Below are positions 1 to 64,000 of a stretch of 64,000 nucleotides of DNA, in pieces. Position 1 is the first letter of the stretch. Each line of letters opens with the position of its first letter. Below the pieces are notes generated by a model that was not told the DNA's origin, did not search any database, and saw nothing but the letters and a program-made list of their open reading frames with translations. The position numbers and the translations under genes were made by a program. Source of the DNA: Rugalucina vietnamica (lineage: Eukaryota > Mollusca > Bivalvia > Lucinida > Lucinidae); NCBI GenBank assembly GCA_964017185.1, contig OZ024870.1:31953621-32017620 (forward strand), in the 5' to 3' direction.

Positions 1-1887
1 TATAGGTATGAACGACATATATGCGTTCAGTCTCTGACAAAATGACCTACATTTTTAAGAATATTGCATTTGCCTGGTTGTATCTAGTTAGCAGTGAGTC
101 AATTAAATACACTGTCCTTCGGATGAGGCCAGTTGCTTGATAGTGTGGCTCGTGCGTTTTAGGGGTGGGTTTATCCCCAAATCAAAACAGTACATATGGG
201 ATACTGGTAACAGTTGTTTAATCGGCAGTCTTGGAAAAACAGCATACTCCGTACATTGGAACACAGAATTTCCATTTATTGTTTAAGATAAGGTCGTCGA
301 GTGTTAAGTCTTCTGTGACAAGGAGACTAAATTAAATAATATTTCTTTGAATAAACTGAATTAAATACGTGTACATGTATACGGATCTGATATTAGTTGA
401 AAGCAGGAATGAACAGAACTGTACATATCCCAAACTTAACAGCACAACGTTAAATGTGTCTCATCGATTCGGTTTATATTTCTGCTATTGGTCCACCAAA
501 TAAAATGTCTTAATTTTATGTAGTTGTTTATTTGTTTCCCGAATTCAATGGGTTAGCTGTAACACAGTGCTTTCCAATATGCGAACATGTAATCATTTTG
601 GGGGACTTTGAGATTCGATTGTACGTCTAGAATAAATTCCATAAGGAGTTGATCGTCTTAGAACTTATATATAGGAGACAAATTCTTCATTATATAGTCA
701 TGAAAAATTTTGATTGGTATTCCTTCCAGCGTACACAAATACATAGTTCAGATAGGTCATTTGATTCGATCAGTCCTGAATCTTGCATCACAATGGACCC
801 TTATGATAGCACCTACACTGACAATTCACTGTATCGTGAATACACGTACATGTGCCACTGAACGTTTTGTAGATCAATGTTTCGCTAAAATCATAGAAAT
901 CATATTTTATTCTAATATACAACACTGCAGAAAAAAGCTCAATATTCTTGGTTTTTAGTCGTGTGAAAATAACATTGGTTAAATTGAATTATTTCTTTCA
1001 TTGTAGTTAGCCAGATATTTTGATCTCCCACATTTTTCAACGGATGAAGTTATGTTGGGAATGGCTTTGTTTCTAATAAACACATATATTGAGTTTGATT
1101 GAAGAATATGAATGATCGCCTTTTAGGGAATAGCTGCTCTTTCAGTTAATCATAATTTCATTTGCTTTTTGCTAGCATTTTTTTGATACAATTATTTGGG
1201 ATTCTCGGAAACCGGTTCGGATGATGCTACCGTTCTTGGCCTTTGCTGAGACATGCAATAAAGTTAGCAAGTTAAGAAGACAGTCATGATTCGGTTAATC
1301 CATAGATATACAGACTGCCACATTTCTCAACATTCACTTTTTTTTGTTTTGTTTTGTTTTGTTTTGGGTATATGTTTACTAAATCTGGAACACTAGCCAC
1401 TGAAGTGATATCGTAAAAAAGTGTCCTGATTCAATGCGTTAATAGAAGAAACAGTGAAATTATGAATTTGTTTGTTTTTTTTTAGCCAGAATTAGGGTAC
1501 AAATGATAAAAATGACCAAAAATGCCAGTTTAAGTTTTCTCTGGATGGCTGTTTAATGACGTTTACTGCGGAAACATGTTTTGAGAAGAAGTACGAGAGA
1601 GCCCTCAAAAGGTCAGAAAAGTAACTAATCATCTCTAAACAGACTTGTGTTGAAAGTATTGTAGAAAATCTATATAGTGAAGCCTCAATGAAAACCGAAG
1701 TGTACATCATTATTCTTAAAACCAGACACACGGGATTAAGGCATGTCAAAATGGCTTAATGATGTGTGACACGACCTTCGTTTCAAGAAGCTTTAGGAAG
1801 GTGCTCGTTTACTGGAATCACGAGCATACATGCCGTAAATATCATCGAATCCTAACAAAATGAGAAGCAACATCAGTACCATTGCTT
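1..1887. repeat. Tandem duplication unit 1 (about 1.9 kb)
   Basis: The segment opening TATAGGTATGAACGACAT recurs at 1888 and at 4484, and the sequence that follows (tail words such as TTGAAAGTATTGTAGAAAAT and CTCGTTTACTGGAATCACGAG) recurs in the same order. This is therefore unit 1 of a degenerate direct repeat with a period of about 1887 bp. A short open frame near 649-861 is shared with unit 2 but starts at TTG and shows no sign of selection. A (TTTTG)n run lies near 1345-1367. No gene is recognised. Confidence 0.8.
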
Positions 1888-3294
1888 TATAGGTATGAAC
1901 GACATACATGCTTTCTGTCTCTGACAAAATGCCTACATTTCTAAGAATATTGCATTTGCCTGGCTGTATCTAGTTAGCAATGAGACAATTAAAAACTCTG
2001 TCCTCCGGATGAGGCTAGTTGCTTCATATGGTGGCCCGTGCGCTGGAGGAGTGGTTTATCACCAAATCAAGACAAGAATACAGTTTTAGTCGAGACGCAA
2101 ATTCGATTCGGTTTATCTAGGCAATGTTGATAACATGCTCGTAAGCTTTAATTATACACGACAAGGAACAATACATACATCTATTACATATGGGATACTG
2201 GTAACAGTTGTTCAGTTGGCAGACTTGGAAAAACAGCATACTCCGTACATAAGAACACCGAATTTCCATTTGTTGTAAAATAAGGTTGTCGAGTGTTATG
2301 TCTTCTGTGACGAGGAGACTAAATTAAGTAATATTTCTTTGAATAAAATTAAATTAAATATATATACATGTATACAGATCTGATATTAGTTAAAAATAGG
2401 AATGGACAGAACTGTACATATCCCAAACTTAACAGCACAACGTTAAATGTGTCTCATCGATTCCGTTTATAATTTTGCTGTTGGTCCACCAAATAAAATA
2501 TCTTCATTTCATTGTTGTTAACATGCATTTGTTTCCTAACTTCAATGAGTTAGCTGTAATACAGTGCTTTCCAATATGCGGACTTGTACTTTGAGATTCG
2601 ACTGTACGTCTAGAATAAATTCCGTAAGGAGTTGATCGTCTTAGAACTTATATATACGAGCCAAATTCTTCATTATATAGTCATGAAAAATTTTGATTGG
2701 TATTCCTTCCAGCGTAAACAAATACATAGTTCAGATAGGTCATTTGATTCGATCAGTCCTGAATCTTGCATCATAATGGACCCTTGTGATAGCACCTACA
2801 CTGACAATTCACTGTATCGTGAATACACGCACATGTGCCACTGAACGGTTTGTAGATCAATATGAAAATAACAATGGTTAAATTAAATTATTTCTTTCAT
2901 TGTAGTTAGCCAGATATTTTGCTTTCCCACATTTTTCAACGGATTAACTTATGTTGGGAATGGCTTTGTTTCTTATAAACACAGATATTGAGTTTGATTG
3001 AAGAATATGAATGATAGCCTTTTGGGGAATAGCTGCATTTTCAGTTAATCATAATTTCATTTGCTTTTTTGCTAGCATATTTTGATACCATTATTTGGGA
3101 TTCTTCGGATGATGCTACCATTCTTGGCCTTTGTTTACTTTTTGCTGCTTGAAAATAGAACACTATGCGCCCACAAAAAGAAAAAAAAACTCGATAATAT
3201 GATCTCATATGTACAAGAAACATCAAAGCAAGTTATAACGACAATGATTTTGCTTATGGTTAACTATAAATATTTCCCATTGATTTGTCGTTAG

Positions 3295-3515
3295 CATTAT
3301 CAATTGCCCAGAACATTACAGATGCCATTAGTCTAAGACAATATTCTATCATATCTGAACAACATATCTGCCATCGAAAATGCTTTCCATTTGATTCATA
3401 TCGCCAAGACGTATTGTTTCATTTCATGGTGCAGCAACGAATTACATTAATCACAAAATGCATTCGATTTCGTTCGAACGACGGAGATAAATTGCACGGC
3501 CCTAGAGAGTCATGA
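3295..3515 (+). CDS. Possible terminal exon, unrecognised product
   Basis: After a pyrimidine-rich stretch ending in TTGTCGTTAG, an open frame of 73 codons runs to a TGA at 3513-3515. Its residues are mixed and protein-like (for example SLRQYSIISEQHICHRKC), and it sits in the block present only in tandem unit 2. I do not recognise a family, and there is no upstream exon with a matching donor that I can defend. In AT-rich DNA a frame of this length arises by chance, so this is a candidate only. Transcript data over 3250-3550, or a protein search with the 73 residues, would decide. Confidence 0.15.
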
Positions 3516-4216
3516 TGAATATGAGGTGAATTAAATGTGTAAGGAAAGACAGTTTAAACATACAAATCTGCAACTGAGGTCAACGAAAGGCGTTTGTAAG
3601 GAAACTTGTCACGCAAGCGAGGTCGTTTTGGGAGAAAATGCAATGTTTCATGTAACCAAATCACGCAAAAATGTCCAAACAATCTTTTATTCCTTTTTTT
3701 AAATAAAAACCTGCAGCTCAAAAGGCAATGGAAACACCGGAATCGGTTACCTATTGAAGTCTAGCTATATTCATTTTATGCTTGACCTACAAACTCGAGG
3801 CATGGAATGAAGGTAGCAAGTAAAGAAGACAGTCGTTATTCGGTTAATAATATCACATTACGTTAACCTGATCTGCGATTTTATTGCGATATGTATACTA
3901 GCCTCTTAAGTGAAATCTTAAAAAAAACAAAAAAAAAAAACATTTCATGATTCAATGCTTTAAAGTCGTTTAATGTTTTCAGAACTCCAAAAGGTCAGAA
4001 AAAGTAACAGAATACTTGATCATGTTGTCTTGAAAGTATTGTAGAAAATCTATACGGTGAAGCCTCAATTAAAACCGAAGTATACATCATTATTCTTGAA
4101 ACCAGACAGTCGGGATTAAGACATGTCTAAATGGCTTAATGATGTGTGACATCACCTTCGTTTCAAGAAGCTATAGGAAGGTACTCGTTTACTGGAATCA
4201 CGAGACTAATAATTTA

Positions 4217-4440
4217 ACCGCCGCATCAGAAAACCAACAATCTGCACATGCGAAAACGAAGGCACAGATCAATTATGCTGTAACTGCACAGCTGATGAGC
4301 ACCTTTGTTTTCGCTTTAAATTAGTACAATGCTTCCTTTTTCTAAATCTGAAATTTCAAGCTTGTATCTATTTTCTGTGGCTGTAGAGCACGGTGTATGT
4401 TGGATTGGTCCTGGTCGGTAACCCAGATTGTTGGCATTGA
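4217..4440 (+). mobile_element. Degenerate palindromic MITE, family M1
   Basis: Words diagnostic of the M1 family (GAAAACCAACAATCTGCA, GCGAAAACGAAGGC, CACCTTTGTTTTCGCT, AATTTCAAGCTTGTA) occur in family order, but the central hairpin has decayed and the end motif GAGCCGC is partly lost. This is the oldest-looking copy in the window and lies at the end of tandem unit 2. Confidence 0.7.
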
Positions 4441-4483
4441 AACCTAGCAAAATCAGCGTCAAACAACGGTAATGCCGTTAGTT

Positions 4484-6330
4484 TATAGGTACGAACGACA
4501 TGCATGTTTTCAGTCTTTGATTAAATGACCTACATCCCTGAGAATATTGCATCTTCCTGGTTGTATCTAGTAAGCAGTTAGAGAGTACACACTGTCTTCC
4601 GGATGAGGCTAGTTGCTTGATACCGTAACCCTTACATGTAACTCAGTAAGCGTAAACCACCGTCACGTTTAAACCACCGTCACGTTTACCGTTAGAAATC
4701 AGCTTCATGTAGTCAAGTAAATTAGGTAGCCATGTATTTCATTCGTATTTTTAACGGTAATTATGTGAGTTAAATATGTATATCTTCCATTTTACCCATG
4801 CACAAAGTAGTTCACATCTAAATAATACTTATCAGGTATCGCCCATACGTAGAACTAGACGGAATGCAGATGCTGGTCAAAATCACTTCATCTTGTATTA
4901 CTGCTTCTATGACAAGGTGGAAAAACTAAGTTGTAATTCTTTGTATAAACTAAAAACAAGAACGAGAGGAAGACCGGGACGACAAGCTAATTGCTACATG
5001 TATGACCCCATGTATTTGCTTAATACTAATTGCTAGATGCTTACTGGAAAACGTTGAATGGTAACTAAAGAATTTTGAAAAAGTCGATAAGGATATTGAA
5101 AATGTCCATAATTTCACATTATGTTGGAATGACGACAATATAAAAAACATTTAAAATTATATGAACAAGCATAGTGGATTAAATTGTCAATCAACATTAA
5201 GCAATTAGCATTTGGCAAGTAGCATTTATAATTTAGACAATCTCATCAATGTGATCTTTGTTTTCCCCCCTTTTCATTCCCAGTTAGTTGTCGTTACTAA
5301 ACAAAAACATTATTCACCACACAATTTGCAATTAGGATGTAGCAAGTAGTAATTTGCACTTAGCAAAAGACAATAAGCATTTAGCAAAGAGCATATAGCG
5401 TATAGCAATTAGCATGTCGCCCTGGCCTTCCATAGTATACAAGACAAATCTGATTTTTGTTCAAAATAGGAAAGGTACAAGTAGGCAAAGATCAGGAAGA
5501 GGCGCAATCAGAAAAAGATTCCCACTCCAAAAACCGCGGTGGGAAAAAACCAAACTAACAATCAGGTACTTATACCATGAAACATATCGTAAGCCGAATG
5601 AGCAGCTATTTTCCCAATAGGTGGCCACTCAGTTATCTTAACTTAACTAAAAATATGAAAACATACATAAGGCGCCAACAGCACCAAAAAAAAAAAAAAA
5701 TAAATAAATAAACACCAAGACATAAAACAAAAAGAACCACCACAGAAGTGTCGACTTGGAACGATCAGTAACACAAAGTTACTGGCGGGCTTAAACCGGT
5801 TTTACAGGTACCTAACCTCACCCTCAGCTTCTGCAGTGGTTCATAACATTTAGTTAGTTCTTCGGTCCTCGTGGTGAATCTCTAACTAGTCAATGAATCA
5901 CCAAGAACAAACAAATAAATCATGATAAACATCAACCAGGACTCACTGTACTATACATATTCCAAACTTAAGCATCATACCATTAAATGCATCTCGTCGA
6001 TATCCTTAATATTTCTGCTATTCATCCACCAATGAAATATCTTTATCATGATTATGGTTGTTTATTTGTTGCCCAATTTTATTGCTTCCGCCACTTTTCA
6101 ATACTCAGTACTTTTCAATATGTGAGCATGTAATCATTTTGGGGGACTTTTAGAAGTGGCAGAGCTTCAAGAATAAATTCCATAAGGAGTAGATCGTCTT
6201 AGAGCTTATTTATATGAGCCGAATTCTTCATTATATAGTCATGAAAAATTCTGATTTGTATTCGTTCTAGCGTAAACAAATGCATAGCCCAGAAAGGCCA
6301 TTGATAGTATTAGTCTTAAATTTTGCATCT
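4484..6330. repeat. Tandem duplication unit 3, partial and interrupted
   Basis: The unit start recurs at 4484. After a non-matching middle and a LINE tail insertion (5471-5947), unit sequence resumes (CATATTCCAAACTTAA near 5958 and TTCATTATATAGTCATGAAAAATT near 6225), ending near 6320. A pair of 17-bp direct repeats (AAACCACCGTCACGTTT) lies near 4653-4690. The stretch 5180-5420 is a loose array of AGCAATTAGCA-like words. Confidence 0.65.
5471..5947 (-). mobile_element. LINE family 2, 5'-truncated 3' tail (copy A)
   Basis: Read on the minus strand, this matches the 3' untranslated tail that follows the RT remnant at 15366-15656 and ends in the shared terminus GCCTACTTGTACCTTT. It is truncated at the 5' side, as LINE insertions typically are. 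A small deletion near its 5' end removes about 14 bp relative to copy C. It contains no coding sequence. Confidence 0.8.
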
Positions 6331-8407
6331 CTTAGGCTATAACCCCTAAATCGCAAGCATTTACTTAAGATGGTCAAATAAAATCAAGCTTATAAACGAC
6401 TGAATGACAATCTGTCTGAGCCAGTTCATGAAACGCGGTTTACGTGAATGCGGCCATTTCCTTTTTGGTTTTCTTGGGTGTTTACATTTAAAAGCACATG
6501 TTAGGTGCATGACATTCTAATAATGCTCAGTAGAAGTCCTATAAAATGGAGGCAACGTCCCGACAAAACCATAGTTGTTGACTCGGACGTAAAGCATCAG
6601 AAAGTGGCCATTTGAAACCATTCAGCTTACAGGTAATTAATCTACAAAATCTGAAATAAATAAACACACCACAAAATCTGAAATAAATAAACACACCGCT
6701 GCAATTTATGAATTGATATGTTTTGGTAAAGACATCACGAGCGTAGTTATTGAAAGTTTCGTAATTGTCAGTGTGTTCTGCGGAGAGTAGGAATCGGTAC
6801 AATACCGGAATTGCACCTACGCAAAGCAGGAATCTCATTTTGTCGGATAAAGTAAGAATATACTTTGCAAACCAAACTCTGGGAACAATCAATTATGAAA
6901 ATAAATACACCGCTACAAATTTATATTTACGTGTATATGGTTTTCTATGAACATCATTAGCTCCGAATATTTCGAAGGTGTAGGCATTTTGTGTTTCTTT
7001 CATGAAGGAGACCGATAAAATAGTTCTTTTACTAGTTATTTGAAACATTAAAGTGTATTAAAATATTCGCATTTTAAGGCTTTAATGTTGTCGTTGCCAA
7101 GCAGAAAAATGTCCGACAAAATAGAATTTCTTCGGCCCAAGTTTAGCATATAAACATGAAAAGACTACAATACGTCTTTTTTACACGCACATGTACATCA
7201 TTTAATATCTACAGTTCTTAAGGAAGAGAACATAGTAGAAGCGTTTACCTTATGATTTTCGATATTCCGTTTGAAGGCATTGTAAAAGCCTTAACATTTT
7301 TGAGATGCCACTTTGAAACAAGTCAAATCATGAATGTCAAAGCAGTTGGCTCGTGTTTTCTAACCAATTCAATCAATCACTTCTAAATTACTTTAGCATG
7401 TATCCAGGACGTTATGTTTTGATTGAGAAAAGATGCTGATCGATCAATAAAGCAATGGGTGACTCTGGTCATTAATGGCAGCGAGCCACGTTGGAAGCAA
7501 ACCTGTATTACATGTATGTCGAATATGCTAATCAAAGCAGAGACCGTAGGTCAGCATTTGTTTTTTACCATCACTTTATTTGGAACCAGATTAGATATAT
7601 ATTATATTATATCACACTTTGACACGATTCAAAATTTGACCATTATATCTGTACATGTATGTCGACCAGCGAACCCTAGTTCTTCTGAAGTCCTGTGGCT
7701 CATATTATAACTAATCAATGATGGGCAGGAACGGATACCGTTGCATTCAGAACATAAATAGGATTTTAGTGGCCTCTTATATAGAGATTTTACTAAAACA
7801 ACATGTTTTAAAAAAATGACCCCTCCATTTAAGGCTTTTAGGGACTTTTCTCGCATTATCCGTAGAGATCCTTCCGTCTCCTGTATACAATATATGTTAT
7901 CACCATTAACTATTGTAAAAACAGAATGTAGAAAAAACATGCACTTTTTAATTTGTCCGTTAATCCTTTATTATTTTCTGTTCCAATTTCGCATGTGCAT
8001 GTCTTTGTATACTGTTTCTTTTCTATCATAATACGATAAAAGGAGCCCAGTTCAACGGCAAGGAAATCTAATTGTAAACGTAAACTATAACACATCATTG
8101 GTGACAGGCCGGAAAATCTCACCAAATCGCGTCCAGTAGGGAATACTGGCATCGAAGAAACAGTAAATTAGATAAATGAATTGTGTCTGTTGGACACCAG
8201 GAGATGTAAATAAACATTAACGGAGTTAAGTCGGCCATCGACCTACAGACACACAGAATTTAATGCAAATTTGCATCCAGCAAAAAGTGAGTTGAACCCC
8301 CAGTCTTTGATCAATGAGAATAACTAACACGAAGCTACTAGTCTTTTGATGTCACAGTTTGAATGTTAACATTGACGACCAGGGGACCAATGGTACCGAG
8401 AACGAAC
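6331..8407. other. No gene recognised; small repeats only
   Basis: This stretch is AT-rich. 6531-6603 resembles the 3' tail of the SINE at 22492 (CGTCCCGACA...GTTGACT..GGACGTAAAGC). 6647-6700 holds a 27-bp unit repeated twice (ACAAAATCTGAAATAAATAA core). 7395-7485 is similar to 10430-10510 (GTTTTGATTGAGAAAA...GATCAATAAAGC), an old dispersed duplication. The longest frames (6539-6892 and 7629-7940, both minus) have no recognisable domain and overlap these repeats. Confidence 0.5.
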
Positions 8408-9266
8408 GCTCACCTGAGATTTAGTCTTTGAAAAATGACCTTTGGCTCAGATTATTTTGACCAAGGTAAAAATAACACAAACCTTGAATACTCAAATTAT
8501 TTTATTAACTCAAAAAACTGTTTGTTTCTACCAAATTTCAGGTCACAGCCTAAATAAAAATCTGAAAATTCATATAAACTTACGTTCCCTCTTCCCAAAG
8601 AGGCTCTGGATAACATTTGCCTTTGGTTTGCCAAAAGATTAATGAGAGAATTATTTTTAATCTTAATATGTAACTGACCCTTGCCAAGTTCAAGAAATGA
8701 CATTGACTTTGGAAACTCAGATGAATTCATTAACTCAATAAGGCGTCTATATATACCAGCTTTTATGTACCAGCTGTCAGGTCAGAGGATACAAAACGTT
8801 CTGGAAAAAAAATCCAATAGTTCCGTTTTCCCATCGAAACGCCTATTTGAGCAAATTCGATCTATTATGTCGTAAAATAGGTCAAGGTCAACCAAATGTC
8901 ATTGTTTATATAAGCTAAGATGAGGAGGAGTCACCAATGCTACATACCAAGTTTCGTTGAAATCGGTCTACCGGTTCCGGGGAAGATTTTGATCATACAA
9001 TGTATACGGGGCGTGATGGCCATCTTGGTTATATGACCTGGGTAATTTATACAAACGGTAGGAAGCTATGTATAAAATTTGGCTTTGATTGACTAAGCGG
9101 TTTCAGAGAAGTAAAGATAAAACTGAGATCCTTTAAGAGCAGCGAACATACTATTAATGAGAAAGGGGATTTACGAAAATGGTGGAGAATGACGGATGCT
9201 GAACGGACGACGGAGGATGGGTACATTTTTATAAGCTCACCTTACGAGTCTTTGGCTCAAGTGAGC
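8408..9266. mobile_element. Non-autonomous element with GCTCACCTGAG-type ends
   Basis: The left end reads GCTCACCTGAGATTTAGTC and the right end, reverse complemented, reads GCTCACTTGAGCCAAAGAC, so the ends are short imperfect inverted repeats. The interior contains CTACATACCAAGTTTCGTTG and a run of GACGGA/GACGAC words near 9193-9220. To my recollection these words recur in molluscan repeat DNA, but I could not search. A small piece of the same end occurs at 27868-27895 (CAGCTCACCTGAGCCGAAAG). No transposase frame is visible. Confidence 0.5.
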
Positions 9267-9762
9267 TAAAAATGAGGGTAACAATTCTCTACTTACCACA
9301 TGTATATCTTCATATCATGACTAACAAATCCATTCCTGCAACGATAAAAAGAAGTGTATGTAATTAAATTGATATTTCTCTTTGAAAATAAAGTTTCAAT
9401 TCTTCAGTGAAAATGAACAGAAAACTTGGGTTATGAGTTTCCAGTGCGTAGGGCTCTGCATCTCGGTATTGTGCATTATTGTACTAATTAGTTAATTCCA
9501 TCAACAACGCAGGTTTCCAAGAGGCATACAGGTTGGATTTTTGTTAAGACATTCCATAGTCCAGTACGCGGACCCTATTAATTCGTACTGGTGCATGTTT
9601 AGAACGTCGATGCAGATATGGGTCAAAGTAAGACAGATATACATGTACTCTGAATAGACCTCGTTATTCTTATTAGATAAGAAACTGAAGTAGAGAATAT
9701 TCAGATTGTCCTAATGATGTGTGAACATGACCGGTCAACTCTAAAGAACGAAACGACCTTTA

Positions 9763-10160
9763 CCCATTTATGACGAATGGACTTTTCTATCATCATCATT
9801 TGGGTGAGTCCATCTCCATTTTAGGGGTACAAGGAGTGATTTCGTTTAAATTTTCAATTTATTTTTCTATGAAATTACTCTATGCAAACAAAATAGCTCC
9901 AGATGTCCCATAAATAGGAAGACAGACTTAGCTGCGCAGGAAAATTAACTCACATAAGCCTGGCGTCCTTTTTATGGGACATAGGCAAACAGCATAGCCC
10001 CAGATGTGACGCCGCAGAACGCGGCGTCCCATCTGGGGCTATTCTGTTTGCTCAAAGAAAATTCGTCAAAAATGAGATAAAATTAAAAATCAATCCTAGC
10101 GTCGTGGACTGATCCAATTGATAATGATGGGAAAATCCATTCGTCAGAAAGGGTTAAGGT
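9763..10160. mobile_element. MITE family M5 with GC-rich hairpin
   Basis: The ends are inverted repeats: left TTTATGACGAATGGACTTTT and right, reverse complemented, TTCTGACGAATGGATTTTCC, each bordered by a TTAACCC/TTTACCC word. Inside, 9985-10051 is a near-perfect hairpin around GACGCCGC/GCGGCGTC. A second, truncated copy lies at 61013-61240. There is no coding capacity; it is presumably mobilised in trans. Confidence 0.75.
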
Positions 10161-10733
10161 ATTTTAATGATTTTACATGTATACATGATAATGTGACTTG
10201 AAGTCTGTAACGTAAGTAGAGCAGGGTATTTTTTTTATTAAAATCTTAAAAAAATATTTAGCAATAATTTAAAGACAAACCAACGGCCGATGCAAACCAT
10301 TTCTTATTCATCAAATGGTGAGTACTGATTCCTGACAATACTCTTCGAAATAAAAAATCTGCTAAAGAGTATAGTTGCATGTGTCTCTTCCATGTGTACT
10401 AGTCACAGCTTGATCGTTCAACAACGTATACAGTATGTTTATGTTTTGATCGAGAAAATAATATGATAGAGGATCAATAAAGCCATTGGGGACTTTGGTC
10501 ATTACTGGATGCTTCAATCGATTACGAACGATTTTTCATTAGCAAATCACGGTCACTGGTTCTATACATAGAAATATTGAAAAAATGTGTCTTTTTCCTT
10601 GGTTTTTGTTGTTTACAATGATGCAAAACATATTATATTATTTTCTGGGGACAGTCAGTATCGATTTCGTTTTGATTATTGTCGTGTCCATGGACACACC
10701 TTCACAAGCCGAACGATATGAAGGTGACCGTCC
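10161..10733. other. No gene recognised
   Basis: This is AT-rich sequence. 10430-10510 is the partner of 7395-7485. Nothing else stands out. Confidence 0.4.
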
Positions 10734-11084
10734 TAATCATGATAGTATGTCCGTAAAATGATACCCCCATAAAATCCACTTTTATGGAGTAAAACTGGGT
10801 AATACAGGGGTATTGTACCCCCTTAAATTTCACTTTTATATAGTAAAACTGGGTAATACAGTGATAAACATATTTTTCTTATATTGCTCTAAAGCAAAAA
10901 TGTTGGTATTCGTTAGAACTGCCTCAGCAAGGCGGTTCTAACGTACATTGCCGAGGCGGTTCCAACGTACTCCCACGATCGATGTTTTGAATAAAAATAA
11001 TAAAAAGTTCCAGATGAAATTTTTTGATGTTTTACATCACTAAAATTCTCTTTATATTTCATGGACATGTTTTCGTAATGCCTT
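10734..11084. mobile_element. Palindromic MITE family M2 (copy a)
   Basis: The right end TGGACATGTTTTCGTAATG and the degenerate left end CATGATAGTATGTCCGT are the M2 ends. The interior has the family's hairpin built on GTTAGAAC-GCCTC...GAGGCGGTTC. This copy carries an internal duplication of the left segment (ACCCCC...CACTTTTAT...GTAAAACTGGGTAATACAG) at about 10762-10800 and 10818-10860. It has no coding capacity. Confidence 0.75.
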
Positions 11085-11699
11085 GGTAGAGACGATAATT
11101 ATCAAACGCGATCTACACGTAAAGATTTTCATGAAAATGTGTAAGGAAATCAAAAGGTGACAACATGGTTTTCTTGAAAGAGTTTCATAAGTATTTAAAT
11201 GAACTGACTGCTGCAGACATAGTAGTGAATCGCGATATATTCAGTTGTTCGTCTGCTTCCGTGGTATCGGTGCTCATATCATCGATATGTACATTTGTAA
11301 AATCTAAACCATACAAGTATATTGTTGTCACCATTAATTGAGAAACCCTATAGACTTGCAGCAATGTTTAATGATGGCAATCTTAGCAAAAAGCTAATCT
11401 TATTTAACATGTTGTCCTCAAGACACAAGCCTGTATCAATAAACACGGGTTCAAGAGTTCAAAACTTCAGCAAATGGAGAGAGGATTCATTTGTTGGCTT
11501 CATGTTCTTTTTGCAGAGAATTTGACAAATGTAATCACTTATGTGGACTAAGGCGAAGATTATAATCCTTTAGAAAGACTTACACTATTGTAATGTATTC
11601 AGACTCAATTCTGATGGGGAAACAGAAACAAAAACAAATGCTGCAAATAACATTTTAGTTTGATACAAATGAAAAATAAAGAATGGGAATGTTTACTCG
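11085..11699. other. No gene recognised
   Basis: I find no repeat family, no convincing exon and no RNA gene here. The frame at 11322-11525 is short and lacks a recognisable domain. Confidence 0.4.
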
Positions 11700-11931
11700 G
11701 ATTCTCCGCAGTTAACAATTGCATACGCCTACGCGGAAACTTGTGTTCCAAAGGCTACAAATAAAGAAAATTTCCCAGACTGTATGCAAAGACACAAATG
11801 CAAATTGTTCATCAAATATTTATGAAACAGACACTGGTCTTGCACCATTTCTGTCAAATACAACGACCGATTACGCTTATGCACCCAGTTTATTGTCTCC
11901 AGCATCGACAGTTGCGAGCTTTATTGCATTT

Positions 11932-12165
11932 GAGCCGCCTCATGAGAAAACCAACAATCTGCATATGCGAAAACAAAGACGCAGATCAGCTTCGCGGCAA
12001 CCGCGAAGCTGATCAGCGCCTTTGTTTTCGCTACTCGGATAGTACAATTCCTCCTCTACTTAACTCCAAAATTTCAAGCTTCTAGCTCTTTTCTGTGCTT
12101 GTACAGGCCGGTTTGTGTCGGACCTGTTCGGAAACCACATTGTTGGTTTTCCCACGAGGCGGCTC
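11932..12165 (+). mobile_element. Palindromic MITE family M1, full-length copy
   Basis: The ends GAGCCGCCTCATGAGAAAACC and, inverted, GAGCCGCCTCGTGGGAAAACC enclose a roughly 65-nt hairpin made of GCGAAAACAAAG...CAGCTTCGCGG and its complement. The element is flanked on both sides by ATTT (11928-11931 and 12166-12169). The paralogous site near 21320 reads GCATTTGTTACATG without the element, an empty site that confirms the ends and a 4-bp target duplication. It has no coding capacity; short frames across it are by-products of the hairpin. Confidence 0.92.
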
Positions 12166-12593
12166 ATTTGTTGTTACATGTTATAGCGTAATGGAAACTG
12201 ATAACAAAGGTTTATGTGCAATATGCATCCTTTGATATGACTTGAAATCACCCTAGAAAGAGATATGTCTGAACCAGGAAAAATAACATCAAACGAACGG
12301 GTTTATTAATATATTATCTATAATGACAACAATTAATTAACCGAGTCCGGAAGATTTTATAGTAGCTATAAAGTATAGAAACCTGCAAAAAAGAGTATTG
12401 AAGTTAAGGTTGGCCTTATATAAGTATCGTCGGGCTACATCAATGGGTTTTGACATGATCCATTATTAAAATACATCGCAAAGTTTGTTGTACAGAGAAA
12501 AACAAGTTTATGAAAACGTATTCATTTTGAGCAAACCGATACAGCAGTCATATGTATTCTAGCAATTCGTGTTATTTATGGAATCACAATATT

Positions 12594-13250
12594 GTCCGTT
12601 CGTATCTCACTAATGAGAAAGACCATCATTATTTCTTGAATAGGTTCGTGTGTGTTGGTGAGTTCTTTGATGGCTGACTAGGCCAATTCTAGCTCTAAAC
12701 TGTCGGTTGCAAGTAGAGCAAGCCAATGTATTGTGTGTTGAAAAATAAGATGCGGTGCGGATGGGGCTTGTTAGCCTTGGACGGCAGCACATCTATGACT
12801 TTGCTAGTTCTCTACAGAAAAATCTAGATGGGCAGGGGGGACTCATTAGTTTTGGTTGACAGTCCTCCTAGGAGTTTACAGGTCTCTAAACAAAACATAA
12901 TAAAGTGTAGATGGAGCTCTTCAGCTGTGGCCAGCAATTCATCTAGGAAAAGGTTATTCCAAAATAAAGCCTGTGTGTCTGGATATGCCTAGTCCAGATA
13001 TGCAAAGACTGTTTCGGTATACGGAGCGGAAGAAATCATCTGATTCAACGGTTCGGAAAGCGATACAGCAACATGTTGTGGAACATGCAGAGCGTGATAA
13101 GGCACTAAAGATGTTATGGTCATCCACTGCATCGAAACCCAGACGTCTTGACCTGTGTCTTGTCTCTGGGCAAAGTTGGGTGAGGACGAGCGAGTGAGGT
13201 TGACGCTGCTCACCTCTTCCTCACTATAATCCAATTTCAAAGCACGTGTA
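12594..13250 (-). mobile_element. Chimeric retrocopy ending in LINE family 1 3' tail
   Basis: The insert is flanked by 14-bp direct repeats GGAATCACAATATT (12580-12593 and 13251-13264). The paralogous site near 22022 has one GGAATCAC and no insert. On the minus strand the last 130 bp or so (12724 to 12594) match the 3' end of the LINE at 54-56.6 kb, including the zinc-finger codons (CSTCNRQF...GLVSHQRTH) and 3' UTR. The remaining 525 bp are unrelated to that LINE. In this body, one minus frame is open from about 13250 to 12828 with a single internal TAG; a shorter plus frame (12973-13197) is also open. I do not recognise the product. The arrangement suggests a transcript or non-autonomous element that uses the LINE tail for retrotransposition, or template switching. 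Confidence 0.75.
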
Positions 13251-13599
13251 GGAATCACAATATTACATTTCTAGCAAATTGTCACTCGTAATTTGAGAGA
13301 GATTGTTAGTCAATGTTGCAATAGCGTGCATATTATGTAATATCCATGCAGAGCTCATTCGATGTTAACTGATGTAGTAGCTTTGAGATGGTATAACAGA
13401 GTTGAAAGCTTCTTAAATGAAAGCAAATTGCAGGTGTTGTGTACTTCCGGATTGGTTGGTAAATGTGGGAAATGTGAGTTGTCTGTTTAATAAGATAAGT
13501 GCATTTTCAAATTGTTCGAACAAAAAGTTTCATTGTTTATTAAATCTTATGAGTTCAGCAAAAGTAGGCAATAAAGTCTACGGTTAAGCAATAAGCTAT

Positions 13600-14735
13600 A
13601 ATACCACACGGGTCAGTGCACAACGTTCAGCACACTCAGTCCTTGCTATTGGTACCGATAAATATGGTCAGCCTTTTACTACTTATTGAGGAATGAAGAT
13701 GTTTTATTCTTAAGTAATATAATTAGATATTTAAATTACATAATCAAATAAGATATCTTTATATTTATATTACATACTAAGTATTAGTGATCGTAGAAAA
13801 ATATTTTCTTCACCTTCTCATACAGTGTAAATCGCAACAACGTTCTGATTTAAACATTTATGCACTTTCAGGCGAAAACAACCCTTCTGCAAAAGCATAC
13901 ACATGCATATTTTACATCAGTTATTAAAACAGCAGACACTTAGTCTAGTCTTATCCAATGAAAAGACAAATTACGTTTGAACCGAGTAGAGCGACTTCAT
14001 ACATCGTTTAACTGTTCTAAATAAAACAGGAAGAGAAGCTGCATAAAATTATAGTGCAAGGAAAATGAAAACACCCAGAGAAAATGAAAATAAAACCATA
14101 GGAACCTACTATACTAACATTAACAAGTTAACGAAGTAAATGTGTTTCTTATTTTCTTTGAAAAAAAAAAATCAAAATCAGATTCTGTAGAAAAGCCAAC
14201 TTTATGGTCATTACGAAACATAGTTCCTATGAAATAGTGGACAGTTCCTACGAAATATTGGACATTCCTTCACTTATTTAGTTTGGCCTCCTTGTCTGTA
14301 GGAACAATGCTTTTGACAACCAGATCAATGCCATAATTCTGTCACCAAACGGGATATGACGGTGTAAACCATTTATATAAACAATCTAGGCACTCTGTCG
14401 CTTTTCACAACTTCTGTTCAGAAGATCCCTTTAAATGGGCAAAGAACTCGTTCATCAATATTAAACAGATACAGAAACATAAATTCAACACGAGAATGTC
14501 GAAGATAAATAACCCGTTGACATACAATGACAATGAAGCACATACAAACCGTTTTCTTTTGGGATGTGCGCCATTGTATTTTTGATGTTAAACTGAATGC
14601 AAAATGACATAGAGGTAGTTTCTTATTCATGCCTTTTATGATCCGACAAAATCAAGAAATACTTTCTTGCTTCAATAGACAATATAATTTACTTTTTGCA
14701 TTAGATATGTACATATAGCAGAACCATCACTGTAC
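13600..14735. other. No gene recognised; old duplicated fragments
   Basis: 13880-13975 resembles 15995-16085 (TGCAAAAGCATACA...GACAAATTA). 14270-14470 is collinear with 22875-23030 of the second segmental copy. I see no exon or RNA gene. Confidence 0.4.
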
Positions 14736-15659
14736 AAAGGTACAAGTAGGAAATGATCAGGAAAAGGCCAAATCAGAAAGAGCTCCACACTCCAAAAACC
14801 GAGGTGTGAAAAACTTAATTGACAATTAGGTACTTATAATTAGAAAAAAAAATATCGTAAGCCGAGTGAGCAGCTATTTTCCTATAGGCGGCCACTCGGT
14901 TACCCGAGCTTAACTAAAGCTATAAAACGTTTGTAAGGTTCAAACAGCACAAAAATTCGACCCCAGATCACACAACAAGTAGAACCACCATAGAAGTATC
15001 GCCTTGGAACGATCAGTAATATAATAAAATTACTGGGGGACTTAAATCGATTTTACAGAGCTCTAAGTTAAATCTCACCCTCATTTTCTGCAGTGGTTCA
15101 CAACATTTAGTTAGTTCTTCTGTCCTCGTGGTGAATCTCTAATAACTAGTCAATGAATCATAAAGGACAAACAAATAAATCATGATAACCACCTTGATAA
15201 ATCAAAAACGAGGACTCACAAATTCAGTAAGCTTCCCGACGATGGAGATCTCTGGGCATCGAATAACTTACTGAAATCCGCAGCAAAAGAAAAAATACCA
15301 GTAAACCCCGATGGGCCAAGCAACAGACAAGAAGCTCCGGTCCCAACCAACTAAAATGAATAGCTTTATGTCGGGGCCATCATAGAGTCTGACGCCCTAC
15401 TCGTCGGTGTGCAATTAAAGAAGGCAGCATACTTATCAACCATGATTGGGTTAAAAACTAAGCATGCAGACTGTCGCATAACATTTAAGTTATAGCCTAT
15501 ACGTCTGTAACGGGTAATGATTATTCTGAACTGAAAAGAAAAATCATTCCTTTCTATAAGTTTCTTAAATTTGTAAACCAAGTCACCATAAAATTCTGGC
15601 TCCGAAAGCCCCTCACGTAAAAGCGTCTTTAGTCCAAACATTGAATTGGAAATCAATTA
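14736..15659 (-). mobile_element. LINE family 2, longest tail with RT remnant (copy B)
   Basis: On the minus strand the order is: the last codons of an RT-type protein (15656-15366), a stop, then a 3' UTR of about 630 bp ending in CCTACTTGTACCTTTG at 14736. This copy links the anonymous 200-700 bp repeats of the window to a LINE. It is 5'-truncated within the coding region. Confidence 0.85.
15366..15656 (-). pseudogene. C-terminal fragment of a LINE-type ORF2 protein
   Basis: A 96-codon frame ends ...SDSMMAPT and a stop. Its core (GLSEPEFYGDLVYKFKKL, then ITRYRRIGYNL, then MRQSACLV) is repeated with substitutions at 39042-39315. From memory this C-terminal block accompanies reverse-transcriptase proteins of invertebrate retroelements. 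The catalytic RT domain itself is not in this window, so the assignment to a LINE is inference, supported by the shared 3' tail and by 5' truncation of all copies. It is a non-functional fragment. Confidence 0.65.
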
Positions 15660-16144
15660 ATCCTTTTTGTGTTGTCTACGAGCGCTTGCCACAGCGGAAC
15701 ACCCATTAAACTGAAGGTGTCACGGCTGCCTATACTGGCAAACTCTTTCCTTCAACCTTTCTTACTGGTTAATTTAATTGCAAACATGTTCTGATAATCG
15801 AAATGTTGATTATTTTATAATCCCAAAAATTGCGCTATTTTATTATAATAAAACAAACATTTTTACCAGAATTTGTTTCGCTTAAATTGTTGTCTTTTAT
15901 ACTGCGAGGTCGGAACAGCTACGATCATTTGTTTATATTTAACAGTGTTTTGATACATTTTTGTATTATCTTCTCAGACAAAATAATCAGCAAAACTGTT
16001 GCAAAAGCATACATATGCAATGTTTGCATCAGTTATTTATGCAGCAGACACACGTCTTGTCCAATTAAAAGACAAATTATGTTTTAAACACGCAATGCAA
16101 ATCTGACTCACTGTACCAAATAATTCAGGAGTGGGAGCTGATTA

Positions 16145-16682
16145 AAAAGGTACAAGTAGGCAAAGATCAGGAAAAGGCGCAATCAGAAAAAGATTCCCAC
16201 TCCAAAAACCGAGGTGGGAAAAAACCAAACTAACAAATATGTACTTATACCATGAAACATATCGTAAGCCGAATGAGCAGCTATTTTCCCAATAGGTGGC
16301 CACTCAGTTACCTTAACTTAACTAAAAATATGAAAACATACATAAGGCGCCAACAGCACAAAAAATTTTAAACACCAAGACATAAAACAAAAAGAACCAC
16401 CACAGAAGTATCGACTTGGAACGATCAGTAACACAAAGTTACTGGCGGGCTTAAACCGGTTTTACAGGTACCTAACAGGTACCTAACCTCACCCTCAGCT
16501 TCTGCAGTGGTTCATAACATTTAGTTAGTTATTCGGTCCTCGTAAATAAATCATGATAAACATCCTGATGAATCAAAAACCAGGATTCACAGATTGAGTA
16601 AGCTGCCCGACGATGGAGATCCCTGGGCGCCGAATAACCTACTAACTCCGGAGCAAAAGAAAAACACCAGTTGGACCCCGGT
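16145..16682 (-). mobile_element. LINE family 2 tail (copy C)
   Basis: Minus-strand tail with the standard 3' terminus near 16145 and truncation near 16682. It contains a 10-bp duplication (AGGTACCTAAC twice near 16467-16488). It is followed at 16682-16745 by two copies of a 33-bp unit (GTTGAAAACTGTTTAAGG core). Confidence 0.85.
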
Positions 16683-16847
16683 TGAAAACTGTTTAAGGAC
16701 ATTATATTTGAAAACCAGTTGAAAACTGTTTAAGGGCATTATATAAACAGCCTGAGTAAATGATAATAAAACAACCGGAACCTACAAAGTACCTTTATCA
16801 TGTTTATCAAGTTAACACACTTATTTTTTTTTCTACCAAAAATCATC

Positions 16848-17117
16848 AAAGTAAAAGTAGGCAATGATCAGAAAATGGCACAATCAGAAATTAATTCCCA
16901 AAAAACCAAGGTGGGAAAAAATTTACAATCAGGTACTTATAGTAAGAAAACATATTGTAAGCCGAATGGACAGCCATTTTCCCACTAGGTGGCTACTCAG
17001 TTACCCAACTTAACTAAAACTATGAAAACACACATATGGTGCTAACAGCACAAACATTCAACACCAAGACGAAAAACAATAAGAACCACCACAGAAGTAT
17101 CGCCTTGGAACGATCAG
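16848..17117 (-). mobile_element. LINE family 2 tail (copy D)
   Basis: Minus-strand tail of about 270 bp. The 3' terminus reads CCTACTTTTACTTTG, and the 5' truncation falls just past the CGCCTTGGAACGATCAG word. It lies about 165 bp from copy C. Confidence 0.8.
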
Positions 17118-17289
17118 TTTTCGGGTACTGAATCCTCATGCCAGTATGTCACACAAGAAGATCCAGGGTGAATTACCAGTTGTTAGGATGTGCACAATTG
17201 TGATTGGAATTTAATTTGTACATACAATGTACATGTATTAAACAAAATGAAAAATGGTATAGACGTAGTGTTCTATTCAGTCCAGACAC

Positions 17290-18045
17290 CGCAGTATTGC
17301 CCATCCCTTTTCTCATGAATATGCTCGCTGCTCTTGAATAATAAAATGAAAATAAAACTGATATCCTTTAAGAGTAGAGAGCATATTGATGAGAAAATGT
17401 ATTGGCCATACCGCGGTTTCGTCTACCTTAGCCCCTTCATTGACCCTTTAAATTTGGCAAAATGGATCCAAAGAGACTTATTGTAATTTTGCAAGTCGAT
17501 ACAAAGACTAGCATTATACAAAGAGAGCCAAATGTATAACACATTGGTTAGAAAATGAATCTAAACCGAAAACGAATTTCTGATTTCTCAGAGTACCCTC
17601 GATGATCTCAAAGGACCCAAAGGAAAATATAATCTGCACTATGGTTGATGTACGGGGAGACTTTTTAGGGCCACCACAAGGCACAACACCAACTGCAGTA
17701 ATAGCAAATAAAATTGAGATCTTTTTCAGAGCAGTGAGCATATTAATGCGAAAAACGGGATGGACCATACCGCGGTTTCGGGTATTTAAGCCTCTTCAGT
17801 GACCCTTTAAATTTGGCAAAATGGAGCCAAAGAGAGTTACTTTAATTTTGCAATACAAAGATTAGCATTATGCTAAGAGAGTCAAATATATAAAACATAG
17901 GTTAGAAAATGAATCTAAACCGAAAATGAATCTAAACCGAAAATGAATTTCTGATTCTCAGAATACCCTCGATGAGCTCAACAGACCAATATAAGGAAAA
18001 TATAATCTGCACTATGATAGATGTACGGGGAGACTTTTTAGGATC
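17290..18045. repeat. Two-unit tandem repeat, period about 360 bp
   Basis: The word GAGCATATT.ATG.GAAAA occurs at about 17376 and 17736, and the block CCGCGGTTTCG...GACCCTTTAAATTTGGCAAAATGGA recurs with the same spacing. TAATCTGCACTATG.T.GATGTACGGGGAGAC occurs near 17630 and 18003. The same unit is present in the opposite orientation at 36060-36680, and a fragment lies near 9118-9165. No coding role is evident. Confidence 0.75.
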
Positions 18046-18551
18046 TCAGCTTTATTTTGATTTCCTATTCAATCCTTTAATAATCTCACTATTTCAAGAA
18101 AGGTGTTCTTACTTTTATAGCCAATGTAATAGATGCAAAGACACATAAACATATTTTCGCATTTGATGTCTGTGACTATTTAATGCAATATGTTCATTTG
18201 ATGTGAATTCCCTCGGTGTATAAAAAAGCAATATATATAAGTGGACGCTACTATCCTATTTCAAATGAGTTAAGGCGGACACTATTGGTAATATGTAATT
18301 TATCTGCTCACCTAATAAGGTCTTTTGAGACTTTATTAATCTTTTCATTAATGGACTCGGATTTAGCTAATGTCAGACAAAAATATGACAGCTAAACTCT
18401 AGGGATAGGTTCAATGATACTGATTTACAAATATCATAATGAATATCGTGTTATGAGCGTGTTTATTGTCAGTTCAAGTTACGTCGTCCTACGCCTGGTC
18501 AAATGTAAACATTGTACATGTTTGATAAAATTGACAACACCGGTATAGTCT

Positions 18552-20350
18552 GATTTTTTTCAATGTGCAGGGCGGAGCCTGTCAATTTTTGATTGACAAT
18601 GACAAAGTTGACCATTACATTTAAAAATAGGTAGTTTTCACTTGGACTGTTACTTTGACCCACTTGTTATTGTTGATCCAATCAGTGTCAAAATTTAACC
18701 TCATGCACTGAAAATGATGGGTAAACACCATACTGTCACAGAAAAATATTCTGTACTACATGACTGTATTTATGTATGACCACATTGAAAATTCCATTAT
18801 TAAATGCCTGGTAAACATTCAGTTTAAAACTTTAATTCTGATACAATTAAATATCAAATGATGCAGGCTTACTTTAGATTACTAATTTACTAATGAAAGC
18901 AGCAGCAAAAAGTGCAATAACTTCTTACTGGAAGTCACAGTACGGATCTGTAAAGTGTTACAGACAGCTCAGTCAAGTTAGCAGCGAATCTGTTGCAGCA
19001 GCAGCAGAAAAAAAAGGAAAAAGAAACGGTCAAGTTAGCTGCAATTAAACGTTTTGACACCTATTGTCTATTGTTCATATAGACAAGGCTCCAGAGTATC
19101 ATCATCTATCTTGAAGCTTACACTGATTATGATAAGCAAATCACTAAAGTGAACTACGGCACAATTCGGTCTCTCCTTTTCGTTTAAGTCTGTCTATGAG
19201 CGCTGTGACGGCAACTTCTGACGCAGCGTCTATAAGAAACGATGATGAATGTCATCACAAGCAGACGTTTTTATATCCCACCTATTACCCTGTAGTCTAT
19301 GGACACTTTTACTGTTGGCAGGGAACTTTTGTCCTTAAGCTATGTTATGGGTGGGATAGAAAAGTCTTGTTTGCGGCATAAGTATTCGTTTCCTATAGCA
19401 CTCACAGCCAGACGAAACTGTAAAAATCGGCAACATTTTCCATAACGTTGGTAATATGTGGTCTAGAAAAGCTCTGTTGCAGAATTCATCATCATTTTCT
19501 ACATAGCGATCACAGCCAAACGAAAAAGAAAAAAAAATAATAAGAAGAAGATAAAAAAAAAATGCGACAAACATTTCCACTTACATGGGTGACGTCGAAA
19601 AGATGTGATCGTGGCATTAAATGTCATTTTCTTATGCGCTATCACCTAGATTAAAGCCAAATCAATCTGCGACAAAAATGTTCGCTGCAAGCGATATTGT
19701 TGCTTACTTGACTGTTTTCGCTGTAGCAAAATAGCTGCTTACTTGACCAATTTCGCTGCAGCAAAATTGCCGCTAGCTTGACTGTATTTTGCTGCAGCAA
19801 ATTTAATTCTAACGCTGCAAGCAAAATTGCCGTTAACTTGACTGCTTTTGCTGTAGCAAAAGTGCTGCTACATGTAACATGACCGATTTTGCTGCAGAAA
19901 AAATGCTGCTAACTTGACCGTTTTTGATGCAGCAAATTTGCTGCTAATTTGACCAAGCTGACCTTGTAGGAAAAATAAGTAAAATCAGCTGGTTCTCCAA
20001 ATCGCTTTATTTTTTCGAATGGTACTTTATTGACCTTCTACTGCGGTCATGTACCATCAGTAAAGCAAAGAGTTGTTGACAAAAATAGAGGCATTGGCTA
20101 ACTTGATAGAAATATTTGAGTGTAGCTGTATGGTTATATTTTAGAAACAAAATGTTTATGTTTTTGTGTGTCTACCATACACTTCACCTATTTTGAAATC
20201 ATTCAGGTGAAACACAGGTATAGCACAAAGACAACAAGCATAGTCACATTTGCTTCAATTATACATTGTCAGCTCTGGGACCCTTTCTCAACAATGAAAT
20301 CATCCGAGGCTGGGCTTAGCTAAGCCCTGCCCTGCACATTGAAAAAAATC
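18552..20350. mobile_element. Putative non-autonomous DNA element, 1.8 kb, 22-bp perfect TIRs
   Basis: The word TTTTTTTCAATGTGCAGGGC at 18554-18573 recurs inverted at 20329-20348; with two further bases on the outside the inverted repeat is 22 bp with no mismatch. Copy 2 of the segmental duplication lacks this block between sequences matching 18545 and 20780. The interior has no transposase-like frame but holds a minisatellite (19690-19965). Target duplications are not clear, so the exact ends are inferred from the inverted repeat. Confidence 0.6.
19690..19965. repeat. Minisatellite, about 36-bp unit, some 7 units
   Basis: Degenerate direct repeats with consensus close to GCTGCAGCAAAATTGCTGCT followed by AACTTGACCGTTTT. 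The reverse-complement word AGTCAAGTTAGCAGC also appears upstream at about 18970-19040, so the array may extend discontinuously through the element. Confidence 0.8.
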
Positions 20351-20520
20351 CAAGTATATCAAATTTATACGATTTTGATACCAACAACCGGGGCTTTTAG
20401 ACCGTATAGTCCACAATACATATAGTGATAGCTGCACAACTCAGTATTGGAAAAAAATAAAGAGAAAAAGAACATCATATAAAACACAAAACACTTTTTT
20501 ACCGTAATTGTAAGTTATGA

Positions 20521-20742
20521 GTAAAAAGGTACCAGTAGGCAATGATCAGGAATCAGAAGAGAAAAATTCCCACTCCAAAAAACCGAGGCGGGGAAAAACC
20601 GAACCGACAATTCGTCAGCCGAGTGAGCAGCTATTTCCTAATATGTGGCCACTCAGTTACCCGAACTCAACTAAAACTATGAAAACGTGCATGTGGGTTC
20701 AAACAGCACAAAAATGGACTCCAAAACATAAAACAAATAGAC
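20521..20742 (-). mobile_element. LINE family 2 tail (copy E)
   Basis: Minus-strand tail with 3' terminus CCTACTGGTACCTTT near 20521, truncated near 20742. It lies close to the junction between the two segmental copies (about 21.0 kb). Confidence 0.75.
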
Positions 20743-21402
20743 ATAAAAACATGTGCGCCTCTGTAAGAATTAATCATAGAAATATTAGAGACATGCTCGA
20801 TACCAGACACCATTTAACCATGGTCTATGAATGGATATTTTCCGGCTGGACAACGATTAAGTTATTTTGGCACTGAATTACGGCTGATAAACTATATATC
20901 AATCCATGAGAATCTATTGTCTGGTCTTCTGAATCTTCTTTAGGTCATGACGTCTATTAAGTTTCCAAGCGAAACAGACATAATATTATGTCGATGTTAT
21001 GTACATGCACATGCATGCGACCCTTCATGCACTATCTTAAGCGATCGTAAGAGCAGTGGGACTGGGGCTTTAAAAAGATTTGTTAAATAACATGATTATG
21101 TAGATGTGCAAAATATTGCATACACCTACGCAGAAACATGCGTAGCTGTATAAAGAAAATTTTCTCCACTGTTTGGAAAGACACAAATGCAAATTTTGCA
21201 TCAAATATTTATGAAACAGACTTCTCTCTTGCACACTTTCTGTGAAATACAAAGACCGATAACGCTTTTGTACCCAATTTATTGTCTCCAACTCTGACAG
21301 TTGTGAACTTGATTGCATTTGTTACATGTTATATCGTAATGAAAACTGATAATAGAGGTTTATGTGTAATGTGATTTCTTGGATATAACTTGAACTCATC
21401 AC

Positions 21403-21656
21403 CATCAGGAAAACATGTCCGTGAAATGTGTACCCCATCAAACCCCACTTTTATATAGCAAAACTGGGGTATGCAGGGTTATACCTATTTTTCTTATTTT
21501 TGCTCCAAAACATAGATTGTGGGTACTCGTTCGAATCGCCTCGTGTACTCACAATCTATGTTTTGAGCAAAAATAAGAAAAAATTTCTACTGAAAATTTT
21601 TTCATTTTTAACAATTCCAAAATCTTTGTATATTGCATGGGCATGTTTTCGTAATG
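21403..21656. mobile_element. Palindromic MITE family M2 (copy b)
   Basis: The ends CATCAGGAAAACATGTCC and, inverted, CATTACGAAAACATGCCC flank a hairpin around ACATAGATTGTGGGTACTCG and its complement. The homologous position in copy 1 (near 12250, TTGAAATCACCCTAGAAAGAGATATG) lacks the element, so it inserted after the segmental duplication. Confidence 0.85.
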
Positions 21657-22491
21657 ACAGAAAGAGATATGTCCCAACCAGAATGGAAACAATAACCAAA
21701 CCAACAGATTTTATTTATAAACTATCAATAATGAAACATTTAAATAACCCGAGCCCGCAGCATTTTATGGGACTAAAAGCAAACTGTAAATTAAGGTTGG
21801 CCTCAGATGAATAGCGTCTGATTGCTTTTGACGGTGGCCATATTCTTGGAAATTTTATCTTTGTTTAACAGATGATCAAACTGCATGTAGCAAAGACGTG
21901 ATTTCTAACTGGTACACACAATGTTTGTCTTTTCAATGCCCTGATAATATGTATTCATATTGAACATACCCTAGACTGTTTCAGAACTCAGATGTACGCA
22001 CTCCAACATTTTATGTTATTTCTGGAATCACCCTTTGCTTGAGAATGTTCCGTTTTTTGCGCAAACGTGTCGCTCGTAATTTGCGAAAATGGGTTACAAA
22101 CTATTGCAATAGCGTGCATTTAAAGTTATCATGCAGGGCTAATTCTTGGCTAACTGGTGTAGTAGCATAGGGATGATATTACTAAGTTGAAAGCTTCTTA
22201 AATGAAAGCAAATTGCAGATCAATGCTTTTAACGCAAGTGTTATGTACTTCCGGATTGGTTTGTAAATGTGAGAAATGTTAGGTTTCTGTTTAATAAGAT
22301 AAGTGCTTTTTGTTCAACCCAAACAATTTTTCATTGTTTATTAAACTTTTTGAGTTCAGCAAAGGCAGGTCACGTAGTCTACATTGAAACAATACGCTGT
22401 ACAGTCGCAATTTTTGGTTGAGAAAAAAAGACACATCCATATCAATCTGTGTTATGTATATTCCTGTTGTTTCTGCGTTAAATTCGGGGAA

Positions 22492-22698
22492 AGGGGGCGC
22501 GGTGGCGTAGTGGTAGAGCGTCGGACTCCGAATCGAGAGGTCCTGGGTTCGATCCCCACAAGCGTCATCGTGTTGTGTCCTTGAGCAAGACACAAACTCC
22601 CTACAGTACTGGTTAAACCCAGGAAGCGTTGGCTCCGTCCCGACATGACTTAAAAATTGTTGACTGGGACGTTAAGCCTCAACACAAACAAACAAACA
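22492..22698 (+). mobile_element. Full-length tRNA-derived SINE with 12-bp target duplication
   Basis: The head has pol III promoter boxes: an A box in TGGCGTAGTGGTAGAGCG and a B box GGTTCGATCCC. A middle segment with TGTGTCCTTGAGCAAGACAC follows, then a tail region with GACTGGGACGTTAAGCC and an (AAAC)n end. The flanks are AAATTCGGGGAA at 22480-22491 and 22699-22710. The head resembles a tRNA, but its anticodon stem does not pair and the element has a SINE body, so it is not a tRNA gene. Diverged tail-like sequences occur at 6531-6603 and 43500-43592. The 3' part presumably mimics a partner LINE; which one is not shown here. Confidence 0.92.
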
Positions 22699-23235
22699 AA
22701 ATTCGGGGAACTAAAGCTCGAAACATAAATAATATATACTTAAGTATATATATAACACACTGAAAAGCCCCATTAGATACTATGATCGACTTTTCAACAC
22801 ATTTAGAAACTGGATAGTCGTAATGTAGGAGCGATAAAAATTCGATGACCGACATGTTTAGTCCGACCTTGTATTTTGAAATAAGCTTATTGACAAAAAG
22901 CAATCACTGCCATAATTCCGTCATCAAACGGTCTTTGACTTGGCGTAAACCGCTTATCTACGTTTGTTACTATTTACATCCTTTATTTAGAAGGTGCTTG
23001 TAAAATTGCCAAACAATCCTTATCAATATTTAAAATAAAAAGATGTGGAACCTCAAATGGAATTACAATTGTCTCAGGGTAAATAACCTAGTGTAGTGTA
23101 TTTCAGTAATCACCATAAAGATGCAAAGTTGAATCAAAGACTCTTTGGATTCACATTCGTGCTTTAACATTTATTTTGAAGATGTTAAATAACATGCGCA
23201 AGGCGTATTGCAGATGGATTAGATGTGGTGTCATA

Positions 23236-23430
23236 TACAAAGGTTCAAGTAGGCAATGATCAGGAATAGGCGCAATCAGAAAGAAATTCCCACCTTTAAA
23301 ATCCAAAAATCGATGCGAGATAAACCCAAATTGACAATTAGTACTTATACTTAGAGAACATATACGAGTAGTAAGCCGAGTGTGCAATTATTTCCACGTA
23401 GGTGGCCACTCAGTTACCCGAACTTAACAA
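23236..23430 (-). mobile_element. LINE family 2 tail (copy F)
   Basis: Minus-strand tail of about 195 bp with 3' terminus CCTACTTGAACCTTTG and truncation just past GTAACTGAGTGGCCACC. Confidence 0.8.
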
Positions 23431-24177
23431 ACCTTATTGACATGTTTCAATCGAGATATGCTACATCCTTATAGCCAATAAATGCAATGGTAATAGACAA
23501 AGCATAGCATTTGATGCTGAGAATAGAACATTTACCTTAAAAAGAAAACTATAGATCGCTCTTATACTATTTTAGTCAAATTAAGGCGGTATTGATAATA
23601 TGGAATTAATCTGCTTACCCGATAAAGTCTATTGAGACTTTGTTAATCTTTTTATTAATGAACTCGGATTTAGTTAATATCGGACAGAAATATGTCATCT
23701 AAACTCTAGGGATAGAAACATTGTTACTGATTTACATGATACTGAATACTAATTGAATGTCATGCTATACAGTAAAGTGACGTCGTCCTTCAATGTTTGC
23801 GTGGGGTAGGCATTTTTGCTCATACAAGTGGACATTGTGCATGTTTGTACGGGGAAGTATTTGCAATTACAAATGATCCGCACTTTACCAGACCGTTGGA
23901 TTTAATTGAAACATAAGAATAGAAATTCAATGTCTAGAAAACAGAAGAAAACACAAATACACAAAACAGAACTAAACCAATCGTCCACGGACACCAGACA
24001 GCATTTAATCATGGTCAGCGAATAGATATTTCCGGCTGGACTCCGGTTAAGTTAATGTGGCACAGAAAATCACAAGAATAACGGCTGATAAACTACATCA
24101 TTCCATGAGTAAATATTGATTGGTCTCTTGAAGCTTCTTTGGGTCATGCTCTGCAGATCATTTACACTGTTGTACAG

Positions 24178-24870
24178 GGCCCAGTTGTTCAAAACTTCGT
24201 TAGCTTAACGCTGTCGTTAAGGCCTTAATTTGTTAACTATATATCGACTTCAGTTCGGAGTTGGTAGGTTATTCGGCGCCCAGGGATCTCCATCGTCGGG
24301 CAGCTTACTCAATCTGTGAGTCCTGGTTTTTGATTCATCAGGATGTTTATCATGATTTATTTGTTTGTTCTTGATGATTCATTGACTAGTTAGAGATTCA
24401 CCATGAGGACCGAAGAACTAACTTAATGTTATGAACCACTGCAGAAGCTGAGGGTGAGGTTAGGTACCTGTAAAACCGGTTTAAGCCCGCTAGTAACTTT
24501 GTGTTACTGGTCGTTCCAAGTCGATACTTCTGTGGTGGTTCTTTTGGTTTTATGTCTTGGTGTTTAAAAATTTTTGTGCTGTTGGCGCCTTATGTATGTT
24601 TTCATATTTTTAGTTAAGTTAAGGTAACTGAGTGGCCACCTTGCTCATTCGGCTTACGATATGCTTCATGGTATAAGTACCTGATTGTTAGTTTGGTTTT
24701 TTCCCACCTCGGTTTTTGGAGTGGGAATCTTTTTCTGATTGCGCCTTTTCCTGATCTTTGCCTACTTGCACCTTTTTTTTCAAAAGCAAACTCACTGTTA
24801 GTTTTTGCTGAAAAAATTTGAGAATCCTCTGCAATGCATATTATTTTTCACGTGTCAGATGAGTAAACTT
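24178..24870. mobile_element. Element M6, interrupted by a LINE tail (copy b)
   Basis: 24178-24250 matches the left end of M6 at 51968 (GGGCCCAGTTGTTCAAA, CGTTAGCTTAACG, GTTAAG). 24781-24870 matches one arm of its hairpin (CACTGTTAGTTTTTGCTGAAAAAATTTGAGAATCCTCTGCA). LINE tail G (24256-24780) lies between. The right arm and right end are missing. Confidence 0.7.
24256..24780 (+). mobile_element. LINE family 2 tail (copy G)
   Basis: Plus-strand copy of about 525 bp running from the GTAGGTTATTCGGCGCCCAG region to the terminus GCCTACTTGCACC and a T8 run. The RT remnant is absent. It is inserted into element M6 copy b. Confidence 0.85.
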
Positions 24871-25289
24871 TAACAGATGTATTGCTCATATTAAAGAGTT
24901 GGAGGATTGTTTTTGCTTTCTTTAAGACTCTTTCAGATATTAAGTTGTGGTCGACATTGTAACAATTTGTGATATTTTGCATACGTTTTTGCATAAGCTA
25001 TAATAACCTATCCACTCGCACTTTTTTCTTTTTTATTGAATTGTTTAAGTCTTGCTTATACGGTTGTCTGTGCTTAACGGCTAAACTACACTCCGCTGCC
25101 ATAACTGAAATCCCTGACAAACATTCATCTGGTATATACCATATTATGTAATACATATTTAAATGCAAACTATCCAATAAAAATGACTGAAACATCATAA
25201 AATGGAAGTGATTGCCCCTTAGCAGCATATAAACATCAGAAACATCAGACATTTTAGAAAAGTTGTAGGTGTCGTTAATATTTAAGGAT

Positions 25290-25429
25290 TGAAATTCAGA
25301 TTTTAGCTTTCACTGGATGATGAAAAACATTAGGCTGTTTTAATGTCTGTGATGCCCGAAGGGCTTCTCGGAGACATTAAAACAGCTAATGTTTTTCATC
25401 ATCCAGTGAAAGCTAAAATCTGAATTTCA
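25290..25429. repeat. Inverted repeat (hairpin) of M3 copy a
   Basis: The left arm starts TGAAATTCAGATTTTAGC and the right arm ends GCTAAAATCTGAATTTCA, with one mismatch seen. Part of the arm (TTAATGTTTTTCATT) recurs once more near 25682. Confidence 0.9.
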
Positions 25430-25760
25430 ATACTTATATTTACATTTTATATTATCAATCAAGTATCAGATTTTTAATTGCGCATATCACCGTTCATTTT
25501 CATATTATTTGACATTAAATCCCACTTAACGTAATTTTGGAACAGCCAAAACGTCAAATTTTCGCGCCTAACGTCATGGCGATACGCGACCAACGTCACA
25601 ACAACAAGAGTAAACAAACAACGTCACTGGATGGGTTTTGATGTCGCTCCGCCCATAGGCGTGGCCTCTAGATCACGTGACTTAATGTTTTTCATTGGAA
25701 AATGAAGAACATCAAGAAAGATACTTTCATCTAAGGCGATTGCAATAAAAATGTAAATAT
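25290..25760 (+). mobile_element. Hairpin element family M3 (copy a) with ACGTCA cluster
   Basis: 25290-25429 is an almost perfect hairpin with arms of about 58 nt and a small inner stem capped by CCCGAAGGG. It is followed by ACTTATATTTACATTTT, then a GC-richer block with ACGTCA at 25551, 25571, 25593 and 25621, and then CATCTAAGGCGATTGCAATAAAAATGTAAATATT. Copy b at 32622-33046 shares the layout, the ACTTATATTTACATT word, the CATCTAAGG..ATGTAAATATT end and the CCGAAGG loop, but its hairpin arms have an entirely different sequence. No coding capacity is visible; the ACGTCA words are CRE-like and could act as regulatory sites. Confidence 0.65.
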
Positions 25761-26029
25761 TGAAATATAAAGACAATACTGGATTTGATGTGGCGGTTCG
25801 CTATTCGCTTATGTCGTCCACAAACTTTCCGTCGTTGTTTTTGAGACTGATTGGAAGGACAAAAGTAAATCTAAAATGTTTGTGTATTTATGTACATTGG
25901 CAAGATCTGGTTGTTAATTATCATGCTCTGGCAAGATTCGAACCGAGTTTATATTGGAACTTTGTTTTCGCACAATATATTGTAACTTTCATTCCCATTA
26001 TCATTTGTATAGATATAAATGTCTTGGTA
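25761..26029. other. No gene recognised
   Basis: This is unique AT-rich sequence between the hairpin element and the start of the tandem triplication. The frame at 25760-26032 has no recognisable domain. Confidence 0.4.
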
Positions 26030-26472
26030 TAAAAACGCTTTCAGATCGAATCCAATCGAAGCCGTTGAAACAATTTCGTAACACATGGTGGACAATATTT
26101 TATCATTGTCTACAGTCGACTGTCAATGAACAGATAACTTCTCCTGTCCATCTCCGATTAAGTTAATTTGGCACATAATGCTACAGAAATTACGCTTAAA
26201 ATCTATTCTTCACTCTAGTTCATATTGATTAGTCGCGCTTAGAGTGTCTAGTTCATTTATCGTATCAAAGTTCACTAATAAAATGTGGTGATTACATGTG
26301 ATAGTTTGAAAGCATTAACTTGTTCCAGGATAGTTCTTAGTATTATAGCCTTCCAATTTGCAGCTCAGGGGACCGATGACACTTTAGTGTTCCATTGCAT
26401 TTGATGTTTCGTAGTTTTCTTTTACATTGTTCTCGCTTTGTGACTGTGTTTCAGTTTTAGAAATGTTATATT

Positions 26473-26770
26473 AAAGGTAAAAGTAGGGAATGATCAGGAA
26501 ATTGTGTAATCAGAAAAAAATCCCTATAAAAACGAGGTGGGAAAAACTAAATTTACAATCAAGTACATATACTGAGAAAACATATCGTAAGACGAGTGAG
26601 CAGCTGTTTTCCCAACTTCCCAACAGATGACCACTCAGTTACCCAAACTTAACTAAAATATGATAACGTACATAAGGTTCAAACAGCGCAATAATTCAAC
26701 ACCAAGACAAACCACTACAGAAGAATCGCCTTGGAACGATTCGTTATATAAAGTTACTGGCGGGCCTAAA
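26473..26770 (-). mobile_element. LINE family 2 tail (copy H)
   Basis: Minus-strand tail of about 300 bp inserted in unit I after TTTAGAAATGTTATAT. Unit II reads straight through this point near 30700, so this copy inserted after duplication or was lost from unit II. Confidence 0.85.
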
Positions 26771-27740
26771 GTAGTGAATTGTATGGAAACTGATATTATA
26801 TGACCAGGATTCTAGACCGTTTTATTGTGTTAAAATTACTTACCATTTTATTAAATCAATAATCAACAATTTTAAGATAGCTCAAAAATTGCTTCCCGAA
26901 ACAAAGCAATCTGAATGTTAAAAAATAAAGAAGAAAAAATACAAACTTATAAAGCAAAAAATCTGCCTGGTCAGTTTTGAACTCAAAATGTCACAAACTG
27001 CCATTGAGAAAAATGCATTTACCACTCAATCCCTTCAGCTTTCATCATATCTCAGGAATAATCAGAAATATCCTGAGAACTAGATAATAACAAGCTCTTG
27101 CCTAAACATGTTTGATTGGCAATAAAACAGAAGTTGTTTCTCCTTAGCAGTTCATTAATCTCAGAATCTCTCATTCAACAGAATTCAATAAATTCGAGTA
27201 TCACCACAAGACAATCGCTGGGAACTACACACAATTACGAAACTTGCTGAAACGCTGAAACGACGTTACATATACATGGACTTCGCAAATTAAGACAAAA
27301 CAGGACCATCAACGACATCTAATTTCAGGCTTCCTTATGAATACTTCGATCTAGAAAATAACACAGTTATTTTTCAAATGCTAACTAGTAAGGCATTTGC
27401 TATTTATTCGAACTAAACCACATAGTCATCCCTTGGAAGGTTACAACACACTTACATGGTAAGAGAGATACAAACAAATACACTGTAAATGGAAAACGTA
27501 TTGCTCTGCGATAGAAAACAAATCCCGAATTACGGTAAACTCTCTTTAAATATGAATACATTGCACAGTTCTTTAATCATGATTTTGAATTGTCATAGCA
27601 AAGCCATGACTGGAAATTAAATCCACAGTCTACGGGAATACATTCAATTTACGAAATGAAATATTTTATGTATTAACTTATTGGATTTTGAAGTTTGAAT
27701 GATTTTAGCAATTACATAGATTTAAAAGAACTTTAATAAT

Positions 27741-27788
27741 CTCTTTCTGATTGCGCCTTTTCCTGATCGTTGCCTACTTGTACCTTTT
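27741..27788 (+). mobile_element. LINE family 2, 48-bp terminal fragment (copy I)
   Basis: Only the last 48 bp or so of the tail are present (TTTCTGATTGCGCCTTTTCC to GCCTACTTGTACCTTTT). It is an extreme 5' truncation. Confidence 0.75.
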
Positions 27789-29992
27789 CAGCAAAGTATA
27801 ATAAGCAAACTTAATGAATTTCAGATACCGATAGAGCCAGATGAAGTAGTAATATACAGTAATGAATATGTTATCAGCTCACCTGAGCCGAAAGCGCAAA
27901 TATAATATACAAAAAAAAAATAAATAAAATAAAACAACAGTTATCGTACTACAGTACGGCCACATGCTTTGTGGAAGATACAATAACCATAGATTGAGTT
28001 AATGGGCTATAAAATCAGGTTATGTCTCTTTAGTAGACAATTTAGCTCCAGCACAACGGAGTAAATTCTGTTGTCCGGAAAACATCCCAATGGTGCAACG
28101 GGGTAGCAGTTATGCCGCAGAAGGGACGCTTATACTACTGATAATGGGTGTACATATATCAGCAAAATCGTGAGAAAATACGTTTTGACAGTTTGCATCA
28201 ACAGATATGAGTTAAGTAAACCAGAAAAGGTTGTGCTACGTTATGTACTATGGCCGAAAGTCAGTCTTAATGTCAAAGCGAAAACGGTGCTATAAAGTAA
28301 ACTTAGCGCTGTCAAATCATCAAAACCACGATACAGCAGAATTACCATACAGGCAAGGGTTATGTATGTCAACCCGTAAATTACATCCGGAGAAAAACAA
28401 GGACGATCTTGTTAGTTAACTAGTACTCATTTTGATTTCACTCAGTCTGGATATTGTATTAAAATGTGCACCGATTTTCTCACTACAGTTTCCTTTGTTA
28501 TGCTTTATTATATACAATATAATTTGCAATTGTTTTTAAAGATGAACACGCAGGCAAACAATTTTAATATCCGGTTTGAAAGAAAATCGAAGAGCCAATT
28601 GCCTGATTCTTTTCTCCCTGACAAGGCGACCGACAAAATCGCTTTGATAATGTTTCATTGCCTCGAAATATCGGAAGCTGGATAATTTTACAGGCAAATT
28701 CTATCGTCTGGATTAACTTTTCAATATAAATAGAGCATTGAGAAACATGGAAAGAAAATTATGACTTTCTACCATGATACAATGGAATCGTATATTGACG
28801 AAATTGGATGTTAAAATATGCGAACCCGAAAGATAGTAAAAATTCGGGCATCACCCCTGTTGAACAACAGCTTTGTTATTAGTTGTGATGATTTGTGTAA
28901 ACCGAATTTGAATGCCTCTCTTGCCTCTTTTTCTGAACACGTCATTCTTTTTATCTTTCCGGGTCGAAAAATCCGAAGACCGACAGGTTTTCGCGACGGG
29001 ACTTATTAAACAGATTGAATTTCGTCGCAGGAAAGCAAAACTAGCTTCGATGTTTGCCAACCATCAGAATAAAGCAAAGTGACTCTGCAGCTACGGAAAT
29101 AAGCAAACGTTTTTGGAAACACATAACATCAGTTTCAAATATATTTGCAGATTTGTTTTTTTAAATACGACTCTTACTTTTTTGCAATTCTTATTTTCTT
29201 ATACATTTGCACATGTTTGCTTTGATCGCTACGTTCTATAACCCGTTTAATTCATCTGCCGGTGAGAGTGTCAGATTCCATCAACCAAATCCAGGTTTTT
29301 TGATAATTAATCTTTCCAAGCAATTCACAGTTAATTCACAGTGCCATACAGTAAATTGCAAGCACGTCGAAAGATGGGAAATGATCACTAGATTCGTATA
29401 TTCTCAAAAAGATCGGTTTAAAAAAAAAACTCAAAAATTTGCCATTTGAACGCGGTTCGTTATATCGCTCCTCCTCTCATTTAGATACTTATTTAACAGA
29501 AATAACATTGTGATTTAATCTACATGGAAACGCATCAATCGTGTTCTTGCAGATCATGCGAAACCCGTTTAAATTTAAACTGACTGACTGCAAGCTTATC
29601 AAGTATGACAGACAAAACATAATGTTGATCAAACAAAACGAGATTTTGCACGAGAAATAAGCTTTGCGATGGGAACTCTTGTTAAAATTGTCATCGGACT
29701 ACAAAAGATGTTTGGTTTTCATTATATTATCCTGCATCCATCTTGATAATTGAATTTTGAATTGTCATTTGGTTCATCAATAGACTCTCCCCCACTAGGC
29801 TTTTCGCAAGCTAATGATAAGTATAAAGGTATGTATCCACGTCATGGATCCAATCCCGAAATACTCCATAACCTGTTGAACTATGTTTGACATCTAAACT
29901 CATAACTTCTTTGGGATTGTTTTAATCGAGCCACTTCTTCCAGTGCTACTTTGGTTGGTGTTTGGTTTCGATTTTCATTGTTTTAGATATAC

Positions 29993-30251
29993 ATAAGTCG
30001 AGTGAGCAGCTATTTTCCCAGTAAATGGCCACTCAGTTACCAAAACCTTCCTAAAAATATGAACATAAGGTACAAACAGCACAAAAATTCAACTCCAAGA
30101 CATAGAACAATAAAAACAGCCACAGAAGTATTGCCTTGGAACGACCAGTAATATAAATTACTGACGGGCTTAAACTAGTTTTACGTGTACCTAACCTCAC
30201 CCTCAGCTTCTGCAGTAGTTCACAACATTTAGTTAGTTGTTCGGTCCTCGT
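29993..30251 (-). mobile_element. LINE family 2 tail lacking its 3' terminus (copy J), at the unit I/II junction
   Basis: This matches the family from the ATAAGTCGAGTGAGCAGC word to GTTCGGTCCTCGTG, but the terminal 100 bp or so normally present at the 3' end are missing. A LINE tail without its 3' end is not explained by ordinary 5' truncation; it fits a recombination or deletion breakpoint. Confidence 0.8.
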
Positions 30252-32502
30252 GAAACTACATGCTTATCGAATCTATGCAATCGAAACCGTTAAAACGATT
30301 TTGTAGTACGTAATTAACAATATTTAATCATTGTCTACAGTCGACTGTCAATGAACAGATAACTTCTCCTGTTCATCTCCGATTAAGTTAATTTGACACA
30401 TAATGCTACAGAAATAATACTCAAAATCTATTCTTCACTCTAGTTCATATTGATTAGTCGCGCTTTGAGTGTCTGGTTCATTTATCGTAACAAAGTTCAC
30501 TAATGAAGTTTGATGATTACATGTGATAGTTTGAAAGCATTTACTTGTTACAGGATAATTCCTGGTCATAATATGGCCTTCCGATTTACTGACCAGGGGA
30601 CCGATGACATTGGTACTAAAGAGTACAATCGCATTGGACGTTTCACACTCATCGTTTACATTGTTCTTGTGTTGTGACATTTGTTTTAGTTTTAGAAATG
30701 TTATATAACAACTATGTTATTAAAAAAATAATGCAACCACAAATGCAATTGATAGCTCAAACATTGCTTCCTGCTTCCCAGAAAGCAGCTCGAATATTAC
30801 AAGAGTAACAAACATACATTTTAACAACCCTTTTCGGGATTCTTACTTTTCTTTAAACAAGAATCAATAAAAATGATTTTTGCAAAGCAAATTTTAACGT
30901 CACAAAAGACATCTGAGATGCAAAAATTCCAACTATTAGCAAATCCTCAAAGTTTTCATTCTACCTACCTCAGGATAAGAAATTTCATGAGAAGTTGATG
31001 ATAACAAACTATTGCCTGAATATGTTTAATTGACAATAAAACAGAAGTTGTTTCTCCTTAGCAGTTCATTAATCTCAGAATCTCTTATTCAACGTAATTC
31101 AATAAATTCGAGTATCGTCACAAGACAATCGCACCAATATCCGTTCATCTCAGAAATTCATCGGCCTACAGGTGAACTGAGAACTACATAAAGTTACACG
31201 CAAGTTTCCGAATCGATGGACCTGTATGCTTCATTGTAATCGTATTTTCGAGGTTACGCAAAATCAGACTGGGCAAGATAACGTTTGTCTCGTTTCGAAA
31301 TCATCTATAGGTTTTCTTATGTATGATGCGATTCTAAAAATCACACAGTTATATTACAGATGTTAAGGCATTTACTATTAATTCTAAATAAACCACATTA
31401 TCATCTGAATCGACGGACCTGTATGCTTTATTGTAATCGTATTTTCGAGGTTACGCAAAATTAGACTGCAAGATGTCTCGTTTTGAAATCAACTATAAGT
31501 TTTCTTATGTATGGTGCGATCTAGAAAATCACACAGTTATGTTACAGATTTTAAGGCATTCACTATTAAAATTCTAAATAAACCACGTTATCATCTTTTG
31601 GAAGGTTACAACATACTTACAGGATAAGAGAGATACAAACAAATAAATGGAAAACGTATTGCCCTGGGATAGAAAACAAATCCCGAATTACGGCAAATTC
31701 TCTTAGAATATGAATACATGTACTTTTATAAGGATGTCTAATTTTTAATGGGAATGCGACGCCAATAAGCCACACGAATCTAAGAGAAAGCAATTAAATT
31801 TCAAGATATGATATCCTCCTTTCTGATATTGGTTCATAGGAAAATTTACGGGTTTGAATTATTAGAGGTATTACATAGATTTAAAAGATCTTCAAGAATG
31901 TAAATGTACAATAAGCTTTCTTAATGAAATTTAGATACTGATAAAGCCAGATCAAGTAGTTATCTAATAATGAATTTGAGTTTAGAATACACGTGTAATA
32001 CGTTCTTGAATTTCATGTGCTTATTGTTGAAGACACCTGATGTGAAGCACTGCAAGAAAGTTTCGACTACAGATTGAAATAAATCTCTTGGAACAATTAT
32101 TAGGCATGCATAGAGGCGATTCAAATTGGAAAGAGTATAATTGTTTTTGTATTCCAACAACTTTATTTGATCGGATTAATCAAATATTTATGCATTTTTA
32201 TAATAAGTACTCTAAATACCTCGTCGATTAAACTGCGTATGATAGCGAGTTACATGTAAGAAAGGCCTTAACACACGCAACAAAACTGAATAATGCCTTT
32301 CTGTACAAACAGCAAAGCAAGTACGGGGAAACCAACGTAATTTACAAAAACAAGAAAACAATTATCGTACATATTTAATGTTATGATAAAATAACCCTAT
32401 AGTAAGTAAATTGGCCATAAATGCAGGATACATCTCGTTGGTAGACAATTAATCTCAGAGACAAGGGAGTAAATCCTACTTTCTGGAAAACGGTACAATC
32501 AT

Positions 32503-33172
32503 CAGGATTATGTTTATGAAATGTATACCCCTTAAACCCCGTTTGTATAGCAATATTGGGGTAGTCAGAGGTATACAGTTTTCTTTATTTCTGATCCAAA
32601 ACATAGATTGTGGGTACTTAAGAAATGAATTTCATTTTTCTGGTGTTCATGGAGCTATGAATCGCAGTGGGTCGCGTGCAAAGTGAATGAACCCCGAAGG
32701 AGTTCATGTAAGCTTTGCTAGCGACCCACTGCGGTTCATAGCTCCATGAACAACAGAAAAATTAAACTAATTGCTTATATTTACATTCATTTCTCTCTAT
32801 CGCTTGTTGAAAAATCACCAAGGCGGTCACATTTAACAGCAAACAGAGAATCTACACACAGTGTGTGTTCAAACAGCGGAACGGCGTCGACGTTTACAAC
32901 GTCCAATCAGATTGGCGAGATTCATGTTTTTGACGTCAAGTTTGGATTACGTCACGTAGCGTGACACAATGTAGTTCATGGAAGTATGAACACAGATGAA
33001 CATCTATTGGTTCATCTAAGGAGGTTTTAGAAAAATGTAAATATTCATTAAGTAAATCCACAATAAATGTTTTAAGAAAAATATTAGAAATATCAACTAT
33101 TTTTCTGATGATTTTTTTTTCAATTTTACAGTTGAAAAACTCTGTATATTGCATGAGCAAGTTTTCATAATG
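32503..33172. mobile_element. M2 MITE (copy c) split by an M3 element
   Basis: Left part 32503-32620 (CATCAGGATTATG..., ACCCC..., ACATAGATTGTGGGTACTT) and right part about 33060-33172 (...TGTATATTGCATGAGCAAGTTTTCATAATG) together make one M2 element. The segment between them is M3 copy b. The surrounding unit sequence in unit I near 28085-28110 is uninterrupted. Confidence 0.75.
32622..33046 (+). mobile_element. Hairpin element family M3 (copy b), nested in M2
   Basis: The hairpin 32635-32761 has arms of about 40 nt (GTTCATGGAGCTATGAATCG and complement) around a loop containing CCCCGAAGG. Downstream are a palindromic CRE TGACGTCA (32931-32938) and ACGTCA (32949-32954). The last part (TAGTTCATGGAAGTATGAAC near 32972) echoes the arm sequence of this copy, just as copy a echoes its own. 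Confidence 0.65.
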
Positions 33173-33673
33173 GAAGCCAGAGTGTAACAGTTATGCCACA
33201 GAAGGGGCTACTGATAATGGGTGAACATGCATTATGCAGAATCTTAAGAAAATACGTGTTTTTTTTTCATTTGCAATAAATAAGAGTTAAACCAAAATGG
33301 GTTGTGCAATGTTGTGTACTATGAAAGTCAACCTTAAGCCAGATGTACGTAATTGACATTACGGTAGATTTTTATTTTGTTGTTTTTATTTTTGCATGCG
33401 AGTGTTTTTCAGATCACTTTTTTTGTGTTAATTTTCTTTATATATTTAAAAACATCCACGGTAGGATTAAAAAACGGATATGTACGTGCGTATTAGAGAA
33501 ATTACTGAACTAAAGGTAATTAACGAAAGAGTCCTTAGTTACCGGATTCGTTTCCCTGCTATAAGCGTGCGAAGAGAGGTAGTCGTTGCCGAGTTCAGTA
33601 CGTTTTACACACGACGTCAATTTTGCATCCAAAACTCCGACGTTATTGCTAACTGTCACGCAAATGATGTTTT

Positions 33674-34400
33674 CCTCAGGATAACATGTCCGTGTAAAGT
33701 AAAGCCCTTTATACCAAACTTTTATAGTACAGTTGGAATGTTTAGGGGTATACAATTTTTTAAACTTTTATCCAAAACAGCGTTAGAACCGCGTAGCCGA
33801 GGCGGTTCTAACGCTTGACCGCATCGCCGAGGCTGTTCTAACGTGTACAAATAATCTCTGTTTGAGCAAAAAATTAAAGCAATCAACATTTCGCAACAGG
33901 AATTTTTCAGTATTTATCTGTATAATTGCATTGACATGTTATGCACCAGTCATTTGTATCCACGCCCCCCACCTAGGGCTGGGGAATAGCGGGGCTTTTA
34001 ACTTTTCAATTTTCAAAGCCGGCACTGCGGTGTCAAATTTGAGGTAAAATCCCGGCTAAAAGCCCCGGCTCCCCAGAGGCTGACAATAATGTGGAACAAC
34101 AGCTGGGAGTTATTTTGATGAAACTGCAATATGAGAGAGGGACCTGAATTTCTGCATGTTAATGTAAGATACATTTGCAAATCAAATAAGGACCATAACA
34201 GTAACTAAATGTTAAAATACAATTAATATCTAATTTGAATAAACGACGTGACCGTGTATTGACGGGAAATTAAAACCCTGGTACATCCCCGGCACTGCCA
34301 GAACTCATCAGAGATTAAATTCTGGCACTTAAACCCCGTATTGTCCCCGCTATCCCCGGCCCTATGGTGCGGGGATACAAATGACTGGTGCATTACGTAT
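33674..34400. mobile_element. Palindromic MITE M2 (copy d), split by M4
   Basis: The left end CTCAGGATAACATGTCCGTG, the GAACCGC...GAGGCGGTTC hairpin repeated with GAGGCTGTTC, and the right end GCATTGACATGTTA...CGTATTG identify M2. The right terminus is interrupted by M4. Confidence 0.7.
33943..34390. mobile_element. TIR element M4 (about 450 bp) nested in M2
   Basis: The ends TGCACCAGTCATTTGTATCC and its exact inverse are flanked by TTA on both sides. Inner subterminal repeats are GC-rich (GGGCTGGGGAATAGCGGGG and complement). It has no coding capacity. Confidence 0.85.
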
Positions 34401-36059
34401 TGCGAACGTAAACTGACGCTAGAAATGACATTTCGAGCGAAATCTTACGCTCCAAATGCGGCATAAAATGACATTTCGGTCCTTAGATACATAGGTTTTG
34501 AGCGTCCGTCAATTGCATACACCTGGCTTTCAAGTCAAAGCGAAAAAAATAATATAAAGTAAACTTAGCGCTGTCAAACCATACTTGACACAAATCAAAA
34601 ACACGATACAGAAAATGGCACGATAGGCAAGGAAGTCATGCATGTCAACCGTTTATAACATCCGGAGAAAAGCTACGACTATCTTGTCAACTAGAACTCA
34701 ATTTCATTTCAATCAGCCGGGAAATTGTTTTTAAATGTGCACCGATTTCCTCGCTATATAGTTTCTTTTGTTATGCAGTATCATCTGCACTATAATTTGC
34801 AATTGTTTTCATAGATGAACACGCAGGCAAACGGTTTTAATATCCTGTTTGAAAGAAAATCGAAGAGTCAATTGCCTGATTCTTTACTCCATCACAGGGT
34901 GACCGACAAAATCGCCTTGATAATGTTTCATTGCCTCGAAATGTCGGAAGTTGGATAATTCTACCGACTCGACTGGATTAAATTTTCAATATAAAAAGAG
35001 TATTGAGAAACATGGAAAGAAAATAATGGTTTTCTGTAATGATACAGTTGAGCAGCATTATGCCGAAATCGGATGTTTGCTTGTGCAAAACACACAAAAA
35101 AAAATACCGTTCGGACATCCGTCCTATTGAACAACGGCTTTGTTGTTAGAACTTTGCGATTATTTGGTTATAAACAAAGGCTTTGGATGCCTTTCTTGCC
35201 TCTGTCTTTGAACATGTCATTCTGTTGTATTAAACAGGGACGAAAAATCCGAAGACCGATAGGTTTCCGTGACGGGACTCAAAATACAGATTGAAATTCG
35301 TCGCGGGAAACTCGCGGCAAATTAAAGTGACTTCGAACAAAGGGACACTGCAGCTACAGAAACAGAAAGATTCTTTCCAATACGACTCATTATTTTTTGC
35401 AAATCGGAATTTCTTGTACATAGACACATGTTTGCTTTGATCGCTACGTTTTATAACCCGTTGAATTCACCTGCCAGTGACAGTGTCAGATTCCATCAAC
35501 CAAATCCAGGTTTTTTGATAATTAATCTCTCCAAGCAATTCACAATTATTTCACAGTACCGCACAATAAATTGCAAGCACTGTGAAACGGATGGGAAATG
35601 ACCTCTAGCTTCGTATATTCTCAAGACACCAAATTTAACCAATTTTGAACGCGGTTTGTAAATGTACTATCGCTCCGCCTCTCATTTAAATCAAGGACAA
35701 GCAAAGGGTAACCTACATTCATTTTATGCGATTTGCCTTTAACATGCATGTATTTACAAGTCACGTGCATTTTTGTTTTTCTTGGATTTTCACCACAAAT
35801 TTACAGGTCACCGTTTATTATGAATGACAAGTTGCGTCTGGTCAATTGTCTTCAACTTTTCCTTTTGGATTTTTAGTTATATCCTGTTGGGTTTGCAAAA
35901 TCGGGCTTGCTTTATAAAGTTGTCATTTCCCGGGAAATTCTTACGTTACGTTTAGAAATTTGCTCTATGTAAGCAGGATCCAGACTATCTTACATTAGTT
36001 TGTTTAATATGATCAATTACTGGAATATTTTGTTTTCAAAATCTTATTTGCAAGACCCA

Positions 36060-36680
36060 AAGGTTCAAAGATACAGACATACAGGCTACATTTATAAACA
36101 TATTGTTATGCCGTGTGGTGGCCCTAATACGTTTCCCCGTACACCATCCATAGTGCAGGTTATATTTTCCTTCTAGTCCTTTGAGATCAGAGAGGGTATT
36201 CTGAGAAATCAGAAAATTATTATCGGTTTACATTTATTTTCTAACCACTGTTTAACATATTTGGCCCCATTTGGATAATACTAGTCTTTGTCTCGACTAC
36301 CCTATTGGAAGTTGCAAATAACTAATTCTCTATGGCTCCATGATGCTCACCGAAGAGGCTTAAGTAGCCGAGACGGCGGTATGGTCCGTCCCCTTTCTTA
36401 TTAATATGTTCACTGCTCTTAAAGGATCTCATTTTAATTTTCTTTTGCTATTACTGCAGCTGGTGTTGTGCAGTGTTGCGGCCCTAAAAAGTCTCCCCGT
36501 ACATCATCCATAGTGTAGATTATATTTTCCTTTTGGTTCTTTGAGATCAGAGAGTGTGTTTTGAGATTCATTTTCTAACCAACGTTTAACATATTTGGCC
36601 CCATTTGGACTATACTAGTCTTTGTATCGACTACCCTATTCAAAGTTGCAAAACTACTGCCAAATTTATAGGGTCACTAG
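36060..36680. repeat. Two-unit 360-bp tandem repeat, opposite orientation to 17.3 kb
   Basis: CCATAGTG.AG.TTATATTTTCCTT occurs near 36148 and 36508 and CATATTTGGCCCCATTTGGA near 36249 and 36590. This is the reverse complement of the units at 17290-18045. Confidence 0.75.
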
Positions 36681-36689
36681 GCTTAAAAA

Positions 36690-36937
36690 AAGGTAAAGTA
36701 GGCAAAGTTCAGGAAAAGGCGAATCAGAAAGAGATTCCCATTCCAACAACCGAGGTGGGAAAAAACTAAATCAACAATCAGGTACTGATACCATGAAAAC
36801 ATATCGTAAGCCGAATGAGCAGCTATTTTCCCAATAGGTGGCCACTCAGTTACCTAAACCTAACTTAAAATATGAAAACATACATGAGGCGCCAACAGCA
36901 TAGAAAATGTAAACACCAAGACATAAAGCAAAAAGTT
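36690..36937 (-). mobile_element. LINE family 2 tail (copy K), at the unit II/III junction
   Basis: Minus-strand tail of about 250 bp with 3' terminus CCTACTTTACCTTTTT. The next base begins unit III sequence. Confidence 0.85.
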
Positions 36938-38783
36938 AAAATCTGTTGTAAAGTGTTTGATATGTAAGTTTACCTTAAACGTACTTATTATCTAGACCAG
37001 GACTTTAGCTTGTCTGACTAGGATAAAAGTGATAAGATAAGCATTTTAATAAACCAATAATCCATTCATAAAAAAAGTTCAAACATTGCTTCCTGCTTCC
37101 CGCGGATGCTAAAAATGTAAACCGAAATAGAACCAAATCTCCATCAGACCAAATCTTTGCTAGATAATATAGCTCTTTCCAAAACACAACAGTATGAAAT
37201 ATACGTGATAATATATAATAGTATTTGATAATTATTTGAAAAAAAAATATCATTTAATAGTTTTCGTTTTAATTATTGCCTATCGAAATTTAATGTTAAA
37301 ATGCCACAAAATTACAAGAGAGATGGAAAAAAACCACCATTCAGTCAATCCTCTAAGCCATCATCCAACCCAAGGATTATAATTAGAAATATCATAAGAA
37401 CTTCTTGCCTAAACATGTTTGATTGGCAATAAAACAGAAGTTGTTTCTCCTTAAGTTAGCAGTTCATTAATCTCAGAATCTCTCATTCAACAGAATTCAA
37501 CAGAATTCAATAAATTTGAGTATCACCACAAGACAATCGCCCCAATATCCGTTCATCTCAGAAATTCAGTGGCTTATATGTGAACTGAGAACTACATATA
37601 GTTACACGCAAGTTTCCGAATCGATGGACCTGTATGCTTTATTGTAATCGTATTTTCGAGGTTACGCATAATCAGACTGGGCAAAATAACGTATGTCTCG
37701 TTTCGAAATCATCTATAGGTTTTCATATGTATGATGCGATCTAGAAAATCACACAGTTATATAACAGATGTTAAGGCATTTACTATTAATTTTAAATAAA
37801 CCACGTTATCATCTCTTGGAAGGTTACAACATACTTACAGGATAAGAGAGATACAAACAAATAAATGGAAAACGTATTGCCCTGTGATAGAAAGCAAATT
37901 CTGAATTACGGTATTAAAACTCTCTTGAAACATGTACTTAAGGATGTCTAATTTCTAAAAGAAATGCGATACTGCAATGCGAAGCTTAACGTAATTTCTG
38001 ACGTGCTCCGTGATGGGGTGGGTGGGTTAAGTAAAACCACCACTAACTGGCAATAAAACACTTTTAATTAACCAAACTTTCAGAATTGATTGGATTTAAG
38101 CAAGTTTTTTGTCAGCTGAAATTTGAATATGTTTGCCTGAACCGTTATCAAGTTATGAGAAAAGTCCACGTAATTTTTTATAATCCTTAGTACATGTATT
38201 ATACATAATTCTGAGAAAATACGTTTTGTTATTTGCATCAACACGTATGATTTAATCAGAAAAGGTTGTGATACGTTGCGTACTATGATCGAATTCAAAG
38301 CGAAAAGAGTTCTACAAGGCAAACTATGCGCTGTCAAGCCAAGGATGTTATGAATATCAACCCGTATATTATATCTGGAGAAAAGCGTTAACTAGAACTC
38401 GTTTTCATTTCAAACAGTCGGAACATTGTGTTTAAATCTGTTCCGATTGCTTCGCTATGGTTTCTTTTGTTATGCACTATTATTTGCACTTTAATTTGCA
38501 ATTGCTTTCAAAGCAAAGCTCCTTTTTAGATTTACAGCTTTCTATTTCAAATGGATTTGTTCCTTCTAAAATTTACGATAAAGTATATAGTAAATTTTCC
38601 GTTTTGGGATGGCGACGTTCCTCGTCGTACTTCTTATGATGTATACATTTCACAACTTATTAGGTTTGCTAGATGCGGACTTCAAAGCTGACAGCCAAAT
38701 TTCTCCAGCAAGGCTACCGGTATCATAAACTTTGAAAAAACATTTTCTAAATTTTATTGCAGACACTATGAATTGATTTCCAA

Positions 38784-39036
38784 AGGTACAAGTAGGCAAA
38801 GATCAGGAAAAGGCGCAATCAGAAAGCGATTCCCACTCCAAAAACCGAGGTGGGAAAAAACCAAACAAACAATCAGGTACTTATACCATAAAACATATCG
38901 TAAGCCGAATGAGCAGCTATTTTCCCAATAGGTGGCCTCTCAGTTACCTTAATTAAAAATATGAAAACATACATAAGGCGCCAACAGCACATAAAAAATC
39001 TAAACACCAAGACATAAAACAAAAAGAACCACCAAG
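38784..39036 (-). mobile_element. LINE family 2 tail (copy L), head to head with copy M
   Basis: Minus-strand tail of about 250 bp ending at AGAACCACCAA. Its truncated 5' end directly abuts the truncated 5' end of copy M. Confidence 0.85.
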
Positions 39037-39425
39037 TTTAATGTTGGGCTAAAGACGCTTTTACGTGAGGGCCTTTCTGAACTAGAATTTTACGGTGACT
39101 TGGTAACCAAATTTAAGAAACTTATAGGAAGGAATGATTTTTCTTTTCAGTTCAGAAAAATCATTACACGTTACAGACGTATAGGTTATAACTTAAATGC
39201 TATGCGACAGTCTGCATGCTTATTTTGTAACACAATCATGGCTGTTAACTATGCTGCCGTCTTTAATTGCACGCCGGTGGGTCTGTCGTCAGACTCTATG
39301 ATGGCCCCGACATAAAGCTGTTCATTTTAGTTGGTTGGGGCCGTAGCTTTCCCACATCATTTTTGAGAGTGGGAATGTCTTTCTGATTGCGCCGTTTCCT
39401 GATCATTGCCTACATGTACATTTTA
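39037..39425 (+). mobile_element. LINE family 2 with RT C-terminus and shortened 3' UTR (copy M)
   Basis: This starts within coding sequence at the same region as copy B, runs through the stop at 39313-39315, and jumps after GTTGGGGCCGTAGCTT to the last 70 bp or so of the tail (CCCACATCATTTTTGAGAGTGGGAA to CCTACATGTACATTTT). About 550 bp of 3' UTR are therefore missing. Confidence 0.85.
39042..39315 (+). pseudogene. C-terminal fragment of a LINE-type ORF2 protein
   Basis: The frame TTT AAT GTT GGG CTA is open for 90 codons to TAA. It aligns with the 15366-15656 fragment without gaps, with changes such as EPEFY to ELEFY, VYKFKKL to VTKFKKL and SACLVFNPIM to SACLFCNTIM. Loss of conserved positions and lack of the upstream RT domain mark it as a dead fragment. 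Confidence 0.65.
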
Positions 39426-40463
39426 ATATCCTGTATGAAAGAAAATCGAAGAGTCAATTGCCTGATTCCTTTCTCCCTGACAGGGTGACCGACAAAATCG
39501 CTTTGATAATGTTTCATTGGCACGAAATATCGGAAGTTGGATAATTTTACAAGCAAATTCTATCGACTGGATTAACTTTTCACAATAAAAAGAGTATTGA
39601 GAAACATGGAAAGAAAATTATGGCTTTCTGCCTTGACACAATTGAGTCACGTTTTGACAAAATCAGATGTTTGCACATGCAAAACACAAAGATAATTTTT
39701 GGTCGGGCATCGCCCTGTTGAAATCGGCTTTGTTGTGAGTTGCGATGATTTAGTTGTAACTAAAATTGAATGCTTTTCTTGTCTCTGTTGTTGCTGAACA
39801 TGTCATTCTGTTTTATCTCTATGGGACGGACACTCCAAAGACTGATAGGTCTTCACGTCAGGGCTCATCATACAGATCAGATTGAAATTCGTCGCAGGAA
39901 AGCAAAGCTAACTTCGACGTTTGTCAGAAACGATCAGGTTAGAAAAAAAGTGACTTTGCAGTTGAAGAAACAAACAAATGTCTTTTGAAACATACACTAA
40001 TTTAAAAGTAGAAAAACTATAATCGATTTGAACAGAAAGATTCTTTTTCCAAATACGACTCATTATTACGTATTTGCAAATCAGATTTTCTTGTACATTG
40101 GCACATGTTTGCTTTGATCGCTACGTTTTATAACCCGTTTAATTCATCTGCCAGTGAGAGTGTCAGATTCCATCAACCAAATCTAGGTTTTTTAATAATT
40201 AATCTTTCCAAGCAATTCACAGTTAAATTAAGTTACAGTGGCAAGCACTGCGAAAGATGGGAAATGATCTCTCGCTTCGTGAATTCTCAAGACATCAGTT
40301 TTAAGAAAAGGCTTAATCACAAATTTTGAACACTATTCGTACTATCGCTTTGCCCTTCATTTAAATTCAGGACAAGCAAAGAGTAACCTGCATTCATTTC
40401 ATGCGATTTGTCTTTACATGCATGTATTCACATTAAGTCACTTGCATTATTTTCGCCACAAAT

Positions 40464-40742
40464 CATTAGGAAAACATGTCCGTGCAATATATACCCCCTT
40501 AAACCCCACTTTTATATAGTAAAGCTGGGGTATGCAGGGGTATACCTATTTTTCTTATTTTTGCTCCAAAACATAGATTGTGGGTACTCGTTAGAACCGC
40601 CTCGCCGAGGCGGTTCTAACGTGTACCCGCAATCTATGTTTTGAGCAAAAATAAGAAAAATATCAAAATTTTTCCACTGAAAATTTTCATTTTTTACAAC
40701 TTTAAAAATCTCTGTATACTGCATGGGCATGTTTTCGTAATG
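40464..40742. mobile_element. Palindromic MITE M2 (copy e), best preserved
   Basis: The ends CATTAGGAAAACATGTCCGTGCA and, inverted, CATTACGAAAACATGCCCATGCA flank a nearly perfect hairpin of about 110 nt (about 40548-40664) centred on GCCTCGCCGAGGC. The matching site in unit II near 35820 (ACCACAAATTTACAGG) is empty. Confidence 0.92.
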
Positions 40743-41345
40743 TATTTTATGACTGAAAGGTCAATTGTCTTTAAATTTTCCTTCTTGATGTTTTAGTTAT
40801 ACCCCATTTGGTCTGCAAGATCGGATTTGCTTTATGAGTGTTTCGTTTCCCAGGAAATTCTAACGTTACTTGTAGAATTTTGCTTTTTTAGCAGGACTGA
40901 CTATCTTGCATTTTTTTTTTTTTTTTTGATTAATAAAATCAATTACTTGAATATTTGTTTTCAAAATCTAATTTGCAAGACCCAAAGCTTCAAAAATACA
41001 GACATACAGACTGCATCTAAAACTTATTTAATAGAAACATTATTGTGATGCAATCTACATGGAAACCCATCAATCATGTTCTTGCTGATTCTGAGAAATC
41101 AGTTTAAATTGACTGGCTGCCAGCTTATCAAGTATGACAGAGACAGAAAAATATATTGTTGGTCAAACAAAACGAGACTGTTACGTCAAAAATGAGCCTT
41201 GCTATGGGAACACATGTTAATGTCATCGCTGGTCTATCTTACTCTGTGAGTTTACATTGTACAACGTTTATTCTGCACCCATATGCATCTATTATTACAC
41301 TTCATGGGCTGAGTTCCACAATTTCCCATCGAAGGTCATAGAAGA

Positions 41346-43757
41346 CATGTAAGCTTTCTTGCTGGGACTAGCGTTGAGACGGTTAGGAAGTTACACGACT
41401 AAATGTTAAAATCCTATCGAAACACCACGAACACGTGTGGCCATACTACTGTACTAAGTATAACAGTGTTTTCAGTTTCTCTTTCGCAGTAACTTTGCTA
41501 TTCAGTTGGCCTCAGTCAAGGTTGGTCTGATATTTATTATGAGTTGCTTCACGAAACAAAAAAGGATTTTGTTGATGCAAATACAAATAACAAATACGCA
41601 GATCTGCTGTGCAGTTTTCGCTAGACAGATCACGTAGGCCTACAATCCCTCTTAACGTTTCGACACCATGGCATTTATTATGACAGCGCTGGTTTAATGT
41701 TACTGGATGAATATAATTTTTTTTGTTCAGAAAGGTTCTGACTAAGGTGGCCATTTTTGGATTGTGTAGTCGATGTATGCATTTGGCAATGATTTTGTTT
41801 TCTCATGTGTGTGTTCAAAGTAAAATAACACATGTCATGTCTTAAAAGATAAGAGTAAAATGAAAGAATGAGATCCACCAAAGTGCTTTTAAATGCATTT
41901 TGAATTGATTATCAGATACTAAAGCATACATAGTTCATTTTCACGCCCTTAAAATTCAAAACTGGCATGTTTATGGAGCCAAGCAGCGCCGAAACAAATA
42001 ACATTTACATCAACAGGAATGGAACAAGGAATGCAACAAAAAAGGTTGCAAACTCAAGTTTTGAAAATAAGCAATAAAGTATCAAGTTCGTTTAAGAGGA
42101 CTTTTGAACAATCAGAATACGTTTTTATCAGCCATTGATAAAGGTAGGGCCATGTGAGTGTATCCAATAGACTATAGGAAGACATTTTTTCAACATCATT
42201 TTTCCAGGTAGCTGATGTAGCAAAATGATTGGCAAATACAGTAACCACACAAGAACCGAGTAAAGAAAACAGGCAATGTACACTGCAGTCATTCAAGACC
42301 TGGAAATAGTCAAAAGTCGTGCATTTTGTATAAAGATGTATTCACATTGCCGAACAACAGCCGTACATTCCAACTAACTAGCTCTCGTGTGCATGTTTCC
42401 ATTTTATCGTGTTTTGATTATCCATCATATCGGTAACATCTGTTTTGATAAGATATAGATCTTTTTAAGACTGTTCTATGGCTAATGAGTACTTCTAAGT
42501 ACCTTAGTTTGAATTGCTTCTGACAGAATTATTATGGTTTGTTACCTGTGTGCTTTTTATGCCTAGTCGAACACCTGGTATAAGCCATCATACTAACAAC
42601 CATCTAACGCCCTATTTACTATCAACGCGTGCATGTTCGAATACTTCAAGAAAGTTTCTGTAATTGAAAATCAATAAAACTGCGCTGGCGATAAATTCTT
42701 TAAAGAGTTCACGATCGCAGTTGTTAGATTCTGCATGAACACATTTGCTTCTATATAATGATTTGAATTTATTTCTGGTTGAAAAAGAGATGTGTACTGC
42801 GATTGACACAACCATTTCCATTGCTTTGCCTCTGTCATTCGATGCCTTCGTAATTTGTTATGCCATTCAGTCTAAGCGTAGATATCCTTTATAAAGGGTG
42901 TTAAGAAAGTTCGTTCCGGGCAAAAAATGTTTTCCTGATAGTTTATTACGGAACGGGGAACCAAAATGACCTTTGCCATGACGTGTTTACAAAATGGCAT
43001 TATAGTCCCGCTGTGTTCCTATTTTTATTATCTATTAATTACAAATATAAATATCAGGATGCCAGTGGTATAAAATGATAATACCCTCCCGTGAGTCTTG
43101 CGTAGAGCTTATGCTGTTTTTGTTTTTGTAAAAATATAACAATTAGACGTAGCTTTCTAGCACTCTGCAAGTCAATCCTAGCATCATTTATATCTGAAAA
43201 TGAATTAACCGACTAATCAAGCAAATATTAACAGACAGATTATTTCATGTTAAAACACTATATTTTACGATAAAAATAATTCAGCTAATGTAAACAGCAT
43301 TTAAGACTTTGTGCATTACATAAAGAAATATTAATGCGTTCGACAACAAACCATACTCATGGATGATATGACGCCTACTCAGAGTTCACGTAGAATTATC
43401 AAGATATATCTGATGTGATATTTATTGTTGTCAACTCTAGTCAGTTTTATCCATGCTTTCAATGTTATAATATATTGCAAATTTCGCATGGCATGAAATC
43501 CCACGTCAAGGTAGAAATCCAATAAAATGGCGGTAATATCCTAACATTACCATAGCTATTGAATAGGACGTAAAGCTTCAAATCAAATAAAGATCTACAC
43601 GGATGCTAAACATGTAGATTTAACTCACAAGAAGTCAACATGTATATATAATTCGAATGGAGGACATTGCTTTTCAGTTAGATTTATTATATTAAGGACC
43701 CTTAACATTAATTGTGAACTTAACGTCGTTTATGTTTAGTTTTTGTTTGTGTTGCAA
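41346..43757. other. Mostly unique sequence; possible minus-strand exons
   Basis: Apart from a decayed SINE-like tail at about 43500-43592 (TCCTAACATTACC...AGGACGTAAAGC), I find no repeat family here. Several minus-strand frames lie in succession (42821-42612, 42299-42054, 41754-41512); only the middle one has a strong splice acceptor. No domain is recognised. Confidence 0.4.
42054..42299 (-). CDS. Possible terminal exon, unrecognised product
   Basis: On the minus strand a pyrimidine-rich acceptor (CTTTTGACTATTTCCAG) is followed by 81 sense codons and TGA. The product starts VLNDCSVHCLFSLLGSCVV and includes TLTWPYLYQWLIKTYSD. The frame immediately upstream on the same strand (42821-42612) could donate at GAA/GTATTC in matching phase, but that donor is weak. 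I recognise no family. This could equally be a chance open frame. Confidence 0.18.
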   Translation of the reverse strand, partial: VLNDCSVHCLFSLLGSCVVTVFANHFATSATWKNDVEKMSSYSLLDTLTWPYLYQWLIKTYSDCSKVLLNELDTLLLIFKT

Positions 43758-43762
43758 ACGAT

Positions 43763-46700
43763 CCAGTAATTTTATATTACTGATCGTTCCAAGGCGATAC
43801 TTCTTACCCCGGGAGCTAATTTGACCTACCTTGCACCCCCCAGGACAATTTTTCATGGGTGCCAAATTGTTCATTGGGACCCCAGAAATGCAAAGAATTT
43901 TTGTCCTCAAAGATAAACTCAATTGCACTATGAAAAAATGCATGGTTTCCATGGCAAGCGTTAAAGCGATTCTTGAGCATGGGGGTGTACATAGAAAATT
44001 GACCATATCTCCATTGATACTTATCCTAGACCACTGAAATTGGTCTCATTTTAAAGCTTAGACATAGCCCTTATATTCTGTAGTAAGTAATGCAAATTTT
44101 CGAATTGGCATATTCATGAATTTTAATGAAAATATTAAAAATGACAGAAAAATCGTTAAAAATCCATAAATAAACTAATTTCAGACCCAAACTGTCATTC
44201 TGACACTTTGTTATTGAACCAGTAATATCATATGGGAAATTTATTGATGACCTGGGCCTATATGAACATTATCTCATTTGCATATTTATGAATATTAATG
44301 GAATTGATAGAAATTGAGGAAAAACGAGGGAAAAAGTATATCCATTGCAAGGTATTGGATAGGTTATAAGGTCTATCTTTCATCCCTGGGACAAATTCTG
44401 AAGGCTGCCAGTGTGGTCAGAGGGACCACCTTAATGCCATAAAATATTGTCCTCAATGATAAACATGTTTGCATGATGTAAAATGACATAGTCTTCACAC
44501 CCACCCCTAGTGCGATTCTAAGGAATAGGAGGTACCTACAAAAATACATCACACCAATAGTGTGCTCTATGATACTATAATTGGTCTGATAGTGATGCAT
44601 GAACCAAACAATTTAACCTTGATACCTTATAATTTATTTTAATCATTGAATTTGCTTATTCATGAAAATTAATTAAAAAAAACATAAAAAATGGAGAACA
44701 ATCGTGGAAAAAATAGGGGTATACATGCAAAATCGCTTGTACAAGAGCTATTAATAAACCCAAGATGCTGAAAGAGATTTCAAATGAATGCTATTGCAAT
44801 GTACTATGACCCTAAAGTATGATTTAAGAATAATCTGATTTTCAGTTTCATGAATTTTCATGAAAACTTAAGAAATATAAGGGAAAAAGTTAAAAACTTA
44901 AATGGGTAAACCTACAAAATGACTTGCATCTCAGCAGTCAAAAGCCCTACAGTGCTAAAAATGGTATCAAATGGTTGCTATGGCAATATCATACCATCCT
45001 GTACTACAATATTTAAGTTATTTGATATTTTGTTTGAAGAATATTAACAAAACGTTTTGAATTTAGTGAAAAAATACAGAAAAATAATGGGGGTATACGT
45101 AGAAAAACGCACATATCTTGGCTACTGAAAGACCTAGAGAGCTATAATTGGTATCAAATGATTGCTAGGACAATGTTCTATGACCATGTAATCAGCAATA
45201 TATAACATCAACTATTGTTGTTATATGGATATTAATGAGGTCATAAATAAGAAAAAAATCAATGAAAAATGACGGGGTACACCAATCAAATCGCTAATAT
45301 CTCATTTACCAATAGCCATAGAGAACTCAAAATGGCATCAATTAATTGCTAGGACAATGTATTATTGCCGGGTACTCAGATATATGAATCATCTTCGCTG
45401 GCAAGCAAGATTTAATAAATTTTGTTTAAGCACAGCCTTCAGTTTTCTGTTATTTTCACAATATTTCAAAACTTTATGTAACATTCAGAAAATTTCATAA
45501 CATTTTGTTAAAGTATCAGACTACATGGCAGTAGTGCATTCTCCTAGCTATCTATTGGTACCATTTTCAGCACTCTAAGGATATTGGCAGTTGAGATATA
45601 AGCCATTTTGTTGGTGTATCCTTTCATTTTTCGTAGATTTTTCTCTTATTTATGACAATCTCTTTAATATACATACACCACAATAGTTGATGTTTTATAT
45701 TGCTGATTACATGGTTATAGAACATTGTTCCAGCAATCATTTGATACCAAATATAGCTCTCTAGGTCTTCAGTAGCCAAGATATGTCCGTTTTTCTACGT
45801 ATACCCCCATTATTTTTCCGTATTTTTCACTAAATTAAAAAAGGTTTTGTTAATATTCTTCAAACAAAAACTCAAATGACTTAAATACTGTAGTACAGGA
45901 TGGTATGATATTGCCATAGCCACCATTTGATACCATTTTCAGCACTATAGGGCTTTTAATTGCTATGATGCAAGTCATTTTGTAGGTTTACCCATATAAG
46001 TTTTTAACTTTTTCTCTCAAATTTCTTAAGTTTTCATTAAAATTCATGAAATTGAAATTCAGATTATTCTTATATCATACTTCAGGGTCATAGTACATTG
46101 CAATAGCCTTCATTTGAAATCTCTTTCAGTATTCTGGGTTTATTAATAGCTCTTGTACAAGCGATTTTACATGTATACCCCTATTTTTTCCACGATTTTT
46201 CTCCAATTTAAATGTTTTTTTTTTTTTATTAATTTTCATGAATAAGCAAATTCTATGATATAAATATAGGGTATCAAGGTTAAATTGTTAGGTTCATGCA
46301 TCACTATCAGACCAATTATAGTATCCTAGAGCATGCTATTGTTGGGATGTGAGTATTTTTGTAAGTACCTCCTATTCTTTAGAATCGCACGAGGGGTGGG
46401 TGAAGACTATGTCATTTTACATCATGCAAATGTGTTCATCATTGAGGACAATATTTTATGCCATTTAGGTGGTCCCTCTGACTACACTGGCAGCCATGGG
46501 AATTGGTTAAATGGATGCAAGATAGACCTTATAACCTATCCAAATCCTTGCAATGGATATAGTTTTTCCCTTGTTTTTCCTCATTTTTTGACATTTTTAT
46601 TAATATTCATGAATATGCAAATGAGATAATTTTCATATAGGCCCAGATCATCAACAAATTTGTCATATAATATTACTGGTTCAATAACAAAGTTTCAGAA

Positions 46701-47364
46701 TGACAGTTTGGGTCTGAAATTAGTTTATTTATGGATTTTTAACGATTTTTCTGTCATTTTTAAAGTTTTCATTAAAATTCATGAATATGCAAATTCGAAA
46801 ATTTGTGTTACTCACTACAGGATGAAAGGGTTTTATCTAAGCTATAAAATGAGACCAATTTCAGTGGTCTAAGATAAGTAACAATGGAGATATGGTCAAT
46901 TTTCTATGTGCACCCCCATGCTCAAGAATCGCTTTAACGGTTGCCATGGAAACCATGCATTTTTTCATAGTGCAATTGAGTTTATCTTTGAGGACAAAAA
47001 TTCTTTTCGTTTCTGGGGTCCCAATGAACAATTTGGCACCCATGAAAAATTGTCCTGGGGGGGGGGGGGTTGCAAGGTAGGTCAAATTAGCTCCAGGGGT
47101 TTCTGTGGTGGTTCTTTTGTTTTATGTATTGGTGCTTAAATTTTTGTGCTGTTTGCACCTTATGTGTGTTTTCATATATTTAGTTAAGTTTAGGTAACTG
47201 AGTGGCAACCTATTGGGAAAGTAGCTGCTCATTCGGCTTACGATATGTTTTCATGGTATAAGTATCTGATTGTTAACTTAGTTTTTTTCCCACCTCGGTT
47301 TTTGGAGTGGGAATCTCATAATGATTGCGCCTTTTCCTAATCGTTGCCTACTTGTACTTTTTCC
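43763..47364 (+). mobile_element. LINE family 2 tail (copy N), split by the foldback element
   Basis: 43763-43804 (CCAGTAATTTTATATTACTG to GATACTTCT) and 47101-47364 (TTCTGTGGTGGTTCTTTTG to GCCTACTTGTACTTTTT) are contiguous in other copies, for example around 24500-24545. The intervening 3.3 kb is a later insertion. Confidence 0.9.
43805..47100. mobile_element. 3.3 kb foldback (FB-like) transposon with tandem-repeat arms
   Basis: The two halves are inverted copies. The left end TACCCCGGGAGCTAATTTGACC matches the inverted right end ACCCCTGGAGCTAATTTGACC, and the similarity continues for about 1.6 kb to a non-matching centre near 45390-45520. The host LINE tail is interrupted with TTCT on both sides (43801-43804 and 47101-47104), a 4-bp target duplication. 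Within each arm a unit of about 185 bp repeats: a GGGGTATAC-ATAGAAAA-TCGC-like landmark falls near 43981, 44527, 44715, 44902, 45089 and 45272. No transposase or RT frame is present. The outermost 68 codons are open in both arms, but their differences are almost all nonsynonymous, which argues against a protein. The architecture matches foldback elements known from other animals; the family itself I do not recognise. Confidence 0.9.
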
Positions 47365-47953
47365 TTGGAAGATGGTGTACTCTTGAACGCCATTGTGTTT
47401 AATATGGAATGAATGTAACTGTAAGTGTCGCAGAGTGCTAGTGTTCTAAGCTAAAGCTCCAAACCGATTGTTTGAATCATTCTCTGCAGCAAGACAATCG
47501 TCTTACAATCGGATTGAACTATTGCAATATCCTGTTATTTTAGAATAATGAAGCCTTGTGCTGTCAGGGAGCAAGCTCCAGGCTCATGAGACAATGACAT
47601 GTGTGGTTCCTTCAGGCTTTATTCCTTTTTCACGGATACGCTAGCGACCAATTTGGTTAGCAGAAAGCGTGTCCATCTGACGCTACCTCTACGTTAAGAG
47701 ACATAACGTTTATATGCTAACTATAATTGACGTCATAACCATAATCTCTCTGATCGGCCACAATCTAACGTTCAGGCAGCGAGCATATTGAGATTACATA
47801 CAATGCGTTTCCGACATCGTTCCTATTGCAATTGTATGCAGACTTTTCTGCGGAAGTCATTAAGTCATTCGGTTTGTATTGTTGAACGTGCATCAAACAG
47901 ATGCAAATGACAATTTGTTATTCGTTTTATTATCCAGGAAGACAAGATAAAAT
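47365..47953. promoter_or_regulatory. Unique stretch with a palindromic CRE-like site
   Basis: No repeat family is recognised in this stretch. A perfect TGACGTCA lies at 47728-47735, within sequence of higher GC than its surroundings. Nothing else shows a promoter; the site may be coincidental. Confidence 0.25.
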
Positions 47954-48188
47954 GAGCCGCATCGTGAGAAAACCGGATTTTTGCCTAGGCGAAAACAAAG
48001 GCGCAGATCAGCTTCGCGGTAACCGCGAAGCTTATCAGCGCCTTTGTTTTCGCCTCACGGATAGTACAATTTCTCTTCTTCTTAAATCCGAAATTTCAAG
48101 CTTCTAGCCTGCTTCTGTGACTGTACAGGTCGGTTTGTGTCGGACCAGGTCGGAAATCCCGAAGACCGGTTTTCTCGCGTCGCGGCTC
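47954..48188 (+). mobile_element. Palindromic MITE family M1
   Basis: GAGCCGCATCGTGAGAAAACC ends, central hairpin GCGAAAACAAAGGCGC...CTTCGCGGTAACCGCGAAG, and a 4-bp duplication AAAT (47950-47953 and 48189-48192). The subfamily has GGATTTTTGCCTA in place of AACAATCTGCATA next to the end. Confidence 0.92.
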
Positions 48189-48192
48189 AAAT

Positions 48193-48475
48193 GAGCCGAG
48201 TCTCTGGATGACTGTTCTGATTTGGTGAGAATGCGAAAACGCTGTACGGTTTCCACGAATTTAATCAGCGTCTTAGCTTTGTTTTCGCGCGATAGGTAGT
48301 GCAACAGCTAAATCCTAAATTACTGCACAGCTAATCTGCGCCTTTATTATCGCTACTGGGATATAATGTACAATTCCTGTTCTACTTATTGTCAATGTTT
48401 CAAGCCTCTAGCCTGCTTGTGTGACGGGGCAGGCATCTGGTCGGAAACCCCCAAGACCTGTTTTCTCGGCTCTTA
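48193..48475 (+). mobile_element. Degenerate M1-like sequence, possibly two fragments
   Basis: GAGCCGAGTC...GAATGCGAAAACGC, GCGTCTTAGCTTTGTTTTCGC, then a second TTATCGCTACTGGGATATAATG...GTTTCAAGCCTCTAGCC and GGTCGGAAACCC...TTTTCTCGGCTC. The order suggests an old M1 copy joined to part of another, directly abutting the intact copy. Confidence 0.6.
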
Positions 48476-48589
48476 TTATCCATTATCAGGGAACCCAAAA
48501 TATATAGGTTGACTCATGTGATGAATAGGTGAGGAATGTTTTTCCTTCTTTTGCCTCAGCAAGTGCAAGGAAGCAAGAGATTGAATAAT

Positions 48590-48823
48590 GCGCCTGTGCA
48601 TGAGAAAACCAACAATTTGGGTTCCGACAAGGTCCGACACAAAGCGGGCTGTACAGTCACAGAAGATGGTTAGAGGCTGGAAATGTTGGATTTAGAAAGT
48701 AGAGGAATTGTTCTATCAGTGTAGCGAAAACAAAGGCGCTGATCAGCTTCGCGGTTACCGCGAAGCTGATCTGCACCTTTGTTTTCGCCTATGCAGATTG
48801 TTGGCTTTTCCATGCGGCGGCTC
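48590..48823 (-). mobile_element. Palindromic MITE family M1, inverted orientation
   Basis: Ends GCGCCTGTGCATGAGAAAACC and GCCGCCGCATGGAAAAGCC (inverted), with an intact hairpin around GCGGTTACCGC. It is flanked by ATAAT on both sides (48585-48589 and 48824-48828). Confidence 0.9.
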
Positions 48824-48828
48824 ATAAT

Positions 48829-49576
48829 ACAATCTGATTTGACCTGTACAAACAACAGCAACAAAAACAACACAGCAAACATAACACTTGTTAAGATTGC
48901 AATCAGCAAGACTAAGTGCTAAAGAAACATCGCAAACAACTGTGCGCTGAAAGCATCTCTCTTTCGACACCCACGATTATGTTGTGACTACCTAATGAAG
49001 GATTATTTTTCCTTCCTGTTTGTTTCTATTTTTCCCGTAAATTTTAAGACGCATTTGTTCGATTTTCCGTTTCGATCTAGCTTTTGAAACGCTAGAAATT
49101 GCGTAATTTTTTCGATAACAGAATTCAATATCGAATGCGAAGTCAAAAATGTTTTTACAAATGTTCTTTTGATTTACAATAGTTATTTAAAGATGTAAGA
49201 GGCGGATAAATTACTTTATGTAAGAGGTTCAAGCACGAGCTATGGTTTTTTCCTCATTCTTATGAAAGAAAATATACGAGTGATGCCACGAGCAAGTCTG
49301 CATGTTACAAGAACAAAAAGAAAATCGGAAAAATTCAGCAAAACAATATGAACTAAGCGACACTGTTGAATAAATGTCGTACTTCGTTAAAACGCTTGAG
49401 ATTTTCCACGAGTCGGCAAAGTGTGAGACCCGACACGGGAAATACACTGTTTGACATCAGTACCAGGTAAAGTCATATTCAGTCTAAATATAAATGGTGT
49501 GTTTTTTATAGTTTTGTTTTTATGAGAGCACTATAATTTATCATTGTACAACCTCTGATCTACGCTGCGCGCACAG
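48829..49576. other. No gene recognised
   Basis: This is AT-rich unique sequence. A good splice-donor word (CAGTACCAG/GTAAAG) occurs at 49466, but the frame leading to it does not join in phase with the exon candidate at 49577. Confidence 0.4.
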
Positions 49577-49747
49577 GAGTGTCCGGATGCACAGGCTATT
49601 TTGCGCATTTGTTGTTCTGAATATGACAGGTATAATTCTTATGATATAATCAACAACAGCGGTCGTCCTATTCTGGCAGAGATACAAACAGAAAATACAA
49701 TTCCAGCCATTTCTTGGGAAGATATTTGGGCCACAATTTCCGAAGAG
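49577..49747 (+). CDS. Candidate internal exon of an unrecognised host gene
   Basis: A frame of 57 codons is bordered by AG (GCGCGCACAG) and a good donor (GAAGAG/GTAGGG), entering and leaving in phase 0. Codon composition and residue mix (SEYDRYNSYDI, then RPILAEIQT, then ISWEDIWATISEE) look coding, and GC is higher than around it. The reading frame outside the borders closes quickly (TGA just upstream, TGA just downstream), as expected for an exon. I recognise no domain. The overlapping minus frame of 126 codons is likely its shadow. The next piece could be 50026-50115. Confidence 0.35.
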
Positions 49748-50025
49748 GTAGGGCTTCCTTGAGTTTGTCTGATATTTTATATGATGGTCATTTAATTTAT
49801 TAAATACAGTCACAGAGACACCACTGTAGTCACCTTTAATAGACTGCGTGTATCTACGACTATACCTTACATATAGAGATAAAGAAAAAACCTGCCGACT
49901 TTGTTTCTCAAGGCACGGCACATGCTATACAATATACTTGGCACTAGAGCTCGATCACTATCATACCACTGTATGGTGGTTTCGTCAGCATATGAGCATT
50001 ACCTAGCAAAATGAGCATTTTGCAG

Positions 50026-50115
50026 GTTGAGATAAGGGGACAAATAAAAACAATCGATCTGGAGACAGAAATTGCTTCCATGTGGAGACCACATGTTCAT
50101 GTACTTGATGCTTAA
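50026..50115 (+). CDS. Candidate terminal exon following 49577-49747
   Basis: After GAGCATTTTGCAG a phase-0 frame gives 29 codons (VEIRGQIKTIDLETEIASMW and on) ending in TAA at 50113-50115. Joined to 49577-49747 the frame is continuous across a 278-bp intron. The pairing is inference from phase and splice words. No start exon was found, so the model is partial. Confidence 0.3.
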   Translation, partial: VEIRGQIKTIDLETEIASMWRPHVHVLDA

Positions 50116-51967
50116 GTTTTGAAGGCGATTGTAAAGGTATTTTATAGGTATTAGTTATACAACGAAGGGTTATCGCACTGCTTCTGTGCCATTTCATACC
50201 TACAAATAACCCATGACCTGACAGGCACACAATTGAAATAACAGACTAATTAATTGAATAGAAACAATACTGTATTTAACATTTAATTTAACGTATTATT
50301 GAATCTGATATGATTTGCAAATATTTATCTTTTGTATTTACTAGTACATATTGTTTTTATGTATTCAAACATGCAATTGCGAACACTTTGGGTGTTATTT
50401 TTAAACACCAAATTAGATAGCTAATTAACATTTTGAACCTTATCAGACAGCAATTGACTGCTGACATTTTCGTTGCATTACATGCATGCATTAACTATTG
50501 TTTTAGAACACTGATCATTCGACTTATCGAAAGAATACCATACTGTAACTGTAATGAACAGCAATATATATAATTACAAACAAGAAAGAAAGATTTTACT
50601 CAAAATAGCCGTTGCGATAGTAGAAAAGCAGCATATCCCCTCTTCTCTAATTAAAATAGGCAGTTAATCCTCTGAAGCTTAAATTTGAGAGTAAACAACA
50701 GAATAAGCTATACAAAATAAATAATCAGTAAATAATAAATAATTATACATATACGAGTAACAGATAGCAGAAAATAACATTTTCTTCTTCAGCCGAGGTA
50801 ATTAATCAACATAAAACTTTAATTAAAAACAAAGACAAAACAAGAAACAAGACATGGAAAACTGAATGAGCTATACAAAATACTATGCAACATCATGATA
50901 ACAAAGATTTTTAAAAACGAATACACGGTTAGTAGAGCTGTTAGTACCCTAAAAGATGTCCACTGAGTGGCAGCTATTCCCAGAATGTGAACTACAATTG
51001 CATTTAAATTATCGACACTTAAAATAAGTGTAGATGTTTTGTATGTGCTATAGGTAATGTGAAAATTACCAGTCAACCGCGTTTTAAAGTTCGTTGTCGA
51101 CCGAGATTTTCAAAACTGCATCACTACTGTTGATAATGGTTTTCTGATGCAATTAGGTTTATACATGTTTCATTCCACGTTTATCTTATAATAACTCGTA
51201 CAGCTAATTAAGCAGTGCATTTTTAAATATCCGGTAAACAAGCATGTATCTGTCATAGGGCATGTAAGGTAGTTCTAAGAAATCCTAGCCCTTATTTACT
51301 TCATCTTCAAATTACATAGATATGTTAATGCATAGGTTGCAAAAATCTAGACAAGCTATAATATGGACTAGTATACATGTTCATGTACACGTAACGACAC
51401 AGTTTGCGACTTTTCACATACGTACAGATGCATGCCAGCAAGCTTCTGTCATATCAGATGAAACAAATAACCAAGATCAATACGGCTATTTTATGATTAT
51501 TATAGATTTTTATATGCATCACTGATAATTTTCTAAACGCAAGATGTCGGATAAAACCATAACCGTTAATAATTATTTCACAGTAATCGTTTCGTTTTGG
51601 TACGAATGTACTGCGAAGAATCGATGGCTCATGAGATTTAAGCAGATAAGCCAATTGCTTATTGAATTAAAATTTGCAGAAACGGTATCGAAAATCTATA
51701 ATTTGATAAAGCAGACTAAGTTGTTTCAAGTTTGATTAATTAAAATGGGTGAACGTCTTGTCTCAAACTGACCAGTACTTTATCAAATGTCATATATTTT
51801 AATGAAACGTAACGTCTGATTAATGTACGTATGATTGTATATGCCATGTCAAATATGTCATGTCAAGATGTGATTGCTTGTCAGGTCATATGTAAAACGA
51901 GCCATGTTTACCAAAGCCTTGATTTGCTGAAGAACTTCGCGCCATGCAGAGACTCAGATTATTATTA
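50116..51967. other. No gene recognised
   Basis: This is AT-rich unique sequence with several short frames (51544-51735 plus is the longest on that strand) lacking domains or convincing splice borders. Confidence 0.4.
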
Positions 51968-52214
51968 TGCAGGACCCAGTTGTTCAAAGCATCGTTAGCT
52001 TAACGATATCGTTAAGACATAAATTTGTTAAGCAAATATCAGCAAAAGTAACAAATACACTGTTATTTTTTGTTGAAAAAATGTGAGAATCCTTTGCAGT
52101 GCAAAGGATTCTCACATTTTTTCAACAAAAAATAACAGTGTATTTGTAATATTGATGTTTGAAATTTTAACGAAATGTTAACTAACGACATCGTTAGTTT
52201 TGAACAACTGGGCC
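51968..52214. mobile_element. Palindromic MITE M6 with a perfect 97-nt inverted repeat
   Basis: The ends GGACCCAGTTGTTCAAAGC and, inverted, GGGCCCAGTTGTTCAAAAC carry subterminal CGTTAGCTTAACGATATCGTTAAG. The centre 52051-52147 is a perfect palindrome of two 48-nt arms and one unpaired base. A disrupted copy lies at 24178-24870. It has no coding capacity. Confidence 0.88.
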
Positions 52215-52787
52215 CAGGTTTATAATCACCTAACTGCAGACTGGTAATCTAATTATGCTATAACGTATAAAACATGTACCGTTATTTATTGAATAATTTC
52301 ATCTTCAAAATCACAATATTTACAGATGATTCAAAGATGAATGGTAATAAGGCTATACCACTTTTCGCACGAACAGGTAAATAACGGTAAATAAATGCAT
52401 ATCAGTACCGATATAAATGCGATCAGTATAGCTTGACCACGAAAAATTGGCGGTGTTATGGTTATATTATTTGTCAACATATAGCTTTTTATAGATCGCC
52501 GTTTATCATAGGTGTTTTCCAAACAATTCACCGATTATTTACGGTAATGTATTGACATGTTGTTCTTAATACAATTAGAGAAAGGAATTGGGTCAGTAGG
52601 TAGAGGAGCAGTTTAGTTCATTTGGAAAAGAAAGTTTTTGACGTTAAGAGACAACCCGGTTTCAAATCCCATCAAAGACATTTTTATTATATTATAGAGT
52701 GCTCTTCTTTATCTTCATTTTTTTTCTTTCTTTATCTTTTATAGTGTTATATTTTCTGATATTTTATTTAATTTATTCTCCTTGCAG

Positions 52788-53083
52788 ATCATATCATATT
52801 TTTATGGGACTCAACAAAGCATATTTGAATTTCCAGGTATATCTTTTACGGACATAGAAACTAAAGTGGGTATCCATATTAATGCTTATTTGCACCGCAT
52901 TGTCTGCATATTTTAGGTTATTTCATGATATGTCACACATTAAATCATAGTTTCAACTTATGATGACAGGCCGTCACACCTTCGTCTGCGGAAACAGTCT
53001 CCTCGTCGGTCATTGTCGCGTCACCAGAACAGTCGTCACCCGCCGTCAGCGTATCTGCCGTACGTGAGCCAAACAACGACTGA
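52788..53083 (+). CDS. Candidate two-exon 3' end of an unrecognised gene
   Basis: Exon 52788-52836 follows a strong pyrimidine tract (TTTAATTTATTCTCCTTGCAG) and ends CCAG/GTATAT. Exon 52970-53083 follows GATGACAG. Joined, the frame reads MGLNKAYLNFQ then AVTPSSAETVSSSVIVAS, then a Ser/Val/Pro-rich tail, and stops with TGA at 53081-53083. The ATG at 52804 could be the start, or the first exon may continue an upstream frame. GC-ending codons contrast with the AT-rich surroundings. AATAAA-type words lie near 53175. There is no recognisable domain; the low-complexity tail gives no family clue. Confidence 0.3.
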
Positions 53084-53229
53084 TTTTACTTTGCGAAACA
53101 AAAATCTAGATTATCATGTAAAACGCGAACTGCATGAAAGTATGAGTGATGATTAGGGAATGGCGTGAAAAAAAAAATAAATGAAAATAAAAAAGAAAAT
53201 AAAAAATGGAAAAACTCTCAGAAAAATAT

Positions 53230-53293
53230 CTAAAGGGATTCGAACCTCAGATGGTCGGATTCTACGTCCTGCGGTCTAACCATTACACCAAAT
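53230..53293 (-). repeat. Degenerate tRNA-like sequence
   Basis: On the minus strand TTTGGTGTAATGGTTAGACC (A-box-like) and GAGGTTCGAATCCC (B box) are correctly spaced. The anticodon and T stems do not pair well, so this is a tRNA relic or SINE head, not a working gene. A-rich sequence lies immediately beside it (53168-53205). Confidence 0.5.
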
Positions 53294-53819
53294 TCTAATG
53301 CAGACGTTCAAATGATATGAAAGTATTTGTTAAATACCACGCTTCACGAATTCCGATAAACCGATCAATAGTTGTCTAAATACTCGCATAGGATTCCGTA
53401 TACGTCATCAAATTTATAAATACACATCAATAACCAAAATATTTACCAAACACCCGGCCATATTATGATGGTCAAGCTATACCGACTCTAGCTACCCCTT
53501 GAAGTAGCAAAAATATTTAAACTGTGTAGTAAATGCGCCACACCGAAAATGTTTTCATGGATATCTCGAAGTATGGCTAATTCGAAATTGTGGATATCTC
53601 GTAGAGTATATAGCAAATACAGCTGAATACCAGTCCATGTTTTACTCGCTTCAATCTCTTGGTCTGTATATAGAATTGGAAAGGAAAACGTCAAAAATAA
53701 AGAAACAAGATAAATCTCTTTATCAGTGATTTATCGTTTTAAACATTTATTCTAAACTGTAACGTATATTACTTCTGCAGATGATGTTTTAATCATGTTA
53801 ATATACTTTTGTAACAACG

Positions 53820-53855
53820 TAAACTTTATTATTATTATTATTATTTTTATTTTTT
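53820..53855. repeat. (ATT)n microsatellite and T-rich run
   Basis: ATTATTATTATTATTATT is followed by a T-rich run just upstream of the LINE insertion. Confidence 0.85.
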
Positions 53856-53983
53856 TTAGATTCAATTTCAATTGACTTTAATATGCTTATTTAATAGAAT
53901 GAATGGGAAGAGAGTGAATATGGTAACAGCCATAAGTATAAGTCAATTAAATCATACTGCTTACACATTTATAAGTTGTTATA

Positions 53984-56603
53984 CACAGTCTTCCGTCTAC
54001 CTAATAGGAATAAAACATCCTGGATGCATCCCCGTTCCAAACACTGGCATCTCATAGACTATGTCATAGTGCGGAGAACAGACAGGCAGGATGTTAAAGT
54101 GACAAAGACTATGTGTGGTGCAGACTGCTGGACAGATCATAGACTGGTTGTCAGCAAACTCAACCTAAGAATACAGCCTGCGAGGCGACCTCAAGGCAAG
54201 AAAGCTCCTAAGAGACTGGATGTCTCAAAGCTGAATAAAGACAGCATGAGACAAGATTTCTTAACAGACATTTGCAACCAACTGGATGCAATGAATCTCA
54301 GTTCAGAGGACCCCGAAGAAAACTGGACAGTTTTCCATAAAACAGTTCTTTCTTCAGCTGCAAGCACCTTAGGCCATCCATCTCGCAAACATCAAGACTG
54401 GTTTGATGAGAATGATGATGAAATTCAGAGGCTTCTTGAAGAAAAGCACCGTTTGCTCAAGGCACATCAAGATGATACTAGCTCAGTATCAAAGAAAGCA
54501 GCCTACAGCAACATTTGTAAGACAGTCCAGACCAAGCTTAGGGACATGCAAGATTCCTGGCTGAGGAAGAAAACAGAAGAAATTCAGTCTTTTGCGGATA
54601 GAAAGGACATGAAGAAATTTCATGATGCACTGAAAACCATTTATGGTCCAAAGAGTTCTGGAGCCACCACATTGCTCAGTGCAGATGGAAACACTCTTCT
54701 CACAGATAAAGAAGCTATCTTGGAAAGGTGGGCAGAACACTTCAATAGTGTGCTTAATCGACCATCAAGCATCAATCAGGATGCAATCGACAGACTTCCA
54801 CAGATAGAGTGCAATGTTCTGTTAGATGAATTTCCTACCGTTACGGAAACAAGAAAAGCAGTTCAACAACTATCATCTGGCAAAGCTTCAGGTGCAGATG
54901 CAATTCCTGCCGAAGTTTACAAGGCTGGGGGGCTACCCATGGCAGAGAAACTGACAGAGTTGTTTTACTGTATGTGGAGGAAGGAGGCTATCCCACAAGA
55001 ATTTAAGGATGCATCCATAATCCACCTATACAAGCGGAAAGGAAATCCTCAAGTCTGTGACAATCACAGAGGCATCTCCCTCCTATCAATTGCTGGGAAG
55101 ATACTTGCAAAAATTCTGTTAAATCGTCTGAATGCTCATCTTGATCAGATGGGACTTATCCCAGAAAGTCAATGTGGATTCAGAAAAGACAGAGGGACAA
55201 TAGACATGATCTTCACAGCAAGACAGCTTCAGGAGAAATGCCAAGAACAGAATGTAGATCTATACATGACGTTTGTTGACCTCACCAAAGCTTTTGACAC
55301 TGTTAGTCGTGATGGACTCTGGAAAATCATGGCCAAGTTTGGCTGTCCACCCAGATTCATAGCTATGGTGCAGCAGTTTCATGATGGCATGCAGGCACGT
55401 GTGCAAAATGATGGAGAGTTCTCTGAACCATTTGAAGTAACAAATGGGGTCAAACAAGGCTGTGTTCTGGCACCAACACTGTTCAGCATGATGTTTTCTG
55501 CCATGCTTATGGATGCTTTTCAGGACAGTGACACTGGTTTTCCAATCAAGTACCGTTTTGATGGCAACATATTCAACCTCAGAAGGTTGCAAGCCAAAAC
55601 TAAGGTCCAGACTGATGTGCTAGATGAGCTCCTCTATGCAGATGATATGGATAAGAATGCCAACACAGAGGCAAAAATGCAAAGAGCCATGGATCAAGTC
55701 TCACAGTCATGTGATAACTATGATCTCACAATCAGCACAAAAAAGACAGAGGTTGTACACCAACCAGCCCCCGGAAAACCATATAATGAACCAACCATCA
55801 CTGTGAATGGGCAAAAACTGAAAGTTGTTGACAAGTTCACCTACCTGGGAAGCACTCTCTCCAGAGCAGTGCATATTGATGATGAGATCACTGCCAGAAT
55901 TGCAAAAGCTAGTGTGGCATTCGGAAGACTCCGTGCAAATGTCTGGGAGCGAAATGGAATCAAGCTTGACACCAAGCTGAAAGTCTACAAGGCTGTGGTA
56001 CTGCCAACCCTCTTGTATGCATGTGAGACCTGGACAGTATACCAACGCCATGCAAAGAGACTTAACCATTTCCACTTAAGCTGTTTGAGAAAGTTGTTAA
56101 AAATCAAGTGGCAGGACAAGATTCCAGACACAGAGGTCCTGAGGAAAGCAGGGATGCAAAGCATGCATACAGTCTTAAAGCTAGCACAGCTAAGATGGAC
56201 TGGCCATGTTATAAGAATGCCTGATGCGCGACTTCCAAAGAAAGTTTTCTATGGAGAACTACAGGAGGGAAAGCGCTCTCAAGGTGGCCAGAAGAAACGC
56301 TACAAAGACACCCTCAAAGCCTCTCTGAAGGATTTCGAAATACCAATGGGGTCCTGGGAACAGACTGCACAGGAGCGATCAAAGTGGCGAGGTCTCATCA
56401 TCAAAGGAGCAGCTCTCTATGAAAAGAAGAGAATCTGTGAAGCTGAAAGAAAGCGAAGTGAGCGCAAAGCCAAAACAAATGTGCCACCAGCAGACTCTAT
56501 GACATTGACTTGCTCTACTTGCAACCGACAGTTTAGAGCCAGAATTGGCCTAGTCAGCCATCAAAGAACTCACCAACACACATCAGCACTATTCAAGAAG
56601 TAA
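53984..56603 (+). CDS. Endonuclease (C-terminal end)/reverse transcriptase of a LINE, uninterrupted
   Basis: The protein would copy its own RNA into DNA at a nicked chromosomal target. Counting residues from the open frame at 53976 (the first three residues are host flank), the end of an AP-type endonuclease is at 16-60 (SKHWHLIDYVIVRR; WTDHRL). RT motifs follow: GFRKDRGT at 401-408, FVDLTKAFD at 433-441 with the first catalytic Asp, GVKQGCVLAP at 491-500, and YADD at 554-557 with the catalytic Asp pair. A C2H2 finger lies at 846-866 (C846, C849, H862, H866), followed by the stop at 56601-56603. All 870 or so codons are open, so the insertion is recent or its source is active. The endonuclease core and start codon are missing, so this copy cannot be autonomous. 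An ORF1 is not present. Confidence 0.92.
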
Positions 56604-56638
56604 TGATGGTCTTTCTCATTAGTGAGAGACGAACTATC
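53984..56638 (+). mobile_element. LINE family 1, 5'-truncated non-LTR retrotransposon
   Basis: The insert is flanked by AAGTTGTTATA at 53973-53983 and 56639-56649, an 11-bp target-site duplication. It begins inside the endonuclease coding region and runs through RT, a C2H2 zinc finger and a short 3' UTR ending CGAACTATC, with no poly(A). The 3' end agrees with that of the chimeric retrocopy at 12594. The 5' truncation and target duplication fit target-primed reverse transcription. The clade is not settled from sequence inspection alone. Confidence 0.93.
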
Positions 56639-56836
56639 AAGTTGTTATATCATGTATATATTCTACCAGATAAAAACGTTCTATACACTTTGTATGTTTG
56701 AAGTACATGTACACAAAATTAAATCTTTCAAGTGACTTCTTAAATACTTCAATTGAAAAAGGGGGGATTGTAAACACAAACAAACTTTACAATAAGAAAA
56801 CTGTATGTTCCTTGTTACTCATTTGAAGCCATTAAT

Positions 56837-57071
56837 GAGCCTGTGCGTGAGAAAACCAACAATTTGCATGGGCGAAAACAAAGACGCAGATCAGCTTCGC
56901 GGTAACCGCGAAGCTGATCAGCGTCTTTGTTTTCGCTACACGGATAGTACATTTCCTCCTCTGCTTATTCCCAAATTTTCAAGATTCTGGGTTTCTTCTG
57001 TGACTGTACAGGCTGGTTTGTGTTGGACCTGGTCGGAAACCCAAATTGTTGGTTTTGTCATGCACAGGCTC
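56837..57071 (+). mobile_element. Palindromic MITE family M1
   Basis: Ends GAGCCTGTGCGTGAGAAAACC and GAGCCTGTGCATGACAAAACC (inverted), with a perfect hairpin GCGAAAACAAAGACGC...GGTAACC. Target duplication is unclear (TAAT versus ATTT). Confidence 0.9.
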
Positions 57072-57106
57072 ATTTATGTGTTGTAGAATAATCATACATG
57101 ATGACT

Positions 57107-57341
57107 GAGCCGCATCGTGAGAAAACCGGATTTTTGCCTATGCGAAAACAAAGGCGCAGATCAGCTTCGCGGTAACCGCGAAGCTGATCAGCGCCTTTGT
57201 TTTCGCTACACGGATAGTATATTTCCTCTTCTTCTTATATCTGAAATTTCAAGCTTCTAGCCCGCTTCTGTGACTGTACAGGTCAGTTTGTGTCAGACCT
57301 TGTCGGAAACCCCGAAGGCCGGTTTTCTCGCGTCGCGGCTC
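57107..57341 (+). mobile_element. Palindromic MITE family M1
   Basis: Ends GAGCCGCATCGTGAGAAAACC and GAGCCGCGACGCGAGAAAACC (inverted). The 65-nt hairpin at 57142-57206 is almost perfect. CATGATG lies on both sides just outside ACT/AGT and may be the target duplication. Only 36 bp separate it from the previous copy. Confidence 0.9.
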
Positions 57342-58132
57342 AGTCATGATGTGGTACAACAACGAATGGCACTGTGCCACTTTGTCTGGGTGAATAAACT
57401 AATAAACCAACAAACACAAAGAGAACATATGTAGCATTTCTAGGAGTTCCGTACATGTATAAACTAGCCGAGTGACAATAATGTTAAACACTGTAACAAA
57501 AATGACAATTTATGTTTTCGGTATTACACTGGCAAGCATAGACTACTTTGGTCTGAAACCCCAGAAGGTATCGTTGAAATCTACACTGTTTGAATTAGTT
57601 TTCGTTAGACATAAAAAAAATAATCGGAATCGCTGGTCAGTTCAAGTTTACATGTACATGCAGATACATAGTTTTTTTGTTGTTGTTTTTTTTTTTTTTC
57701 AAAATATCACATAGGGTTGGGACAAATGCGGTAACAAGTTAGTTAAGTGAAAGAGGTAATGTTACTATCAAACTATACAGTTTACATGGAAAACGGAACG
57801 ACGTCTGCAAAAAGCGACAGCTGTGGCAAAAAAGTATAAGGTCTATACTTTATTTTTCAAGTTGTCAAATAACGTTCTTTTGATACATAAATTGTCTCTT
57901 TCTATGCTAAATTGCAAATATGAGGTTACAGTATAGAAGAAATTACAAGCTTCTGAATGAAAAATGTATAATAATTTATTTACTGCTTTTATCTTAGCAT
58001 AAGATTATGATGAATGAGAAAACTAAAGGTATTGATGGCAAACGTAAGTTCACTCACCTCTTAAATGTTTTATATGACAACCCCCTGCATTTTCTTAAAA
58101 AATCTTGATAAATCTTTATGTGATTAAAATTT
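57342..58132. other. No gene recognised
   Basis: This is AT-rich sequence with a poly-T run near 57680-57700. The frame 57472-57714 shows no domain. Confidence 0.4.
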
Positions 58133-58367
58133 GAGCCGCCTCGTGGGGAAAACCAACAATCTGCATAGGCGAAAACAATGGCGCAGATCAGCTTCGCGGT
58201 AACCGCGAAGCTGATCAGCGCCCTTGTTTTCGCTACTCGGATAGTACAATTCCTCCTCTACTTAACTCCAAAATTTCAAGCTTCTAGCTCTTTTCTGTGC
58301 TTGTACAGGTCGGTTTGTGTCAGACCTGTTCGGAAACCACATTGTTGGTTTTCCCACGAGGCGGCTC
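58133..58367 (+). mobile_element. Palindromic MITE family M1
   Basis: GAGCCGCCTCGTGGGGAAAACC and inverted GAGCCGCCTCGTGGGAAAACC ends, with an intact hairpin. The 170-codon frame 58178-58690 starts inside the element and runs into flanking DNA; it is a by-product. Confidence 0.9.
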
Positions 58368-59556
58368 ATACATTTGAATACTTACATTCCGTTCGAATAT
58401 TATTCCATGAATTTAACTCACTACTCGTATTCCAAATAATATTCCAAATGTTCTGTGGATCCAATCACTTTCACAGTACGTCTTGGATTAAGGAAGATGC
58501 TTTTTCTGAAGAGATGTTCTATCTGAAAGACACAGACATGAGTCGGCGCATAAAAGAACATGTGAATAGAGACAAAAATGGCACCAGTGTGCTATTAGCT
58601 TGTCAAAACAGTGTATCGGTTCATACACTACGTATTGAAAACACTAATGCTATACGTAGTATACCAAAACCGAAATGCACATTTCAATAATGGTGATTCG
58701 AAAAGAACCATAGCATTTTCGCGAGCAATGGCTCCAATATCGTTACACATCTAACGCGCATCTAACAGCAAATGAACCTCGTCCCAAAAATATAATTCCA
58801 GAAATTTGGATTCGGTCGATTCAGAAATATCATTTCTAGAAAATAGTGAAAGCGTACATACAATTGCATTTTTTTTTTTTTTTTTTTTTTTTTCTAAATT
58901 ATCAGAATTTTACTGGAAAAATAAAAATGCCATCGACATTGACAAAGCAGCTAAAATCTGTGGCCTACAGACATATAGTTACTTTATAATTACTTTTAAT
59001 TTAGTACTACACAAGACCAGAATCATCCGACCAACAATAGATCTCGATAGACCCGATCAGAACGATCACTATTACTAATAATACCTGAACACGGCACACT
59101 ACCAAAATTCCTATCAGCCGACCTAAGCAATCCGTCTTTCAGTCAGTTTCGTAACAAATCAGCTTGAGAAAAGCTAAAACAGTAGTCTGTCAGATAAAAT
59201 TAATGTTACAGCAAAAAACTATTTAGCCGGTAATGCGAAAACAATAGCTGATTAGAGTTTGCCAATGCAAATGAGCTATGTTATGAGAAGTCCATTGACA
59301 TCCGTGAGCAATAAAAGAACAGATCATTTGTAGATATACACAGACTGATCAATTCAAAACGTATATGTGTGTTCGTTTTCCGATGATAAGTAATATTCCA
59401 GCTTGCTTATCCGTATTCATTCTTGTAAATAAGCAAGTTAATTTGGGTCTGAGCTGGTCGAGAATTCTCAAGATATGTTTACTAAACCACAACACAAACA
59501 ATTCAATCAAACATTCTGATTTTTACCAATGTTGCCTTTGTAAAGTAATAATAAAT
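58368..59556. other. No gene recognised
   Basis: A run of 20 or more T near 58868-58892 is the only repeat noticed. Frames here have no recognisable domain. Confidence 0.4.
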
Positions 59557-59764
59557 AAGCCGCGTCATGAGAAAACAAACATTTTGCATAGGCGAAAACA
59601 AATGCGCAGACCAGCTTCGCAGTGACTGCGAAGTTGATCTGCGCCTTTGTTTTAGCTACATTCCCAAAATTTCCAGCTTGTAGCCATCTTCTGTGCTTGT
59701 ACAGCTCGGTTTTTGTTGGACCTGGTCGGAAACCTAGATTGTTGTTTTTCTCATGCGAAGGCTC
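59557..59764 (+). mobile_element. Palindromic MITE family M1, shorter copy
   Basis: Ends AAGCCGCGTCATGAGAAAAC and GAGCCTTCGCATGAGAAAAAC (inverted), with hairpin CAGCTTCGCAGTGACTGCGAAG, whose two arms carry matching changes relative to the family (GCGGTAACCGC replaced by GCAGTGACTGC). AAAT on both sides (59553-59556 and 59765-59768). About 25 bp are missing in the right half. Confidence 0.88.
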
Positions 59765-60647
59765 AAATGGAAGTTCAATAGAAAATCATACTCATTTTCC
59801 ACGCACGGATGACCATGGACAGCGTATGATTGCATTTTCTAAGGAATTAAAATTCCAAAACGTACGTCGATTGTTTAAGCAAAATACGTACATATCAGAC
59901 GTAAACACTTTTAGAGCACTAGATTTTTCAGTGTCTGGACCAGCGACGACTACAAATTACTAACAACAAAATATAGGCTCATTAGATTCAAATATCAGTC
60001 TACTAGATTATTCAGGAAGGTCTATAAAATGCGCGTGTTACCTTTTGACCTGATATAAAATTATAATTTATACATATTTTTGAAAGAGATGACTGAAGCA
60101 TTTAATAGATATTTGATCTAAATAATATTTCTTTTGTTAAAAAACAATAAATGATAAATCACCAAATGCGTATCATTGGCGCTGCAGCACAAGAAAACCA
60201 GCGTTCAATGCAGTAATCGGCCTGTGAAGAGGTAGTTAAACTAAAATTAATAGAAGATAAAATTTGACGCTAGAGACCAAGACAATAATAAGCATATCAT
60301 TCACATGTTACTCATTATATTTTGTGTACGTACTGATTTGTTCTTCATGTTTTAGACGCACTACTTCTCGTGGTGAATCTCAAATACAATTATAAGGACA
60401 ATCTTGGATCCATTTAGTGACACCTTGAAGTTAGAGATGACAATGAACTTTATTTGTATATGATCATTTGCATACGGAAGAGAACTTGTCTCTACATGTA
60501 AAATATATCAGATCATTTTAAAGTCTTCATGTCTCCGGGAACACTCCGACTCCGCAGCGGACGGTCAAGTGATTGGCAGGAATACTAAAGTAATAACACA
60601 AATGATCAACTAATAACACAGATAATACACGAAAAATAGAACATAAC
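59765..60647. other. No gene recognised
   Basis: I see no repeat family or exon with support in this stretch. Confidence 0.4.
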
Positions 60648-60921
60648 CATTACGTAAACTTGCCCATGCAATAAACAGAGATTTTTTTCTTTAAAAATTG
60701 AAAAATTTCAGCTGAAAATTCTTGATATTTTTCTTAATTTTGCTCCGAACATAGATTGTGAGTACACGTTAGAACCGCCTCGGCGAGGCGGTTCTAACGA
60801 GTACCCACAATCTATGTTTTGGAGCAAAAATAAGAAAAATAGGTTAACCCCTGCATACCTCAGTTTTGCTATATAAAAGTGGGGTTCAAGGGGGTATACA
60901 TTACACGGACATGCGAGAATG
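60648..60921. mobile_element. Palindromic MITE M2 (copy f), inverted
   Basis: CATTACGTAAACTTGCCCATGCA, then the hairpin ACATAGATTGTGAGTACACG...GCCTCGGCGAGGC and complement, then the inverted left segment ending TACACGGACATG. The loop centre is CGGCG here against CGCCG in copy e. Confidence 0.88.
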
Positions 60922-61012
60922 TGAATACATGGTGCGCTAAATGGAGGCAGCAACAAATACCCAAAGAGGTAACTCAGCTAACTTGACCGAACTCAATAAA
61001 ATATGGACACTT

Positions 61013-61240
61013 AACTTAACCCATATTTGACGAATGGATTTTCCCATCATTATCATTTTGGTCAGTCCACTTTCATTTTAAGGGGCTTCAGGAGTGATTC
61101 TTAAATTTTATTCAATTTTTCGATGAAAATTCTCTAAGCAAACAGAATAGCCCCAGGTGGGACGCCGCGTTCTGCGGCGTCACATCTGGGGCTATTTACT
61201 GTTTGTCTATGTCCCATAAAAAGGACGCCAGGCTTAAATG
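61013..61240. mobile_element. MITE M5, truncated copy, inverted to 9763-10160
   Basis: TTAACCCATATTTGACGAATGG end, then hairpin 61137-61206 (AATAGCCCCAG.TG.GACGCCGC and complement), then ATGTCCCATAAAAAGGACGCCAGGCTTA. The remaining end is missing. Confidence 0.8.
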
Positions 61241-64000
61241 ACTTAATGTGATAAACTAGAAAACGGTAACAGAACGGACCTAAACAGAAGCACCACCTTT
61301 GGTGGCTTTTAGGAATAAAAACATTACTCGGCAAAAATGATGGGCTTATTGACAGCTTGAAGTCACTGGGAAGTCAAGTAACACCACTGAAAACCCGGTG
61401 TATTTCAGACTAAGCAAGAAGGGCACAAAGAGAATATAAATTGACAGGGCAAACAGAGTAAGAAGTCTTTTTTCCCCGAAAGGAAGCAACACAGGTGACT
61501 TTACATAGATATACTATTTTCCACCCGTATAAAAGGAGAATACAATGCCGAGATTGACAAAAACAACAAAACTCACAGCCAAATGGCAGTGCCACCGGTC
61601 ATGACATCAGGAAAACAACCAGTACTAAGAAACAGTGACAGGATCTACATTGACAATACAAAATTAAAGCATGCAGGTACAACCTTACAAAGGGTGACAA
61701 TAAAGACAAAAAGGTAATGCTCAAAAACGGTTTGGACGCCCAAAAAGAGTCACATTATAAAACATTATTAGATTACTTTCAAAAGATTGATTTAACAGCT
61801 GAAAACAATTTATTTCATGTCAGAATGCACGTGTAAGGCCAAGAAACTGAACATGCAATGAACCAAAGACGGAATCTTATTGTTGCAGTCGCTTTTGTTG
61901 TTGAGGCGCGAAACAAAGGGCATCATTTTTTCAATAATTTCAAAACATGCATTTTTGTATGGTTTTCCATTTATCAGTGTAGAAGGTATGTATGGTGACT
62001 GAGTTCAATTATGCAAGTTATTTCGGGATCTATCTCCTGCAAGTCTCTAGTATTCCATATTTCAACACGTAAAACGACAATCTTACTATAAATAGAAACC
62101 AAAACTATTCTGCCAACATAATTAATGTCCGACTCACAAAGATAACTAACTAACAATTCACAGCATGCTAACAAACGTTTGCCATTGAGAAACTTTTATA
62201 TAGGTAAACGGCCCACCTATATTTTTTGGTTGTTTTCCAATGTTTTACTACTTCCAAAAAAACTACCTTTATATGCGAACACGTAAAAATCCTTGGCGCT
62301 GTTCAAAATAGTATCCACAGTTTCACTTTACAGCAAAAATGTGAAACGCATGCTCACTCCTGTTATCGGTTTCACATTATGAATGTGAAGTTTGGGGGTC
62401 TAAGGTACATTGGCGCGCTACCATAATGTTACAAAGGTAGCAACTGATGCCAAGTTCATTTAATGCTTACTTTGTTACGTCTCGCTTGTCTGCTTTGTGG
62501 TTGGTATAAGAACCCAGAAAATGCATTTAAGTCGCTCCCTCAGAAAACTTGATGTACACCATTATAAAAGGTAACTTATATGCCCAGGGAATAATACATC
62601 GTAGTATACCCCAAGTTTCAGGAGGAAAGCAAAACTCTCTTAGACACAAACATAAAACATATATCATACCTTTTGGCCTAAAATCCAATCAAGCTTTTTG
62701 AGTTTGCATGCAGAGCAGAGTCTAACTCTTGTGATATGTCTTTAAGCTACTAAATTAATATGTTTTACTTTATTGTTTAGTACGCGTATTTGAGACTTAA
62801 TGTGCAGTTGTTATTATTATTACTGCCCCAGACAATAATCTCTTCAACCATCGGGTATTTCCTATATCTTCAAGCGTTTCAATCCTAATATATATATAGG
62901 AGAACGTGACACCCACCTTCAATAAGGGAAATAATAAAACACATCTGACAACAAGGATTCATCGTTTCTTAGTGTTATATCTCATTGCACTGCATTGCAT
63001 ATCCTGTTGTTTTTGTGTGCTATAAACAGGAATTTCCTCTGGCCATATCAGAAAAAACAACACTGGTAACACTTGAGACGGCATGACTGATTAGGATGTA
63101 CGTGGATTGAATAGCATTAAACTTGCACGTTTCTAGGTTTCAACTTTACAAAATTAATTCTGCATGTACGTTTCATGTTATATGTGTGTCATTTGTGATT
63201 TCACGAGGCATAAAGCATCAAATTTTATCATTAAAACATCTTATTTTGGCTTTCGAACTCTCTTTCAAGAACTGTATAATGAGTCTTTTACAGTTGATGC
63301 GACGCGTTAAATTGAACTGAAATAAATCGAATTTATCAGATTTGTTTCAAATATTTTATCCATGGTATTAGACAGGTTCTTAGACAAGACGCCAATTTAA
63401 GTAACGTTTAGAATTCAATAACACAGAAGTTAAAAGTTCTTTTGTTTGGAGGCTCTGTAGCCTGGGGCTTATTTGAATGTGGTAAAAGAAAATTCTGATT
63501 GGCTTGAAAGATATGCCTTCTTTATGTAAATTGTCATAGTTTTACCATTTTAATCAACATTTTAATATGTTTTTAAGTATTTAATTTCAACATCCTGATA
63601 TGCTTAATCAAGCGCTTAAACTCCCTTTGCAACCAAATGTTTCCTGTAATTTTCGCGCCAATATTAAAGAGTTAGAAATGCATGCATTGTATTAGTACAT
63701 GTACATAATACAGGGGCAGGTGTATGATATCTCCCTTGAACGTCGGCGAAATGGTTGAATCACATTCTGACAGGTGCTGCTGGAGAAGGAAAGACATACC
63801 ATTACGAAATATAAGCTGTAAAAACTGAAGACCATGATCTTTATTTTGACATTTAAATAACCTTGGGTCAAGGTCAGGAAATGACTTTGACCTTGATTAA
63901 TTACATACCTTCATTGACTCTATAAGTTGACTGCATCTAGCATTTTTCAGGTCTCAGGCTGCAATAGTTTCCAAAATATTCATTGTTTTCGCCTTTTTCC
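61241..64000. other. No gene recognised
   Basis: This is AT-rich sequence. An (ATT)-rich run lies near 62809-62823. The last 170 bp carry TCAAGGTCA (63868-63876) and its inverse TGACCTTGA (63888-63896), similar words to those near 8880 in the element at 8408. Short frames here have no domain. Confidence 0.4.

Follow-up and report, generated by a model that had tools for sequence, protein, structure and literature searches.

A 3.3-kb foldback element with arms of degenerate tandem units in Rugalucina vietnamica

Within the window analyzed here, a stretch of 64,000 nt from Rugalucina vietnamica (OZ024870.1) to whose positions all coordinates refer, the segment 43805-47100 forms a near-complete inverted repeat of 3296 bp, which raises the question of whether it is a transposon and how its arms came to be built from tandem units in mirrored order. 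Very probably, this foldback element is a non-autonomous DNA transposon that relies for its movement on a transposase encoded elsewhere in the genome, a reading supported by its anatomy, by a target duplication and by uninterrupted copies of the target.

Inverted arms and insertion site

When the element is compared with itself, including about 100 bp of flank on each side, the longest self-match is one inverted match running from end to end (43806-47100). Alignment of the element to its reverse complement as far as the midpoint, i.e., with the central stretch counted in the identity, gives arms of 1.59 kb each that are 90.8% identical (1467 matches in 1616 ungapped columns, plus 20 gaps totalling 63 columns). 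The two inverted arms of 1.6 kb described in an earlier note on this DNA are hence borne out by both checks proposed there, self-comparison and arm alignment, and, as is characteristic of foldback elements, the long inverted repeats make up most of the structure. The 149 mismatches between the arms, 69 transitions and 80 transversions, are clustered beyond all 2000 permutations. Per 200-bp step, arm identity amounts to 97.5% at the outermost position (194 of 199 ungapped columns), 86.5-93.4% over the six steps that follow and 81 and 77% at the centre, and only five mismatches fall into the outer 199 columns versus 144 in the remaining 1417 (Fisher p = 1.2e-4). With mismatches low at the tips and rising towards the centre, uniform decay from identical arms cannot alone account for the pattern; it would follow from constraint on the tips, from conversion that fails near the centre or from a centre that was imperfect at the outset. 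At 77 bases, the longest stretch of unbroken identity between the arms is not unusual (p = 0.08) and thus provides no hint of recent conversion.

The element interrupts a dispersed repeat (43763-47361, plus strand) that is split into the pieces 43763-43804 and 47101-47361, and TTCT is present on both sides of the insertion (43801-43804 and 47101-47104), i.e., a target-site duplication as in other foldbacks, seen here for one element copy. Elsewhere in the window, the target repeat is matched in 14 rows, or at 13 places if adjacent pieces at 20.5-20.7 kb are taken as one (5471-5785, 14736-15036, 16145-16445, 16848-17118, 20524-20737, 23239-23431, 24492-24776, 26473-26760, 27738-27789, 29994-30163, 36688-36933, 38782-39034, and 39348-39424). 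The junction is spanned by seven of the 14 rows, and in all seven of these uninterrupted copies a single TTCT is aligned there, followed by G in six and by A in one, as judged by eye; one substitution directly before the site turns the local text of the copy at 26760 into TTCTTCT. Because a T follows the left copy and the right junction lies in a run of T, the length of the duplication is ambiguous and may be read as 3 bp (TCT), 4 bp (TTCT) or, if one mismatch is allowed, 5 bp (TTCTT/TTCTG). The tips of the element are ACCCC/GGGGT, a symmetry obtained with the 5-bp reading.

Measured from the start of the copy carrying the element, the interrupted repeat is about 300 bp long, and one of its ends is constant in 12 of the 14 rows while the starts are variable, as in truncated retroelements. 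Of the previous description as a 4-bp TTCT duplication generated by insertion into a LINE tail, the flanking TTCT and the uninterrupted copies elsewhere in the window are thus confirmed, whereas the exact length has to be widened to 3-5 bp and the LINE identity of the target is plausible. Two similar open frames near target-repeat copies, one at 39004-39315 on the opposite strand and the other at 15366-15656, gave no Pfam match. At 53898-56603 (plus strand) lies a LINE-like element whose long, unbroken frame of 901 aa contains a reverse transcriptase domain (Pfam RVT_1, E = 1.9e-33).

Because artefacts are known to take the form of inverted near-palindromes, the locus might be suspected to be a fold-back chimera that mirrors one array and was produced in sequencing or assembly. 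However, the divergence of the arms at 149 ungapped columns and by 20 gaps, the lack of mirroring in the roughly 100 bp of flank included on either side, and the target duplication with flanks joining into one interrupted repeat make this explanation extremely improbable, and it was rejected.

Degenerate tandem units and the history of the arms

Each arm consists of eight degenerate units with a spacing of 172-192 bp plus a partial terminal unit; as in other foldbacks, the inverted repeats are made of tandem subrepeats, here in degenerate form. The left terminus (43805-43908, plus strand) begins with a tip of about 20 bp without internal likeness, followed by the partial unit 0 resembling the 3' half of unit 3, and the left array (units 1-8, 43909-45390, plus strand) has unit starts set at 43909, 44096, 44268, 44453, 44642, 44830, 45017 and 45204, the boundaries of units 1 and 4 being partly extrapolated. 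The centre or loop (45391-45505) is assigned to the minus strand, as are the right array with units 8-1 in inverted order (45506-46989) and the right terminus (46990-47100), which is an inverted copy of the left terminus according to the arm alignment.

Evidence for the period comes from autocorrelation over lags 20-699, peaking at 187 in the left arm (0.353 versus a maximum of 0.340 in 200 block shuffles) and at 186 in the right arm (0.342 versus 0.337, likewise for 200 shuffles), while Tandem Repeats Finder did not report the arm arrays. The units themselves are established in both arms by profile and left-out tests. With the inner units 5-8 of both arms combined in one profile, partial matches of about 60-110 bp were obtained for units 1-3 in either arm, but for unit 4 only in the right one; these matches fall in the expected phase and have E values from 8.9e-10 to 5.7e-4, compared with 0.94 for the best of 200 shuffled arms. 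When one position at a time was left out of the profile, all 16 scores (units 1-8 in both arms) were above those of all 200 dinucleotide shuffles per position. The left-out scores are strong for units 1 and 5-8, clear for units 2, 3 and right unit 4, and barely above background for left unit 4 (2.8 versus a shuffle maximum of 2.3), which is marginal; the left-out matches of units 1-4 cover only part of the unit (about 65-108 bp). A profile of all units tiles the element, albeit in a circular manner for the units in its training. Among units 5-8, different positions share 55-64% identity, which drops to 30-35% for several pairs of outer units with no likeness evident by eye, the outer four units being much more worn than the inner four. 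Internal units of about 185 bp, as previously claimed, are therefore present in both arms, but with the measured spacing of 172-192 bp instead of the narrow range of 183-188 bp given at that time.

The terminal part-unit 0 was not found by the left-out profile test. Compared directly with unit 3, it scores 34 in the left arm, above the maximum of 26 among 1000 shuffles, with the likeness extending from about position 22 inwards, whereas the right arm gives a score of 22, below the shuffle maximum of 26. Units 1 and 4 are alike at 54-56%, and a 95-bp match at a distance of 546 bp shows 70.5% identity (E = 1.3e-7). Taken together, these three sequence likenesses suggest an outer repeat comprising three units. 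At the centre, 45399-45498 matches weakly, in right-arm orientation, to a partial ninth unit that would extend the right arm (E = 0.0036 with the all-unit profile, for which the centre was not in the training, and E = 0.9 with the units 5-8 profile), and about 45 bases of the centre can also be aligned to unit 7, an alignment made without control. From these matches, a partial ninth unit is likely but not secure.

In a tree of the 16 units, with unit 0 and the centre left out, all eight left-right pairs from the same position are sisters at a support of 0.84-1.00. At the same position, the arms differ by 0.058-0.130 in units 1-7 and by 0.237 in the innermost unit 8 (overall mean 0.105), whereas units at different positions differ by 0.37-0.71 (mean 0.53, 112 comparisons). 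Since same-position pairs are sisters and the arms differ little while the units differ strongly, the array is old and had diverged before the present arms became alike, and the inverted arrangement would be younger or have been matched by conversion. The likeness of the arms would accordingly reflect either an inverted duplication that is recent relative to the array or renewal by arm-to-arm conversion. Tentatively, and with doubt prevailing, the element may represent a foldback family outside the Mutator and P superfamilies that duplicates 3-5 bp on insertion and whose concerted evolution acts from arm to arm but not along the array; the eight positions would then each retain a distinct unit, which conversion across the hairpin keeps matched except near the centre.

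Origin, mobility and predicted folding

The element shows no coding capacity: among stop-to-stop frames of at least 85 aa, the longest overlapping one comprises 117 aa and crosses the element edge. By two unit profiles, no second copy was found in the window (best E 1.2 and 4.7), a search with the 24-base tip allowing up to seven substitutions gave one chance-like match in the window at 19940, and neither a transposase nor an autonomous relative was seen. Collections of viral and prokaryote records (viral contigs, genome contigs and plasmids) gave no match, but a control scan of the viral contigs with the target repeat was equally empty, so that these zeros carry no information. An element made almost entirely of tandem unit and lacking a transposase might also be regarded as a tandem array inverted by local rearrangement, with no transposon involved and with the flanking TTCT arising by chance. 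We consider this very unlikely, as the inverted repeat ends where the target repeat breaks, together with a duplication, and as DNA of the unit is found nowhere else in the window.

Cut-and-paste transposition by a transposase acting from elsewhere is hence the most likely route to the present position, the transposase perhaps belonging to a superfamily other than that of Tetris because the duplication has 3-5 bp and not 7-10 bp. As to the preceding steps, we infer the inverted duplication of an old tandem array that lay next to a transposon end; template switching or fold-back repair could, for instance, have produced it, and an uneven junction may have left a piece of a ninth unit behind in the centre. 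Such an inverted duplication would have rendered both ends recognizable, and the arms would since have decayed or have been kept alike by arm-to-arm conversion. By analogy with Galileo and Tetris, for which extra transposase-binding sites in the repeats have been proposed in the excerpt of PMC4079207, the repeated units may carry additional sites of this kind. The likeness between unit 0 and unit 3 points weakly in this direction, while the first 40 bp of the element are not convincingly repeated inside (p = 0.19 in the left and 0.015 in the right arm).

The element, whatever its origin, might now serve as a hairpin-RNA locus giving rise to small RNAs. In line with this, a fold at -2262 kcal/mol is predicted, compared with -707 to -712 kcal/mol for three mononucleotide shuffles, with 1481 arm-arm pairs and a longest unbroken helix of 69. 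However, any such inverted repeat would fold likewise, and there is no Rfam match, neither in the window at gathering score nor in 43700-47200 up to an E value of 5, so that the model of a small-RNA source appears unlikely. For the same lack of an Rfam match, a known RNA repeat, ribozyme or other, was rejected, and no tRNA genes were reported. The very long duplex that the earlier note expected of any read-through transcript thus agrees with the predicted fold and is a prediction only, while its suggestion that the unit length relates to nucleosomes was not supported: a 10-bp periodicity of AT steps, as in a nucleosome-phasing sequence, was not clearly present (p = 0.21 in the left and 0.04 in the right arm, 300 shuffles each).

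Comparison with known foldback systems

Drosophila FB and sea urchin TU elements possess long inverted repeats composed of subrepeats, as does the present element, whereas their subrepeats are far shorter and their target duplications comprise 8-9 bp, with 9 bp for FB. Consequently, the proposed FB type holds for the FB-like build, but membership is not shown, the duplication of 3-5 bp deviating from the 9 bp of FB as well as from the 8-10 bp of Tetris and the 7-8 bp of Galileo. Nearest in design is Tetris from Drosophila virilis, for which the excerpt of PMC4079207 states no apparent coding capacity, no autonomous copy found, inverted repeats of up to 1735 bp with internal tandem repeats of about 220 bp, and 37 bp common to the terminal domain and the repeat unit. 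Both elements thus share inverted repeats holding tandem units and the absence of apparent coding capacity. In contrast, the duplications reported there for Tetris comprise 8-10 bp, its terminal domain reaches up to 866 bp (about 100 bp in the present terminus), it possesses inner and middle domains (here no separate middle domain), and the arm presented holds three or four repeats (here eight units per arm). The 8-10 bp duplication typical of Mutator-like foldbacks, as suggested for Tetris in the same excerpt, is not found at the present locus with its 3-5 bp.

Galileo, a member of the P superfamily, is likewise foldback-like (excerpt of PMC4168063), and one D. willistoni copy lacking the transposase segment bears direct repeats of about 140 bp within its inverted repeats. 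According to this excerpt, however, repeats in D. willistoni are confined to that one copy and unequal between its arms, transposase-coding copies are known and the duplication has 7-8 bp; the element studied here, with 3-5 bp, deviates from this P-superfamily length. Among the publication matches listed, none is about the present element and Tetris and Galileo come nearest, and six k-mers taken from the element and the target repeat had no match in the texts searched; as Repbase sequences were outside this search, its unpublished status is unproven.

With the duplication length ambiguous between 3 and 5 bp, the superfamily cannot be set. Duplications in this range are found in Academ, Sola1, Chapaev/EnSpm, Ginger and Transib. 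Helitron-type elements are not known to generate a target duplication. In oyster, Helentron-type elements are mobile elements with a satellite-like tandem array (listing of PMC7492417), whereas the array described here is inverted-duplicated and accompanied by a target duplication. Repbase, according to the portion available, classifies non-autonomous elements from the length of the duplication together with the first 11 bases. Within the molluscs, Academ, Sola, and Zator appear restricted to bivalves, with Academ among the richest superfamilies (excerpt of PMC10294476), which is a lead for the element and no more.

An independent emergence of the foldback structure in separate transposon lineages has been proposed, although most such elements seem to be Mutator (excerpt of PMC4079207). 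An array extending almost from end to end, together with a duplication unlike those of the Mutator and P types, would support such an independent origin. Inversions can result from foldback elements, which can also seed satellite DNA. An arm difference of 6-13% versus a unit difference of 37-71% makes arm-to-arm conversion testable across several copies.

A second, small inverted pair lies nearby, with 174-bp arms at 47982-48155 and 48622-48795 that are 87% identical and about 470 bp apart. A dispersed repeat of 150 bp or more, with a self-complementary core, overlaps the left arm of this pair; further matches to this repeat are located at 4220, 11931, 56834, 57106, 58125, and 59553.
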